Part shown: positions 1 to 64,000 of the stretch, piece after piece | How the letters are laid out: the number at the start of each line of letters is the position of its first letter | Numbering within the stretch: the first letter of the stretch is position 1 | Assembly (NCBI GenBank): GCA_013399875.1 | Contig: VXAZ01006873.1 | Span: 62,001 to 126,000 of the forward strand | Length of the DNA: 64,000 nucleotides | Direction of reading: 5' to 3' | From: Gymnorhina tibicen | Lineage: Eukaryota; Chordata; Aves; Passeriformes; Artamidae | Made by a program: the position numbers and the translations under genes | Notes under the pieces: model-generated | Database searches by the model: none | Told to the model about the DNA's origin: nothing | Seen by the model: only the letters and a program-made list of their open reading frames with translations

Positions 1-3000
1 AGGCCTGTGACTTCCTTCTGTTTCTGAAGTAAGCTTAGACTTGTAGAAGAGCCCTGAGTGTAGCACGGAGTATAAACTGGGCTGTGCCCACACACAGCAG
101 GGTCAGTCACTAGAACAGAATCCTTCCTCTGCACCCTTCTGCAGGGGCAGCTTGTCTGTGTCCTACTCCTGTGTCCACTCATGTCTGGTGACTGTCACAC
201 AAAGTGGGGAAGCCCAGCTCTCTACTTCTCCTTCCACTCCTTTCTCACTAAAGAGTGATACTGTCAGAAATCTGTTTTCTCTCTACCTTGAGCTTTCACC
301 GAACTATGAGTAGATAAGCCATAAATACTTTACAGACCACTCAGATCTAGCTGAGTGATAGGAAAGTTCATCAAGTTAGCTGCTTAAAAGCTTTTCCAAT
401 GATTGATTTAAATCCTTGGCTTTTTAAATTAATTTAAAGTTTTCCCTGTTTCACATGCCAGATGAAACTCTGCCACTGTACATGATTTGGCTGAGGTTGA
501 GTTAGTTTTCTTCATGGTGGCTAGTATGGGGCTGTGTTTTGGATTTGTGCTCGTCATATTTTGACAAGTGGAAGTTAATTTAATTTATTGGAATAAAAAG
601 TCAATGCAATTGCACAATGAAGCTTTTCCAGCATTCACAGGTTAAAAGATGTCCAAGGCTGTTTTTAAAAATGGTAAACAGAAATGTACATGATCTCTTA
701 GTCAAAAATAGAAAGCTTTACCTTTACACCTGGTTGCTGAATCTACAAAAAATAATCATGATATTTTTTCTGACAATGTGAAAGTGGCTGGAATTCATCA
801 CAGAGATTTTTTCCTGTTAAAATTATAATTAACACCTTACGAGAAAAGATACTGCAAGAATAATGTAACCCTCCTATAAAAAAATCTTTTTAATGCAGAT
901 GCTTGTGCTTGATGATCTAATACACATAAACAGATATTTTCGATTTGTAAATATTTCCTTTTATTAATGTAGAAGTAACAAGGTGTACTGGAAATGTATT
1001 TCTGTTTTCAAAAGCATGTCTGTACCGCTATTACAGACCTAGGGAAAACCTCCGTACGAAGTGCTTCAGTTGTATCTGAGTCTCTGGTATTAAGTAGATA
1101 TTAGGCTTTCATGGGAACTAAGAGCTTCAGAAAATGGCTTTTAAATCAGGATGACTTGGCTGGGGAGTTTACACTGGCTCCTGTCCAAGCAGAAATATCC
1201 AAAAGAGCAAATTACACCTCCACACCCAGTTAGAAAGTCTTCAGGTATTAAGTTGTTTGTTAAGTAGAGTCATTGCGTTAGTAATTTTAGCTGTGTTTGT
1301 TCTTTGTGGAAGGCAACAGGCTCTTCCAGATAGTTTCAAAACACGGCAGGGCAAAACTTGATCTTATTAAAACTAAGTTTCTACATGAACTGTTGTTTCT
1401 CGCTTCACAGGTTTCCTCTGCTCTTCTCAGCCAAACTTATTGCTAATGTATTTTTCTCTGTAAAATATTTTTTCACAAAAATTTGTTTCAGAAACTGCCT
1501 TAAAAGCTCTTGCTTCAGGGAAAACAAGCAAAATCACAATTTTCGTAGCAGACTCATTTGTTTGTCTTTTTAGCCTTGTTACTTTATATTTCTCAAAAAT
1601 GGAAGAAAAACTGTACCTCTCTCTTGCAGAAAAGTCCTGTTACCTTTTTTTTTTTTTTTTTAATTACAAGGTGAATAAATCTGATAAATGCTTTTTAACT
1701 TTCTTAGACTTCTAAATAGAATGTATTACCTAAAGCTATAGCTCAGTTTTGGTAAATGAATACCTTATTATAGAAGTATGCTAAGAATTTATTTTATTTT
1801 CTGAATAGGTTTGTCTTCAGAAAGCAAGGGTGTCTTAATGATTACAAATAATAAAAATTTGTTTCACTTGGCCTTTTGCTGTTGTACTGGGAAATTTCTC
1901 TTGGAACTGTCATCTTTCCCCTGCATCAGCAATGAAACTTCCCAGCTAGTTTCAGTGAAGGGAAGGACTAACTCTAACTCACAGAGGTGTAACTGGAGGT
2001 ACAGTTCAGTTCAAAGGCTGATATATATGCAACCTACAAGCCCAACTTGTTCCTCTGGCTGCATGGGACTCCTCGCAGGAGGAGGAAAAGCAGGATTGTG
2101 TTTTGCAGAGGGAAACGGCGCTTTAACTCTTACCGTACGAAACCACAACGCAACCCAAAGGAAGTCTGCTGTGCAGTGCCTGGTGAAGATAACCTTCCCA
2201 ACAGAGGACTCCAGCGCAATGCCATGCCCTCAGTCACCTGTATATCTTCAGGGTGTCTGCAGACTACTGACATAACCTTGTGAGAGATGGAGCTGTGGCA
2301 ACCAGACATGCAGGAATTGCAGGCACAACTCCTTCAAACTTCCTCTGCCTTGCATACCACTGGAGAATTGCCGTGCAGGCTCCTTTCCCCTCACCAAGGA
2401 GCTCGGCTGTCCCTCAGGCTCAGTGACTACTGCTGACACCAGCCTGGGCGGTTTGAATTATGCCAGCTTTCACGGGTGATTCACCCTTCTCTTGTCCATG
2501 TCTCAAAGCATGTTCAAAATCAGCATATTTCAACTCACATATGGTTTCTAAGCCAGAAAAAATCCAGCTGCCATGGCTGTGGCTCATATGGTTAATTTCC
2601 AAGTTTAAGAGGCATGAATGCCTCCTTGCTGGCTGAATTTTTAGTCTGAAAATGACAGGATAGGTTTTCTTTTGCCTTCTCAGACCTCTGTGGAATTTCT
2701 TGTAAATTCAGCTGCAGCATAGACACCAGAGCTTGTTTTGCAAGATATGCAGAAGTGGGCTGGTAGCATAACTAAACACAGCATAAGCCTTGAGGCTTCT
2801 TTTCCAGCCAGCTGTCAAAGCTTTGAAACTATCGTGTGTTTAAGGCACTGAAAGGACTGTGGAGCATGAGCCTGATGGAATGTGTGGTATTCATTTATCT
2901 CTGGAAGCTTACAAGTCCTGCTTGATGAATTAGAGCTATATAGTGATGAAGCTAAAGATGAAAGAAGCTGCAAAGGAGTAAGAGCTTCTGCAATTATAAA

Positions 3001-6000
3001 AACTGCTTGAAAACTTGTGTTCACCAAGCAAAACTTTTGATTGAAAATACTTTAAGGGATGAACATTTGATCTTGTTCAGCAACTGATCCTGACTAGATT
3101 GGACCCTGATGGTGCTTGACTCCAGTATGATTTCTAACAATTGCTCTAGAAAAGGACAGTATTTTCCTTTGAATGGATAGTGTGAGCTCTGAAGCTGAAT
3201 CATGAGTAGATGTCTGACCCTGTGTCATAGGGGAAGGGTAACAGGAGAGGGAATTAGCCACAAGTACACCCTAACCACAGAATCTTCTTTTTTAGGTGTC
3301 AACGTTAGCTCTGTCCTAAGTGTCCACAAAGTTTTGCAGATGATTAGGCAACAAATTTGCAGCTAATGCTGTATGTAAACAGCCTGTATTACAAACTTTT
3401 TAAGAGTGGTTTAATCATTTGTGTATTTGCTTTGTATTTAGCCAAAATGTCAATCTGATGCTGCAAGGTGACTGCAAAAGCTGCTGAAGAATTCATCTAA
3501 ACACCCAAAAAACAAGGTTTAGAAATAGATCTGCCATGCTGATCATTTAAGTCATACAACATTGTTTCTGTGGTCACACCATGTGGAATAACTTCTGTAA
3601 GTGGAGAAATACATGTACAGTGTATTTCTTCAGAGGGATGGAAAGCCAGCTCACTGCAGGGCTTCAGCTGATGCTCTGTCTTGCTGAATGTCATCACCCT
3701 GTGCTCCCTCTGTAGTCACTGGGAGGAGATAAGTATCTCCAGCAAGTAATTGAGAATTTGGACGCTCTGATTCAACATCTACAGGAGACTTCCTCTCCAG
3801 TGGCTGCCCAGGGAGGCAGTGCTCATATTTGCTTTACCCAAGTTAAGTGTTTAAAGTTAAATGAGCTAAAGATTCCTGCAGACTAGCCAGGGAAATTCCA
3901 ATGTTTTCTTCCATCTTAATTTCCTTTTCTGTCCTGGAAAGCAAGTTACACAGAATCTGTATTTAAAATATGTGCGTTCCCTTCTGCAAATGAGACTGGC
4001 TACAAGATCTTTTTCTCAGAGAAATAATCAGGATTATTTATCTTATTGTTATCCCCAACTGCACTAAGACTTTACCCCAAATATTTTGGGAATGGTTTGG
4101 ACCCACTCAGCTCCTTTCCTCTTCAGCCATAAATTTTATGCTCCCACAGCTGGAGTTTCCAGCCTTACTGATGGATTCAGTTTAGGGGGTAGAAGGAGGA
4201 AAAAAACTACTCCTACTCCTCCTCAGATATGCATATTGTCTTTCTGGTTACTTCCTTCTGGGAGAATTAGTTTCTCTAAGGGATTGCTTTTCCAGTGCAT
4301 GGTTGATTGCATGAAGAAGGGGGGAGGGTGAGCAAAGCAGACTGTGGCCTGGTGTTCAGGGGATTTATGGTGGGTAGAAAGGGAATAGCATAGGAGTGTT
4401 TGGATACCGAGTCCAACATGCCCTCATCTATCACTCTTTGTCACATCGATAACCAGTTACAAAGAGTTTTTGAATGACTGTTGCCTACATCTTTTCTCTC
4501 TCCTCTCAAAGTCTGTTGTTGGTAGCATGTAATCAGCCATCTATGTATTTAAATCTAATTGCATATTTTAGATGAAAAGACAAGGAAAACTGGGAGCTCT
4601 TGATTAAAAGATGGAGACTGCTTTTGCAAACAGACACTGAGGAAAATATCTTGCAGCTCATGACTTCCAGGAGGAACAGCGAGTTGCGCCTGTTGTTAGT
4701 GTTACCACTTGTGACTGGGGGCAGAAAGGTCCATAGATATTTTCTTGGGCCATAATTATGCACATGAGTAGAAAATCTGGTCATTAGAGGATTCTCTAAC
4801 TTCAGCAAACTAAGCAAGAATCCAAAGCTGAAATCTGTATACTAGAAAAACACAAACTATAAATGCAGTACCAATTTTTCAGATGGAAGTAAAATAGACA
4901 TTAAACAAATAACCATGGGGAGCAATGGAATCTCCAGCACACAAAAGCTTTGCGTCAGGACCAGATATATTCTGAATTATGTACTTTGTTTCTAATGCAT
5001 GACAAGTAAAATTATTGTAATGGTCCCCTCTAGCCTTAAAACTATGAACTGCTTCCTCTGGTGCAGCAACCTAACTCAGCAGGCCAAGGGGAGAAGGAGT
5101 TTACTGCGCCAGCCACTGCTCTTAAAACCACGCCCCAAAGGAAAGGTGCTTGCGAGGAAATTGGTGTGGTAGGTTAATGAAAGGCAACAGTGACCAGCAC
5201 AGAGAGAGGATTCATTCATCCTGCTCTCTGAACAACCACAGCGTGCACCAGCTGGGGCAGGACGACCAGGAGAAGCATCTGGAAAATCACAACTGAGAGT
5301 GAAAACCAGGTTTCAAGAGTGTTCTCCCATTGGTGTTGGTGGTCCAGCTCTCTAGTTTTGCATCCTATGTCTGTGCAGAGACACTATCCAAGTGCCACCT
5401 TTCATGAAGGTGGTGCCTTTCTTCCCCAGGAAAATGTTTCAAGTGCAAACTCAGCTCACAGCACCCACCACAAATTGCTTATTTGCAGATTCCTCAAACT
5501 TTTCCGGATAGCTTCCTGCTCCTCAAAAACTGGTTGAGCATGCACTGTATAATTTTGTGAAGTAAGGAATAAAATCAGATGTGATTTATAAAAATTTGAA
5601 GATTTTGATGACCTTTCTTCAAATCATTTAAATTTTATGTCAAAATGTTAATTTTTTTCCATCAAATGAGAAACTCCAAGATTGTGCCAAGAGTTATAAA
5701 TAGATCAGATAAGATTTTCCAGTCATTTCTGGTGATCAACAGCAAAGAATAGCTGACATAATGTCCGTAGTGGGAGCTGGTGGGTTTGGTAGGATTTGTT
5801 TTTGAAGTATTGGCTTTTTATTCATGATAAATCATGACTGAATTTCAACAGGATTCTTAGAAACATTGTTCCCCCCTCTAATCGATGGATTTGGCATAAG
5901 TGGAAAGAGCTGTGTTTACTAAAGAGAATGACAGTCTGCTTTTTCCTTTCTTAGCAATTTCCATATCAAACTACCGACTGTGTCACTGTCTTTCTCAGCC

Positions 6001-6383
6001 GTTCCCAAAATCCAGTTGTACCAGTAGAGTGAGGTTGACTTATTACCCTTCTTTTAGCTTTTTTGACAGCGGTTAAGAAAAAGACTATTACCTTATTTTA
6101 GAAAATCATGTGTTTCACACAGAGGGAACCAATAGCATTCATAATATACAAAGTTCTCCTATGAGCTTATTATAGGCACCTAGTCCCATTATCCAATGTA
6201 TTCAGCGTTCCTTTATTCTGACAGGGTTTTTAATAGATTCTTTACATTTCTGGTTTTGTTTGCTGCTCCTTTCAAGTCTGAAATATCTGAGTAATTGCTT
6301 GGAGGGGAAAAAAAACCCAAATATTTCTTTTAAAGAAAGATTCTATTGCACACCACACAAAAATTTTCATGTTTTCAGGGTCA
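1..6383. other. Intergenic DNA, no supported gene
   Basis: AT-rich non-coding DNA. Open frames here are short, lack recognisable domains and are not flanked by convincing splice sites. The longest (1811-2275, +) has no family signature. There is a poly-T run near 1646-1662. A slightly GC-richer stretch at about 5040-5290 contains a CCACGCCC box but no coding signal. In mammals desmocollin genes lie on this side of the desmogleins, but I found no desmocollin exon on either strand. Confidence 0.6.
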
Positions 6384-6445
6384 GGACCTGGACTCAATGA
6401 TCCTTGTGGAACCCTTCCAACTCAGGTTGCTGTGATTCTATGATT
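6384..6445 (+). mobile_element. CR1 LINE 3'-end fragment
   Basis: A short solo tail of a CR1 retrotransposon. It shows the typical 3' UTR wording (gatccttgtggaacccttcc, then ctgtgattctatgatt). CR1 copies are usually 5'-truncated and end in short ATTCTATG-type repeats instead of poly-A, which is what is seen. It lies about 150 bp before a much longer CR1 copy in the same orientation. Confidence 0.8.
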
Positions 6446-6599
6446 TCCCATTTTTATTACCATTATTAATAATATTGCTACTACTATAAAACAATTATAC
6501 AACACTGTGATTTTATGAACATTGCTAAACCCAAATTCTCTTCCACAAAGAATAAAAAAGAGGAGTTAGAGATGTGCACGTGCCTGCAGGCTATGATCT

Positions 6600-9306
6600 T
6601 ACTGGCATAATGGAGACCAGAGACATGGTGGGATGGATCTTATGACTGGAGTGTTGGAAGGGAAGGGAAGGGAAGGATGGAGGTTCTTTAGCAAGGACAG
6701 GTAGGGAAGACAAGGAGATGGTGTTGTGCTCTAAGTCAATGACCAATTGGAGTGCATGGAGCTCTGCTTGGGGATTGATGAAGAGCCACCGAAAGCTTAA
6801 TGTCAGGATTAAAAGGAGGGGCAGGTGGTTTTGCAGTGGTGGTTTGCTACAGGCCATGGGACCAGGGAGACTGGAAGATGAGACCCTCTGTGGACAGATG
6901 GGAGCAGCCTTACATTCACAAGCCCTGGTGCTCACAGCAGTGCCTCAGCTACCAGGGTATCTGTTGGAGGGACAACATAGCAATTCAGGAAGTTCCTGGA
7001 ATGCACCAATAGTAACCTCCTTCTCCAAGTGACAGAGGAGCCAACAAAAAGAGGTGCTGTGCTGGACCTTGTTCTACAAACAGGGAGGGGCTGGTGGGGA
7101 ATGTGAAGCTCTGGGGCAGCCATGAATTGGTGGCATTTGAGATCCTCACAGCAGTGAGGAGAGTGCACAGCAAGTTCCCTACCTTGCACTTCAGACAGAT
7201 TTTGGCCTCTTCAGTCATCTGCTTCATAGAGCATCAGGGAATATAGTGCTGGAGGGAAGAGAGGCTCCAGAACACTGCTTAATATTCAAGGATAACCTCC
7301 TCTAAGCTCAGGAATGATGCATCCCAATGAAAAGGAAGTCAGGCAAGAACACCGGAAGGCTTGTGTGGATGAAAAAGGAGCTCCTGGACAAACTCAGACA
7401 CAAAAAGGAAGTCTACAGTGGGTGGAAGCATGGATAGGTAGTCTGGGAGGAATACAGAGAAAATTGTCCCAATGGCGAGATCAGGTTAGGAAAGCTAAAA
7501 GCCTGAGAGAATTAAGTCTGGCCAGGGACATGAAGGCCAACAAGAAAAGCTTCCATAGGTAGGCTGATGATACAAGAAAGACTAGGAAATACGTAGGTCC
7601 TCTCAAGAAGGAAATGAGAGATCTGAGGTACAAAGAAGACAGATGTACTCAAGGACTTCTGGTTTCAATCTTCAACAGCAATTGCTCCATCCACACCACC
7701 CAAGTCACTGCAAGTAAAGACAGGAACTGAGAAAATTAAGAACTGCCAGCTGTAGGAGAAGATCGGATTCAAGAACAACTAAGGAACCTGAAGATGCAGA
7801 AATCCATGGGGCTTGATGAGATACATCCCCAGGTCATGAGGAAACTGGACGAGGAAGTGGCTAAGTCACTATCCATCATATTTGAGCGGTTGTGGCAGTC
7901 CAGTGAAGTTGCCACTGATGGGAAAAGGGGGAACACAACCCAAATTTTTAAAAAGATAAACAAGAAAGACCTGACGAACTACAGGTCAGTCAGTCTTACC
8001 TCAGTGCCCAGCAAGACCATGGACCAGATGCTCCTGGAAACTGTGATGAGGGAAATGAAAAATAAGATTGTTGATAACAGTCAATGTGGCTTCACTAAGG
8101 GTAAATCATGCCTGAAAAATTTGGTGGCCTTCTGTGACCAGGTTACAAAGTTGGTGAATAAGGGAAGAGCAACTGATGTAATCCACCTGGACCCATGTTT
8201 GCATTTGACACTGTCTGGCACAACATCCTTTTCTCTAAACTGAAGACACATGGATTTGATGGATGGTCAGTTGGTCAATAATGAATTGGCTGAATGGTCG
8301 CAAATCAAAAATTGTGGTCAACTGTGGCTTGATGTCTGTGTGGAGACCACTGATGAGTGGCATTACTCAGAGCTGATACTGGGAATGGCACTGTTAACAT
8401 CTTTGTCAGTGTCATGGGCAGTGGCATTGAGTGCACCATCAGCAAGTTGGCTGCTGATACCAAGCTGTGTGTGCAATCAGCAGACGGAAGGGATGCCATC
8501 CGGAGGGACGTGGCCAGGCTTGAGAGGTGGGCCCATGTGCAACAAAGCAAAGTGCAAGGTACTGCAAAGTGCAAGGACCTGGGTTAGGGCAATTCCAAGC
8601 ACAAATACAGGCTTGGCAGAGAATGAATTAAGAGCAACCCTGAGGAGAAGAACCTGGGGCTGTTAGTTGATAAGTTCAACATGAACCAGCTATATGCGCT
8701 CGCAGCCCAGAAGCCACAACCTGAACTGGATCAAAAGCAGTATGGCCAGGAGGTCAAAGGAGATGATTCTGCCCCTCTGCCTGCTCTTGTGAGACACCAC
8801 CTGGAGTGCTGCATCCAGCTCTGGGGCCCTCAGCATAAGAAGGGTGTGGATCCATTGGAGAAAGTCCAGAGGAGGGCCATGAATATGATCAGAGGGCTGG
8901 AACACCTTTCCCATGAAGACAGGTTGAGAGAGTTGGAGTTGTTCAGTCCGGAGAAGGCTCCAAGGGGTGCCTTATAAAAGCTTTTCAGTGCCTAAAGGGG
9001 ACCTGCAAGAGAGTTGGAGAAGGACTTTTTACAAGGGCATGTAGTGATAGGACTAAAGGGAATGGCTTTAAACTGAAAGAGGATAAGTTTCTACTGGATA
9101 TACAAGAAATTCTTTACTGTGAGCGTGGTGAGACACTGGAACAGGTTGCCCAGAGAAGTTGTGGAAGCCTCATCCCTGGAAGTGCTCTAGGCCAGATTGG
9201 ATAAGGCTTTGAGCAACCTGGTCTCATGGAAGTTTCCCTATCTATAGCAGGAAGGGTAGAACTAGGTCATATTTAAGGTCCTTTTCAAGGGAAACCATTC
9301 TGTGAT
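6600..9306 (+). mobile_element. Long, decayed CR1 LINE (endonuclease + reverse transcriptase remnants)
   Basis: About 2.7 kb of one CR1 retrotransposon. The 5' edge is approximate and the 3' edge is the CR1 tail ending near 9306. In order it holds endonuclease-domain remnants (around 6800-7150, with an I-C-W-R-D-N block), a linker (7300-7560), the reverse-transcriptase core (7794-8243, with S-I-I-F-E-R, Y-R-S-V-S-L-T-S-V and G-F-T-K-G-K-S-C-L motifs), a later RT part (8357-8587) and the C-terminal region (8681-8977). These pieces lie in different frames and are separated by stops, so the copy is dead. The catalytic box normally reading F-A-D-D is L-A-A-D here, with the first Asp lost. Many small frames here are parts of this element and not host genes. 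Confidence 0.93.
6656..6676 (+). repeat. (GGGAA)n short tandem repeat
   Basis: A run of about four GGGAA units near the 5' edge of the long CR1 copy. It looks like local slippage and has no coding meaning. Confidence 0.8.
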
Positions 9307-12300
9307 AAGACGCTTGCCAGTAATTAACAAAAAAGGATAGACACAGTTACGGTCATGCCATAGTCCAAAGGTGGGAGGGCAAAAAGAGTATATATGGTTA
9401 GCAGAGTAGCCTGTCCTTGCAGAACACACAGTACCCTCTGTGTTGCTTCCTGGTTGGTCACTCTCCCAGACAACTTGAAGTCAGTGCTTGGTTGAAGTAG
9501 ACTTAGTTTTCACACACCTTTCTAAAGCTAGTTTGGCAGACTTGCATTTCTCAGGTACACAGCTGAATCAGTGGATGAAGCGTTCTGCCTTGCTGGAGTT
9601 CAGCTTATCACCTTGGTTGTGGGGTACAGAAACTGTTTATCAGCTTCCTGAGTGACTGGTTGTTTTCTTAGGTGTGTGCCAGTACTCAGTGCACTATAAA
9701 GTCACACCTCTCCATTTTCACCACTCTCATTCCTTGTCTAATTACATGCACACTGTCATATCTTGTGAAACCAACTGGATAACTTGCTAATATTATGACA
9801 ATGCTTCCTTTTTCTATTTTTTTTTTTTTGGTTGTTGAGGCATCAGTTTTATAGTTAACAGTGATTGAGACATTTTTAATCTTTGCTTCTTCTGACATCA
9901 TTTATGCATCAGAGTCATAAAGGTATAAACTGCTGGTAATTATTTACTTTTTACAGAACTAAACACTAGTGTGAAATCCAGTATTTGAAGACTTATTCTT
10001 AACACCTGCTTTTCTTTTGCTGGCTTCACCTTCCCATCTTTTGTCTTTGTGTAAAAGAAACCCCAATGATTTCAAAGTATCCTGGAAGCTCAAAGATGGC
10101 ATGTGGAGGGGTTGTGTGTTTTTTCTAAATTTGCTGCAAGAGGCAACTTTGTCTCAAAATCAAAGTTCAGAACATCTCTAGCTGAGAAATAGATGCAGAG
10201 GAAAGGCAAGGAGGGGATGACTGTGAATTCAGTGAAATGGCAGACAACTTAATATTGTCTAACATTGCATGGGTATCTCAACATCTTTCGGCAGATGCAA
10301 GGTGTTTATACATCCCCACCATACTGATTAATTTCTGAATGTGTGTTCAAGTACACTGTCATATTTCACGCATGGATTAGATATACCAAATGATCAGAGA
10401 TAGCACCTGGAATAATTTGTGTATCTTCCTAGCAGCAAGGGAGCTCTCCTCAGCAGTGGCACCAGAAGAGGAAGCTGGGGGTTGGGAAGGGTGGAGGGCA
10501 TGGTAAAGGTCTGGAGAATGAAAATTCCCACTGCAGGTACCAGGGGAGGATCTACCACAGCGACAAGGTCTGCCCTGAGGGACACCCCTGAGACACCCCT
10601 TAAGATGCAAAGGGGCTCAGTACCAGTCCCTGCAAGTACTGAAAATTCATACTGCCACTGGGGGTGTGTACCAGGCACTCATGGAAAAATATACATTTTT
10701 AGATTTGTATGGCTCAGGTCTGAAACATTTTAGCCAAAATGCCATGCAAACAAAATCAGAAAAATACATATCTGCTGGTTTAAAAGGGTTTTCTAGAGGC
10801 AATTTTCCTACATAAACCACCAGAGGGGGGGGGAATAGCAAAAAACCCCAACCAACCAACTAACCAACCGACCAATCAACCAAACAAAAAACCACTAGAT
10901 TAGTCAACATGGAGAACACCTATTTTCCTAGATTTTCCCATATACCTCGAATGCTTGTTCAAATGATTTAAACTAAGCACAACTTAAAATTTTTCATGTG
11001 TTCTTTAGGTATCATACACAAGGTGAGTGAGCACTTGGCATCAGTCTCTGCAGTCCCATTGGCTCCCCCTGTGCTCAGAGGCAGCACTGTTGTCACCATG
11101 GGTGTTGGGAACTGTGGTGTCTGTGAAAACTGGGAGTAGACAACAAAAAGCAGGGAGTTTTCACAGGTGTAGTAAAAAATGTGTTCATTAAACTGGAAAG
11201 CAGTAGGATCTGAAACTTTTCAGAGGTGCAATGCCCTTCCTCCATGTTATGGTGACCAAACCAGAAAATTAGTCTCTTAAGATTCAAAAGAAAACAGATC
11301 TGGATAAAATGCAGAATTTTATAAGAAATCTAAATCTCTGTATTGTATACACAATTAAGGCAAATTAATAGACAAATATTTTTGTAAGAAGTTTTTTTAA
11401 AAAGAAGCTTCAGTAAATACCGAAGTGGATATTTGCTTGCACAGAATCTCGGTCGTACATGTAATCCCAATAATTGCTTCCTTTTAATTACGCTTGTAAT
11501 AGGTACCCAACCCAGTCTAGATGTTCTTCAGCAACTTGTCTGAGATGTCCATGGGCCAGATTGCAACAGAAGCTGACAGAGGAACAATGGAATAACACAC
11601 CGTGAGCCTGCCCATCATCAAGTGACCAGCACAAGGGTTGGTCACATCTTCAGCTCACACAGAGTTTGGAACTCAGGCATAGATAAATCCCACCTGTCTG
11701 ACTAAGTGCTTGCCCAACAAAGGCACCACAGAGTGTGATGCTAGAAGCACAGTCATTTCAACTTTCTAAAGAGTCAGAAAGAGCCTTCTCTGGAGGCTCA
11801 TCTTAAAGCTGTCTGGAGCAGGTGACATTCTATTGACAATAGATGTATTTGTGATGCTTAACTTAGGCAGGTTATATGAACCTAGGCCTTGGAGGGATGT
11901 AAGGGAAAGCTGGTCCACACAGCAGGTGTGATAGGCATGGGAAATAGTAGACAGACAGCTTATTAAATGCTGCTCCAGCCTCAGGTGATCCCCTTTACAC
12001 CCTGGGGGAATTTATTTCTTGGACTTAGAGATGTGAGAAATCTCCACCATCTGCCTTTCAAAAGAGAGTATGCAAGGCCTAACAAACTAACAGGTGTTCA
12101 AAAGTACCTGTGTCAGGAGAATAAATTAGAAGCCTGATTCACATAATTTAGGACTACAGCTTCATGGATCTGGATTCAAATTTTCTGTAGAGATGCTTCT
12201 TGTTATACTATATATGGGGAAACCCATTTCACCTACAGAAACAGATTTCCCCTCACGGGACCTATTCCAAAGTTCATGAATTCAATTATCTCTGGGTCAG

Positions 12301-15300
12301 TCACTTCCCAGAGATGAAAGACAGAATCCAGAACAACTGGAGAGATAAAACAAGCTGATCTTTTATTTCCAGCAACGCACCACATTAATCCTTAATGGTA
12401 CATAATGATGGTTATTTACAGGAATGGCTTACTCTTGATTGAAAGAGAAGTTTAGTTGCCATTCTTAGAAGGTATGCTCTTCATTTTGTTGTGTAAGGCC
12501 CCATCATTCAGTAAGATGCCAGTAAATGACCTGGAGAAGGTGACTAATGAACAACTACTTATTGCTCTCACAACAGACTGCATTCAGTGAAATAGTCAGT
12601 CCTCATGTTTAAAACAACAGAAGAAAGAACTTTTTCACATTGCACCTAACCGAATCTGAGGAACTCACTGCCACGGGGTGTTTTGGTGGTAAAAAAGTGT
12701 TTAATGAATGAAGAAATGTGCATCAAATACTGTTAGGCATAGCCGTACGGATGCAATTTCCAGTTCATGAAGTTCCTAACCACCAGTGACCCTCCTCTAT
12801 GAGTTCCTTTCTGAACTTGGCTATTACACCAAGCAATTGCTGTTGGCCACTCTCAGATTCAAGCTATTAAGCTAAAGGGAACTATGGTCTGATATCTATG
12901 GCCAGTGATGTGATACATTTTTATATCATTATGTCCACTTAATATTTTTATTAAGACATCTTCTCACAAGTTCAGTATGCAAGCACAGAATATACAAAGA
13001 TCCTCAGCCAGACATAATGCTTTACAGGCTTTGTCCGAAACATAAAAAGAGTTCAGATGCCAACACTACCAGTGCTGATATAAAACCAGAAAATAACAAT
13101 GCCACTGCACTAAAGAGGTTGATGTGCAATATGTTATGTAAATAAAATATAAAATAGAAGTATTATATTATGGAAAATATTAAAATACATATTCCAGGCT
13201 TAAGCCTGTCCATTGGCTTTTTGGCCCAGAAAATTACTAAAAAATCTGACATCTTAAAATATTTTAATTTTACTTAGTGATTTTCATATCAAATTACTAA
13301 TTTTTAATAAAGCACTGTGTTAGAGAGGTGATTTTAACCTTACTGGTTACTGTTGCCAATGGCAATACTGCAATGATGATTGCTGAGCCCTATGACTTCC
13401 ACTTTCTCATTGTGCCTTAACACCCAGATGTGGGCTGCACCACAGAAATATGCCTTGAAAAAAAGACGTGGGTGTCCACGCATCAAAATAATTTGGAGGG
13501 GCAGGGCAGCACCTGAAGTCATTATCAATGTCATTATGAGTAAAATGGTAAAAACATCCAAGCAAATGGCTACTTCTTCAGGGACTCAGTTCATACCTGA
13601 ATAAGGCTGGATCAAGAATATCTTTGTGCTATTAGTCACCCAATTCACACAGCAATCACTGCCTGAGCAGTCAGATTAGACAAGAAACTGCATGCTTTCC
13701 TTGTAGCTCACATACCTGGACTATATAGTCAGTTGAAAAGAAGCGATCACACTCCCAGTACTGTCATGAGAGCTGGTTTGTTAGTGCTGTGGAAGTGCAA
13801 ATGCTCCCTGAGCCTCAGCAAAGGCAGCAGATGAAGATTGCTGACCATGCCCTGAAGCAGCACCTACAAATACCTGGTCATTGCTATATAAAGGCTGCAC
13901 TGGGATTTCTCTAATCACCAGGCATACCCATTAATTAGAGTACAGGCTCTAAGGGCTAGAAGGAAAGGCACTGCTTTCCTTTCTCTCATCTGTCCTTCTT
14001 CTCAGGAAGAAGGGGGCGTTAAGGGGTTAACTCTCCTTACAACACATTTGAAGGCATTATGAGAGGCACCCAGCCAGCAAGACTCCTGCAACCTCTCCTC
14101 TAGCTCCACTGCCGTGAGAGCTGGACTAAGAGCAGGCCTATCTGTCTTTCTGTCTGTCTCTCACCTGCCCATCCTACTTAGCAGTTTTCAGGGGAAGGAA
14201 ACACATCAGGGTATCAGAGATAACACAGTTGTCCAGAAAAAATGACGTTGCTTGAACCAAGATCGGAGTGAGATGTCTCTTGGTCAGAGTGGAAAAAAGT
14301 TGATAGTAAAAGCAGGATAAGAGCACTATGTTGCAGGAGTTTACTTGCTTTTGGGTACTGAAAGCATTAAGACCAAATAAAAATATAACAGTGCTCAGGG
14401 TTTCAAATCCATGGATGTTTTAATATAACATATTCAGAGATGGCGAGTTTGTTTGTGTTAGTTTAGACATACGTTCCTGGCTCATTTGGGGCCTGAACAT
14501 GAACATGAAATATAAATATATAAATACATATGACTATTTATCTAAAAAATCTGAATTATCCTGTCATGAACTTTGAGCTTCTCAAGCCTACATGCAGACT
14601 TTATCCTTGCTGTTATCTTCTTATCATCTACAAAGAGTTAGCAAGTCGGCTGAGGGAGGAACACCAGAAGAGTGAAGAAGGGCTCCAGACAGTTTCATAG
14701 CTTTGCCCTTTATGCCCAGACATGCTGCTGCTCTTCCACTTGTTTATCTGAAGCCAAATCTTTTGAAACTGATACCTAACTTTTTACCATCTAAATCAAA
14801 TTCACCTTAAACTGCCATAAGTATAAGGGTCCGTACTTCAGCTTTACAAGCCAAGATTTTCTGGTTGTGGGTTTGTTGTGCTTGTTTGGGGTTTTTTGCT
14901 AACTGCTGAAATGAGACTCAAAATCACCTTCTTTTGAAGTGATGCTGTGATGCTGTTACCCAACATGGTTTTCTAATTAGCAGATCTGATTTTAGCAGCA
15001 CTAATCTGGTGGTGCTTGACATGTTTCAGTGTCATGCCACTTAGATGCTTGAATGTGACTTCACAAGTCTGTTACTTGGTAAGAGCTTATGCTTGAAGTT
15101 CACCCTCTGCCTGTCACAAAATTGCTCCTGGGTAGCTCCATATTCCTCCTATCTTCCTAGATCTATATTGTCTTGGCACTTTCTCCCTTAAATCTAGGAT
15201 TATAACTGTTCTTTGTCCCAGCACAGAGGTTCTCTTCTTTATCTGTAAGCAGGATAGCCCATGAGATTTCTAATTTTTTTTTAGCTAAACAAAGTAAACT

Positions 15301-18300
15301 GTAAAAGCAAAATTTCCAAATTAATATTAGTGTTTTACTCACTAGGAACTGAAAAACTTGGTCTAAACGGTAAAATATAGAACATATTTCAAACATTATG
15401 CCAGAGTTTTATTCATCCACATTGCTTTAGCCATCCTACTCTTCCCCAAACTAACCTTAACTTCCCTCACATGTACTTCGCTGAGTTTTTTTGGTTTGGG
15501 GTTGTTTTTTTTGGTTGCTTGGCATTTTTTTTACTCCTGGGGATATAATGTAATCATTTGGCATTATTGAAATTCCAGAAATGCAATCGGATACCACTAA
15601 TTACCTTTCACTTAACACCAATGATTCAAAAAATGAAAATGAATAATTAAATATATAATAATGTTAAAATATTTGCAATATAAATAGTAGATTGTTTCTG
15701 ATTTCAGATGGGTGTTTCAACTAACATCAATGTCTCTTCAATTCTGATAACCTTTCATTATTTATCTAGCTGCCAATATGTATGTCACAGGTACTGCAAA
15801 GAACAACTTTCCAGTAACTTTTAATGAAGTAAGATGTTTTATGAAATAATTCCAGAAGCATATGGGGGTTTCTTCACATACTTTTTTTACAAAACTGCTT
15901 TTTACTTTTTCATGTGTTTTAAGGAAAGACAGTGATTGCTCTCCAGTGCTTCTGAAGTCAAATAGCAGTGTCCCCTTTGCTCCTGAATTGTGAGTGTGGT
16001 TCTTTGTCTCCAACCCCACATCCAAATAGAAATTTGCAATGGATTATATTCAAAATGCTGTCAAGACATTGGGACAGCACAGGGAAGTACACCAATTTCA
16101 CCCATACCCAGAGCAAGTCAGGCAAATTAACAGCTGAGATACATTAATAAATTGACTGCTTTTCATATAAATTGTTAGATCAATGTCTTTCATTAACAAG
16201 AAGGAACTTAATTATATGTTGCAAGTGATGTTTTAAACATTATATTTAAAAAGCAGTCATAGAAACCATTTATTTTGCACTCACATAACCTTTGCTTACT
16301 GTCTGAATTGAACAGGTTTCCTCTCACCTATTGTATCAGAAGATTTTATTTTTATTTCTTTATTTAGCAAACTAGGAGAAAGCAGACCACTGTACAGGCA
16401 GCTTTGTTCTTACATGCAGCATTGTGGATATGAGGAACCTGCAGCAAAGCAGCACACTGGTCCTGCCACTGACCTGTCTTTCTTGTACTAAGACCATTTT
16501 CTCCCTCAAGTCAGCAAGGAGTACGCTTCTCCTTTGGTTTCAGTTCCCATCTCCAAGGATGCTTCCCTTCATACCTAAACATCTTCAAGAAAATCAGCTC
16601 TAAAATCACCAACACAGGCCAAAGCCAGCGAAGGTATGGATTCATTACGACTTGGCTAATCCCACAAGGAATACAAGATGTTCACCTTTCATTAATATGA
16701 ACCGTAAGTTTCTAGGATTATTATTTTCTGTGATACCTGAGTAAAAACTGCAGAAGTTTCTGAACATCTCCTTTCTTTCATTTGACTTTGAAGTAAGAGT
16801 TAGGCCAAGCTTTGTTCATGTTAGATGCATTCAGAATTTCTCTCTGTACCAGGAGGCCATTGCCTTCACCTATCTCCAGCACTTCTGCATCCTGCTCAGA
16901 GCAATGATCCTGGGACTGTCTGTTGCTCTTTCTGGTGAAAGTGAGATAAGATCAAGGCAGAGTCCATTCCCCACAAACCGATACTCTTTCACCAGAAACA
17001 AAAGCAATATCTAGTCTGGACAAATACCAGAAATCTTTTATACACAACTGCGTCTACTGCTTTGGAGACCCAGGTAGCTACAAAGCCAAGGCCAAGGAGT
17101 GGGAGCTACTGCATTTGGTTTCTTAAAACCAAACACAGTAGTAATCAACCAGCAGTAAAACCTAGAAAAGGAAATTAGGGTGATCATCATCCTCATCTTT
17201 ATAGGAATAATTTGTGAGGTTGGCCACTACATATGAAACTCACTACCTAAGCAAATATCTCATTGATCTTTACTGCTCCTGGATTGCTGCTGCTTTCTAG
17301 AGCCTATTTGATGTCTATTGTCCTGCCTTCAGTTCTTCCTTTCTAGGCACTGAAGATAGGCTAGGTAAATTCAATGAGATAAAAAAAAAATCTGCTTAGC
17401 CTCTTTTCCTCTAAGAGGTAAAGGAAGTGAAGAAACTTGGGATGATTTCAGTAGTAAGTGAATTCTGCTTTCTCAATTAAGTCTTCCTTTTTAGGAGATA
17501 ATAATGAATGACAGAGGATAACTTTGGGGTTTGAGAGAGATGGGGAGGGTTATATTCTCCAAAGACTTTGCTGACTTTCCATCATACTTGAAGACCTCTG
17601 AAGAACTTCTCTGGTCAGCACCTTGTGTATTCTCTGATTTCACCTCCCAGATGCTGCCATACAAGTGAATGTTCTATTTTACACCAGAAGTCTGTGCTCT
17701 GTCACTGCAGACCTGCCTTATGCAGAAAACTTAAGGGAGTAGCATGGTTTGGACATGGGTCTTGGGGAGTTCCTGGGCTGTGTAGTCACGCCTAGGAGCT
17801 GGGAAGTACTCCCATGATTGTAACAGTAGAGAGATGGCAAGACTGTATTTCAGTGGTGGGACTCATCACTTAGGGGGACCTGTGGCAGTAACTCATTCAG
17901 GCATCCTTAACCTGCATGTAAGCCTAGACCCTACCTAGACCCTACTGCAAACCCGTGAGCCACTAAACTTGTCTTCAGCAGAAGATAAAACTCACTAGCT
18001 GTTCATCAAAAATAAAAGGAAAATTGTACCCAAAATTGGGAGAATAAGAAAGCAGCCAGGAGATGCTAATTGCTTGAAAAAATAGGAGGTGACTGCGACT
18101 CAGGGCTCTTATGAATCCAAATATTCTTCTGTTGCTGTTGAATCCAAAGGTTTGACAGAGATGACAGGCATAATCTCAGAGTGAGCAATTTCCTGATTGC
18201 ATTGTTCTAATCATTATTTCTTTTTCTCATATACATTTTCTAGTTTAGTTGCAAGGCTGTCTTTCTGATTATATTCCTAGGTTTTCCCCACACATTTTCA

Positions 18301-21300
18301 GCAACTCAGAAATGACATTTTTATCATCATCATTATTATTACAAACAGTCACTAGCAGCAGTAAGCAAACAAATAGGCTGCAAAAATCATCTATTCTGAG
18401 GAAACTGAAAATTGCATTTGGCATGATCCTGCCAAAATCAAATTTTAACATTCCATTTCATACCCAGACAGATGGGTTGATAATATAATGAGAGAAATTC
18501 TTTTGGACTGGTATGTATGCTTAGCAATCTGAAATAATGTTCACAGGAGAAGCCCATACTGCATAAAAGTTTTATCAGAAAAAACAGTGGTCCTGCTGAT
18601 ATTTAAGTGAGATTCTCAAAATATATCAGAACATAAGTATATGATGAAACAAAAACCTGTGTATCATAAGCATGGCAAAAGTGTGTCTGTGTGCCTTAAC
18701 TGTCAAACAAGTCCCCATAAATGTAAAATAAGGTATATCACAGGTGAGTGCATTGCCATATGCCACTCATAAGTTATCTTCAAGTGCACCAGGTGAGACA
18801 GAGTCCTGTCCCTGCTTTGCTGAGATATTTCAGACAAGTCACTGCACCTTGCTGTGCCTTGGGTTCCTCATATTAAAACAAGGTAAATCTTACCAACGTC
18901 ATCTCACACTGTTTTGGCAGAGCTCATGGCATTTCCCATTTGCCTTCTCTTTCTATTACAGAAAATCTATTTTGTAGTCTTCCATATAGGTCTGAATATA
19001 ACACTGATAAAATAATTTAAATCCACATTCTTGGGTGTTTGCCAGAAAACAGATAGTCCAGGATTTAGGCTCTTTCTCTTTCAGAATGGAGGTCTTTGTT
19101 AACTTAAGTATGACAGATTCCCCAGGTAATTGCTGGGTAAACATGCTTCCTTTAATCAAGAGGGTAAAGCTAGAGCAGAAAAGTTTAATTGTTTCTGTTG
19201 TTGGGGTTTTTCACTTCCCACACAGGAAGGTTAATTTGAGAGTGTAGTATTAGGGTGTGTGTTCATTTATTATCTCATGTAGATACGAGACCCTCGAGGG
19301 GAAAATTGTTCATTGCTGACCTGGATCAAAAGCCTCCTCTCCGAACCCCACAACAGGCCCATGTGTGAGTCATACTGGGACTGTGCCAGGAAGGGTACAG
19401 GACCAAATATTTTCCTGTGAGATGTTCAGAAACTTGACAGAAATGTGTGTATATGTAGATATTTGTCTGAAAGTAGACTGCATCAAATATGGATGAAGCA
19501 GGTTTGAAATCAGCTGCAGGCTTGGGCTTTTGCAATCTTGGAGACCCATTTTAAAAAATTGACTCAAGAACCATGTTTTAAAAGTAACAAGACCACTGCC
19601 ATAGAAAAAGGGTGCTTTCAGAAGCACTCAAATACATCAGATAATTCCTGCAAATTGGAGTCATTAGGATGTGGATTCTTAGCTGGCTCTGTAATATCAG
19701 TAGGTGACTGGTTGAATTTTCAGATACCAAAAAAATATTTGAAAAATGTTTCCACGAAAAGAAAAGTTTTAATTAACTGCATTATATGCCAATTATATTT
19801 TTAATTATGTCGCTCTGTTTCCAAAATGATCCATGGCCCTTTCCTCTACTGTTTTGTAAAGTGCTAACAGGGGTAAGAGAAAAAACACAAAAACCTTCAT
19901 CTAGAATATAAAGGAGAGAAAAGCACCAAGAGCAGAAAACAGCTGTTAGTTGGATGCCAGTGGTACTGTTTTATTAACTCCCATATTCCAAAAGGGTAAT
20001 GGTCAGTAGATGAGGATTTCTTCTTCAAGCTGCATCAAACTACTGTACATTTTTCAGTCATTTTCATTTAGAATAAACATTTATTCATTTAGAATAAACA
20101 CTGTAAATGTGCAAATTGTATTTTTTGAGCATTTGTTTGAAATTTCATGACAAGTTTTCCCACTAAAGAATTGTTCTTATTTATCTTTTCCCATAAGTCC
20201 TTGTGTGCTCTTCATAATGGGGTAGGCCACAGAAAGATACAGTGTAACAGCTGCTACTTTTGTTTTCACTTCTGCTGGGGCTATTGTAATTGTTTGAGGC
20301 ATTTTATCATCTTTTTTAGATCAAATTATCTTCTGTTATAATAAAAAATTGGACACAGCAAGGGATATTTTGGTCTGTAAAAGAACATGCCTATTTTACA
20401 TTTGCAAGAAATAACTTCTTCTATCCAGTGGTCAAAATAGAATTTCAGCATTGCCAGGAGCAGTTTTGAGTGATACATACTGTTAGCCTTTCTTGGCTAT
20501 CAGTCTGATATGAAAGAATAAAAAATACAAAAATAATGTTTCAAATTCTGCAAACAAAAAAAAATAAATTTCCATCCAAACAGAACAATTGAAAAATCTA
20601 AAAGGAAAAGTGTTTTTAAATTGACTTTTCTTAAAATATATGATTAAGCAAAAGTTTTAAAATAAGATACTTGGGTTCATAAAAGAATATGCATATTTTA
20701 TATGTACAATTAACTTTTTACTTAATCCAAAACCAAATTTCAGATTGTTGAGAATTTCCCAGAAAAGAGAGAATCCAGATACGATCCATTTAACATAGCG
20801 TGTCCCAGTCTGCCTCACTGACTCACTGCTGAGCATGTTGAGCTCAGTACCAAGAGCTAGGTGACAATGGGGACATGCACAGCTGGCTTTGGCAGCCCCA
20901 GCCAGTTGCAAGACAGCAAAGTACCCATGCTAAGTGGCATGGAGACGCGGCGTGCTGCAAAGCTGCTTACCCAGCAGGAGCATGGGACCTCACCCTGGCA
21001 GGGGCTGAGCAGCCCCAGAAGTGCTGAGCCCTCTTTTCCCAGCCCAAGCCCAGCCCTGGGAGATGCCAAGAGTCATGGAGGGCTCATCAGGCTCAGGAGC
21101 ACACCAGTGGTGTTGCACTTTCAGGGATGAAGTGTGCACCCCCCTCCCAGCTTCAGCGGCAGAGCAGAGGGTCATTCTAACTTTTTCTTGCCCATTAAGG
21201 GGTGGTTTGGGTGTCCCAAAGACACAAGGAGGCACTTATACCACCTGTGCTGCACAACAGAGAGCAAAGTGGGGAATCCTCTTTGATTTCTTTGTCCCAC

Positions 21301-22080
21301 ACACAGCTGTGCTCCTGCCTTCCAAAATGAGGCCACAAGAGAGCTGTGCAGAACATCCTCTCTCTCCTCCACTACCTGTTGTTTTGAGCAGCTCTCCAGT
21401 TTCTCTGGCACTCTCCCTCTCCGCTGTGTCAGCAAGAGCACAGCCCATTGGAAGGGAAAAGTATGGCATAAGGAGGCTTTGCAGACGGTAAAGGCAGAAA
21501 ATCATCTTCCTCTGCTTCAGATATTCTTGCAGCCTCATGAATAAAGCACTATTTTTTCCCTAAAATTAATATGGTACCTCTTCAGCAACAATCCTGTTCT
21601 GCTCTGAGTGCTTCACTTCTATGAACAATGTGCATGAAACTGACTTCTTTGTGCCTGGAAGTAAACAAATGGACTTTTAATTTAAACGAATAATTTCTAA
21701 AAGTCCGTATTCTTTATCGTAATATTCATTAAGTTCTTCTATTATACAGGGTGCAAAGAGAAGACTGGAAGTTGCACTCAAAGCAATGATAAGTTACCAT
21801 TTTAATGATTCCTTGTGTTATGAGTAATTTATAAATCACTCGGTATCTTCTCAGTGAAGCTTGCCTTCTGTTTTTAAAACGTAAATCTCGTATCCAACAA
21901 AGGGTTTCAGTGCAATAAGAATTAAGGTGTGTCTCTTAGCTTTTACCTGCAAGCAATAATGATGTTGTCAAGCGTTTCAGGTGAGACCAGCCCAGGATTT
22001 TGGGGTGGGGAAAGACACTCTGTTATACAGCATCTTCAGTTCTTCCCTCAGAGGGAGGCAGAGACACCTTGAAGGGCTGA
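9307..22080. other. Intergenic DNA, no supported gene
   Basis: Long AT-rich non-coding stretch. Items seen are a poly-T run near 9820-9830, an AACC-type repeat (10846-10893), a possible very old LINE-like remnant at about 12530-12730 (text resembling CR1-family 3' ORF ends, weak), a canonical-looking TATATAAAGG at 13885-13894 with no gene attached, and a GC-richer patch at 20830-21490 that is not CpG-rich. Open frames in that patch (for example 21021-21491, +) have no recognisable domain. Confidence 0.5.
10846..10893 (+). repeat. (AACC)n imperfect microsatellite
   Basis: Imperfect tandem units of AACC/ACCA with interruptions, grading into an A-rich end. A G-run precedes it at about 10824-10833. 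Confidence 0.85.
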
Positions 22081-22200
22081 GTATAAGGACATACACAGGG
22101 TGTCTTTTTAAATAGTCACCAGAGCTGGGGGGGGGGAGGGGAACAGGAACAGACTTGTAACCATAACTCAGTTGGACTTGTTTCTGAGAAGTCAGATGCC
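22080..22200 (+). promoter_or_regulatory. Candidate promoter / 5' UTR of the desmoglein gene
   Basis: The 120 bp before the start codon contain TATA-like words (agtataag at about 22080 and tttttaaata at about 22105) and a G-run of about ten bases followed by AGGGG (22127-22141). No CpG island is present, which fits a tissue-restricted gene. The start codon context gccATGg is strong. An out-of-frame ATG lies five bases upstream at 22196 in a weak context. The transcription start cannot be fixed from sequence alone. Confidence 0.35.
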
Positions 22201-22248
22201 ATGGATTGGCTCCCTCACCGAACGGCTGCTTTTCTGTTCCTTTTGTTG
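22201..22248 (+). CDS. DSG4: Desmoglein exon 1 (signal peptide)
   Basis: Sixteen codons from ATG to a gtaagt donor at 22249. The peptide starts M-D-W and continues into a Leu/Phe-rich hydrophobic core, like the first exons of mammalian DSG1 and DSG4, which also begin M-D-W and end in phase 0 inside the signal peptide. The start was chosen for this match and for the strong gccATGg context. Confidence 0.93.
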
Positions 22249-25200
22249 GTAAGTCAGATTTTAAAATAATACTTGTAAATTCTGTGACTGCACCAGTTTT
22301 GTGTTCCTCAGCAGACCATTACACTTCACAGTGTAAACTAGTCCCCAAAAATGTCTTGTGAAATTTATCATAAAAATCAAAGCTCTGCTTGTACTAAACA
22401 GCCCTTCTGAACAGTCTATAGAATTAACTTAGCTTTTCTTTAAATACTGACGAAAGTATCTTTCTAGACTTTTGGCAACCTGTTGATGTTCAAGATGTGA
22501 CTTTCTATGTTTACTACATGACTTTTCAGGCAAAGGTTTTCTGTGGCTACTATTTAGGGGGTCACAGTTATTAATAAAATGCTTATCATTACATAAATTT
22601 TAATGGCTGGATATAATTTGGTTCTATGTCTTTACTTTTTTATCTGTTGAGGAAATATATTTTTCTGAAAAATTCAAATTGCTTTTTTCTAAACTAATTA
22701 GCAAGATTGCTTCAGAGCTATATATTGCTACAGCTATATTCAAGAGGAAAAAATGATGAAATTTAGTGGAGATCTCAGTTGAGGAAAAATCAAGACTTGG
22801 CCTATTATTTCACATTGCAAAGGGTTCCTGTGTTGTAGTGCATTAGTGTCTGAGCCGCCATGTGCTGAGCAAGTGAGTGCATGATGAAAGTGTTGCTCTT
22901 TGGGTTTGTTTTTCTCCCTGTAAAAGGAAAGCTGTGGCTATGGTCAAGTGGCATAGTTGTTCGATGTGTTCATCGAGGCATGGAAATTACCCAGAAGGGA
23001 CTTAAAAGGGCTATGGGTGCCCTACTGCTCCTGCAATCTGATTTTTGTGTGGATTAATTTTACTCATCTGTGCTGACCTTTTGAAATTAGGTAGAGGTTT
23101 AAGGCCCTGAAGATTGAGAAAAGCGGGATTTCTACTATAGTTATGCCCGGTGGTTTTCATGCAATTTTACATTTTACAGTGTATTAGTAAGGGTAAATGT
23201 TTGTTGACTTCTCATTACTGACTTCTCTAGAAATGTTGTAGTCTGAGAAAAAGTTTCTGTTGTAGAATAAGAAATCCTAAAACCATTTGGAGAATATAAT
23301 CCATTAATTTTAGGTGACAGCTCTGCAATCAGTAAAGTAGAACTAATTAACACAGAGCAGCTGCCAAGCAAACAAGGACAAAACTTGGCAAAAGCAAGTT
23401 ATGGTTCGGATAAGTTTCTGCTTGTTCAAGGCAGCACAGCAGTGTTTGAGACTGCCTTTTTTCACATCACACTCACACTTCTGGATTTTCATGTAGCACT
23501 AGTGACTATTCATTTTACTCAGTTACCTGGTGATGCACACTCCCAGTGTGTCGAAGTTCAAAAAGCTTGACTCTGTTGTGTCTAAGATCTGTCCATTCAA
23601 AAGAGATTTTACTGCTTTACTTCTCTCAGCAGCTCTGGAGCCATTTTGTTTCTTTCAGTATATTATTGTTACAATTGTGAGTGATGGAGGGTAGGTGTTG
23701 CGTCAGAAAAAAGTGTGATCCTGAAAAATGCCACTGTGTTTTGATGACTGTCAAATATCTGAACTTTTTTCCCAGAGGAAATCCTTGTTCTTGTCATGCG
23801 TTCCTCTGCCCAGCAATGTTCATGATGGCCTGTACAGCTTAACAGCATCTTTCAGCGCTTTATAGAAAGGTGGCAGACAAACTGCAGAGGTTAAATAAAT
23901 TATAAATTTATGTGTCCAGTGTTCGTGTATTCTGAGAAAGGATTTTGACTTTCAGCTTGACTAATCTTTCATGAAAATCACCTGTCTGAATGGTGTGTCT
24001 GGTTAGCATATTGTTAATAAGTTGCATCAAATAAAATTACCATGGAGTTATACACATTTTAGTACACTACCGCATTTTGAAAAAAAAGGAACTTACCAGC
24101 CCTGAAACAAATAATTTTGTCTATGGATTTCACCATTGGTGGGACTGATTCTGCAACCCTTGCTCACGTGACTTCAAAGGCTTTATTCTCATGAGTAAGG
24201 GAGTTCTGTTTGTGATACTAGCACAGACACGTTTTATGGAAATAACCTGTTTGATCAGGTATGACTCTTCTCCTGCCAGCTATCATGTGACAGCCAATAA
24301 TTTTAAATTCACCACTTCTCTTATGCACTTTTGTCTGGATACATTTTCCCATGTGTTATCTATGCTTATTTTTTTCCCCCCTAGTTGTTAGGCTATGGTT
24401 ACGCATCCTACTCATAACTTGGTTGCACATAAAAATAGTCAGGAGCTAAATCCTCTCCTTGTATATTCATATGAAACATCTGCCAGAATTGAATCAGGAA
24501 CCTGCAGGTTCTTCTGCCAAAAAATTTTGTTGTAGAAATAGAAACTAAAGTAATTCCACATGCAGGAATTATCACCTAAGATTAGGTACTTAAGCCTGTA
24601 GTTTTACATTCCAAAGTAAAATGGCCGTTAAGCAAACATCCATTTGCAGCCAGAACATTTTAAGTCATATCAGAAGTCAAGTTTTATTGAGGAGGTTTAT
24701 AGAGGGCACTTAGCATGACTAATTTGAAAAACTCAAATTTTAATGATAATGGCATACACCCTACATTGAAATTACTTTTCTGTTCATTTTTCTAATGGTT
24801 GAGCTCAGTTACTATATGGAAATGTATTTTATCTACATACAGTAGAAGATACAATAGCAGAACAGAAACAATCTCAGTGGAAACTTTGCCAAAGTGTTCA
24901 GATCTTTGAATAAACTTATTTTAAAATAAATAAAACTTCAAAGTAAATTCTTCAGCCTGGCACGAGCATTGTCATAATTCCTGAATAATTCCTCTCATAA
25001 TTGTTGAAATAGTAATGGATTCTCCATTCTGAGTGAGATTCTGAGTATTGCTAACACACAAAACACCTTACCTCATCTGAATTAGAAGACAAAAGGCTGG
25101 AAAAATCATCCAGAAAATCTTCTCCTTTAAATTAGATGAAGTACATTCATTAGTGACATATGAAAAGGCAAAGTATAGAAAAAGAAAATAATGTTTCAAT

Positions 25201-28200
25201 TAAAAAGTGATCAAATTGCATATTTTTCAAATATGAGTGTTTGTCTTATATTTGAACTCTGCTTCTCATTATTTCATATGCACTGATGTATCACTTTTTA
25301 AAGAGATGTAGAATTAATAAAGGGAAGGGTTCATTATTGCAACCCTTTTCTAGTCAGGGCTGTGGATGAGTAAGAAAGACGTCAAAGTCCCAAAACGCTG
25401 ACAGTACCAGAGTTACCACTGCAGCCGGATGACTAACACAATACGTGTGAGTTCTCAGCACTCCTCCCAGCCAGGCCAACAACAATGCCACTGTTGACTT
25501 CAAAGAGAGAGAAGCAGATCTCATATGAATAATGCTGGGAAGATGTTGAAGGCGTGTTCAGTCATTTAGATTTGAGTAGGTGGAGGAGGGAGGATTCCGT
25601 AATTACGTATGATATTGCTTGGTACTCAATTAATGATTAGTTAATTCTTGTTTGTAAATTGCTTTGAAGGTAAAAAGAACCATACACATCCTATGGGCCT
25701 AATTCTGTCCTGAGTTACATCAGAATAAATCCAGAATAACTCCAGTGTGACTCTAAGATGTCATTTTGGGCACAGGGTCCAGGTATCATTACAATAAAAG
25801 ACAAGCTTTCAGACGGGACATTGTGCAAATGACAGAAGCCACAAACTTGTTTCCTGCCTGCACATCTCCCAACCCAAAACAGAAACAACCTGTGCAACCA
25901 GCGCCTAGATTCTCTGCAGCTTCCTTTTTTTTGCACAGTCTCTCAGAGACTAACCGGACAGCAAATCTTGGCATCATTCTGACCAGCTTGCCTACCCCAA
26001 GGTCGTCAGGATGCATCCCACACATTCCAGTGGGTCCTATTGCTTTAATTATTGCTTATTCTCATGTCTATGGAAAGTACTGTACTTGGATACTGGTTTA
26101 GAAGGGAATTTTTTTAACTACCTAGAAATTTGCTGGAGTTAGCTGCTAGGAGACAGAACTTATCTGCTGGAAATAGCACTAGAAAGAAAAGGTTTGCATC
26201 CCAGAAAAATATTAGAAATAGACAACTGGGTTAGGGGAGGCCTTCTAACTGCTGGTGACAGTGGAGAACTGGAAGGCATTAGCTGGGGAGGCAGAGGAGC
26301 CACTATCCCTGAATCAAGTTGGATAAATATCATCTCAAAATTGTTCAGGTTTATCTGGTGAACGAGACATCTTTGTCTGACGTCTGCCTGCTCTTCTTCC
26401 TATACCACAGCCTATACCACCAAGAGACATACCAAACACAGAAATCAAGTTCATCAGATCAGCCTTTTCAAGTAATAACACAAACTGTACTAAGGATTCT
26501 GAATTCAAGATCTTCCATTACCAACAGGTAGCAGAATGGGGTTTTCCCTAGCTATCACAGGACAACTGTGGAAATACAGTGCCTAAATTTACAGTCCACA
26601 GCATCACCAATAGACAAATTCCTGACGTTCCCATTACTGGTGCTCAAAAACTAGAGGATGAGACTCCAGTGTAAAATATGCATTTTTCACTGCTTGAAAA
26701 CAGAACTCCCTATAGGCTGGAATCAAGAGGTTTATGAATATTCACGTCCTTAAGTAATAGAATTTTTTACGGGCATAATTCTTATTTCAGAAAAACTCAG
26801 AATAGTTTTTCAGAGTAAGAGAGTGATGTGGCTGGGTGTGAGGTTTTAGTCTCACTGTTAAGTAACAGGGTAGGCCACAGGATGCAGACAGCAGACAAGA
26901 TTCACTAACATTGCACTGGGAGGTGTATACCCATACTTTGCCAGGTCAAGACAATTGTTTGCATGCCAGAAGGGATTTCAGCCTAAGGGTGGAGAGGATT
27001 TAATTATGGTCACCAAAGGAGGCTCTGTCTGTGGGATAGACTGATAAGAGACGTTCAATTAGTGTTATTTCTGGTGGACCTCATCACTCAGGTTCTCTCG
27101 TGTAGTCTGCCCCTTTGACTCTTCCATGTTCCTCCAAGCTCCAAGGGGGATTATAAAAGAAGAGGACTGAGCTCTCACTGGAGCAAACAAACCCTGCTGT
27201 TTACATGGAGTCTGATATTGTCCATTCTCTGAGATGAGGAATGGCTGCACATGAATTTGAATCCTATGCTGATGTTGAAGATTTAAATAGTCATAAACTC
27301 AACATAAATTAAAAGATGCATTGATGCTTTTAGCACAACATGAACGTATTGAAGGGATTTTCCTGCAGAGTACTTTTCTTAACCATTTATGTCAATAGCT
27401 TGCTCAAACAAATAAGGAAAAAAATCCTTACTCTTGTGGAGTCCATAAATTTCAAGCTATATGCACACCAAATGGGCAAATCCACAGTCTAAACTCCTTC
27501 ACTGAGAAGCAGATTAGGGCATCCGTTGTAGGCCAAGGTCTCAGGGAGTGTTTTGGGCAAAACCGGATCATTGGAAACACTGTTTTGTAAATGACAGATG
27601 GTAAATTCTTGCAGCATAAAGGTAAATGGGGAAAAGAGAGAGAGAGGAAGGAGGGTGAAGCTGCTATTCATTATTCTGTTGCATGTAAGAAGTTGTCTTA
27701 ACATGAAGTAAGTGGAAAAAATTCTGTGTCCATGTTCCAGCCTTGCCAGTACAATGCAATAAATTTGAAGTGAGGAAAGTCCCATGATGTAATGATAGGA
27801 TAAATGATTGTCACAGATTTTATCGAAGTATAACTGACATAAAACCCCACAGATAAAATATATCAGACGAAAAACAACCAAACCAAACCAAAACAAAAAG
27901 CTATGGGAAATTATAAGGAAGTGAAATACTCATAACTGCAGCTGTTACAATTTGTTGAGAAAAGAGAAACACTGCAATACTTGTTGAGTCACCTGGATAT
28001 TTTTTCTTCCAATGATGAATGAAACAAGCATCCAGTCCTGCAAATCCCATATTCTTCACCCTTTATTGTCTGAAGAAAGCAAAAGCAGATCCTAAACCTG
28101 AAAAAGATGCTCTGAAAAAGTACATTCACCAAGCAAACTTCATTTTCACACCATATTTAGGAATAAAGTTAATTAAACTGTGCCTTCTTTTAAATCATGC

Positions 28201-31200
28201 TAATCAAGAAATTGAGGTTCCTCTCATTTAAATTTTAATTTTAAAGTAATTACATACTGCATCTGATCCTGCCACCTTTATTTACTCAAGACTAGTTGCG
28301 TAGTCAGGTCTCAAATCAAAATCTACTGCACTCCAGGGAAATCTGCCTGAAAACTGCAGGTGGGTTTCCATCTTATATTGAATCTCCTCTATCTCCCTGG
28401 GAAGTTCCAAGAATACATTTCCATTCTTTTTGGTTAAATTACACAATTAAGTACTCCAGGCTTATTGTGGGCTTTGTAAATAAAAAAAAAAAAAAAGAAA
28501 AAAGAATAAATTATTTAGGATAAATACTTCTCTAGTTTCCTAGACAGTTTGGTAACAACTCTTGCAGCCACTTCTCTCTTCAGCTGAGGTCTTAAAAATC
28601 TGCGTGGAAGCTTTATTTTGATAAGGGTATAGCTTGAAAACTGCTCTGACATACCCATTCAAACTCAAAGTTCTCTCTTGAAAGACAGAATGGATTTTGA
28701 AGGTTTTAACTGTCAAGAAATTCAAGTGCTGGACATAGAAAAAATTGAATTTCACTAAGTCATTTGTGGAAATCTTGTAGCTACTGTCTAGATAAGCTAT
28801 TGCAATAGGCTTCGAAAAAAGTACGGCTCCAGGCCTGCAGTATAGCAATGTCTTGCAGTTGGGTTTTGCTTGCTGCATTTTGCCTTGCATTTTTACATGC
28901 CAATCTTTTTGTTGTTCTTGCAGGTACTCTTGGATTTCAGCACAGGATTTCATGTAGAGGTAAAATACATTGCTTTAGAAACTGCTTTTCTGATTAAATG
29001 AAATGTAACAAATGAAAAAAATCACGTGGAAAATACTGAACTAAGACACTTCTGAACCTGAAGGTTGAAAACATATTTAAATATTAAACAGCTGCAGGTA
29101 ATAACCTGCTCACCCTCTCAAGAGAAATTCACCTAAATCTAAATGAGTATCTCATACAAATGAGTAATTTTAAAATAAACATGTACAGTCATAGAGTTTG
29201 GGACTCACAGACATGTAAAAAAGCACATGGTCTACAAAAATCTCTTTTCTCCTTATTGTTGGAAATTATAATTGTCTGTATTTATTTAAAATGGATTGAG
29301 GTCATATGATACTGGAACTCTTTGTCAAAGGTAAAAGAATGGGATGAAAATGGAATGGCAAGATGGAAAACCTTTAGAAGACAAAAACGTGAATGGATCA
29401 AATTTGCTGCAGCTTGTAGAGAAGGAGAAGATAATTCCAAGAGGAATCCAATTGCCAGAGTAAGTAGAAACAAAAACACAAGCATTCACTGACAAGGAAG
29501 TTTTTCCAAAGACAGGCTGATAAAAGCAGAGAGATTTTAAAATATATATGCTTAGAGTATTCAAAGCAAGGAATGTAGAATGAAAGAAAGATGATGCAAT
29601 ATTCCCAGTTCTGCTCAGACAGTCCCATAAAGTGAACCCATGTGGCTGCTGAGGAGTGACCAGAAGCTTCCTAGAACATTGCTGTGAGTCTACTCCCCAG
29701 GCAGCTCTAGCCAGTGTCTTTGTTCTAGATCATGACACTTTTCTTCTCTCTCTCTCATGCCGAGAAACCCCTGAGCAGAAGTTCAAAGATAATACATGAC
29801 TTGCTGGAAACAGAAAAAAGAAAATACCTTCCTGTTCGCTCACTGTGACCATGCCCTTACTGAGGTCCAACCACAGTGTGATACCCTTGGAAGTTTCTCT
29901 TTTCACCCCCCTGACAGATTTAAAAGACATAGAAAGCCTATCCAGCCCTTAAGGGGAGATGGATCTCCAGGTTGATGCTTTGTAGAAGAGCCTTCTATTG
30001 ATTCCGTCAACTGAAGCTTGTAATAAGTGGTTGAGAAACTGAAGTTATATAGAATTTTTTACAGGAACTAAGAAGAGGAGCAAAAACCCTGCAGGTGTCC
30101 TCAGTAAACTGGCATAAATTATTACTTTCTGTTACTGTAGATCCGATCAGATTGTGAAGAAGACAATCCAATCACATACAGCATCTCTGGAGTTGGAATT
30201 GATCGTGCGCCCTATGGAATATTTATTGTTAACCCAAGAACAGGAGAAATTAATATAACATCAATAGTGGATAGGGAAGTAACACCAGTATTTGTTGTAA
30301 GTACTCACTCTTTTTTTTACCTTTATAATGATGGATCCAGGGCGGGACAGAGAGAGCAAAAGACAACAAATTCGTTTGTTTCAGATTGCTACTTTGCTTA
30401 ATTAACTTTTGGTTTTAAAACAAGTAAATCTCTTTATTTAGATACGTTGCTTTGCTAAACACTCAGTGACGGGTGTAGATTTGGAACCACCTCTTGAACT
30501 TCGAGTCAGAGTCCTGGATATAAATGATAACGCTCCTGTATTTGCACAAACTGTATTTACAGGATCTGTTGAAGAGAGCAGCATGGACAGTAAGTAACTA
30601 CGCTATGCCTTCTACAGTATTGCTAGTGAAGCTTACAGAATGCAGTTAATATAAACCTGGGGTGCTCTTTCTGTTTTTCTTAGGCAATGACATATATTGG
30701 TTAAGGCCACTGCAGAGGAGGGATCAGCAGATGCTTCTCCAAGTGGTGTTTGAGCCAGGGCCTGAGCTAATTGCTATAAATTAAACAGCAATGCTTCCTT
30801 CTCCCTTTCCTCCCACACATGAGTGCTGAATGTTCCAGTTTCTAACCATACCATCATGCAAATTCTTTCAGATGTGAAAATGTCAAATAAATCATTTCAT
30901 TCCTTCTCATTAGAATAAAAATATCATTATACTTATTTCCTTTGAGTGTATGCAAAATACATTTCCCCCATTTTTCTCTTTCAAATATTTGTACTTGCAG
31001 CCTGTATATTTGCAGTTGCAGCACATTATTACTAAATAATTCCATACTTAAACTATTAAAATGGTTCTTTTTACCAAAAGTACAGCAATCAACATTAGAT
31101 GTGCAAATAGCACTGAGGCAATGGTGCCTAACATTCATTTTCTTCTTTCTAGAAATTCTCATTTAAAGCTGTGGAGATTTCTTACAGTAATGTCTACAAG

Positions 31201-34200
31201 CTCAGTACTTACTGTATTTGCATATTCCCTATGGTGATTTAAAGAAGTTCAGTGAAAACCTGCATTATTCCTTCTGACCTTGATTTTTAATTCATTTAAA
31301 AATTCTTTAACATTATCAGAATCAGTACTACAAAACTTAACTTTTGGTTTTCTTTGTAAATGTCAAGGAATAGATAGCCTTCTATCATTTTCGTACACAA
31401 AGTTTTAGCATTGTCTTGATGAGTTATTTGCAGGAACTCAGGAGATTTTCTGTTGGGTTTTTTCTATTATTATTATTTTTTTTTATTTTTAGACACACTG
31501 GTGATGAAAATCATTGCAACAGATGCAGATGAACCTAACCACTTGAATTCTAAAATTGCCTTCAAGATAGAGAGTCAGGAACCTTCTGGTCCACCCATGT
31601 TCATTATGAATAAGTACACAGGAGAACTCCATCTTGCAAATTATCTTGACAGAGAGGTAACATTTCCCCTTCCAAAGCTAAATAATACGATGTGGTCATG
31701 TATATGTGCTATGAGAGTGAAAAAAAAAATAGAAGAGAAAGGTTGTGATTTTTACAAGTATTAATGGAGAAATACGTTTTCAATGTGTTACAATAAAATG
31801 TCTAAGTCAAATTCCTGCATTAGGAAATAGTAGCAAGCATGAGTTATTTATAACATGCACAGATGATCTTCTAACATACTCATTTCTCTTTTTGTGACAG
31901 CAACATAGTAGCTACACTCTTGTTGTGAAGGCATCAGACCGGGATGGGGCTGCAGATGGAATATCATCCCTTTGTAGCTGTAACGTGAAAGTTATCGATG
32001 TTAATGACAACTTTCCAACTCTTGCTCAAAGCTCTGTAAGTTTCCAATAACAAAAGCAGCAACAGTGATTTAAACCGTGTTTTAAAGCCCCACTGATAAC
32101 AGAGCCCTTACTAACCTATAGAGAAGTTTCACAATTACATGCTCCACTGGATTGACAGGGTTGTTCCCTTGAAGCATGCTCGAAATACAATCCATCACTT
32201 GAGCACCAATTCTGGTAACATACACACAGATTATTTTTGTATTCAGAGATGTCAATCCTGACACTGTCAGGACTGACTTCTTTGTATTCAGAGAAATCCT
32301 GTCATTCAGGTGCCCAGACTGCTGCAATACGGCCAGATTATGTAGATTAACCCAATCTTTGGAAGATCATTTCTTACAGAAAGCACAAATCCTTTTACTC
32401 TATGATGCCTCTGCAAACCTTTGAGGTGATACAGCTTTTCAAATCTGTACCCATAATCACAATTTGCCCAGAAGACATGATTTTTTATTAAATTGGCATG
32501 GACTGTGCTCAGAACATCCTTCAAAAGAATATCTGCAGACACTTGTGTTTTCCTCACATTATATATATATATTAATATTTGCTAATCTGTCATTTCAGTT
32601 TTCAGCAAGTATTTCAGAAAATTCACTCAGTTCCGAACTGCTACGTATACAAGCTCTGGATGCTGATGAAGAGTTTACAGACAACTGGTTAGCAGAGTTT
32701 TTCTTTATATCCGGTAATGAAGATAACTGTTTTGAAATTGTTACAGATCGAGCTACAAATCAAGGAATCCTTAGAGTAATTAAGGTATGGATAAATATTG
32801 TGATTCAGCTCTTGACACAGTCATCTTAAAATTTTAATTAATTGTTAACAGAATTAAATAGGCAGTAAAAACACTGTCACTCGACCACTTAAAATAAAAA
32901 ATATTTTAAAAATATTAAAGGAGCTTTTATGTATTATCTGGTTCTCTGTGGTTTACCTTTTAGGAACTGGATTTTGAACATATCCGAACTCACTCACTGA
33001 TGATTGGTGTCAGGAATGTAGCTGCCTTCCACCACTCTGTTGCACATGATTACCAAATATTTGGAACACCCCTCACAGTAGAAGTAAAAAATTTGATTGA
33101 ACCACCAAGATTTCATCCATCTTCAGTTGTGTTTTCCCTGGCAGAAGGCGCAAGAGCAAATTATGTTGTAGGAACTTACACAGCCATGGATGAGGACACT
33201 AGAACTATTGCATCAAATGTTGTGTAAGCTCTGCTCTGATTAACTCCCTGGATGGAATAATTCTTTTGAGATTTCAGTGGGATGAGGAATAGGTATTTTA
33301 AAGGACGCTTTGAAATACAATGTTTATTTATTAGCAATAGAAAAATGGCAGTAGAGTAGTATTATGTGGTATCATATAATATTATATATTATATAGTATT
33401 ACATTCTTTATTATTACAGAATAGTATATAGTCCATTTTTGTGCTATAATTTCTTTTCTTTCCTGAGTGCTTTCCTTAGCCTTATACACAAGACAAAGAA
33501 AATATCATTTTTCTAACAGGCTGTAACTTAAATAAATTAGAACGGGGGGGTTTTCTTACTTAGCCTAAGAATGTGTTTTCTTGAAACTTTTGCTACAAAT
33601 AGGGAATTTGTCAGCATCTTGAAAAAAGCAGGCAAAAAATCCCAATAATGGTCAATATTATCCAATAAGAATAGAAGATGTCACTACCAGCTCATTCCAT
33701 AGTTAAAAAAAAATTTTACACTTATTTCTCTTGAAATTAGTGATAATAACTGGGACTATAGTTTGCTTTTCAGTGTACATAGAAATAAATACAGCCCATT
33801 TACAAATATTTGAAAGAAAGTTCATAAAACAGAGAAATGTGTCAGAAAATACAACTGTATAATGTCATAGCTGCGGATTTAACCATTGATGTCAACAATG
33901 GTTCTAGTTAAGGTTTACAGGATCCAGGAAAACTTTACTTTTAGACTATGATGCCGCTATCAAAATAAAATGGGCTTCTATGCATTTGCTTTATTCCTAA
34001 TTACTTTTCTAGTCTACATCTTTTGGAGACTTCGTGGATTTTGCTTGAACTGGGTGAAATGCAATAGGACTTAGCATAGCCTAAAGAAAAGTGTTCTAAA
34101 GTGCCAAATTTTATCTGCAATATAAAAATGTAATACATATATTCATAACATAATGCTGAGTATTTTTACTTCACCAAACACAGATATAGTATAGGACGTG

Positions 34201-37200
34201 ATCCAGCTGCCTGGTTCAGAATCAATCAAAACACTGGTGAAATCACACTGAACAAAGTTATTAACCGGGATTCAGTCTATGTAGTCAATGGGCAGTACCA
34301 AGCAGAGGTCCTGGCTATCACCAGAGGTAAGAAAAGAGATTAAGTTTTCCGAAATAAACTCTTTCTGTTCCAGATTTCTCTGAATGTTTTTCTTGTTTCT
34401 AGTTTTCCAACCCTAACTGCATTATTTATAGTGTCAGTATTCCCTCCTGACCACAAATATCTTCTTTTTATAGGGGTTCCTCGATATACTGCTACTGGCA
34501 CGGTTGTGCTTTCAATAGATGGCATCAATGCCAACTGCCCAACTATTAATACTGAAATGAGGAAAGTATGTATGCATTCCCCATCGGTGATTATCTCAGC
34601 AAAGCACAGGGATGGTGATCTCTATGCTACTCCCTTTACATTCAGTATACATGGTGAACCTCAGACTACATGGATTATCAGACGAATAAATGGTAAATTA
34701 ACCTACATTTTATAACAGAATAAATCACTGTAATAAACTCTTATCTAAGATAACTGATTAGGATGTTATTAACAAACAAAACACTTACTAGAATCTATTC
34801 AAATCTCAGTTAAATATGAATCTAAGAAGTTACACCAAATTTGAATATATGCATGCATACATATATATATACCATATTATAACTAGAATCAGAATTATTA
34901 CACGTGTTATATTTCAAAGGAAACTGAATATTTACTGACAAAAATAGAGCAGCAAATCTGTACTTTGACTGTAACTATGACAAGAGCCTTTACTGGTCTA
35001 AACATGAGGTAAATCAAAAGGAGTAATTTGATACTTTTTTATTTCTATGTTATCTAAAAAATCCTAAGCATATGAAAAACTCTCACATTTGTTTATTAGA
35101 GTATAAAGTTTATAGCTAGCAGAGCTTTACTTTTATGAGAGGCATATGAAAATGGCAAATTAAGATTACAACTTTCGTAATTTATTGTACCAATCGTACC
35201 TACTCGTATTTTAAAGAAAATTGTTTTAGTCAGTGCCCAGTGAAGCTTTGCCAGTTTTCTTCAACAGGATATGACAAACAAATGAGTTCATCAAATCTCA
35301 TGCATTCCTAAATGACAGAATTTGCATAACTTGCTGTATACATAGAAGACTACATTAAATGGCAAATATCACAATTGCAAGTATTCTTAAGTCTCCTACC
35401 TGTCCTAAACAGCTGCAAATATTTAATTTTAAATACTTTAAGACTACTGAAAAACTTTTTTAAAAACATATATGAGTTCCTTGAGAGAGGAAAAAGAAAT
35501 GCATAAAACTTTCAACTTTTATATTTACCATTGTGCAAATAAAATTCAGGAAAAGCAGCAGTGGAAATAAAAAATCTCATTTTCCTCTTTTGTATTTCTC
35601 AAGTTTAAAGGTGATAACTAGACTGATTTGGCTCAGGTTTTCCACAGAAAAAACCAAGCATAGGTGACTATTATATGTTTCAGCTTTGCATAAGTACTGT
35701 AGATGCATAAGTAATTGAGGTGCTTAGAAAGGGAACACTTCGTTTCATTCTGTTCTATGAACATAACACACAAGTAGTATAGATTTGTAGAACACTTAAG
35801 TCAATACCTTCATCTAAATATTTTTCTCTTTTTTTTTTTCCCCCTCCAAGATTCCTCTGCAGAACTAGTGGGCCAGAACATAGACTTTTACCTTTATAGG
35901 ATCTATGTCGTTGTCAGAGATAGCCAAGGCCGACGCTGCTCTAGACCACATATAATTCCTGTGCAAGCTTGCCAGTGTGATAGCCGGAATTACTGCACCA
36001 GTGGGGCCACAAGAATAATTATCATTGGTGGTGGCGGCGCTGCTGGTGGCGGCGCTGCTGGTGGCGGCACTGGTGGTGGCGGCACTGGTGGCGCTACTGG
36101 TGGTGGTGGTGGTACTGGTGGAGGAGGCCGGGAAGACGGAGGACAACAAGGTGGTGGTGATTACGGTGGTCAAACTAGACCTGGAGGAGGAGATTATGAG
36201 GACCACACAGACTGGCAGGGTTATACTGATGGATATGATGGAGGTGAGGAAGGATATACTGCCTCCACTGATGAAGGTTATGCTGGAAATGAAAATTATG
36301 GCAGACAACTCAACTCAAATACCACACTTAGCGGTGCTGCCATTGGCCTGATGTTTCTCGGTGGATTAATATTTGTTCGTAAGTATAAAATTAAGAAAAA
36401 AAATTTTATTACTTTTCTAAATAGTGTAAATAGTCTATTTTTTAATTCTTCTAAAATAAGGTTGCTTTTTCAGTTGATTGTTAATCCATGGGCTTCTATT
36501 GGCCATTTGACAGAGCAAAAAAATTGTCTTTTAAATGAAAAGAATTTCTATATATTTTATGTTACACACACATACAATTTTCATTCAAAATTAACCATTT
36601 CCTTTCTAAGACTTGTTATCCAATTCTTAGACAGAGCTATCCTGTCACTTACATTTTGCAATTTGTACTTCCATTACACTACTAGAAGAAATGTGCAAGT
36701 ATCAGCTCCAAGTTGGGTATGAAAAGATCTAAAGAATAAGAGTCCTTTGAACTCGAAGCCAGACTTCAGCAGTGGAAAAATAAATCCTCTTAGATTTTGA
36801 AACTTTTGGCCACTCCTTCCAAACATTACATCTAATAAAAAACAAGTAGCATTTATGATAACAGGATCAAATCAGAACATTGATTCATTTGTCCTAGCAT
36901 TCACGAAGAATTATGAGCTTCATGGATTCAAGTTAGAATTTATACAAGCAATTATTTCTCAGACCACCACAATCATAGGTGATCAACCTTCTTTCATGGC
37001 CTGGGCATCAAGTAATCAACATCCAAAATTTCCCATTGCAGAAATACTGACTACAAAACCTGAGGAAACTGATTTTTTTTTCCACTGATTTTTTGAGGAG
37101 GGGTCTCTGGTTCAGGTTTTGATCTTTGTTTAGTAGGAATCAACAAACACAAAATTTTGAAGCTTCAAAAGGCTGTTCAGTTTGTAGTCCCCAGATGGTT

Positions 37201-40200
37201 TATCTTACAGGACAGACTGTCCTTCTGCCTTTGGAAGTTTCCCCTGGTAGTCTGGAGTAAGTATGTCCTTAGTCATGCAGCATGAGGCAGCACTTTGTAC
37301 ATGGTATAGCCCCTTCCCGTTTTCATTTCACTTTGATGTTCAAGAAATCAGAGGGCTGGGAGCAACTCTCCTATGAAAACAGGCTGAGAGAGTTGGGACT
37401 GTTCAGACTGGAGAAGAGAAGGTTCCAAAGGAAACCTTCGGGCAGCCTTCCAGTACATAAAGGGGGCCTGCAAAAGACCTGGAGAGGGACTTTTTACAAG
37501 GGCATGTAGTGCCAGGACAAGGAGCAATGGATTTAAACTGAAAGACACTAGGTTTAGGAAGAAATTCTTTACTGTGAGGGTGATGAGACAGAGGCACATG
37601 TTGCCCACAGAACTTGTGGATGCCCCATCCCTGGAAGTGTTCAAGGCTGGGCTGGATGGGTCTTTGAGCAATGTGGTAAATGGAAAGTGTCCCTGCCCAT
37701 GGCAGAGGGGTTGGAACTAAATGGTATTTAAGATACCTTTCAACCCAAGCCATTCTGTGATTCTATGAATTAATATTGCATTGCCTTTCTAAAATAAGCA
37801 ATGTTTTTGATGCTGGCCATTACATCATTCTGCAATTTCTTTAAAGCACTGAGTTCTTTAAACTACTAAGCATAATACAGCACTCTGGGAAACCTGACTC
37901 ACTCTACATAAACATTTGGTGAAACTAGGGCTTGGGGTTTGCCCCTACTGCTTTTTCAAATCAAACATTATGTATACGTGATGTGAAAATTGCAACTGGA
38001 GCCTTAGCCAAAGATCACTGTAGTCAGGTGGGTTCTCCACTGATTCACATATGTCTATTACTACTAATGTGTATTTCTTTTCAATTACAATACTTGAAGA
38101 GACAAATGTATGCTTATATATCAGGTAAGAATAGCACTGAATGCTATACATAGCAAGACTTGTTCTGTTTGTTTAATTTTCATATGTATGCAACTTATAT
38201 TGGTTCAGCTGAGATAGATCAAAGTCTGTTCCCAGGTGCATAAGCATAAATTTGGAGTAACAGCCCCACCCCTGTGTTGCTCTGCTATAACTAAAGGTAC
38301 AAATCATTCTGAATTTCTAAATACATGCACCTCTGTAAGCAGCTAATGATTCTGAAAGCCGGACTTACAGGCTGCTTGGTTAGAAACATTTTAAAGGCAT
38401 ATTTTCAAAAGTTCATGAGCACCTGCCCTCTGGGGAAAGCAGCTATTCCTGTGAGGAAGAGATGTCCTAAATCCTTGTTTCCTGTTCCTTTCCTGTTAAG
38501 TGATTCCAATTTTGATGTCAATGAGTGACTGTTGTGGCTGTGGACCTGGCGCTGCAGGTGGAGTTGGAACTGGATTTGAACCTGTACCTGAATGCACAGA
38601 AGGGGCAATTCATCCATGGGGAATAGAAGGTGCACAGCCTGAAGACAGGGTCAGTACATCCCATGTTTCTAAAATCAGAAGTAATTCATATTTAGAGAAA
38701 AGGCTGCATTTGACTATAGAAAGTGATAGTAGCACTGCATCATCTAAAACAAGTCTGGCATTGACAACAATTGCCAGGCAGATATGACAGGTGATTCTTA
38801 ATTACATTTACTGATGGAGTTTATATGTTTAAAGTTGTGCTCAGTTAGCTTGGCACAACAGGTTGGTGTTACTATTCCTCATGTTCACTTATGATGAAAC
38901 AATAACTAACAAGCTTCTTCGGTGCAAGTTTAGGAGGAGGGAACACAAATCTTCTTCACTGATCATTGTTTGTGTTGACAAGGAAAAACCTTGTAGTCTC
39001 TTTTTTTTGTTTTGTTTTGTTTGTTAATGGAGATGGTGATAATGAATAACTATCATTAACAGTTTAGACTGCTAATTCCTTAACATAATTCACAAAGTCT
39101 TGGTCTTCATATGGGAATTTCAAGGTAATCATTCAAGGAGTCAAAATGTTGTTTTCCAGGATGTCTCGCACATTCTTGCCCCAACAACAGCAGCAGGAGG
39201 TGATTTTGGTGAACCTTCTGGTAAGCAGATCCTTAAATCTTTTATGTTATGCTGTCATAAAGCTGTCTTTCAGAACTTCATGCCTACTGATCCATGAAGC
39301 CCTTTGGTTTCCCAACTATAGCCCAACTCTTCCAATCTTACATCTGCAGATAGTCAAACTAATGCTCGGAGGAGCTCCAGTATGAATAAAAATCTGGGGT
39401 TTGAGCTTTTGAGTAGATTCATTTCAGCAAACTATACTTACTTTGAAATATCTGCCAAGGCTTTCAAATTCCAGGCATTTTTTCTTTATCAGTGCAGCTA
39501 CTGAATGGAAGGTCTTCTCAAGACACCAGTTTTAGCAGAAATCAATCTTGAGCCAGGATAAGAATATTTGCTTTCATTCCACGGGTAAAAGGTACAGTTC
39601 TTCCCAGTTTCCAGGCTCTGCTTCCCATAAGGGAGTACATCAAATAGCTAGTTAATTACTGACAATTTTGTGTGTTAACTAGACAAGCTGGTACATAGCA
39701 GAGTAAATTTATGCTTCTGAGATAAGGTTCCTCTAGGAATTCAGTGATCATAGTGAGTAAGTCAAGCTGTGCAGTGCCACTTTCTCTTTCTCCCCCATTC
39801 CTTACTTCAGAAGAGGAAGGAAGCATGCTAGCACAGATCCATTTTCACTATTTTCTGACATGAAGAAATGTTACTCTGCGAGACAACTTCTCTGCTATTT
39901 ATTATACTAAAAAATGTTCTCATATTTCTCATTTCATAAAAATGAAAAAAATACATAATTTAGCCTGTTTTCTTCCCAGTGTAACCATAGTCAAGACTAC
40001 TGTACACAATTCTTTTATTATAATATGTGCCGATCATTAAGAAAACTCTTCCCTTGTTATCATGTATTTAAAAAATCTGGAGAAGATAAAATCCTGTATT
40101 ACTTTATAACTTATTGTAAAGACCATTTTCATTCCAGACTATAAACTGGTGGTTATTATGATCCATTGTTGTTCTCCCCTAAAAAATCTCACTACTAGAA

Positions 40201-43200
40201 AATGTGAAAGGAGTTACAAAACTCTTTATTTTCTAGGATTTACAAAACTCTTTATTTTCTAAGTGTGTAAGGGAAAAAAATTTCTACCCTAATGTGATCA
40301 TAAATATAAGTTTATGTATTTGCATAAATATCCATAAACATTATCTGATTTTCTAACACAAACCCTGTGACAGCATATATACACACTAAACAGAATAATC
40401 TTTCCAGCAAATAACAGAAGTAAATCACTGATTTTCTAAAACACGTGCACATGCTGCCTAGCCAGGAGTAAAATCAAGGGCTTAGATGTCTGTTAATACG
40501 TATTTAATTATTAGTGCAGTGTCAATGTTTGGTACCTGTGTACGTACCTGTGACTGAAATTGGTTTAAAATACCTTTAGAAACTCAGTAGTTTCCTTACA
40601 GCATTTGTAAAAACAACTGACAAATTGTGTGTAAATTTTCACAAAGCACAGGAAGGATAACTTATTCTGTTTTCAGAAATATATAATAACACATATGGCG
40701 GAGGAGGAGTAGTAGCTTCTGGTGTTGAAGAAACTACAGGGGTTGGCTACGGCACTGGTACTGGCTACGGAACAGCTGGAGGGATTTCTGGAACAGGGGA
40801 AGCAAAGGGGTCAATCGGAGGAACAATAAAAGAGTATCGAGAAGGAGGAGTGAACATGGCCTTCCTAGACAACTATTTCTCTGAGGTAATTAGTTGCTAT
40901 TCTTTGAGTTACATCTGTGAGCATACTTTCTGCTAGATTCTCCTCCACGGGTTACAGGATGGAAATCCAAATTAATTCTACTCAAATAGAAACTTCCATG
41001 ATACAAGACTGCTGTGAGAGCAAAGCTGACCACACTGGTAGGAAAAGTTACAACACTAGTAGTAGTACTGTCTTTGAGCTGCTGCCATAGTAGATTGATT
41101 ATTCAACAGCCTTCTTGTAAAATTTTTTTAAATTACAAATTTTGTAAAATTTGTACACTGCAAGTATGGGTAAGAAGCAATTAAATGATTTCAGCTTCAT
41201 AAGTACCCACTAAATTTATGTATTTTCCACCTTTTTCAATGTATGAATATCTAATAACTTTATGAAATTGTTCACTCCTACTTCCTGTACAGCTTGTTTG
41301 ATGAAGTCATTTTAATCCTTAAAGAACTTTGAACATCAGTTCTTCCTTATTTTTATTGACATTTCTGCTCCCTAAAAGATTTGTGAACTGCCAGTGACAC
41401 TGATATGCAGCTTTTCAATTGGTAATGCCTTAATTAGCCTTAATATGGGATTAAAAAAATGGTATGGAATTTACATGATTAATGGTTTCATGGGCTATAT
41501 TTTTATTCATATGCACGAACTGTGAGGCATAAATATTATAATTGCATGTCACCAAAATAACAATTAAGATATAAGGATTGCTATATTTCAAAATCTAAAC
41601 AAGGTTCAGTGGAGGAGAGAACAGAGCAGTCCTGACACCCTGAGCATGGTTTTCTCCCAGACTGCAATATTCCTGCCTTGGCCTGGAGCCCTATGTACTA
41701 ATTGTCTGCCGGCCATAGGCCTCCACATATTACTCCTGCTATCCTCCTGGACCATCTCAATCCCCAAACTCTCTGACTCTCTGTCCCAGGCCTCCCCTTC
41801 CATCCTTTCCTGCTTCCTCCGACCTCATGCTGCACTCACTTTAAATTCTCCTCTTTCCTGCCTGATCTCTCTTCAATGACCACTCCAGGATCCCCAACAT
41901 CATCCCCATTTCCATCTTGCTCACAATGGACTCCCCTCTGGACTCACCAAGTCTCCCCCACTGTGGACAATCTTCCATCCCATCTCCTCTATCCTGGTCT
42001 CTCCATTGCTCCCCTTGCCACCCTGCTTCACTCCTCTTCCTACCACTTTGTTCAGATACTGCTGCCCAAAGAAGGCATCTCTTTGCCTGTCCCTTTGCCC
42101 CACAGACAGACCCACTGACAACAGACCAAATTTGAGATGCTACATGTTGACAGAAAAAAGAATAAAACACAGTAATATTTAAATAAAGTTATTTCAAGGT
42201 TAAAAAATGTTGATGGTATAGTCTGTCCTGTTGATATCCTATATTTAAAGTCAGCTGGGCCTTACTGTGGTTAGGGAAATTCTACTGTGGTTTGAGTATT
42301 CATGGTTAAAAATCTGACAAAATTCATTCTGTTCTTCTGTTCTTTTTTTTTTTTCATTTTTTTGTTTTTGCAAACTACAGAAAGCATTTGTGTATGCAGA
42401 TGAAGATGAAGGTCGGCCAGCAAATGACTGCCTATTAATCTATGATCATGAAGGAGTCGGTACTCCTGTTGGCTCTGTGGGTTGCTGCAGCTTTATCGGA
42501 GAAGATACAGATGAAACATATTTGGATACATTAGGACCAAAATTTAAGACCCTAGCAGAGATCTGTCTGGGCAAAGAGATTGAACCTTTCCCTGATGTCA
42601 ACCCACCCTGGCCAGGCGTCAACGTTGCCTTCCCCAGCCCTGAAAGTGATCTAAACCTCCCGCCACCCGGTACCACCATCGTTGTCAATGGAAGCGCACC
42701 TATGCCTCCCCCAGTTGGCACTACAACGGTTGTTACTGAAAACACCTACACGTCTGGGACGACCATACAGCCCCCGAGGCCAATGCCGGATCCCTTGCTC
42801 CACGGCAACATGACGGTGACCGAGACCTACACCTCCGGCTCCCCCTCTTTTCCCGTTGACCCTCTGCGTGCATCCAACGTCGTTGTGACAGAGAGGGTTG
42901 TGGGGCCTGCGTCCGCCTCTGATTTGCGCGGCATGCTAGATATCCCCGATCTCACAGAGGGCTCCAACGTTATCGTCACGGAAAGAGTAATTGCGCCTAA
43001 CTCCCGACTCCCGGCATCTCTGAGCATTCCTGATTTGGTAGATGGGTCAAATGTGGTAGTGACAGAAAGGGTGTTCAGGCCTGCCTCCGGCATGCCGGGC
43101 AGCCTAATAAATATTCCCTCAGAGTTATCGAACGCCCACAATGTGGTGGTCACGGAGAGAGTAGTGTCAGGGTCTGGGATGAGCAGCCTGGGAGGAACAA

Positions 43201-43352
43201 GTCTAGGGGGAGCAAATCTGGGTGGCCTGAGCAGCACGGGTCAGATGCTCAGTGCTGACTGTCACCTTGGCCAGGGAATGGGCACAGTGTCTCCAGGCAC
43301 CTCCCGGAGACGAGTGACAAAGTACAGCACTGTGCAGTACTCCAGTCAGTAA
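22201..43352 (+). CDS. DSG4: Desmoglein (DSG4/DSG1-type), complete 16-exon gene
   Basis: Desmosomal cadherin: a single-pass membrane protein that forms calcium-dependent adhesion between epithelial cells and anchors keratin filaments through plakoglobin, plakophilin and desmoplakin. Joining the 16 exons listed below gives 3543 bp, or 1180 residues, with every phase matching. Human DSG1 and DSG4 are about 1040-1050, and the excess lies mostly in the extracellular anchor. Order: signal peptide (1 to about 24), propeptide ending R-R-Q-K-R (to 48), mature start E-W with the conserved Trp2 (50), cadherin repeats EC1-EC4 (about 49-490), anchor with Gly tract (601-634), membrane span (about 703-725), Cys-rich juxtamembrane segment, catenin-binding segment (about 845-915), tail repeats with V-T-E-R-V (about 960-1140) and end T-K-Y-S-T-V-Q-Y. 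Ectodomain and juxtamembrane parts recall DSG4 and the tail recalls DSG1, so the paralogue name is tentative. The family assignment is very secure. Confidence 0.95.
22249..28923 (+). other. Desmoglein intron 1
   Basis: A 6.7 kb AT-rich intron. No exon or repeat of a known family was recognised inside it. Short open frames (for example 25766-26101 and 27489-27896 on the minus strand) carry no domain. It ends in a T-rich tract and cag at 28921-28923. Confidence 0.7.
28924..28959 (+). CDS. DSG4: Desmoglein exon 2 (36-bp microexon)
   Basis: Twelve codons ([12 protein letters not shown]) flanked by ttcttgcag and gtaaaa, phase 0 on both sides. Mammalian desmogleins have a second exon of the same size here, covering the end of the signal peptide and the start of the propeptide. 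Too short to be found as an open frame. It was located by the splice pattern and the family's exon structure. Confidence 0.92.
29331..29459 (+). CDS. DSG4: Desmoglein exon 3 (propeptide and mature N-terminus)
   Basis: Forty-three codons. Contains the furin-type site R-R-Q-K-R, followed by the mature start E-W-I-K-F with the adhesive Trp2, then [14 protein letters not shown]. Acceptor cag-less tcaaag before 29331, donor gtaagt at 29460. Nearly identical in wording to DSG1/DSG4. Confidence 0.96.
30141..30296 (+). CDS. DSG4: Desmoglein exon 4 (EC1)
   Basis: Fifty-two codons, phase 0 on both sides, between ctgtag and gtaagt. Encodes the first half of EC1, including [19 protein letters not shown] and D-R-E calcium-site residues. 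Confidence 0.97.
30442..30589 (+). CDS. DSG4: Desmoglein exon 5 (EC1 end, EC1-EC2 linker)
   Basis: 148 bp ending in phase 1 with donor gtaagt at 30590. Carries the linker calcium motif L-D-I-N-D-N. The position that reads R-A-L in human desmogleins (after I-Y-C) reads F-A-K here, at 30451-30459. Confidence 0.97.
30590..31492 (+). other. Desmoglein intron 5
   Basis: A 903-bp intron with no recognised element. It ends in a long T-rich tract (about 31459-31490), a strong polypyrimidine signal. Confidence 0.8.
31493..31656 (+). CDS. DSG4: Desmoglein exon 6 (EC2)
   Basis: 164 bp, entering in phase 1 and leaving in phase 0 with donor gtaaca. Encodes [16 protein letters not shown] and L-D-R-E of EC2. 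Open reading continues past the donor into the intron, but splicing to exon 7 restores the family sequence. Confidence 0.97.
31901..32035 (+). CDS. DSG4: Desmoglein exon 7 (EC2 end)
   Basis: Forty-five codons between gtgacag and gtaagt. Encodes [10 protein letters not shown] and the calcium linker D-V-N-D-N-F-P-T-L, wording closest to DSG4. Confidence 0.97.
32036..32598 (+). other. Desmoglein intron 7
   Basis: A 563-bp intron with a short TA repeat near 32562-32574 and no other recognised element. Confidence 0.8.
32599..32784 (+). CDS. DSG4: Desmoglein exon 8 (EC3)
   Basis: Sixty-two codons between atttcag and gtatgg. Encodes [21 protein letters not shown] and F-I-S-G-N-E-D-N of EC3. Confidence 0.97.
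32964..33223 (+). CDS. DSG4: Desmoglein exon 9 (EC3-EC4)
   Basis: 260 bp entering in phase 0 and leaving in phase 2. Encodes I-G-V-R-N, F-H-H-S-V, then the EC4 start with [11 protein letters not shown]. The donor is gtaagc at 33224; placing it there and not two bases earlier is required by the frame of exon 10. Confidence 0.95.
33224..34183 (+). other. Desmoglein intron 9
   Basis: A 960-bp AT-rich intron. An imperfect ATATT/TATA microsatellite lies at about 33371-33402. Nothing else was recognised. Confidence 0.8.
34184..34326 (+). CDS. DSG4: Desmoglein exon 10 (EC4)
   Basis: 143 bp, donor gtaaga. Encodes [18 protein letters not shown] and [11 protein letters not shown] of EC4. Confidence 0.96.
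34474..34692 (+). CDS. DSG4: Desmoglein exon 11 (EC4 end, start of extracellular anchor)
   Basis: 219 bp between ttatag and gtaaat. Encodes [10 protein letters not shown], then S-P-S-V-I-I-S-A and P-F-T-F-S-I. The motif usually reading D-I-N-D-N/Y-C-P is D-G-I-N-A-N-C-P here, so the calcium motif closing EC4 is altered. Confidence 0.95.
34693..35850 (+). other. Desmoglein intron 11
   Basis: A 1.16 kb AT-rich intron with a short ATAC/ATATAT run near 34846-34872 and a strong T/C tract (35821-35848) before the acceptor. No other element was recognised. Confidence 0.8.
35851..36378 (+). CDS. DSG4: Desmoglein exon 12 (extracellular anchor, Gly tract, membrane span)
   Basis: 528 bp, entering in phase 1 and leaving in phase 1 at gtaagt (36379). 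Starts with D-S-S-A-E and continues [10 protein letters not shown] and a Cys cluster ([10 protein letters not shown]). These match the membrane-proximal domain of DSG3/DSG4. A Gly tract of 34 residues with Ala/Thr breaks follows (residues 601-634), then about 65 residues rich in Gly, Asp, Tyr and Glu, then [16 protein letters not shown], the first part of the membrane helix. The exon is larger than expected because of the low-complexity insert. Confidence 0.94.
36027..36128 (+). repeat. Coding GGT/GGC tandem repeat (poly-Gly minisatellite)
   Basis: Imperfect tandem repeats of ggtggcggc with gctgct and act interruptions, inside exon 12. They encode runs of three to five Gly broken by Ala or Thr. 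In the other frames the same DNA gives Val/Ala/Leu-rich (+) and Ser/Thr-rich (-) shadow frames. The GC content is far above the surrounding gene, and the repeat is likely to vary in length between alleles and species. Confidence 0.93.
36379..38500 (+). other. Desmoglein intron 12
   Basis: A 2.1 kb intron that splits the membrane helix coding sequence. It contains one CR1 fragment (37350-37769). Open reading from exon 12 continues to 36722 but has no family similarity. Confidence 0.8.
37350..37769 (+). mobile_element. CR1 LINE 3' fragment in intron 12
   Basis: About 420 bp of CR1 in the gene's orientation. It holds the end of the RT open frame (wording such as [11 protein letters not shown] and L-E-K-R-R) and the 3' UTR ending cattctgtgattctatga. 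5'-truncated and frameshifted, so not functional. Confidence 0.92.
38501..38649 (+). CDS. DSG4: Desmoglein exon 13 (membrane helix end, juxtamembrane)
   Basis: 149 bp. Completes the membrane helix (L-I-P-I-L-M-S-M) and encodes a cysteine cluster D-C-C-G-C-G, a likely palmitoylation region in desmogleins, then [13 protein letters not shown] and [11 protein letters not shown]. The donor is a less common gtcagt at 38650, chosen because the next exon resumes D-V-S as in DSG4. Reading through would add 45 unrelated residues. Confidence 0.92.
38650..39159 (+). other. Desmoglein intron 13
   Basis: A 510-bp intron with a T/GTTTT-rich stretch near 39001-39024. The exon 13 frame stays open for the first 135 bases. 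Confidence 0.75.
39160..39220 (+). CDS. DSG4: Desmoglein exon 14
   Basis: 61 bp between gttttccag and gtaagc, phase 0 in and phase 1 out. Encodes [20 protein letters not shown], corresponding to the D-V-S-N-I-C-A-P segment of DSG4. Confidence 0.9.
39221..40676 (+). other. Desmoglein intron 14
   Basis: A 1.46 kb AT-rich intron with a direct duplication (acaaaactctttattttcta, twice around 40216-40262). No other element was recognised. Confidence 0.75.
40677..40885 (+). CDS. DSG4: Desmoglein exon 15 (Gly/Thr-rich linker, start of catenin-binding segment)
   Basis: 209 bp between ttttcag and gtaatt. Encodes E-I-Y-N-N-T-Y, a Gly/Thr/Tyr-rich linker, then [18 protein letters not shown], the conserved run into the intracellular cadherin segment (DSG4 reads N-M-A-F-L-D-S-Y-F-S-E). 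Confidence 0.95.
40886..42380 (+). other. Desmoglein intron 15 with a pyrimidine-rich block
   Basis: A 1.5 kb intron. The first half is AT-rich. About 41600-42120 is strikingly C/T-rich on the plus strand and much more GC-rich than its flanks. It is followed by AATAAA at 42161-42166. The T-rich acceptor tract runs to 42380. Frames within the block are composition artefacts. Confidence 0.7.
42381..43352 (+). CDS. DSG4: Desmoglein exon 16 (catenin-binding segment, repeat-unit tail, stop)
   Basis: 323 codons plus TAA at 43350-43352. Begins [22 protein letters not shown], the plakoglobin-binding segment. G-S-V-G-C-C-S-F-I and [11 protein letters not shown] follow. Next is a Pro-rich linker, then repeat units with V-T-E-N/T and V-T-E-R-V, a short Gly/Ser/Leu-rich terminal domain and the end [12 protein letters not shown]. 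The large last exon is typical of desmogleins. GC content rises in the repeat region. Confidence 0.98.
42720..43180 (+). repeat. DSG4: Desmoglein repeat-unit domain (coding)
   Basis: About six related units of roughly 25-30 residues in exon 16: [17 protein letters not shown], then four with N-V-[VI]-V-T-E-R-V. Mammalian DSG1 has five such units and DSG4 fewer well-formed ones, so this tail is DSG1-like. The repeats are diverged at DNA level and not recent. Confidence 0.85.
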
Positions 43353-44687
43353 GGCCTCTGGTCAGCACCCCTTCCTGCTGAAATCACTGTTTGCACCGAC
43401 ACTCATTAGCTGCCACCCATCAAGAATATTGTTATTATTTATAACTAAGAAATAGCGCTAAAATTTCAGGGATTCCTACTTGTGTGAGGATCTCTGAAGG
43501 GTGCCCCATTTTGAGGTCAAATGCAGGACTTTGTCAGTGAAGGGAAAATAGAAGTTAGCTTTAAATGTATTTCTTTCTCTCCACCTAGCACTGCAAGTGT
43601 ATAAACAGACTCTAGCATTTTTGGAGAGATATCTGATGACCAAGGAGAGCAGTGAGAGGGGATCCTTATGTGCACATAGTACCAGCATGAATTAAGGTCG
43701 TACAAAAGCGTGTTAAAATACTGTGCAGCTGAGCGATCTCTCACAATAAGCAGATTTGGGTTAATAGCCCCTCACTGACAAGAGAGGAAAAGAATGTAGT
43801 TAATAATTAGTCAACTCAAGACTAAATAAGCACTTTCAAATGCATCATTTTACTTCGCATGTAATTCAAGAAGCGCTACAAAATGGCACTTTCAACCATT
43901 TCTCCCACCACCAACAATAGTTATAAATAATAATTATATAAACATAGTACACTTCCATTGCTTTCTGAAGTTCTCAGTAAACAAACACTCTGCCACAGCC
44001 TGCCATGCTGTTACTGTCATGGTGAGGACCATGACCAGCGATTCGTCGCAGCTGGTGCTGCCATGTTGACACTGTCACCCACGAAGATGTTGGCTTCATC
44101 CTTTCTCCATTGCCATTACAGTTTTGCTTAAATCTAAAAGGACTTCATTGACAACCAGGAACTCTTAGTCAGATTTTTGTGCCAAAGTATGACTCCCATT
44201 TAAATCTCCAGTGTCAGGTTATATTAAGAGGGCTATAACATACCGTGCCAATTCTTGTTTCAAATACTGATAAGAAAAGAAAATCTTAGAAGCTTTGTGA
44301 TGTGAGGAGGCAACAGCAAGTATTGTATTACTGACACTGGTAGCTGAAGTCTTCCTGAAAAGAAAAAAACACTTGGAAGCAATATAAATTTGCTAATAAG
44401 CAATGTGGAGTATTTTTACTTCATATGTCAATGTATTTTGCATTGATATTTTGAAAGTTTATTTGAATGTATTAATTGAAAAAGTCTTTATGAGTCTATA
44501 AACTTAATTAAATCTGGCTTTTATTTTCCCACAAAAACAGCTCTACTGGACTCTTATTCTAATAATACCTTAATGTGTCTTAGAATATGATCTGAAGGAA
44601 CAAAATACTGAAATATAGCTTCTATCTCATTTTACTTCTGTATCATATGTATAGTAACCATAGCATACCCAACATCGCTTCAGTGTA

Positions 44688-44693
44688 AATAAA
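44688..44693 (+). terminator. DSG4: Candidate polyadenylation signal 1
   Basis: AATAAA 1.34 kb after the stop codon and the first one seen. It has no obvious strong GT-rich element directly after it. Confidence 0.35.
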
Positions 44694-44909
44694 ATAGTTA
44701 TAAGGAGGGACTAGCTTTTTTTGCTAGACCACCAAATCAGTAGTTTCCCAGCAAATTTTGCTTCTTTGGCTTTGACAGATAGGTTAGTGAAAAATTTAAG
44801 AGTTGTCTGTGAACCTCCCACTCTATAAAATGGAAAAGAAACTTTCAATTGCATATCCAGACTAACTTACCTCAGAAGAAATGGATGACAGGTTTCTGAG
44901 TCTGATATC

Positions 44910-44915
44910 AATAAA
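44910..44915 (+). terminator. DSG4: Candidate polyadenylation signal 2
   Basis: AATAAA followed within 30 bases by T-rich and GT-rich sequence (ggttttttaaaagatgtttt), the arrangement expected of a working poly(A) site. A further AATAAA is at 46792. Confidence 0.45.
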
Positions 44916-44930
44916 AGGTTTTTTAAAAGA

Positions 44931-47900
44931 TGTTTTTGGAATTGCAGCTAGATCTGCTGTCAACAACAGCCTGCAGTGCCCCTTGAGTTAATGCCACTGC
45001 CATTAACATCAGTAATCCCTAGGAGTCACAACCAAATCCAAGGCTACTTCCAGAAAAGGTCCCTTCCATAGCTTCAGGTTCTTTTCTACAGCAGCTGAGC
45101 ATGCTAGGTGCTCTGCCCATAAAATCTGATGTATTGCTGGTTTTGCTTCTTTCTGTAGCCTTGATTATCTTAAGTATCACTAAAATTGCATTGACTTCAA
45201 AGGGATTAGTCTTTCCTATAATTTATGTACCAACTGGAATTAGAGTTCCTGTAAACATTCTTTAAAGAAGGAAAATAGGTATTAATATATAAAGCTGTAT
45301 CCTTTCATATCTGGAGAATTTGTGCAGAAATTCACTAAAATGCTGACAAACTCCCTTTCATTTTGCTAACCACCTGTTACATTTAAAAAAAATATTTAAA
45401 ATATATATGACTATCTGGATATATAAAAAGCCTATGCAATATAGCCAAAGCCCACAAGAAAATATTTTAATGTAAAAAAAAAAATTAAGTCTTGTGTAAA
45501 TATTTCTATAATCATTTTAAGCAAATCAGAAATACTTTTCTGAATTGTGTTCAAAGTAATGAAACTAGCCTTCAGGAGCACATGCTGAATTCCTTGAACA
45601 GGAATGCTGTGTGAAGTGTGAGTGTCTGAACTATGGTCTCTTGCATGTCTAGAAATAGGGGAAGAATGAATAGAAAAATTAGGGAAATAGAAAACTAATA
45701 GAAAAATAGAGAAAAAATGTTGTTTCAAAGGACAGATTTTGGTTATGTGGTGGTTGTCTACTTGTAGTACTATCTTTTACCAACTTTTTCATTATCAATT
45801 ATTATGTAATACAATTTCTTTAAATATTTCTAGCATCTTTTAATATTGGTTTGTCACATCAAACAGCAATTGCATTATCCCTCAGTGCATTTCCAGTGCA
45901 CTTCTGAATATTAATTTCTATTGATGTGCAATTTTTACAAACTTCCTAAAAATTGTTTTCTTAGTGAATTGAAGATTTTCTTAGGTTACTACGAATTGTG
46001 GAAGAAAAAATGGTATTTGAAGACATGAACAAATACTTGGTTCATTAAAAATTCCGTGCAAATTCTTTTTCTAGCTTCATCGTTAAAAAACCAGCATATA
46101 GTTTAATTCTGACCAATAGAAATTCGTTTTGTTTCTTTTCTTCCAGTTGTAATTTAGAAGCCTGTTTGCTGTCTTACCTTTACTTGTATTGTGAAGGAAT
46201 GGTTTTCAGGGAAGAAAGACAGTAGTGATACCAATTCCGCTCTAAACCATTCAAGAAAAACACTCCTACTAAAGAGTCAGCAGCATGCAACACCAAGTGT
46301 ATGGCTTTCTTTTCTTTTTTTTTTAACTCGGGTTTATTTGGGAGTAGGATCCTACAGTTTTAAACAGGCTCTTTGAGATCTTGGCAGATGAGAAGTATAC
46401 TGACATGGAAGAAAACAGAGCCGCAAGCTGAGGGTCTCATTAGATTTCTATCTTAGGAACACTGTCTCAGTTTGAACTGCAAGTTTCAATACTTTTTACT
46501 CTGTCCGAATTCTGTGGTAATAAATAACACTTTTAAACTGTTGTTAGCAGCACTTACTATGCACAATGAGAAACGGCCACACAATTTAAGCAACAATTTT
46601 AAAAAATTCTGCTGTTTTGCTTGAATTAACATAACTGCATAATTCAAATCCTCCGCACTACTGAGTCACCAAATGCATCATTTTAATTTTATTTAAAATA
46701 TAAGTAACATTACTGTGGGCTTGTGTTTTCATAAATATAAAAATATTAGAGATTTGTTTGTAATAATTTCTGAATGGCACTGAAAAAATACAATAAATGA
46801 TCATTTGAAACATCATGTTTTACATAGAGTGGCTCAGGATATTTTTTTCCATTTATCAGTGGGAAATAGTTTCCTTAAAACTGATGGGGTTTTTTTCAGA
46901 AAAAATCTTGTTCTTTCAGGAAAAAAAAACCAAAAAGAAACAAAAGGTGTTGATCTAGAAAGTCAGGTCATTCCAAGACAAAATTATTTCACATGTCAAA
47001 TTGATTACAATTTCAGGTTGTCAAGCAGAAATATGTGTCAGGTCTCACAAGAATTACAGTACAATTTCCTCAACCCATCATTCTCTACGTTGTTCTCTCT
47101 CTTTAGACAGCCTTTTCTGTGATACCTTGCTGTCCTGCAACTCTGAAACAGTGCTTCAGAGGAGCTATAAATTAATGCTGGAGCACAAGCCACAGAGAAG
47201 GAGGAGAGCAGAAGTCTCTAGAAACAGTATTTGGGCAGGAGAGACATCACAGGTACATTCACAGCATACTGGTCAAAATGAGTTGAACCAAGCAAAAACA
47301 CTTTGGTTCTAAAATCAAATTTCTTTCTAATGTCCCAGACCGGTGTTCATGATAATAATAATTTTTTGTACAGAGATATTTTTTAAAAAGCTTTATCTGA
47401 ACTCAGTAAATGTGTGCTTTTAAAGATAGTATCACGTATTAAGCAAATGTCATCTAATCTATCATTTTACTTTGCCTTAGCATTTTGACATCTTTTTTCT
47501 TCAGTATTTCATACTGAATTATTATTGGCATTCACACATATTTCAGACAGTGATTTAGTATCTTTTCAGGAAGTTAAGTTAGAAGAAAAAAATATCTTCA
47601 AATGTATAGCAACTTTGCTATCAGTCTGATGATAGTGCCAATTCCAGTGCAACAAAGGTAATTTATCATTTATCTTTTCTGTATTTAGAACCTGCCTAAA
47701 TGGAAAAGAACCAAAATTATGTTACACAACACCAATTTTTATGCTCAAGCAACTTTAATTGAAATCTATGGGAGCACAGATACAAGTCAAAACAGGGTCA
47801 GTAGACAAAGTTATTTCATATTCCAAGTGCACTTAAATTTTACAAAAAGGAGAATAATGACAAAATTACAATTGGTGACAGTTTTGGATGCACATTTGTA

Positions 47901-50660
47901 TAATCATGAATCTGTCATATTTTCTTATTGTGACAAGTTAAACACCATCTTGTAATTCAGGACACAGTGCAATAAGTTATGAAATGGAACAGTCACGAAA
48001 TGACAATTTAGGAAGCAAAAGCTGCTTAGTTGACATCCATCATGTACCCCGACTTCTGATGTTCATCATGCACTGTTGGGCCTACTTGAAAATTCAGATA
48101 GCTACTTGTTTAATCCTTTTATTTTTCCTATTTTTTGGGAAAGATCTAAAAAAAAAAATATATATACATCTATTACTTACAGGCTTTCTTCCAGCTCCTT
48201 CATTAAGATTTGTTTCAAGCCAGTCAAAATCTAGGTAAAATAAACGGTAATTTTTCACCTGCAGGCTTTGATTTTACAGTGATCCAGTACCAAAGATGTA
48301 GGTGAGGGTCTGTTCCTATGCCAGGCACTGCAGGCTCAGGTTGTCAGGGAGGTGAATTGTGACACCAGAAAAGGACTCCCGAGACAAAGGTTCCCCAGGA
48401 TTCCTTACAGGATCTCAGTAAGTCGTTTAATTTTTCTGAATTTTCAGTAAATTGTCTTTGAAAGGGGGAATTGCAACTTAATCTCTTCCCCTTAGGAATA
48501 TGAATACAAACTCATCAATGATTGCAAGAGGCTCAGGCATTAAGGTGTTTTGGTAACCCCCATAAATACACTGTCAGGAATGTGCCTGTAGCACATATGC
48601 AGAGGACACTTCTCAAGTCTTTGATGATGAATGTCTATTATAATGAATGCTATTTGACTGTAAAATCCACTCTAGATCAAATGTTTGAATATAAATAGCA
48701 AAATATCAGCTATTGGACATGCAAAATGTATAAATACTAGTAGGAAAGTAATGTTTTTCTTGTGCTGTTTCTGGGTATGTACATCTGACTTTTGTCTTCT
48801 TGGCCTTCTTAGTTAATATATTACTGTATAAAAATGACCATGGTAAGCTGTAGGTGCACCAAGAGCCTTAGAAAGGGACTGGAGAAATTCAGGTGTAACA
48901 AGTCAACAAACACAAACTAAATAGCCCCATCTGGGTGAGTATTAGGGGATGGACCACAAACAGTGTCCAGGCTTGTACACACTTCCAAAATGGAATCTCC
49001 CATTGCCATTGTCAGAGAGCATGAAAAGAAATACACCCATTTTTATTCTAAGTCTCATCAGTTCTGCTCCACTGTTGTGTGGGGGTGGTTTTAAATTTTA
49101 CTACACCTAGGTTCAGAGTTTAAACTAAAAATTCAGCAGTATTGCCAGTGATTGCAAATAGCTTTCTTTATCACATTTGAAAAGTTGTCTAGTCTCACTT
49201 CTGGGAGATTGCACTTTTTAAAGAGGAATCATCTGAAAGCATCTGAAACAGGCAGGTCTAATTGAAGGAAAGTTGTCAGTCAACACTGATGTTATCCAAT
49301 AGGGTTTGCAGATTCAGAGCTGTGTAACTATCGGGGAAAAAAAAACAGAATGCAGCCCTTGGGTTATTTGGGATTTTTCCTTTTTGCCATTTAAATCAGA
49401 ACATATTTTGATTCAACAGAATATCAATGGTCTTGAAGTGGAGGGATACATATCCTGTAACCATCCCACAGAGAAGTCCATGGCCCTCCCTGACAGAAGT
49501 CTTAGCAGAGCCAGCTCTTATTATGTTCTATCACCATTCGTGATTTACAGAGTAACTCTGTAGTTTTTATGAATATAATTTTATATTTCAAAAAGAAAAT
49601 ATTATTAAGGCAAGTGTGTGAAAACTACTTTGGCATCATCCTTAACATTTCATTTCTCTAAGAAAAGCCTATGCAGAAAGTTTACAATTTTAGTAGTTGC
49701 ATAACCCACTGGAGAATAAAAATGACAGGCCAGCATGACAGACTTGCAGCTCTTTACAGTACTTCAGATATGTGCCTTTCAGTGCAGTATATCACAAGCT
49801 GTGCCCTACCACACACCACAAATGTCACAGACCAAATCATCAGCAAAGGTTTCATCTCAGAAGTTTCAATGGTTTTATTATACACATCATAAATGAAGAG
49901 CTTGCAGGAGGAAGCTGGCGTACACAATGAAATATCTGAATACAATATACCCTGATTTCCCTCAGACTGAGGTACCAAAAATGTCCAAAATATTGAGAGC
50001 AGATTTTTCTCCCCCACTAAGCAAACTGTTGCTGATTTTTCTAACTTTACATTCAGTTGAGCTCTCTATTGAAATCAGCTGCGTCCAGATTGACTCACTT
50101 GATATTTTAAGATCCTAAAACTAGTGCTTATTACTTCCTCACTTATCCTGAAAATCTTTTGTTATTTAGTTTAGCTAAGATTAAAGTATGTTCATTTGTG
50201 ACAGGCCTTTGACACTAATAGTTGGCAACAGGCATGAGTCTTCTTCACGGCATTGCTTCTTTCTACTTTTGTCATCAGTGAGTACTTTTAAACACTTTTA
50301 AAATCAGTCATGGGAAACCCCTAAAGTATGAACATAAATAAGTGAAGAGTGAATCTAAGGTTCACAGTGAAGCCCAAAAGCAATATTCAAGAGAACAGCG
50401 GCTGAGGTGCAAAGTTCATGTAAAACTAGGCAACACGGCAAATTCTTAGCAACATATATTCTTGTTTTGATTTGTAGGTGAAAAGAGAAAGAGAAGGTGA
50501 AAGAGCATGTAGACCTTTTCCTTGGGGGGTGGAGTGTGGTGGGACAAAAGGGGAAAAGACAGGAGGAAAAAAGCGTAATTCTGGGAAGTGCTTTAGACTG
50601 CAGCACCATCCAGTCAAGTCATTACAAGAAAAATCAAGTGCACACAAAGTTATAAGTTCG
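44931..50660. other. Intergenic DNA, no supported gene
   Basis: AT-rich DNA between the two desmogleins. Only short frames without recognisable domains occur, such as 46805-47122 and 47984-48238. A-runs occur near 45475 and 48148. No DSG3-like exon was seen. Confidence 0.6.
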
Positions 50661-50667
50661 GAGTTTG

Positions 50668-51126
50668 CAGCAGCCTTACAGTACATGAAGAGGGCCTAGA
50701 AGAGAAATGGAGAGGGACTTTTTACAAGGCATGTAGTGATAGACAATGGAGAATGGCTTTAAACTGAAAGAGGGAAGTTTAGATTAGATATTAGGAAGAA
50801 AATCTTTACTGAGAGTGCTGAGACACTATGCCCCACCCCTGGAAGTGTTCAAGGCCAGGCTGGATGGGGCTTTGAGTAACCTGATCTAGTGGAAGGTGTC
50901 CCTGCCCCTTTTTGCAGGGCTGCTCTCCAGTCACTCCTCTCCCAGTTCATACTTGTGCCCAGTTTGACTCTGTCCTATGTGCAGAATCCAGCATTTTGAC
51001 TTGTTAAATTTCCTCCCATTAATCACTGCCCAATGCTCCAATCTATCTAGATCTCTTTGTAAGTAATCTCATCCAGGGAGGTTGAAACTAGATGATCTTT
51101 AAGGTCAAAAGATTCTGTGATTCTAC
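50668..51126 (+). mobile_element. CR1 LINE fragment interrupted by another sequence
   Basis: CR1 3' sequence (cagccttacagtacatgaag, ggagagggactttttacaag, tgttcaaggccaggctggat) runs to about 50912. It resumes at about 51076 (ggttgaaactagatgatctt) and ends gattctgtgattctac near 51126. The roughly 160 bp between (50913-51075) are foreign to the CR1 tail and read like another interspersed repeat in antisense. Confidence 0.85.
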
Positions 51127-51519
51127 ATCCCCAATAATTTATTTTTATAATAAACAGCACCTGACTACATCAGCAGTCCCTCTCATATCACCAGGAGATG
51201 CTTTAAAGCCCAGTGCTTTGAAAGACTGGAGTTCACTGTCCCATCTAACTTGTTTGTGTTTTAGTCAGTCAAACTTGCCTAATGCAAATGGGAACAGAAG
51301 GGACTCAACAGAAGATCAATTCTACCACTATCTTTCCTGACAAATGGCCATCCTAACCCCAAGAATTTCCAGTAATGAAGATTCAACAGGCTCCCAGTTG
51401 TCCTTTAATTCCTACTGGAAAGTTCAACTGGTAGCTTACTTAAATCTTCCTTTTTTGCAATTTGTCATCCTCTGTAAATGCAGAGAGCACACAAGTCTTT
51501 TCTAACGTACCTTTTAAAA

Positions 51520-51588
51520 ATCATGGAATAATAGAATGGATTGGTTTGGAAGGCCTCTTAAAAGATTGTCTAGTCCAATCTCCTGGGC
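51520..51588 (-). mobile_element. CR1 LINE 3' tail, minus strand
   Basis: Reads tcatggaataatagaatgga, then gtctagtccaatctcctggg, the reverse complement of the usual CR1 3' end. It is the only CR1 piece in this cluster in the reverse orientation. Confidence 0.8.
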
Positions 51589-51820
51589 TTGTGATTACTG
51601 AAGCTTCTTGGACTCTACAAGGACATAGGAACCAAGATTGCCTTTTATCTTCAGACTGACCACTTTATTCGCTTGAATCATGTGACTCCTCCTGAACGCA
51701 CTTCTCTCTTTATATATCAAAGACTTAGAAAATTTGAGAATACTTATATGTATTGCATCTTGAGGGTCCTTTTAGTTAATTTGGAATTATGCTTATTAAT
51801 ATATTATTATATTATTATAA

Positions 51821-51911
51821 CCCGATCTAGTTGAAGATGTTCCTGTTCATTGCATTGGGCTAAATGACCTTTAAATGTCCATTTCAAACCAAACCATTCT
51901 ATGACTCTATA
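51821..51911 (+). mobile_element. CR1 LINE 3' tail
   Basis: Degenerate CR1 3' UTR. It starts cccgatctagttgaagatgt and ends aaccattctatgactctat. Confidence 0.8.
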
Positions 51912-52550
51912 AAAATGTGAAGCGACTTTCTGTTATCACCACCAGTCCAATGATAACTGGCAAACACATTATAGAATCCCCTTTATGAGTTGACTGAAAT
52001 CTGCCCCAAAAACCCAGTTCTCGTCCCTGAATTTCCAGCCAAGACACTCCAAACTCCACCAATCAGAGTTCAACATTCCTCCAATTTCCAGCCTAAACTT
52101 CAGGTCAGTTGATATCTGGTTTTGCACCTGCATTGTTCTTCAGTTTTAAAATGGAGGCCTCTTTTTTTTTTCTAAGCCAACCCCTTCTAAGATTATCTAC
52201 TGACACAGTGCAGAGGCACACACAATAATTTTATGTTTATTAGCTCATGTACCTCTGTTGTGACAGAAAAAAATAACAGAATAATTCTCTTTTTTCTTCT
52301 GAGACTGGGCATGCCACATTCCTGCATCTACAGTCCCTGAAAACTTACACTGTTACAACTGCAGCTGATACTGGACTTGACAGATTAGAGTAAGATCAGC
52401 AGAGATTGTTTCTAAGGTGCCATTTTTCAAAATTATCTTTCTGTTGAATACAGTTCAGTGGTTCAGCATTGATGAAAATTCACGGACAAAAGAGAGGCAT
52501 ATTTCTACTTATGCCAAACACAAGCATAGAATAGGAAAGGAGTGAATGCA

Positions 52551-53252
52551 GAGCAGCCCTGAAGAGAGGGATCTAGGGGTGCTGGCCAGCAGGAGGCTCA
52601 GTGGGAGTCAGCACTGTCCCAGCAGCCCAGAGGGCAAATCTCAACCTGGGATACATCAAACACAGCACACCCAGTCAGTCTTAAAAGGAAATTATCCCGT
52701 TGTGTTCAGTGTCGGTGTGGCCTCACCTGGAGCACCGTGTGCAGTTCTGGGCCCCACACAAGTCAAGAAGGATATGAACATCCTTTAACGTGCCCAGAGG
52801 AGAACAACAAAGTTGGTGAAAGGTCTGGAAGGAATGTTCTATGAAAAGTGTCTGAGGATGTTGGGTTTGTCTAATTTGGAGAGAAGGAGGCTGAGGGGTG
52901 ACCTCATTGTTCCCTACAGCCTCCTGAAGAGGAGAAGTGGAGAGGGAGGTGTTTCTCTATTCTCCCTGGTATCTAGTGACAGGAAATGTGGGAATGGCTC
53001 AAAGCTCCACCAGAGGAGTTTCAAACTGGACATCAGGAAGCACTTCTTTAATGAGAGGCTGTTCAAACACTGGAACAGGCTTCCCAGAGGGATGGTTGAT
53101 GCTCCAAGCTATCAATGGTTAAGAGGCTTTTCAACTGTGCCCTTAAATGACATGTTGTAGCTTTGGTCAGCCCTGAAGTGGTCAGGCAGCTGGACTGATT
53201 GACTGTTGTAGGTCTCTTCCAGCTGAACTATTCATTTTATTGTATTCTACTA
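52551..53252 (+). mobile_element. CR1 LINE 3' fragment (about 700 bp, second subfamily)
   Basis: Holds the C-terminal part of the CR1 RT frame. Recognisable wording includes L-R-M-L-G-L-S-N-L-E-R-R-R-L-R-G-D-L, L-F-S-L-V-S-S-D-R and H-W-N-R-L-P-R (52813-53160, with frame changes). The 3' UTR follows (tggtcagccctgaagtggtc, gtaggtctcttccagctgaa). The tail wording differs from the copies at 37.3 and 50.7 kb, so it belongs to a different CR1 subfamily. Confidence 0.92.
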
Positions 53253-53604
53253 GCTGCACAGCAGAGCAATCATTTATTTGTATCTACCTAAATGCTGTCT
53301 GTCATGTGAGTTTTCCCAGAAAGAGAGCTACACCACCTTGAAAAAAGTCTTCAGGCAATTTCACAGCAGTGCCAGCTGCTACGCAGAGGAAAGCAACAAA
53401 AGAGTTACTCTGCCACGCCTTGTTTCACACACACACATAAAAGACTGTATATCACGCTGTCAGTAACAAAACGCCTGTGTTCAGGGCAGACCTGGCCTGG
53501 CTATTTTACAGCTCTGCCAATCCCACAGCTCGCAGCTCAGCAGGCTTACTCATTTCCACGGCTGCACCTGGCACCCGAAAAGTTAAACAACCTGGGCACA
53601 CCAG

Positions 53605-53624
53605 AAAAAAAAAAAAAAAAAAAA
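53605..53624 (+). repeat. Poly-A run
   Basis: Twenty consecutive A followed by A/C-rich sequence. No retrogene body was recognised before it, so a processed pseudogene cannot be claimed. Confidence 0.8.
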
Positions 53625-55538
53625 CACCGACAAAACCCCCCAAAAAACAAACAAAAAAACAGGGCAGGTAGCAATCAGGAGAATGCATATAAAGGAAATG
53701 ATGAACAGAGAAAGATAAGGAGAAAGCAGTTGAGTGAGAGAGAGAGAGGAGGTGAAGCAAAAGAAAGGGGGATCATTCCTGCTTGAATTTGTTTAAGGAG
53801 CATGACAGGACACATGGAGAACCAAAAACATAGTTAATGCACACAGGAACAACGACTCCATTTTTAGAATGCCAAGTGTTTGCTTAAAGTATCAAATCCT
53901 GGTGCTAATCTACTTCTCTCCTCAGTTAGAGCATTTTTGCCTGCAAAAAAAAAAAAATGCAGTTGCTTGGTCGTGCAAGCACGTTGAAGCTGGTGACTGT
54001 ACCTATTGCAACTGCTCCAGTCTCAAGAGCTGTCTGGGGGTGAGAAACCCTCTGTGATGTGTATAATTTTTTACAGATTATGCATTATCCATTACCTATT
54101 TTGAATAACTGAATGTTATTTTGATATATTTGTGCAATGCCCTGATACACTGCTTTCTACTGGGATCTTTTCCCAAAAAATGAGTGGCATCTGCAACCAC
54201 AGTGTAGTAAAGAATCTTTAAACAATGCAGAAAAGATTAATGACATAATCTCAAACAATGCAAAATATTTGTATAATAGCTTCATGTGAATATAAATGAA
54301 TTTCAACATTTCATTACTAAGAATATACACTGAGTTTTCCACCTTAACACCATTTGCTAGGTACTGCACTTGTCTCATTTGGTTGAATCACTTGTCTGAA
54401 AGAAGAAACTGTATTCTAGAAAAAACCAACAAAAAACACAATTGTTGTAAAGTTAACTTTGCTTCTGTAAGAAGCAGAGGTGGACTCTGCTGGTCTGATC
54501 AAGCATGTCCTTGTCCTCCACCCCAGGGAAGCCAGAAGTTTCCTGGCACTACTGTAAGGAAGATTAGTCAGCTTGAATAGGGAGTGGCAGGCAGAGCGGG
54601 GGGCAAGGCAAGGTTTCGGGGGAGTCACCAAGATCCAGCCGCTATGGCAAGGGTGCAATAGTAACTTGGCAGAACACTTGTGCTGACCACTATTATTCCT
54701 GAAAACAAATACTCCTGACAAAAGTTAGGTTGTTTCAGCTGGTAACTAATTTGCTATGTTAAAAGCTTATCAAGAGAATTTAGACAGATGTTTTACTTTG
54801 AGAAAACGGCAACCTGGCACGTCTCGCACCTTGAAAGCCCCTCTCCTCACCAGGAACCAAGAAGGGCTCAGCTGCTTTTATGGTTTGAAAAGCAAAGATT
54901 AACTTTCTCTTTGTTCTGCAGTGTCGGTGAACCCTGAATTGCTGCTGTCTCCAGCAGGAAAACAAAGATCTAATGCTCAATGGATCCTCCGGTGCAAACT
55001 GATCGTAGGGACAGAACTGCGGCCTGGTTGTGGGAGGAGGAGTGTTTAGCTGCTGCCACGTTAAAGTGAAGGACAGGCAGAAAGAAATTCAGCTTCAGTG
55101 GTTGCTGACACACTTACTGGCTGTTTTAAAACAAAATTGATACTGTTTGACATTCTTTTCATAACAGCAGGTAAATTATTTTTGTAAAATATGGGTAACA
55201 GAAGTTTTTCATACAAGGGAACCAAGTTAAAGAAAATAAAAAACAACAAACAACTCTTTTATGATAGCTGAGGTTCTTGTAGGATGTCCAAGACATATAG
55301 CTGGCCCACACTTAAGCTATAAGCAACTTAAGAACAGACATCTAAGCTCTGGCAAGATAATTTGCAGAAGAGCTTCTGTATCCTGTGCTATTGAGCTCTG
55401 GGAAAAGATTATTCTATTAATTTCTCCTGTAAGCACATGCGACTTCAAAGGGAAATCAATGCTAAGGATTTTTCAAAAGAAATTCATTTAGCCTTTTACT
55501 CCATCATATCAGCGTTTAAAGTTGGCAATTAGTTGTAA

Positions 55539-55559
55539 ATATATATATATATATATATA
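55539..55559 (+). repeat. (AT)n microsatellite
   Basis: Ten and a half uninterrupted AT units about 1.5 kb before the CpG island. Confidence 0.95.
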
Positions 55560-56699
55560 CACTATAACCTCATTAACAGTGCGCTGGATTGGCAACCAAA
55601 AACGCGTTCAGAATTCCACAAAGCAACCTGTAGATTAAGAAGAAAGTTTCAAATCAAGGTTCTTCTCTTACAGCCTTTTGATGTAAAGAAATACTTAACC
55701 ATCTAGAAAACAGAACATACATCTGAAAGCAGAATCTACTTCTAAATCACCAAATTAAAAGGGTTGTAATATGAATGCTCTCTGAGACATGCTCTGCCTC
55801 GTTTATCTCAAACAGGAATAACTAAAAGAAAACTTCACAGTACTTCTACTACCATTAGCTGCAATAGCTACAACGGCTGTTAAACCTGCGCCAAAATAGA
55901 CCCCTGTCCTCCAGATCCCGAAGAAGATCCTCACAGGATCTCAGCGTGTACTGCTTTGTGAACGTGCACAGTTCTGTTTGGTTACAAAGTATCAGTCCAG
56001 AGCAGTGACTCAGTGACAGAACAAAGAAAGAATACAAAACCCCTTAATACTGTGCATTTCACATGTATTAGCTTGTTTGTGCCTTTTGTTTTCTTGAAAT
56101 TAAGACAACTGTTTTTATGCAGGGCTATCAGCAAACTCTGTAAATCAGGATATTCTAAGTAAATAAGCAGATATGTGTCACTTCAGAAAAACTTGTGAGG
56201 TAAAGTTCTTCTCCTCATGATGGCCATGGAAATTAAAATTATTGCAACTGACTTTGAATGATTTATTGTGCATTGTTACCACATGCAATAAATGGTCATA
56301 ATGTGATTGCAAAGAATCCCACTAGGCTGGTTCCCCTCTCCGAGCCCCAAAAGCATCACAAATAGTATCATAACCAGCGAGTTTGGAAGTTACTTACCAC
56401 AAATGAGTGTGATCCTGGAAAGATTAACTAGGTAACTGCCTCAAAGAAGAGAGGATGTAGAGAAAGCACGTTTAATTGTTTCGCCATCATGAAGAATCAG
56501 TTATGCCTTCGCAAGCACTAATTAATCAGGTGTATCCAGGAAAGATCTCTGCCAGATAAGAGTAGAAAGGATATGGCTCGAAGCGTATAAAAATGAGGAT
56601 TACAGGGAAAATTGTCCTAAAAAATGCCCACAATTTTACTTTCCCGTGAGACTGCGCTCCCCCCTATCAATTACTCGTTAATGTATCAGTTTGTTGTCA

Positions 56700-57290
56700 C
56701 AGCTGCTCTGCGCGTCTCCTGCGCGCTCCAGCTCACCTTCCTCGGCGGAAGTGGGGGAAACAACCCGCAAACTTTGGGAGCCCTGGGGAAGCTGGGGCCT
56801 GGCGCTCCGAGAGCTGCCCTGTGCAGCCTCCGCGGGCGGAGCTCGGCGGGCGGGGGACTCGCCGCTGCGGGCCGGGCGCCCCGAGGGAGGGAAGGAGGGA
56901 AGGAGGGAAGGAGGGAAGGAGGGCCGGAGGGCCGGGCCGGGCCGGGCCGGGCGGGGCTCGGGGCCGGACACCTCTTGCCCCCTCCTGGCGCGGCTCCCGC
57001 CCGGCACACTCCACCCATCCGCGGGTACTTGTGCTCCCCTCTACGGGCTGCCGGCATTCCCGTGGTGGGCGGCCGGAGCAGCTGAGCTCGTCCCGGCACG
57101 GCGGTCATGTCGCGGGGCCCCGTGGCGGCGGTGCGGCTGCTGGCGCTGCTGGTGAGTGCGGGGCGCTGCTTTGCCGCGGGGGTCCCTCGGTTCCGGGGCG
57201 CTGCTTTGCCGCGGGAAGGGAGAGCGCGGGATGGAGCCGCGGGGGGGCCGCTGCGGGGGTCCTGAGTGCGGCCGCCGGGGAGTGGTTGTT
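56700..57290 (+). promoter_or_regulatory. DSG2: CpG-island promoter of DSG2
   Basis: An abrupt switch from AT-rich DNA to very GC- and CpG-rich DNA, centred on the start codon at 57107. It contains a GGGA/GGAA-type repeat (about 56882-56925), repeated GGGCC units (to about 56953) and a GC box GGGCGGGGC at 56949-56957. No TATA box was seen. This is the usual setting of a broadly expressed gene, as DSG2 is in epithelia and heart. Several long frames on both strands here are artefacts of base composition. Confidence 0.85.
57107..57151 (+). CDS. DSG2: DSG2 exon 1 (signal peptide)
   Basis: Fifteen codons from ATG to donor gtgagt at 57152. The context is cggtcATGt. Arg near the start and a Leu/Ala/Val core make a signal peptide. 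Ends in phase 0, as exon 1 of other desmogleins does. Confidence 0.88.
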
Positions 57291-60200
57291 CCCGTCGGGA
57301 CTTGGCAGCCCTCCCAACAGCAGCTGTATGTGGCTGGGAAGGGGCTTTCTCTCTTTCTTTGGGAATTAGACAAAAGCCATCGCCGTTTGCTACCTGAAAG
57401 CAGGTGGAGGTAGGAAATCCCAATAGGAACGGTATCTGGGATGGGTGGGGTTGCTGCGGTGCCGGGAGGAACAGGAACGCAGTGAGGAGTTCACGTTGTT
57501 GCCGTTTTCATGTTCAGCATAGTATCTATACTAGTAAATTCCATTTCCCTTTTGAGGGAACAGTGCCAGGAGGGAAGATGAACCAAAAAGTTTGGAAGTC
57601 TTTATCGCCTTAGAAAAATTACACCAAATTCTGAACAATCCAAGACACTTCAGGCTTTCTCCTGCCCTGCCCTCGCTATTTTTCAGCCATCAGCCTTTAG
57701 ACCTTCCATCCTGTGAAATACTTTCTCAGGCTAAACGCAACGACTATCTTATAACAAACTGACACCAAAATACTTGGTTTGTTGGATTTGCACTGATGCT
57801 TTCTAGCTCTTTCTAGCTGGTTTACAGCAAACTCTTTGTTATATCTGCGGCATTTTCTTTTGCTTTTCACCGTTCTAGGCTGGCAGAATGCCTGCGGAAG
57901 TCGGGCTGCCGCCACTCACACGAAGGTGAGGGTGAGGCCAGGCCCTGGGCTATGCCGGGAGCTGCCGAGCAGCTGGGCAGGGATCAGTAATGGCTTCTTG
58001 CTTAGACAGAATGGAAGGTGCTGGGTGTCGGGATCTTGTTCTCTGAGCTTGGAATCCTGCAAAATCAGATTTGTTATCTAGAGACCTACTGCCTGATAAC
58101 TTTAATACAGACATATGGTTGTGCACAAGTTGGCCAGCAACAGTTAAACCTGGTTTTTTACAGCAAGCTGGTAGTTGGGATTTGGTTGGAAAATGTTTTA
58201 TCCTCAGTTTGTCCAAAAGAACGATGGAAAACATGGAGTGCCACTTGTACAAAAGTTTTTACGTATTCTCTCTGTAATACCTGAAGCCGCACCATCGTCC
58301 ATTTTGTTGAGCTTGTACTGGCTCAGGATGCTGTTAGTTTTGACTGAAGAACATTGTTTTTCTCAATCCTCATCATCCTCAGTTTCAGGTAAGGCTGGGG
58401 CAGGATATGATGTAGTGAGAGCCAACTCAGTTTCGTGCCTAAAAGCCTCATTGTCAGATAGAATATTAGAGCAAATAAAGCTGCCTTAGTTGGCTGATGT
58501 CAGAAGAGAAAGAGAGGCACTGCTGGGTTTTGAAATTTTGGGGTTTTCTTCATAATCTAGACATTCATGTGGTAAAAAGTCAAGTTTCTTATTTGAGAGT
58601 ACTGGATTAGGGTCATTTATTTCTTATGAATCTTAAGAAACTACTGAAAAACAAAATTAGTCTAAAAGTAGTGTCTTCTCAAAGCATCTTCTACCTTAGA
58701 AGCATCAAGAATGGTAGGTTCATCCTCTCCCAGTTTTTCCTGGAAGTGTCTCTCAGTGCTCCCTCCCTGCCTGCAGGCTGCATCCCTGTATCATCATCCC
58801 TGGGTACCTCGCAGAGGTTACGGCAGATTTCCCCAGGCCCCTGCCTCTGACCCTTTTCCAGGAATGTTCGGCTGTGCTGAATGGTGGTGCACCCAAAGGG
58901 TTGGGCTTGACTTGGAGCATGTCCAGGACACACACCCTGGGCCTGCCGGGCGGGTACGGCTATCAAGGATTATTGGACTGGGAGGTTTCTTGGTCATTTC
59001 TAAAGGGGGTGGACATCATGTCTTCGAGAGAAGAAGTCTTAGAACACTTCCTGCATCTGAGTGAAAGAATAGTTGACAGAGATGTATGAATCTTACTATG
59101 GGAGTAGCAAAATTTACTTTTTTCTGAACGTCTTCCTCAGACTGTACTTTGTTGATGTTTGGGATGTTACACTTAGGCTGGGTATGATGAAATTCAGGCC
59201 TGAATATATTAGATCGCTACTGTAATGTCAGAGCCAGTAGCAGGTAATTTTCAGAAGTCATAGAAACAAGTTAAAATAAAAACCATCACAAAATGATGCT
59301 TGGTTTTACAAAGAGCAGAGGTGAGCTAATTCAAAGCAACCTAGCTTTCGTTGCCAGTAACATGTTGAAACATGGTAAAAGTATTTACAAGCATCTGTGG
59401 ATTGATTCAGCATTTTAATATTGTTCCAAAAAGGAGGGAAAACCCAGCTGTGGTGAGGTCTGAAAGCAGCTGAGAAATATATAAGGTCTAGTATTATCCA
59501 TCCTATTGAAAAGAAGTGGTATGTTACTTTTGATACCAGACTTCAGAAAAACTGGATCTGTCCAGGAGAGACTACAGAACAGCAAAACCAAAATGCGATC
59601 TAAAGTCACTAAATCCTGTTTCATGATTTTTTAAATGGAAATTAAAGAACTGGTATGTGAGAAAAGTGAGTAGGATGTTTGATAAGTTTGCAGATACATG
59701 AAGGGTAGAAGAAAAGGGAATTGTGATGAAAAGGGAATTGCACCATACAATGAGAGCATTGTCAACACAACAAAGAAGGAGATTGGGTCTGAGGTTAAGA
59801 CATCTCAATATAGGTGTTTAAGCTTCTGTTAGGGTAAATGGAGATGCAGTGGATGCTGAGTGCATCTGTTTGGTTGGATCAAATTGTATGTTTGAAGCAA
59901 ATCTCAAGAGTGTGTGAATCGCATTCCTCCTGGGTGAAACCATGTTGGGAGATGTACCCATCTGCTTTTAGATGTTTGATCTGTGGGACCAAGCTAATTC
60001 TAGTCTAAGGGATCCATCAAAACATGGGTTGGGTGGTGTTGGGTTCTCTGTATCAAATGCTTTGCTCTACAAATCCTCCTGTGTTGGGTTTTCAAACTGA
60101 ACATCCTTACAATCAGTAGAGCTCAGAGAGAAATAGATATGGGCTGGTTTGGGGGCAAGTTGAACAACACTCCGATCTCTGTTGGTACTGCCTATATTTC

Positions 60201-63200
60201 TGCTGATTATAATGAAAGTTTAGGCACCTAGCTTTCATTTAGATGTGTAAATTTGTGTTCCTTACTCTGAATCTCATGCAAGCAGCAATATGGTCAACTT
60301 GCAAGGAGCTAAATATTAGGATAATAAGATGAAGATAAAAGTTAACAAAGACTTAATCTGTAGGACTATCTAGGTGCCCCCTTAGGTTAGGCTGAGGGGT
60401 CTCCATCCCGCATTTTTAAGAACAGGATAAACAGTTGTCAGGAAGCACTTTGGGTATAGTTTGTCTTTCCCCAGGGCCAGGAGATGTACTAGTAGATGAC
60501 CTTGGATGGTCCCCCCTGCTTGCTTCTCTAAGGTCTTAGCATGTTGTCTTCAACACCAAACTGACTCACAGAAGGTGCAAGCTCCAAATCTCCTAACACA
60601 CAGCACACAGAAAAAACCACATTTCTAGGCATTACTGTTTCGTGGTGTACTAAATACAGACATATACTTTCTTGGTTACTCAGTCTTTATAGCTTTACAG
60701 CTTAAATCTGAGTTTTGTGTTGGAACTCTCTCCTTTAGTCACTTCCTGACAATAGATGAACAAGGATTTGGGCAAGAGCAGCCTTGCAGCTGCTATACAT
60801 GGTAGTCACTCCCTTCTTTCTCATGCTCTCTTGCCTATTCCTGCTGCTTTCTGGTGGTATTTCATTCCAATTTCATTACTTCAGGCCTCAGACCTTTTTT
60901 TCGTAACCGCCCAGTTTTCTTCTGACAATGTGTTCTCAGCTCTGTCATCAACAGGTGTCATCAGTAGATGTCTTGTTTTTGAGCCAAGACTATGATCCAG
61001 AGCAAATGAAAGAGCTTTCCTACTCTGAGCCATTTAACAAAAGGCAGGTGTAAGATATTAAAAAAAAAAAGGGGGGGAAAATTCACATGTTCAGCGGGCG
61101 CTAAATTCTGGCATTTCACTTGCCCTTGAAGAAAATGTCACTGAAAAGTGCTTTTCCCCCTATTTAAAACTTTTGTAACCATTAAAAATTTTTCAATAAA
61201 AAGGCCAGATCCCTTTATATATTTGTTCCCCTTGTATTATTGCATCTTGTGAATAAAATTGTCATTCTTAAACGTTTTTTGTAGTTATCCTCTATGTCCC
61301 TTGTGAGGCTACCTGTGGATTGTAGATTGAACAATACAAGAGCAAAAGTATTCTTTACTATCTTAGCATTAACCCAGAATGCTTTGAGGGACATTTGCTG
61401 CTATGCAAACAAATTGATTTTTACTTTTACTTCTCTTAATGAAAGATTTTCCGTTTATAATGACTAATGGAATTTTTTACACATTTTTGATAACGCATCT
61501 CAGTGGAAGATCGGCTTATTCTTGGTCTTCGGACACTTTTGTTTCTACTGGGTTCACAGGTTTCCAATACAAGGAAACTTCTCACCACGTGCCTCTTGTC
61601 TCCATTCAGTATTGAGACAGAAACACTTTTCCCTCCAGTTTACCACTTAGAACAACCAAGGATGTTTCTGGTGACATCTTGACAATTTTTCACCTTCCAA
61701 AGGAGTTGCAGCTTCTGTTGTAAAACCTTGACTATAAAGCAAAATTACTGTATCACTCTTGCTGATATAATCTTATTAGTCATAAAAATAAATTTTGAAA
61801 ATCCATGCAATTAATAAAATCAAATAAGACTAAGAACATCTAAGAACTAAGACTGAAAACAGCTTGGTGTGAGATCCTGTACTCTTCATGATGCATATCC
61901 ATTAGGAAACTTACTGCTTGATAATTTTTGTCTTCAGAATATATACATTGGGCAAAATACCATTTCAAAAACAGTTTTGTTGAACAAGTTGAAACAGAAA
62001 TCTGCTCTATCGCTCAACTCAGTCTTCTGGATTGTATGGGGAAGAGATAACATCTTTTAAACAAAAATTGCTGTCATCAGTTCAGTAATCAAGGCTGAGT
62101 CAGAGGGAGGAATAGGGAGAGCCCAGTCAACAGACTAGAAACCAGTCAGAGACTGACTTACTTGAGTAGAAGACCACCTTTTCTGAGCCTGCTTTGCCTT
62201 AGGCAGTAGCATGCCTAAAAAAATAATCACCTAAGTTGCAAAATATAAGTAGTAATAGTTTTCAGAATGATAACAGTATTTTCTACCTGTACAAAGCTCA
62301 AAAGCTTGATTTGTAGGTTTCCCATGTTGTAATAGCCTACTTTTTATTGTTGCTGTTTCCCAATACCGACATTTTTTGCAGTTCGAGAGGTGTTGTTACT
62401 TGCAGAGTCTTTGGTGCCTGGAGAGTGCATTTAAACATGGGGTCTCTGATAAGCTGGCTTCTTCCAGCCAGGATTTGTCACCTAACTGAGTCATTCAAGG
62501 GCATGCATAGCTGTCCTGGCCTGTCCTGGTGTGTGAAGAGGTGGGGAGTCCCGATACTGAACATTGGCCTGTAAGGTTTTGCCAGAGCAAGCGCCTCTGT
62601 CTTGTTTAAATAAGTGATGCCATTTATCCTCCCAGCAAGGTGCTGAGTAAGAGAGCTGCTTCTGTCGTGTACACTTCAGCAGATGTTTGGGTCAATCCTT
62701 GCCTTTAAACACCATTTATCCGATTTTCTTCTCTGATGTGATTGGTAACCCACCACAGCCACAAATACAAGGTTTGCCCAGAAGAGGGAGCTTCTCCAAA
62801 GGGCTGGTGGCAACCAACACTTGCTTCAACCAATGGCACATCCTCATCATTTTGGAATACTGAAGCATTATTCAGCACTAAAATTGGTTATTTAAAAATT
62901 ACTATGAAGTCAGAATTTATTAGAAAAAAATATTAATTGCTTATAATCTGTTTCCTGCTAGGAAAGGGGCCAAATTTAATTATTATGTAGTTAGAGCATA
63001 TGTTTTTAATGTCAATGGTTATGGGTGAATTTTTCAGAAGCTATTATGGGTAAATAATAAATATTAATTTATAGAGGTCAGAAGCCTTCTTCCTTATGGC
63101 TTTACTGCTCTAAGGAAGGAGGTCATAAAAGTTAAGTTTTAGTACTGCTAAAGTGACATAGAATTAATAATGATTATCATAATTTCCATTGCAGATCTGT

Positions 63201-63230
63201 TTGAATTATGGAAATGGGCTCTACGTGAAG
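57107..63230 (+). CDS. DSG2: Desmoglein-2, 5' part (exons 1-2 only; runs off the window)
   Basis: Start of a second desmosomal cadherin gene in the same orientation. Exon 1 gives M-S-R-G-P-V-A-A-V-R-L-L-A-L-L and exon 2 gives I-C-L-N-Y-G-N-G-L-Y-V-K. Human DSG2 starts M-A-R-S-P, has a Leu-run and continues I-C-F-N-V-G-S-G-L-H-L-Q, with the same exon break. Both exons are phase 0 with GT-AG borders, separated by a 6.04 kb intron. DSG2 is the broadly expressed desmoglein of simple epithelia and heart. Exon 3, with the propeptide cleavage site, was not found before 64000, so only 27 codons are present. Identification rests on short peptides, exon size, the CpG promoter and position next to another desmoglein. 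Confidence 0.87.
57152..63194 (+). other. DSG2 intron 1
   Basis: A 6 kb intron whose first 140 bp are still in the CpG island. The rest is ordinary AT-rich DNA. An A-run followed by a G-run lies near 61060-61077. No repeat family or exon was recognised inside. Confidence 0.7.
63195..63230 (+). CDS. DSG2: DSG2 exon 2 (36-bp microexon)
   Basis: Twelve codons, phase 0 on both sides, acceptor ttccattgcag and donor gtagga. Length and phase equal those of exon 2 in the upstream desmoglein (28924-28959), and the peptide matches the same segment of human DSG2. Confidence 0.88.
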
Positions 63231-64000
63231 GTAGGATATAATGGCAAATTCTTTATCAGTGCCTAAAGAAGGGTTCTCTGAGCAGACTGTCAAAGCCATG
63301 CCTTACTTCAGTTGATAAATGTCTTGAATTCTACCATTTTCTGAAATGTGAAAGCTGCATAATGACTAAAGAAATGAAAGCTGAAAAGTAAGTGAGTAGA
63401 TTCCTACATCCCACACAGAGTGGCTTTGAACTTTGAGAAACTTCCCCTAACACAGTAAAAATGTAGATTGCCTTTTTGAACTTGGTAGATGAAAACAACC
63501 ACTGTTTTATTGAATATGTTAATTTGGGAGTCAACAGAGACAGTAGAAACTAAGGTGGACAGAAGGATGAGGGGTGTCACGTGGAGTGAGAATGAGGCAT
63601 GCTTAAGCAAGGATAGCAGAGACATTGGGTGGGTTGATTAGAGGCCTGCTCTTCCATGTATTTTGTTTTGGAGAGAAGGTTGAATATGCAAGGCAGTTTT
63701 GATGGGAACATAAACACGGTGGTAAGGCAGAAATGGTGGCTCAAAACAGCCTTAGTGCCAAACTTCTTCCCACATCTGATGACAAGCATTTAAATCTTCC
63801 AGAGCAGGTGTATTTTCACCAACCACTGATCATGGAAACTTGCACATATATTTAAAGCTTGTCTTACCTAATTCTGCCTTGATGGAAAGACCAGTGTGGT
63901 TTTCCTCTTCAACCAGCTTGAGGACTGTGTAGCTCTTAGATTGTGACTCAGGAGGCTGATGCTGCTCCATGATTTTGAAGCTACTAGCTATTGAAAGAGC
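63231..64000 (+). other. DSG2 intron 2, partial
   Basis: Begins with donor gtagga and runs to the end of the window. I looked for the R-x-K-R / E-W type exon 3 in this stretch and did not see it. Confidence 0.7.

Follow-up and report, generated by a model that had tools for sequence, protein, structure and literature searches.

A glycine-rich linker between the cadherin repeats and the membrane recurs in desmogleins of birds and squamates

The window, by which we mean the whole 64-kb stretch of Gymnorhina tibicen DNA that was analysed, contains on its plus strand one complete desmoglein gene. In coding exon 12 of this gene a glycine-rich linker is inserted, in frame, between the last cadherin repeat (EC5) and the membrane span. 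The same kind of linker is found in birds and squamates, and turtles among the matches listed are without it. Our preferred explanation, which we hold to be probable, is that the insert is a disordered entropic spacer and swivel for the EC1-EC5 rod.

In the gene model all junctions of exons 3-16 are GT-AG and the frame closes at a stop codon, giving 1152 residues without the two signal-peptide exons. Exons 3-11 are based on a Pfam Cadherin match and on the PDB desmogleins 3 and 2, while the signal-peptide exons were located by tblastn. P0001 is a close homologue of the encoded protein. The features are:

22201-22248, plus strand: coding exon 1, signal peptide MDWLPHRTAAFLFLLL, donor gtaagt; tblastn of P0001 residues 1-17 at 100%
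28924-28959, plus strand: coding exon 2, VLLDFSTGFHVE; tblastn, in agreement with the family consensus
29331-34692, plus strand: block of coding exons 3-11, with the RRQKR propeptide site, EC1-EC4 and the start of EC5
29331-29459, 30141-30296, 30442-30589, 31493-31656, 31901-32035, plus strand: exons 3-7
32599-32784, 32964-33223, 34184-34326, 34474-34692, plus strand: exons 8-11
35851-36378, plus strand: coding exon 12, with the second half of EC5, the linker and the first half of the membrane span; 528 bp, phase 1-1
36015-36026, plus strand: hydrophobic lead-in IIII, by prediction the last beta strand of EC5 (strand 597-600 in P0001)
36027-36128, plus strand: Gly tract of 34 residues (25 Gly, 5 Ala, 4 Thr)
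36129-36329, plus strand: acidic Gly/Tyr block with five conserved Tyr positions
36330-36378, plus strand: first half of the membrane span, SGAAIGLMFLGGLIFV, split in phase 1 (helix 699-721 in P0001)
38501-43352, plus strand: block of coding exons 13-16 (38501-38649, 39160-39220, 40677-40885, 42381-43352)

The encoded protein has the hallmarks of a desmoglein. A propeptide cleavage site, cut after RRQKR and before EW, precedes EC1 and its conserved N terminus with Trp2, and R45, Q46, K47, R48 and W50 are invariant across 45 aligned rows. Tandem cadherin repeats follow (Pfam Cadherin, four stretches, E 5e-55), and the protein matches the solved structures of desmoglein-3 (PDB 5eqx, E 6.8e-176) and desmoglein-2 (8qjx, E 9.6e-133). 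There is a single membrane span; exons 13-16 encode the rest of it, the intracellular anchor, a catenin-binding segment, the NVVVTERV repeats (four copies of NV[VI]VTERV) and the stop. A cadherin Y-type LIR segment is also matched (Pfam CADH_Y-type_LIR, E 4.2e-08). Searching the 64-kb window by tblastn with P0001, DSG3 and DSG2 as queries returned only exons of this gene, and no second desmoglein.

Some other features of the window may be mentioned here. The exon of the intracellular anchor (40677-40885) has a Gly-rich stretch of its own, GGGGVVASGVEETTGVGYGTGTGYGTAGG; Gly-rich segments thus flank the membrane on both sides. Two reading frames, at 7740-8974 and at 37350-37770, the second within the intron after the Gly exon, seem to resemble a reverse transcriptase of a CR1-type LINE and the 3' end of such an element. 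The G+C-rich island at 56600-57600, which has GGAGGGAA and GGGCC repeats, may be a neighbouring gene's promoter.

Codons 36027-36128 translate as GGGGAAGGGAAGGGTGGGGTGGATGGGGGTGGGG, and 67 residues rich in Gly, Thr, Asp, Tyr and Glu lie between this tract and the membrane span. The first-pass annotation had described a 34-residue Gly tract with Ala/Thr breaks and about 65 residues rich in Gly, Asp, Tyr and Glu, in exon 12 of a desmoglein just outside the membrane, with an open frame and matching phases on both sides. Re-reading the codons confirms all of this: the exon is the twelfth when the two signal-peptide exons are counted, and the tract lies in frame between EC5 and the membrane in a gene whose frame continues to the stop. 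The same kind of stretch is found in the predicted proteins of many birds and squamates. So many glycines are not expected by chance: when the full 64 kb was shuffled 40 times with dinucleotides preserved, the best stop-free 34-residue stretch held 6 to 10 Gly, against 25 observed. At the DNA level a 15-bp unit recurs in imperfect tandem copies over 36026-36091, and the Gly codons are mixed (GGT 13, GGC 10, GGA 2). The tract contains no Lys or Arg and no Tyr, Phe or Trp, the aromatics being confined to the block that follows.

A first protein search gave 2841 matches, and the best 120 of these are all birds. Of the 120 listed models, 84 include both linker ends, marked by the last EC5 cysteine on one side and the membrane span on the other. 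Apart from the mallard, these linkers are 67-129 aa long (83 of 84, median 97), and Gly makes up 30-90% of their best 20 residues; lengths are approximate, as the start of the membrane span was set by a hydrophobicity rule. At least 50% Gly in the best 20 residues is reached by 70 of the 83 birds, and 13 fall below. The mallard model P0104 has both ends but a linker of 33 aa and no Gly tract, perhaps through mis-splicing, and was left out of the bird set, which was restricted to linkers above 40 aa. The nearest of the 120 listed rows to the window protein is Chamaea, presumably also a passerine, with 97% over the protein excluding the linker. An assembly error or a private insertion is ruled out, since relatives carry the tract.

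The repeat units are (GGGGT)n, (GGGGA)n or (GGGGV)n in many birds. The length of the linker changes while its flanks persist, with IIII(G)n upstream and, downstream, the Tyr block ending in YGR..TTL. A set of 83 linkers, made up of 82 bird rows plus the window, has a composition of 35% Gly, 11% Thr, 9% Asp and 7% Tyr; no linker in it has a Cys, and the median net charge is -11 (range -15 to 0). Six aromatic columns, five Tyr and one Trp, are conserved in the acidic block: the five Tyr positions ahead of the membrane are aromatic in 81-95% of the linkers, and the Arg of YGR is retained in 95%. When each Tyr is judged by its acidic neighbours, a simple rule of our own, the median linker has 4 Tyr that look like sulfation sites, which is only a suggestion.

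The remaining 36 of the 120 listed bird rows lack one end: three skip the exon, five splice out of the linker and the rest are mostly cut models. The three skipping models (P0065, P0080 and P0090, the last from chicken) do so in frame, and two lizard models, P0257 and P0258, likewise pass directly from the preceding exon to the following one. Exon 12 is symmetric (phase 1-1), and skipping it would delete half each of EC5 and the membrane span. Such models may be either annotation faults or real isoforms, for example a soluble form. For P0256 (Sphaerodactylus) the Gly codons seem to have been translated out of frame in the database protein (VVLVVVPVVEQVV...), through a frameshift of the model near the tract. 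Users of the databases should be aware that models of sauropsid desmogleins often cut or drop exon 12.

Two further protein searches with altered queries, of which the best 120 of 198 and the best 120 of 211 matches were listed, brought in turtles, squamates, tuatara and mammals. Both ends are present in 15 of the 20 listed squamate rows of this type, and all 15 have a Gly-rich linker of 91-168 aa (13 above 110 aa), whose best 20 residues are 65-85% Gly; in snakes it is (GGGGA)n. The lead-in before the squamate linker (e.g. RVKVIIIGGGGAGGG, RITVTIIGGGAGGG, RITVIVGGSAAGGG) resembles the TKIIIIGGGG or TRIIIIGGGG of birds. A feather-specific invention is rejected because squamates have the tract, and the proposed specialty of feather and beak is likewise not borne out, as lizards and snakes share the tract, mostly in a longer form.

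Turtles are different. Seven of the 11 listed turtle rows are two-ended, one for each of seven species, and in all seven the linker is only 24-58 aa long with at most 30% Gly; a Gly-rich linker is absent from these seven models among the matches listed, of which the shortest may be cut. The tuatara models P0149 and P0216 do not show exon 12, and no crocodilian was among the matches listed (best 120 of 2841, of 198 and of 211). Comparing orthologues over exon 12, as the first-pass annotation had suggested, therefore finds the tract recurring in birds and squamates, and turtles without it.

In mammals the picture depends on the paralogue. The linkers are 30-39 aa in DSG4 (nine chosen rows) and 16-24 aa in DSG3 (four chosen rows), without a Gly tract in either. 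In contrast, the four DSG1 rows, two from monotremes (P0323, P0328) and two from marsupials (P0229, P0239), have no EC5 Cys motif, and a long low-complexity linker rich in Gly, Ser, Thr and Asn stands where the motif would be; that of platypus (P0323) is Gly-rich and includes GGQAGGQGSSTGGGGPGGPGG. The expectation that this region is short and tractless in mammalian DSG1, DSG3 and DSG4 thus holds for the latter two but fails for DSG1. DSG2 linkers are 2-7 aa long (five chosen rows: two mammals, two birds and a lizard), by the same rule 2 aa in Pogona, 3 in Hirundo and 7 in Anas, and a chosen caecilian row has 12 aa.

The relationships were studied with a quick tree of 37 proteins, with DSG2 set as outgroup and a warning from the tool about a long-branch join at that outgroup. 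A sauropsid clade of 19 rows has a support of 100; within it turtles group with birds and tuatara with squamates, and its branch meets those of mammalian DSG1, DSG3 and DSG4 in an open fork. On this tree the window gene is a sauropsid co-orthologue of mammalian DSG1, DSG3 and DSG4. It does not group with a single mammalian paralogue in the 37 rows, and we reject an orthologue of DSG1 or DSG4 alone. Because of the open fork, the database names desmoglein-1-like and desmoglein-4-like are both loose. As turtles group with birds, one gain followed by a loss in turtles costs the same as two gains; the similar hydrophobic lead-in in birds and squamates favours a single origin of the tract.

Could the tract be a neutral passenger? 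Gly-codon repeats might grow and shrink by slippage wherever any disordered chain is tolerated, and the tract would then be functionless. This is the main rival of the spacer explanation, and we consider it unlikely, though far from negligible. It would account for the imperfect 15-bp repeat, for the freedom with which length and the Ala/Thr/Ser/Val breaks differ among birds, and for a tract that is almost gone in several bird lineages and absent from turtles among the matches listed. However, the tract is retained in every two-ended squamate and in most birds at the 50% level, glycine is kept across mixed GGT, GGC and GGA codons (even if this mixing partly follows the repeat unit), and the Tyr block and the lead-in are conserved. 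The retention in squamates and the conserved flanks speak against neutral repeat drift, but not decisively.

The reduction of the tract in birds has a possible ecological side. It was examined in 82 bird rows, after 8 rows had been omitted as further copies of a species and every row lacking either flank had been omitted too, the latter including a penguin, an egret, a goose and a duck. A Gly maximum per 30 residues of no more than 13 is seen in 16 of 24 waterbirds and in one of 58 other birds (Psophia). A PGLS on the gene tree gives a slope of -3.6, with t -2.9 at the best lambda, 1, and t -7.9 at lambda 0. Only four independent pairs lie on well-supported branches, with which a sign test is unable to reach 0.05. 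Several waterbirds go against the trend: cormorant (25), razorbill and two gulls (19), penguin, skimmer and skua (16) and stork (15). Habitat labels were assigned after the low-Gly list had been inspected. The tract may have eroded mainly in waterbirds, a post hoc pattern that we offer as a hypothesis only. The birds with eroded tracts (P0028, P0030, P0032, P0033, P0034, P0035, P0052, P0070, P0092, P0098, P0100, P0103, P0109, P0112, P0114 and P0118) are almost all waterbirds, namely waders, ibis, pelican, crane, finfoot, goose, loon, diving petrel, grebe and flamingo.

The structure of the linker was predicted by running AlphaFold2 on P0001 with a 45-row alignment. Residues 602-699, between strand 597-600 (IIII) and the membrane helix 699-721, are predicted without secondary structure and at a pLDDT under 50, with ten-residue means of 27-38. 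Confidence in the whole model is low (mean pLDDT 55, pTM 0.32), most low residues being in the cytoplasmic tail, and pLDDT is only a proxy for disorder. The predicted disorder fits the earlier suggestion of a flexible spacer, and as in spacers of the (G4S)n type there are Gly4-small-residue repeats without predicted structure. Using a persistence length of 0.45 nm, we estimate for a 105-residue chain a contour of about 40 nm and an rms end-to-end distance of about 6 nm, against about 1-3 nm for DSG2, DSG3 and DSG4 lengths.

In the spacer explanation, tandem repetition of Gly codons would have lengthened the juxtamembrane linker into a long, uncharged, disordered chain, followed by the acidic Tyr-rich block. 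On such a linker the folded EC1-EC5 rod would stand off from the membrane by an adjustable distance and be free to rotate. Rods could then still pair though cell membranes stiffen, curve or drift apart in cornification, and load would be absorbed first by stretching of the chain. An early figure for the desmosome gap in human skin, given in PMC11317759, is about 300 angstrom; a spacer on each side might allow rod stand-off and swivelling at the scale of this gap.

Several observations bear on this mechanical role and on its presumed tie to cornified epithelia. The bearded dragon DSG1 of claws and skin is presumably the same locus as the window gene. A bearded dragon protein named DSG1 is reported, in PMC11704414, as detected by mass spectrometry in claws and skin. 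EC5 domains in mammalian cells are described as orientationally ordered in PMC11317759, and a loose tether is therefore unnecessary for desmosomes as such. Given this order, the spacer explanation predicts less EC5 order, or a wider and more variable gap, where tracts are long. The tract is not required for cornified epithelia either, because all seven two-ended turtles are without it. Against the spacer it may also be said that repeat-like DNA could expand without benefit, and that 13 of 83 birds are under 50% Gly in the best 20 residues and mallard P0104 is tractless.

Another explanation is that neighbouring Gly/Tyr-rich linkers stick to each other near the membrane, in a Gly-loop or silk-like manner, and stiffen the desmosome. 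The six conserved aromatic columns would suit such a layer, and loricrin, with 40-55% Gly, is described as forming flexible loops in PMC11816140. We still find self-association improbable: the Gly tract is without aromatics, no structure is predicted for the linker, and the median net charge of -11 (-15 to 0) favours repulsion unless calcium bridges the linkers.

It could also be that the linker controls shedding, with the Gly tract as a protease-resistant collar and the Tyr/acidic block with YGR as a programmed cleavage site by which corneocytes are set free. In desquamation mammalian DSG1 is cleaved, and the absence of Lys and Arg from the tract, followed by a membrane-near YGR whose Arg is so widely retained, would agree with a putative cut site there. 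The contrast with turtles, however, follows shedding in no clear way, and we regard this as the least credible of the explanations and as very improbable.

Returning to the spacer, a broader reading would include its history and its link to the epithelium: desmosome stand-off in land vertebrates might be tuned by a slippage-prone Gly repeat. The spacer would date from the DSG1/3/4 ancestor of sauropsids or perhaps, in view of platypus DSG1, from that of amniotes. Squamates and many land birds would have lengthened it, turtles would have lost it and waterbirds would have worn it down more than once, and its length would track dryness, stiffness or hydration of the outer epithelium. Taken jointly, these parts make a speculative whole that we think doubtful.

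Among the titles and abstract openings listed by searches of the open-licence literature, none describes this insert. As far as seen, the feature is real, recurrent and, within the literature searched, undescribed, in a protein and a family that are already known. The work on the desmosome gap and on cadherin order in PMC11317759 used mammalian cells and tissue. If birds and squamates carry the same ectodomain on a several-fold longer chain, they provide a natural experiment on the membrane-side linker, and the reductions in turtles and waterbirds supply comparisons for its role.

A glycine-rich insert in a desmoglein ectodomain has been described before. Zebrafish Dsg-alpha has one of about 40 residues, of unknown function, but it lies in EC3 of a DSG2 orthologue and is called unique to zebrafish in PMC3268089. 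The extracellular anchor of mammalian DSG1, DSG3 and DSG4 belongs to the same gene family as the sauropsid linker and occupies the same site between cadherin repeats and membrane; DSG3 and DSG4 differ by their short linkers without a Gly tract, whereas DSG1 (four rows) likewise has a long low-complexity linker but is without the EC5 Cys motif. The Gly loops of loricrin and keratin tails share with the tract a very high Gly content within epidermal proteins, but they are intracellular. In Gly-loop proteins of the loricrin or keratin-tail type, aromatic residues alternate with the Gly runs, while none is found among the 34 residues of the tract, and membership in this class is rejected. The suggested likeness to cornified-envelope and keratin-tail proteins hence fails for the Gly tract and rests only on the separate Tyr block. 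Synthetic (Gly4Ser)n linkers consist of Gly4-small-residue repeats, and the bird and snake units are alike to these; the sauropsid linker differs in being natural and extracellular, with an acidic Tyr block attached.
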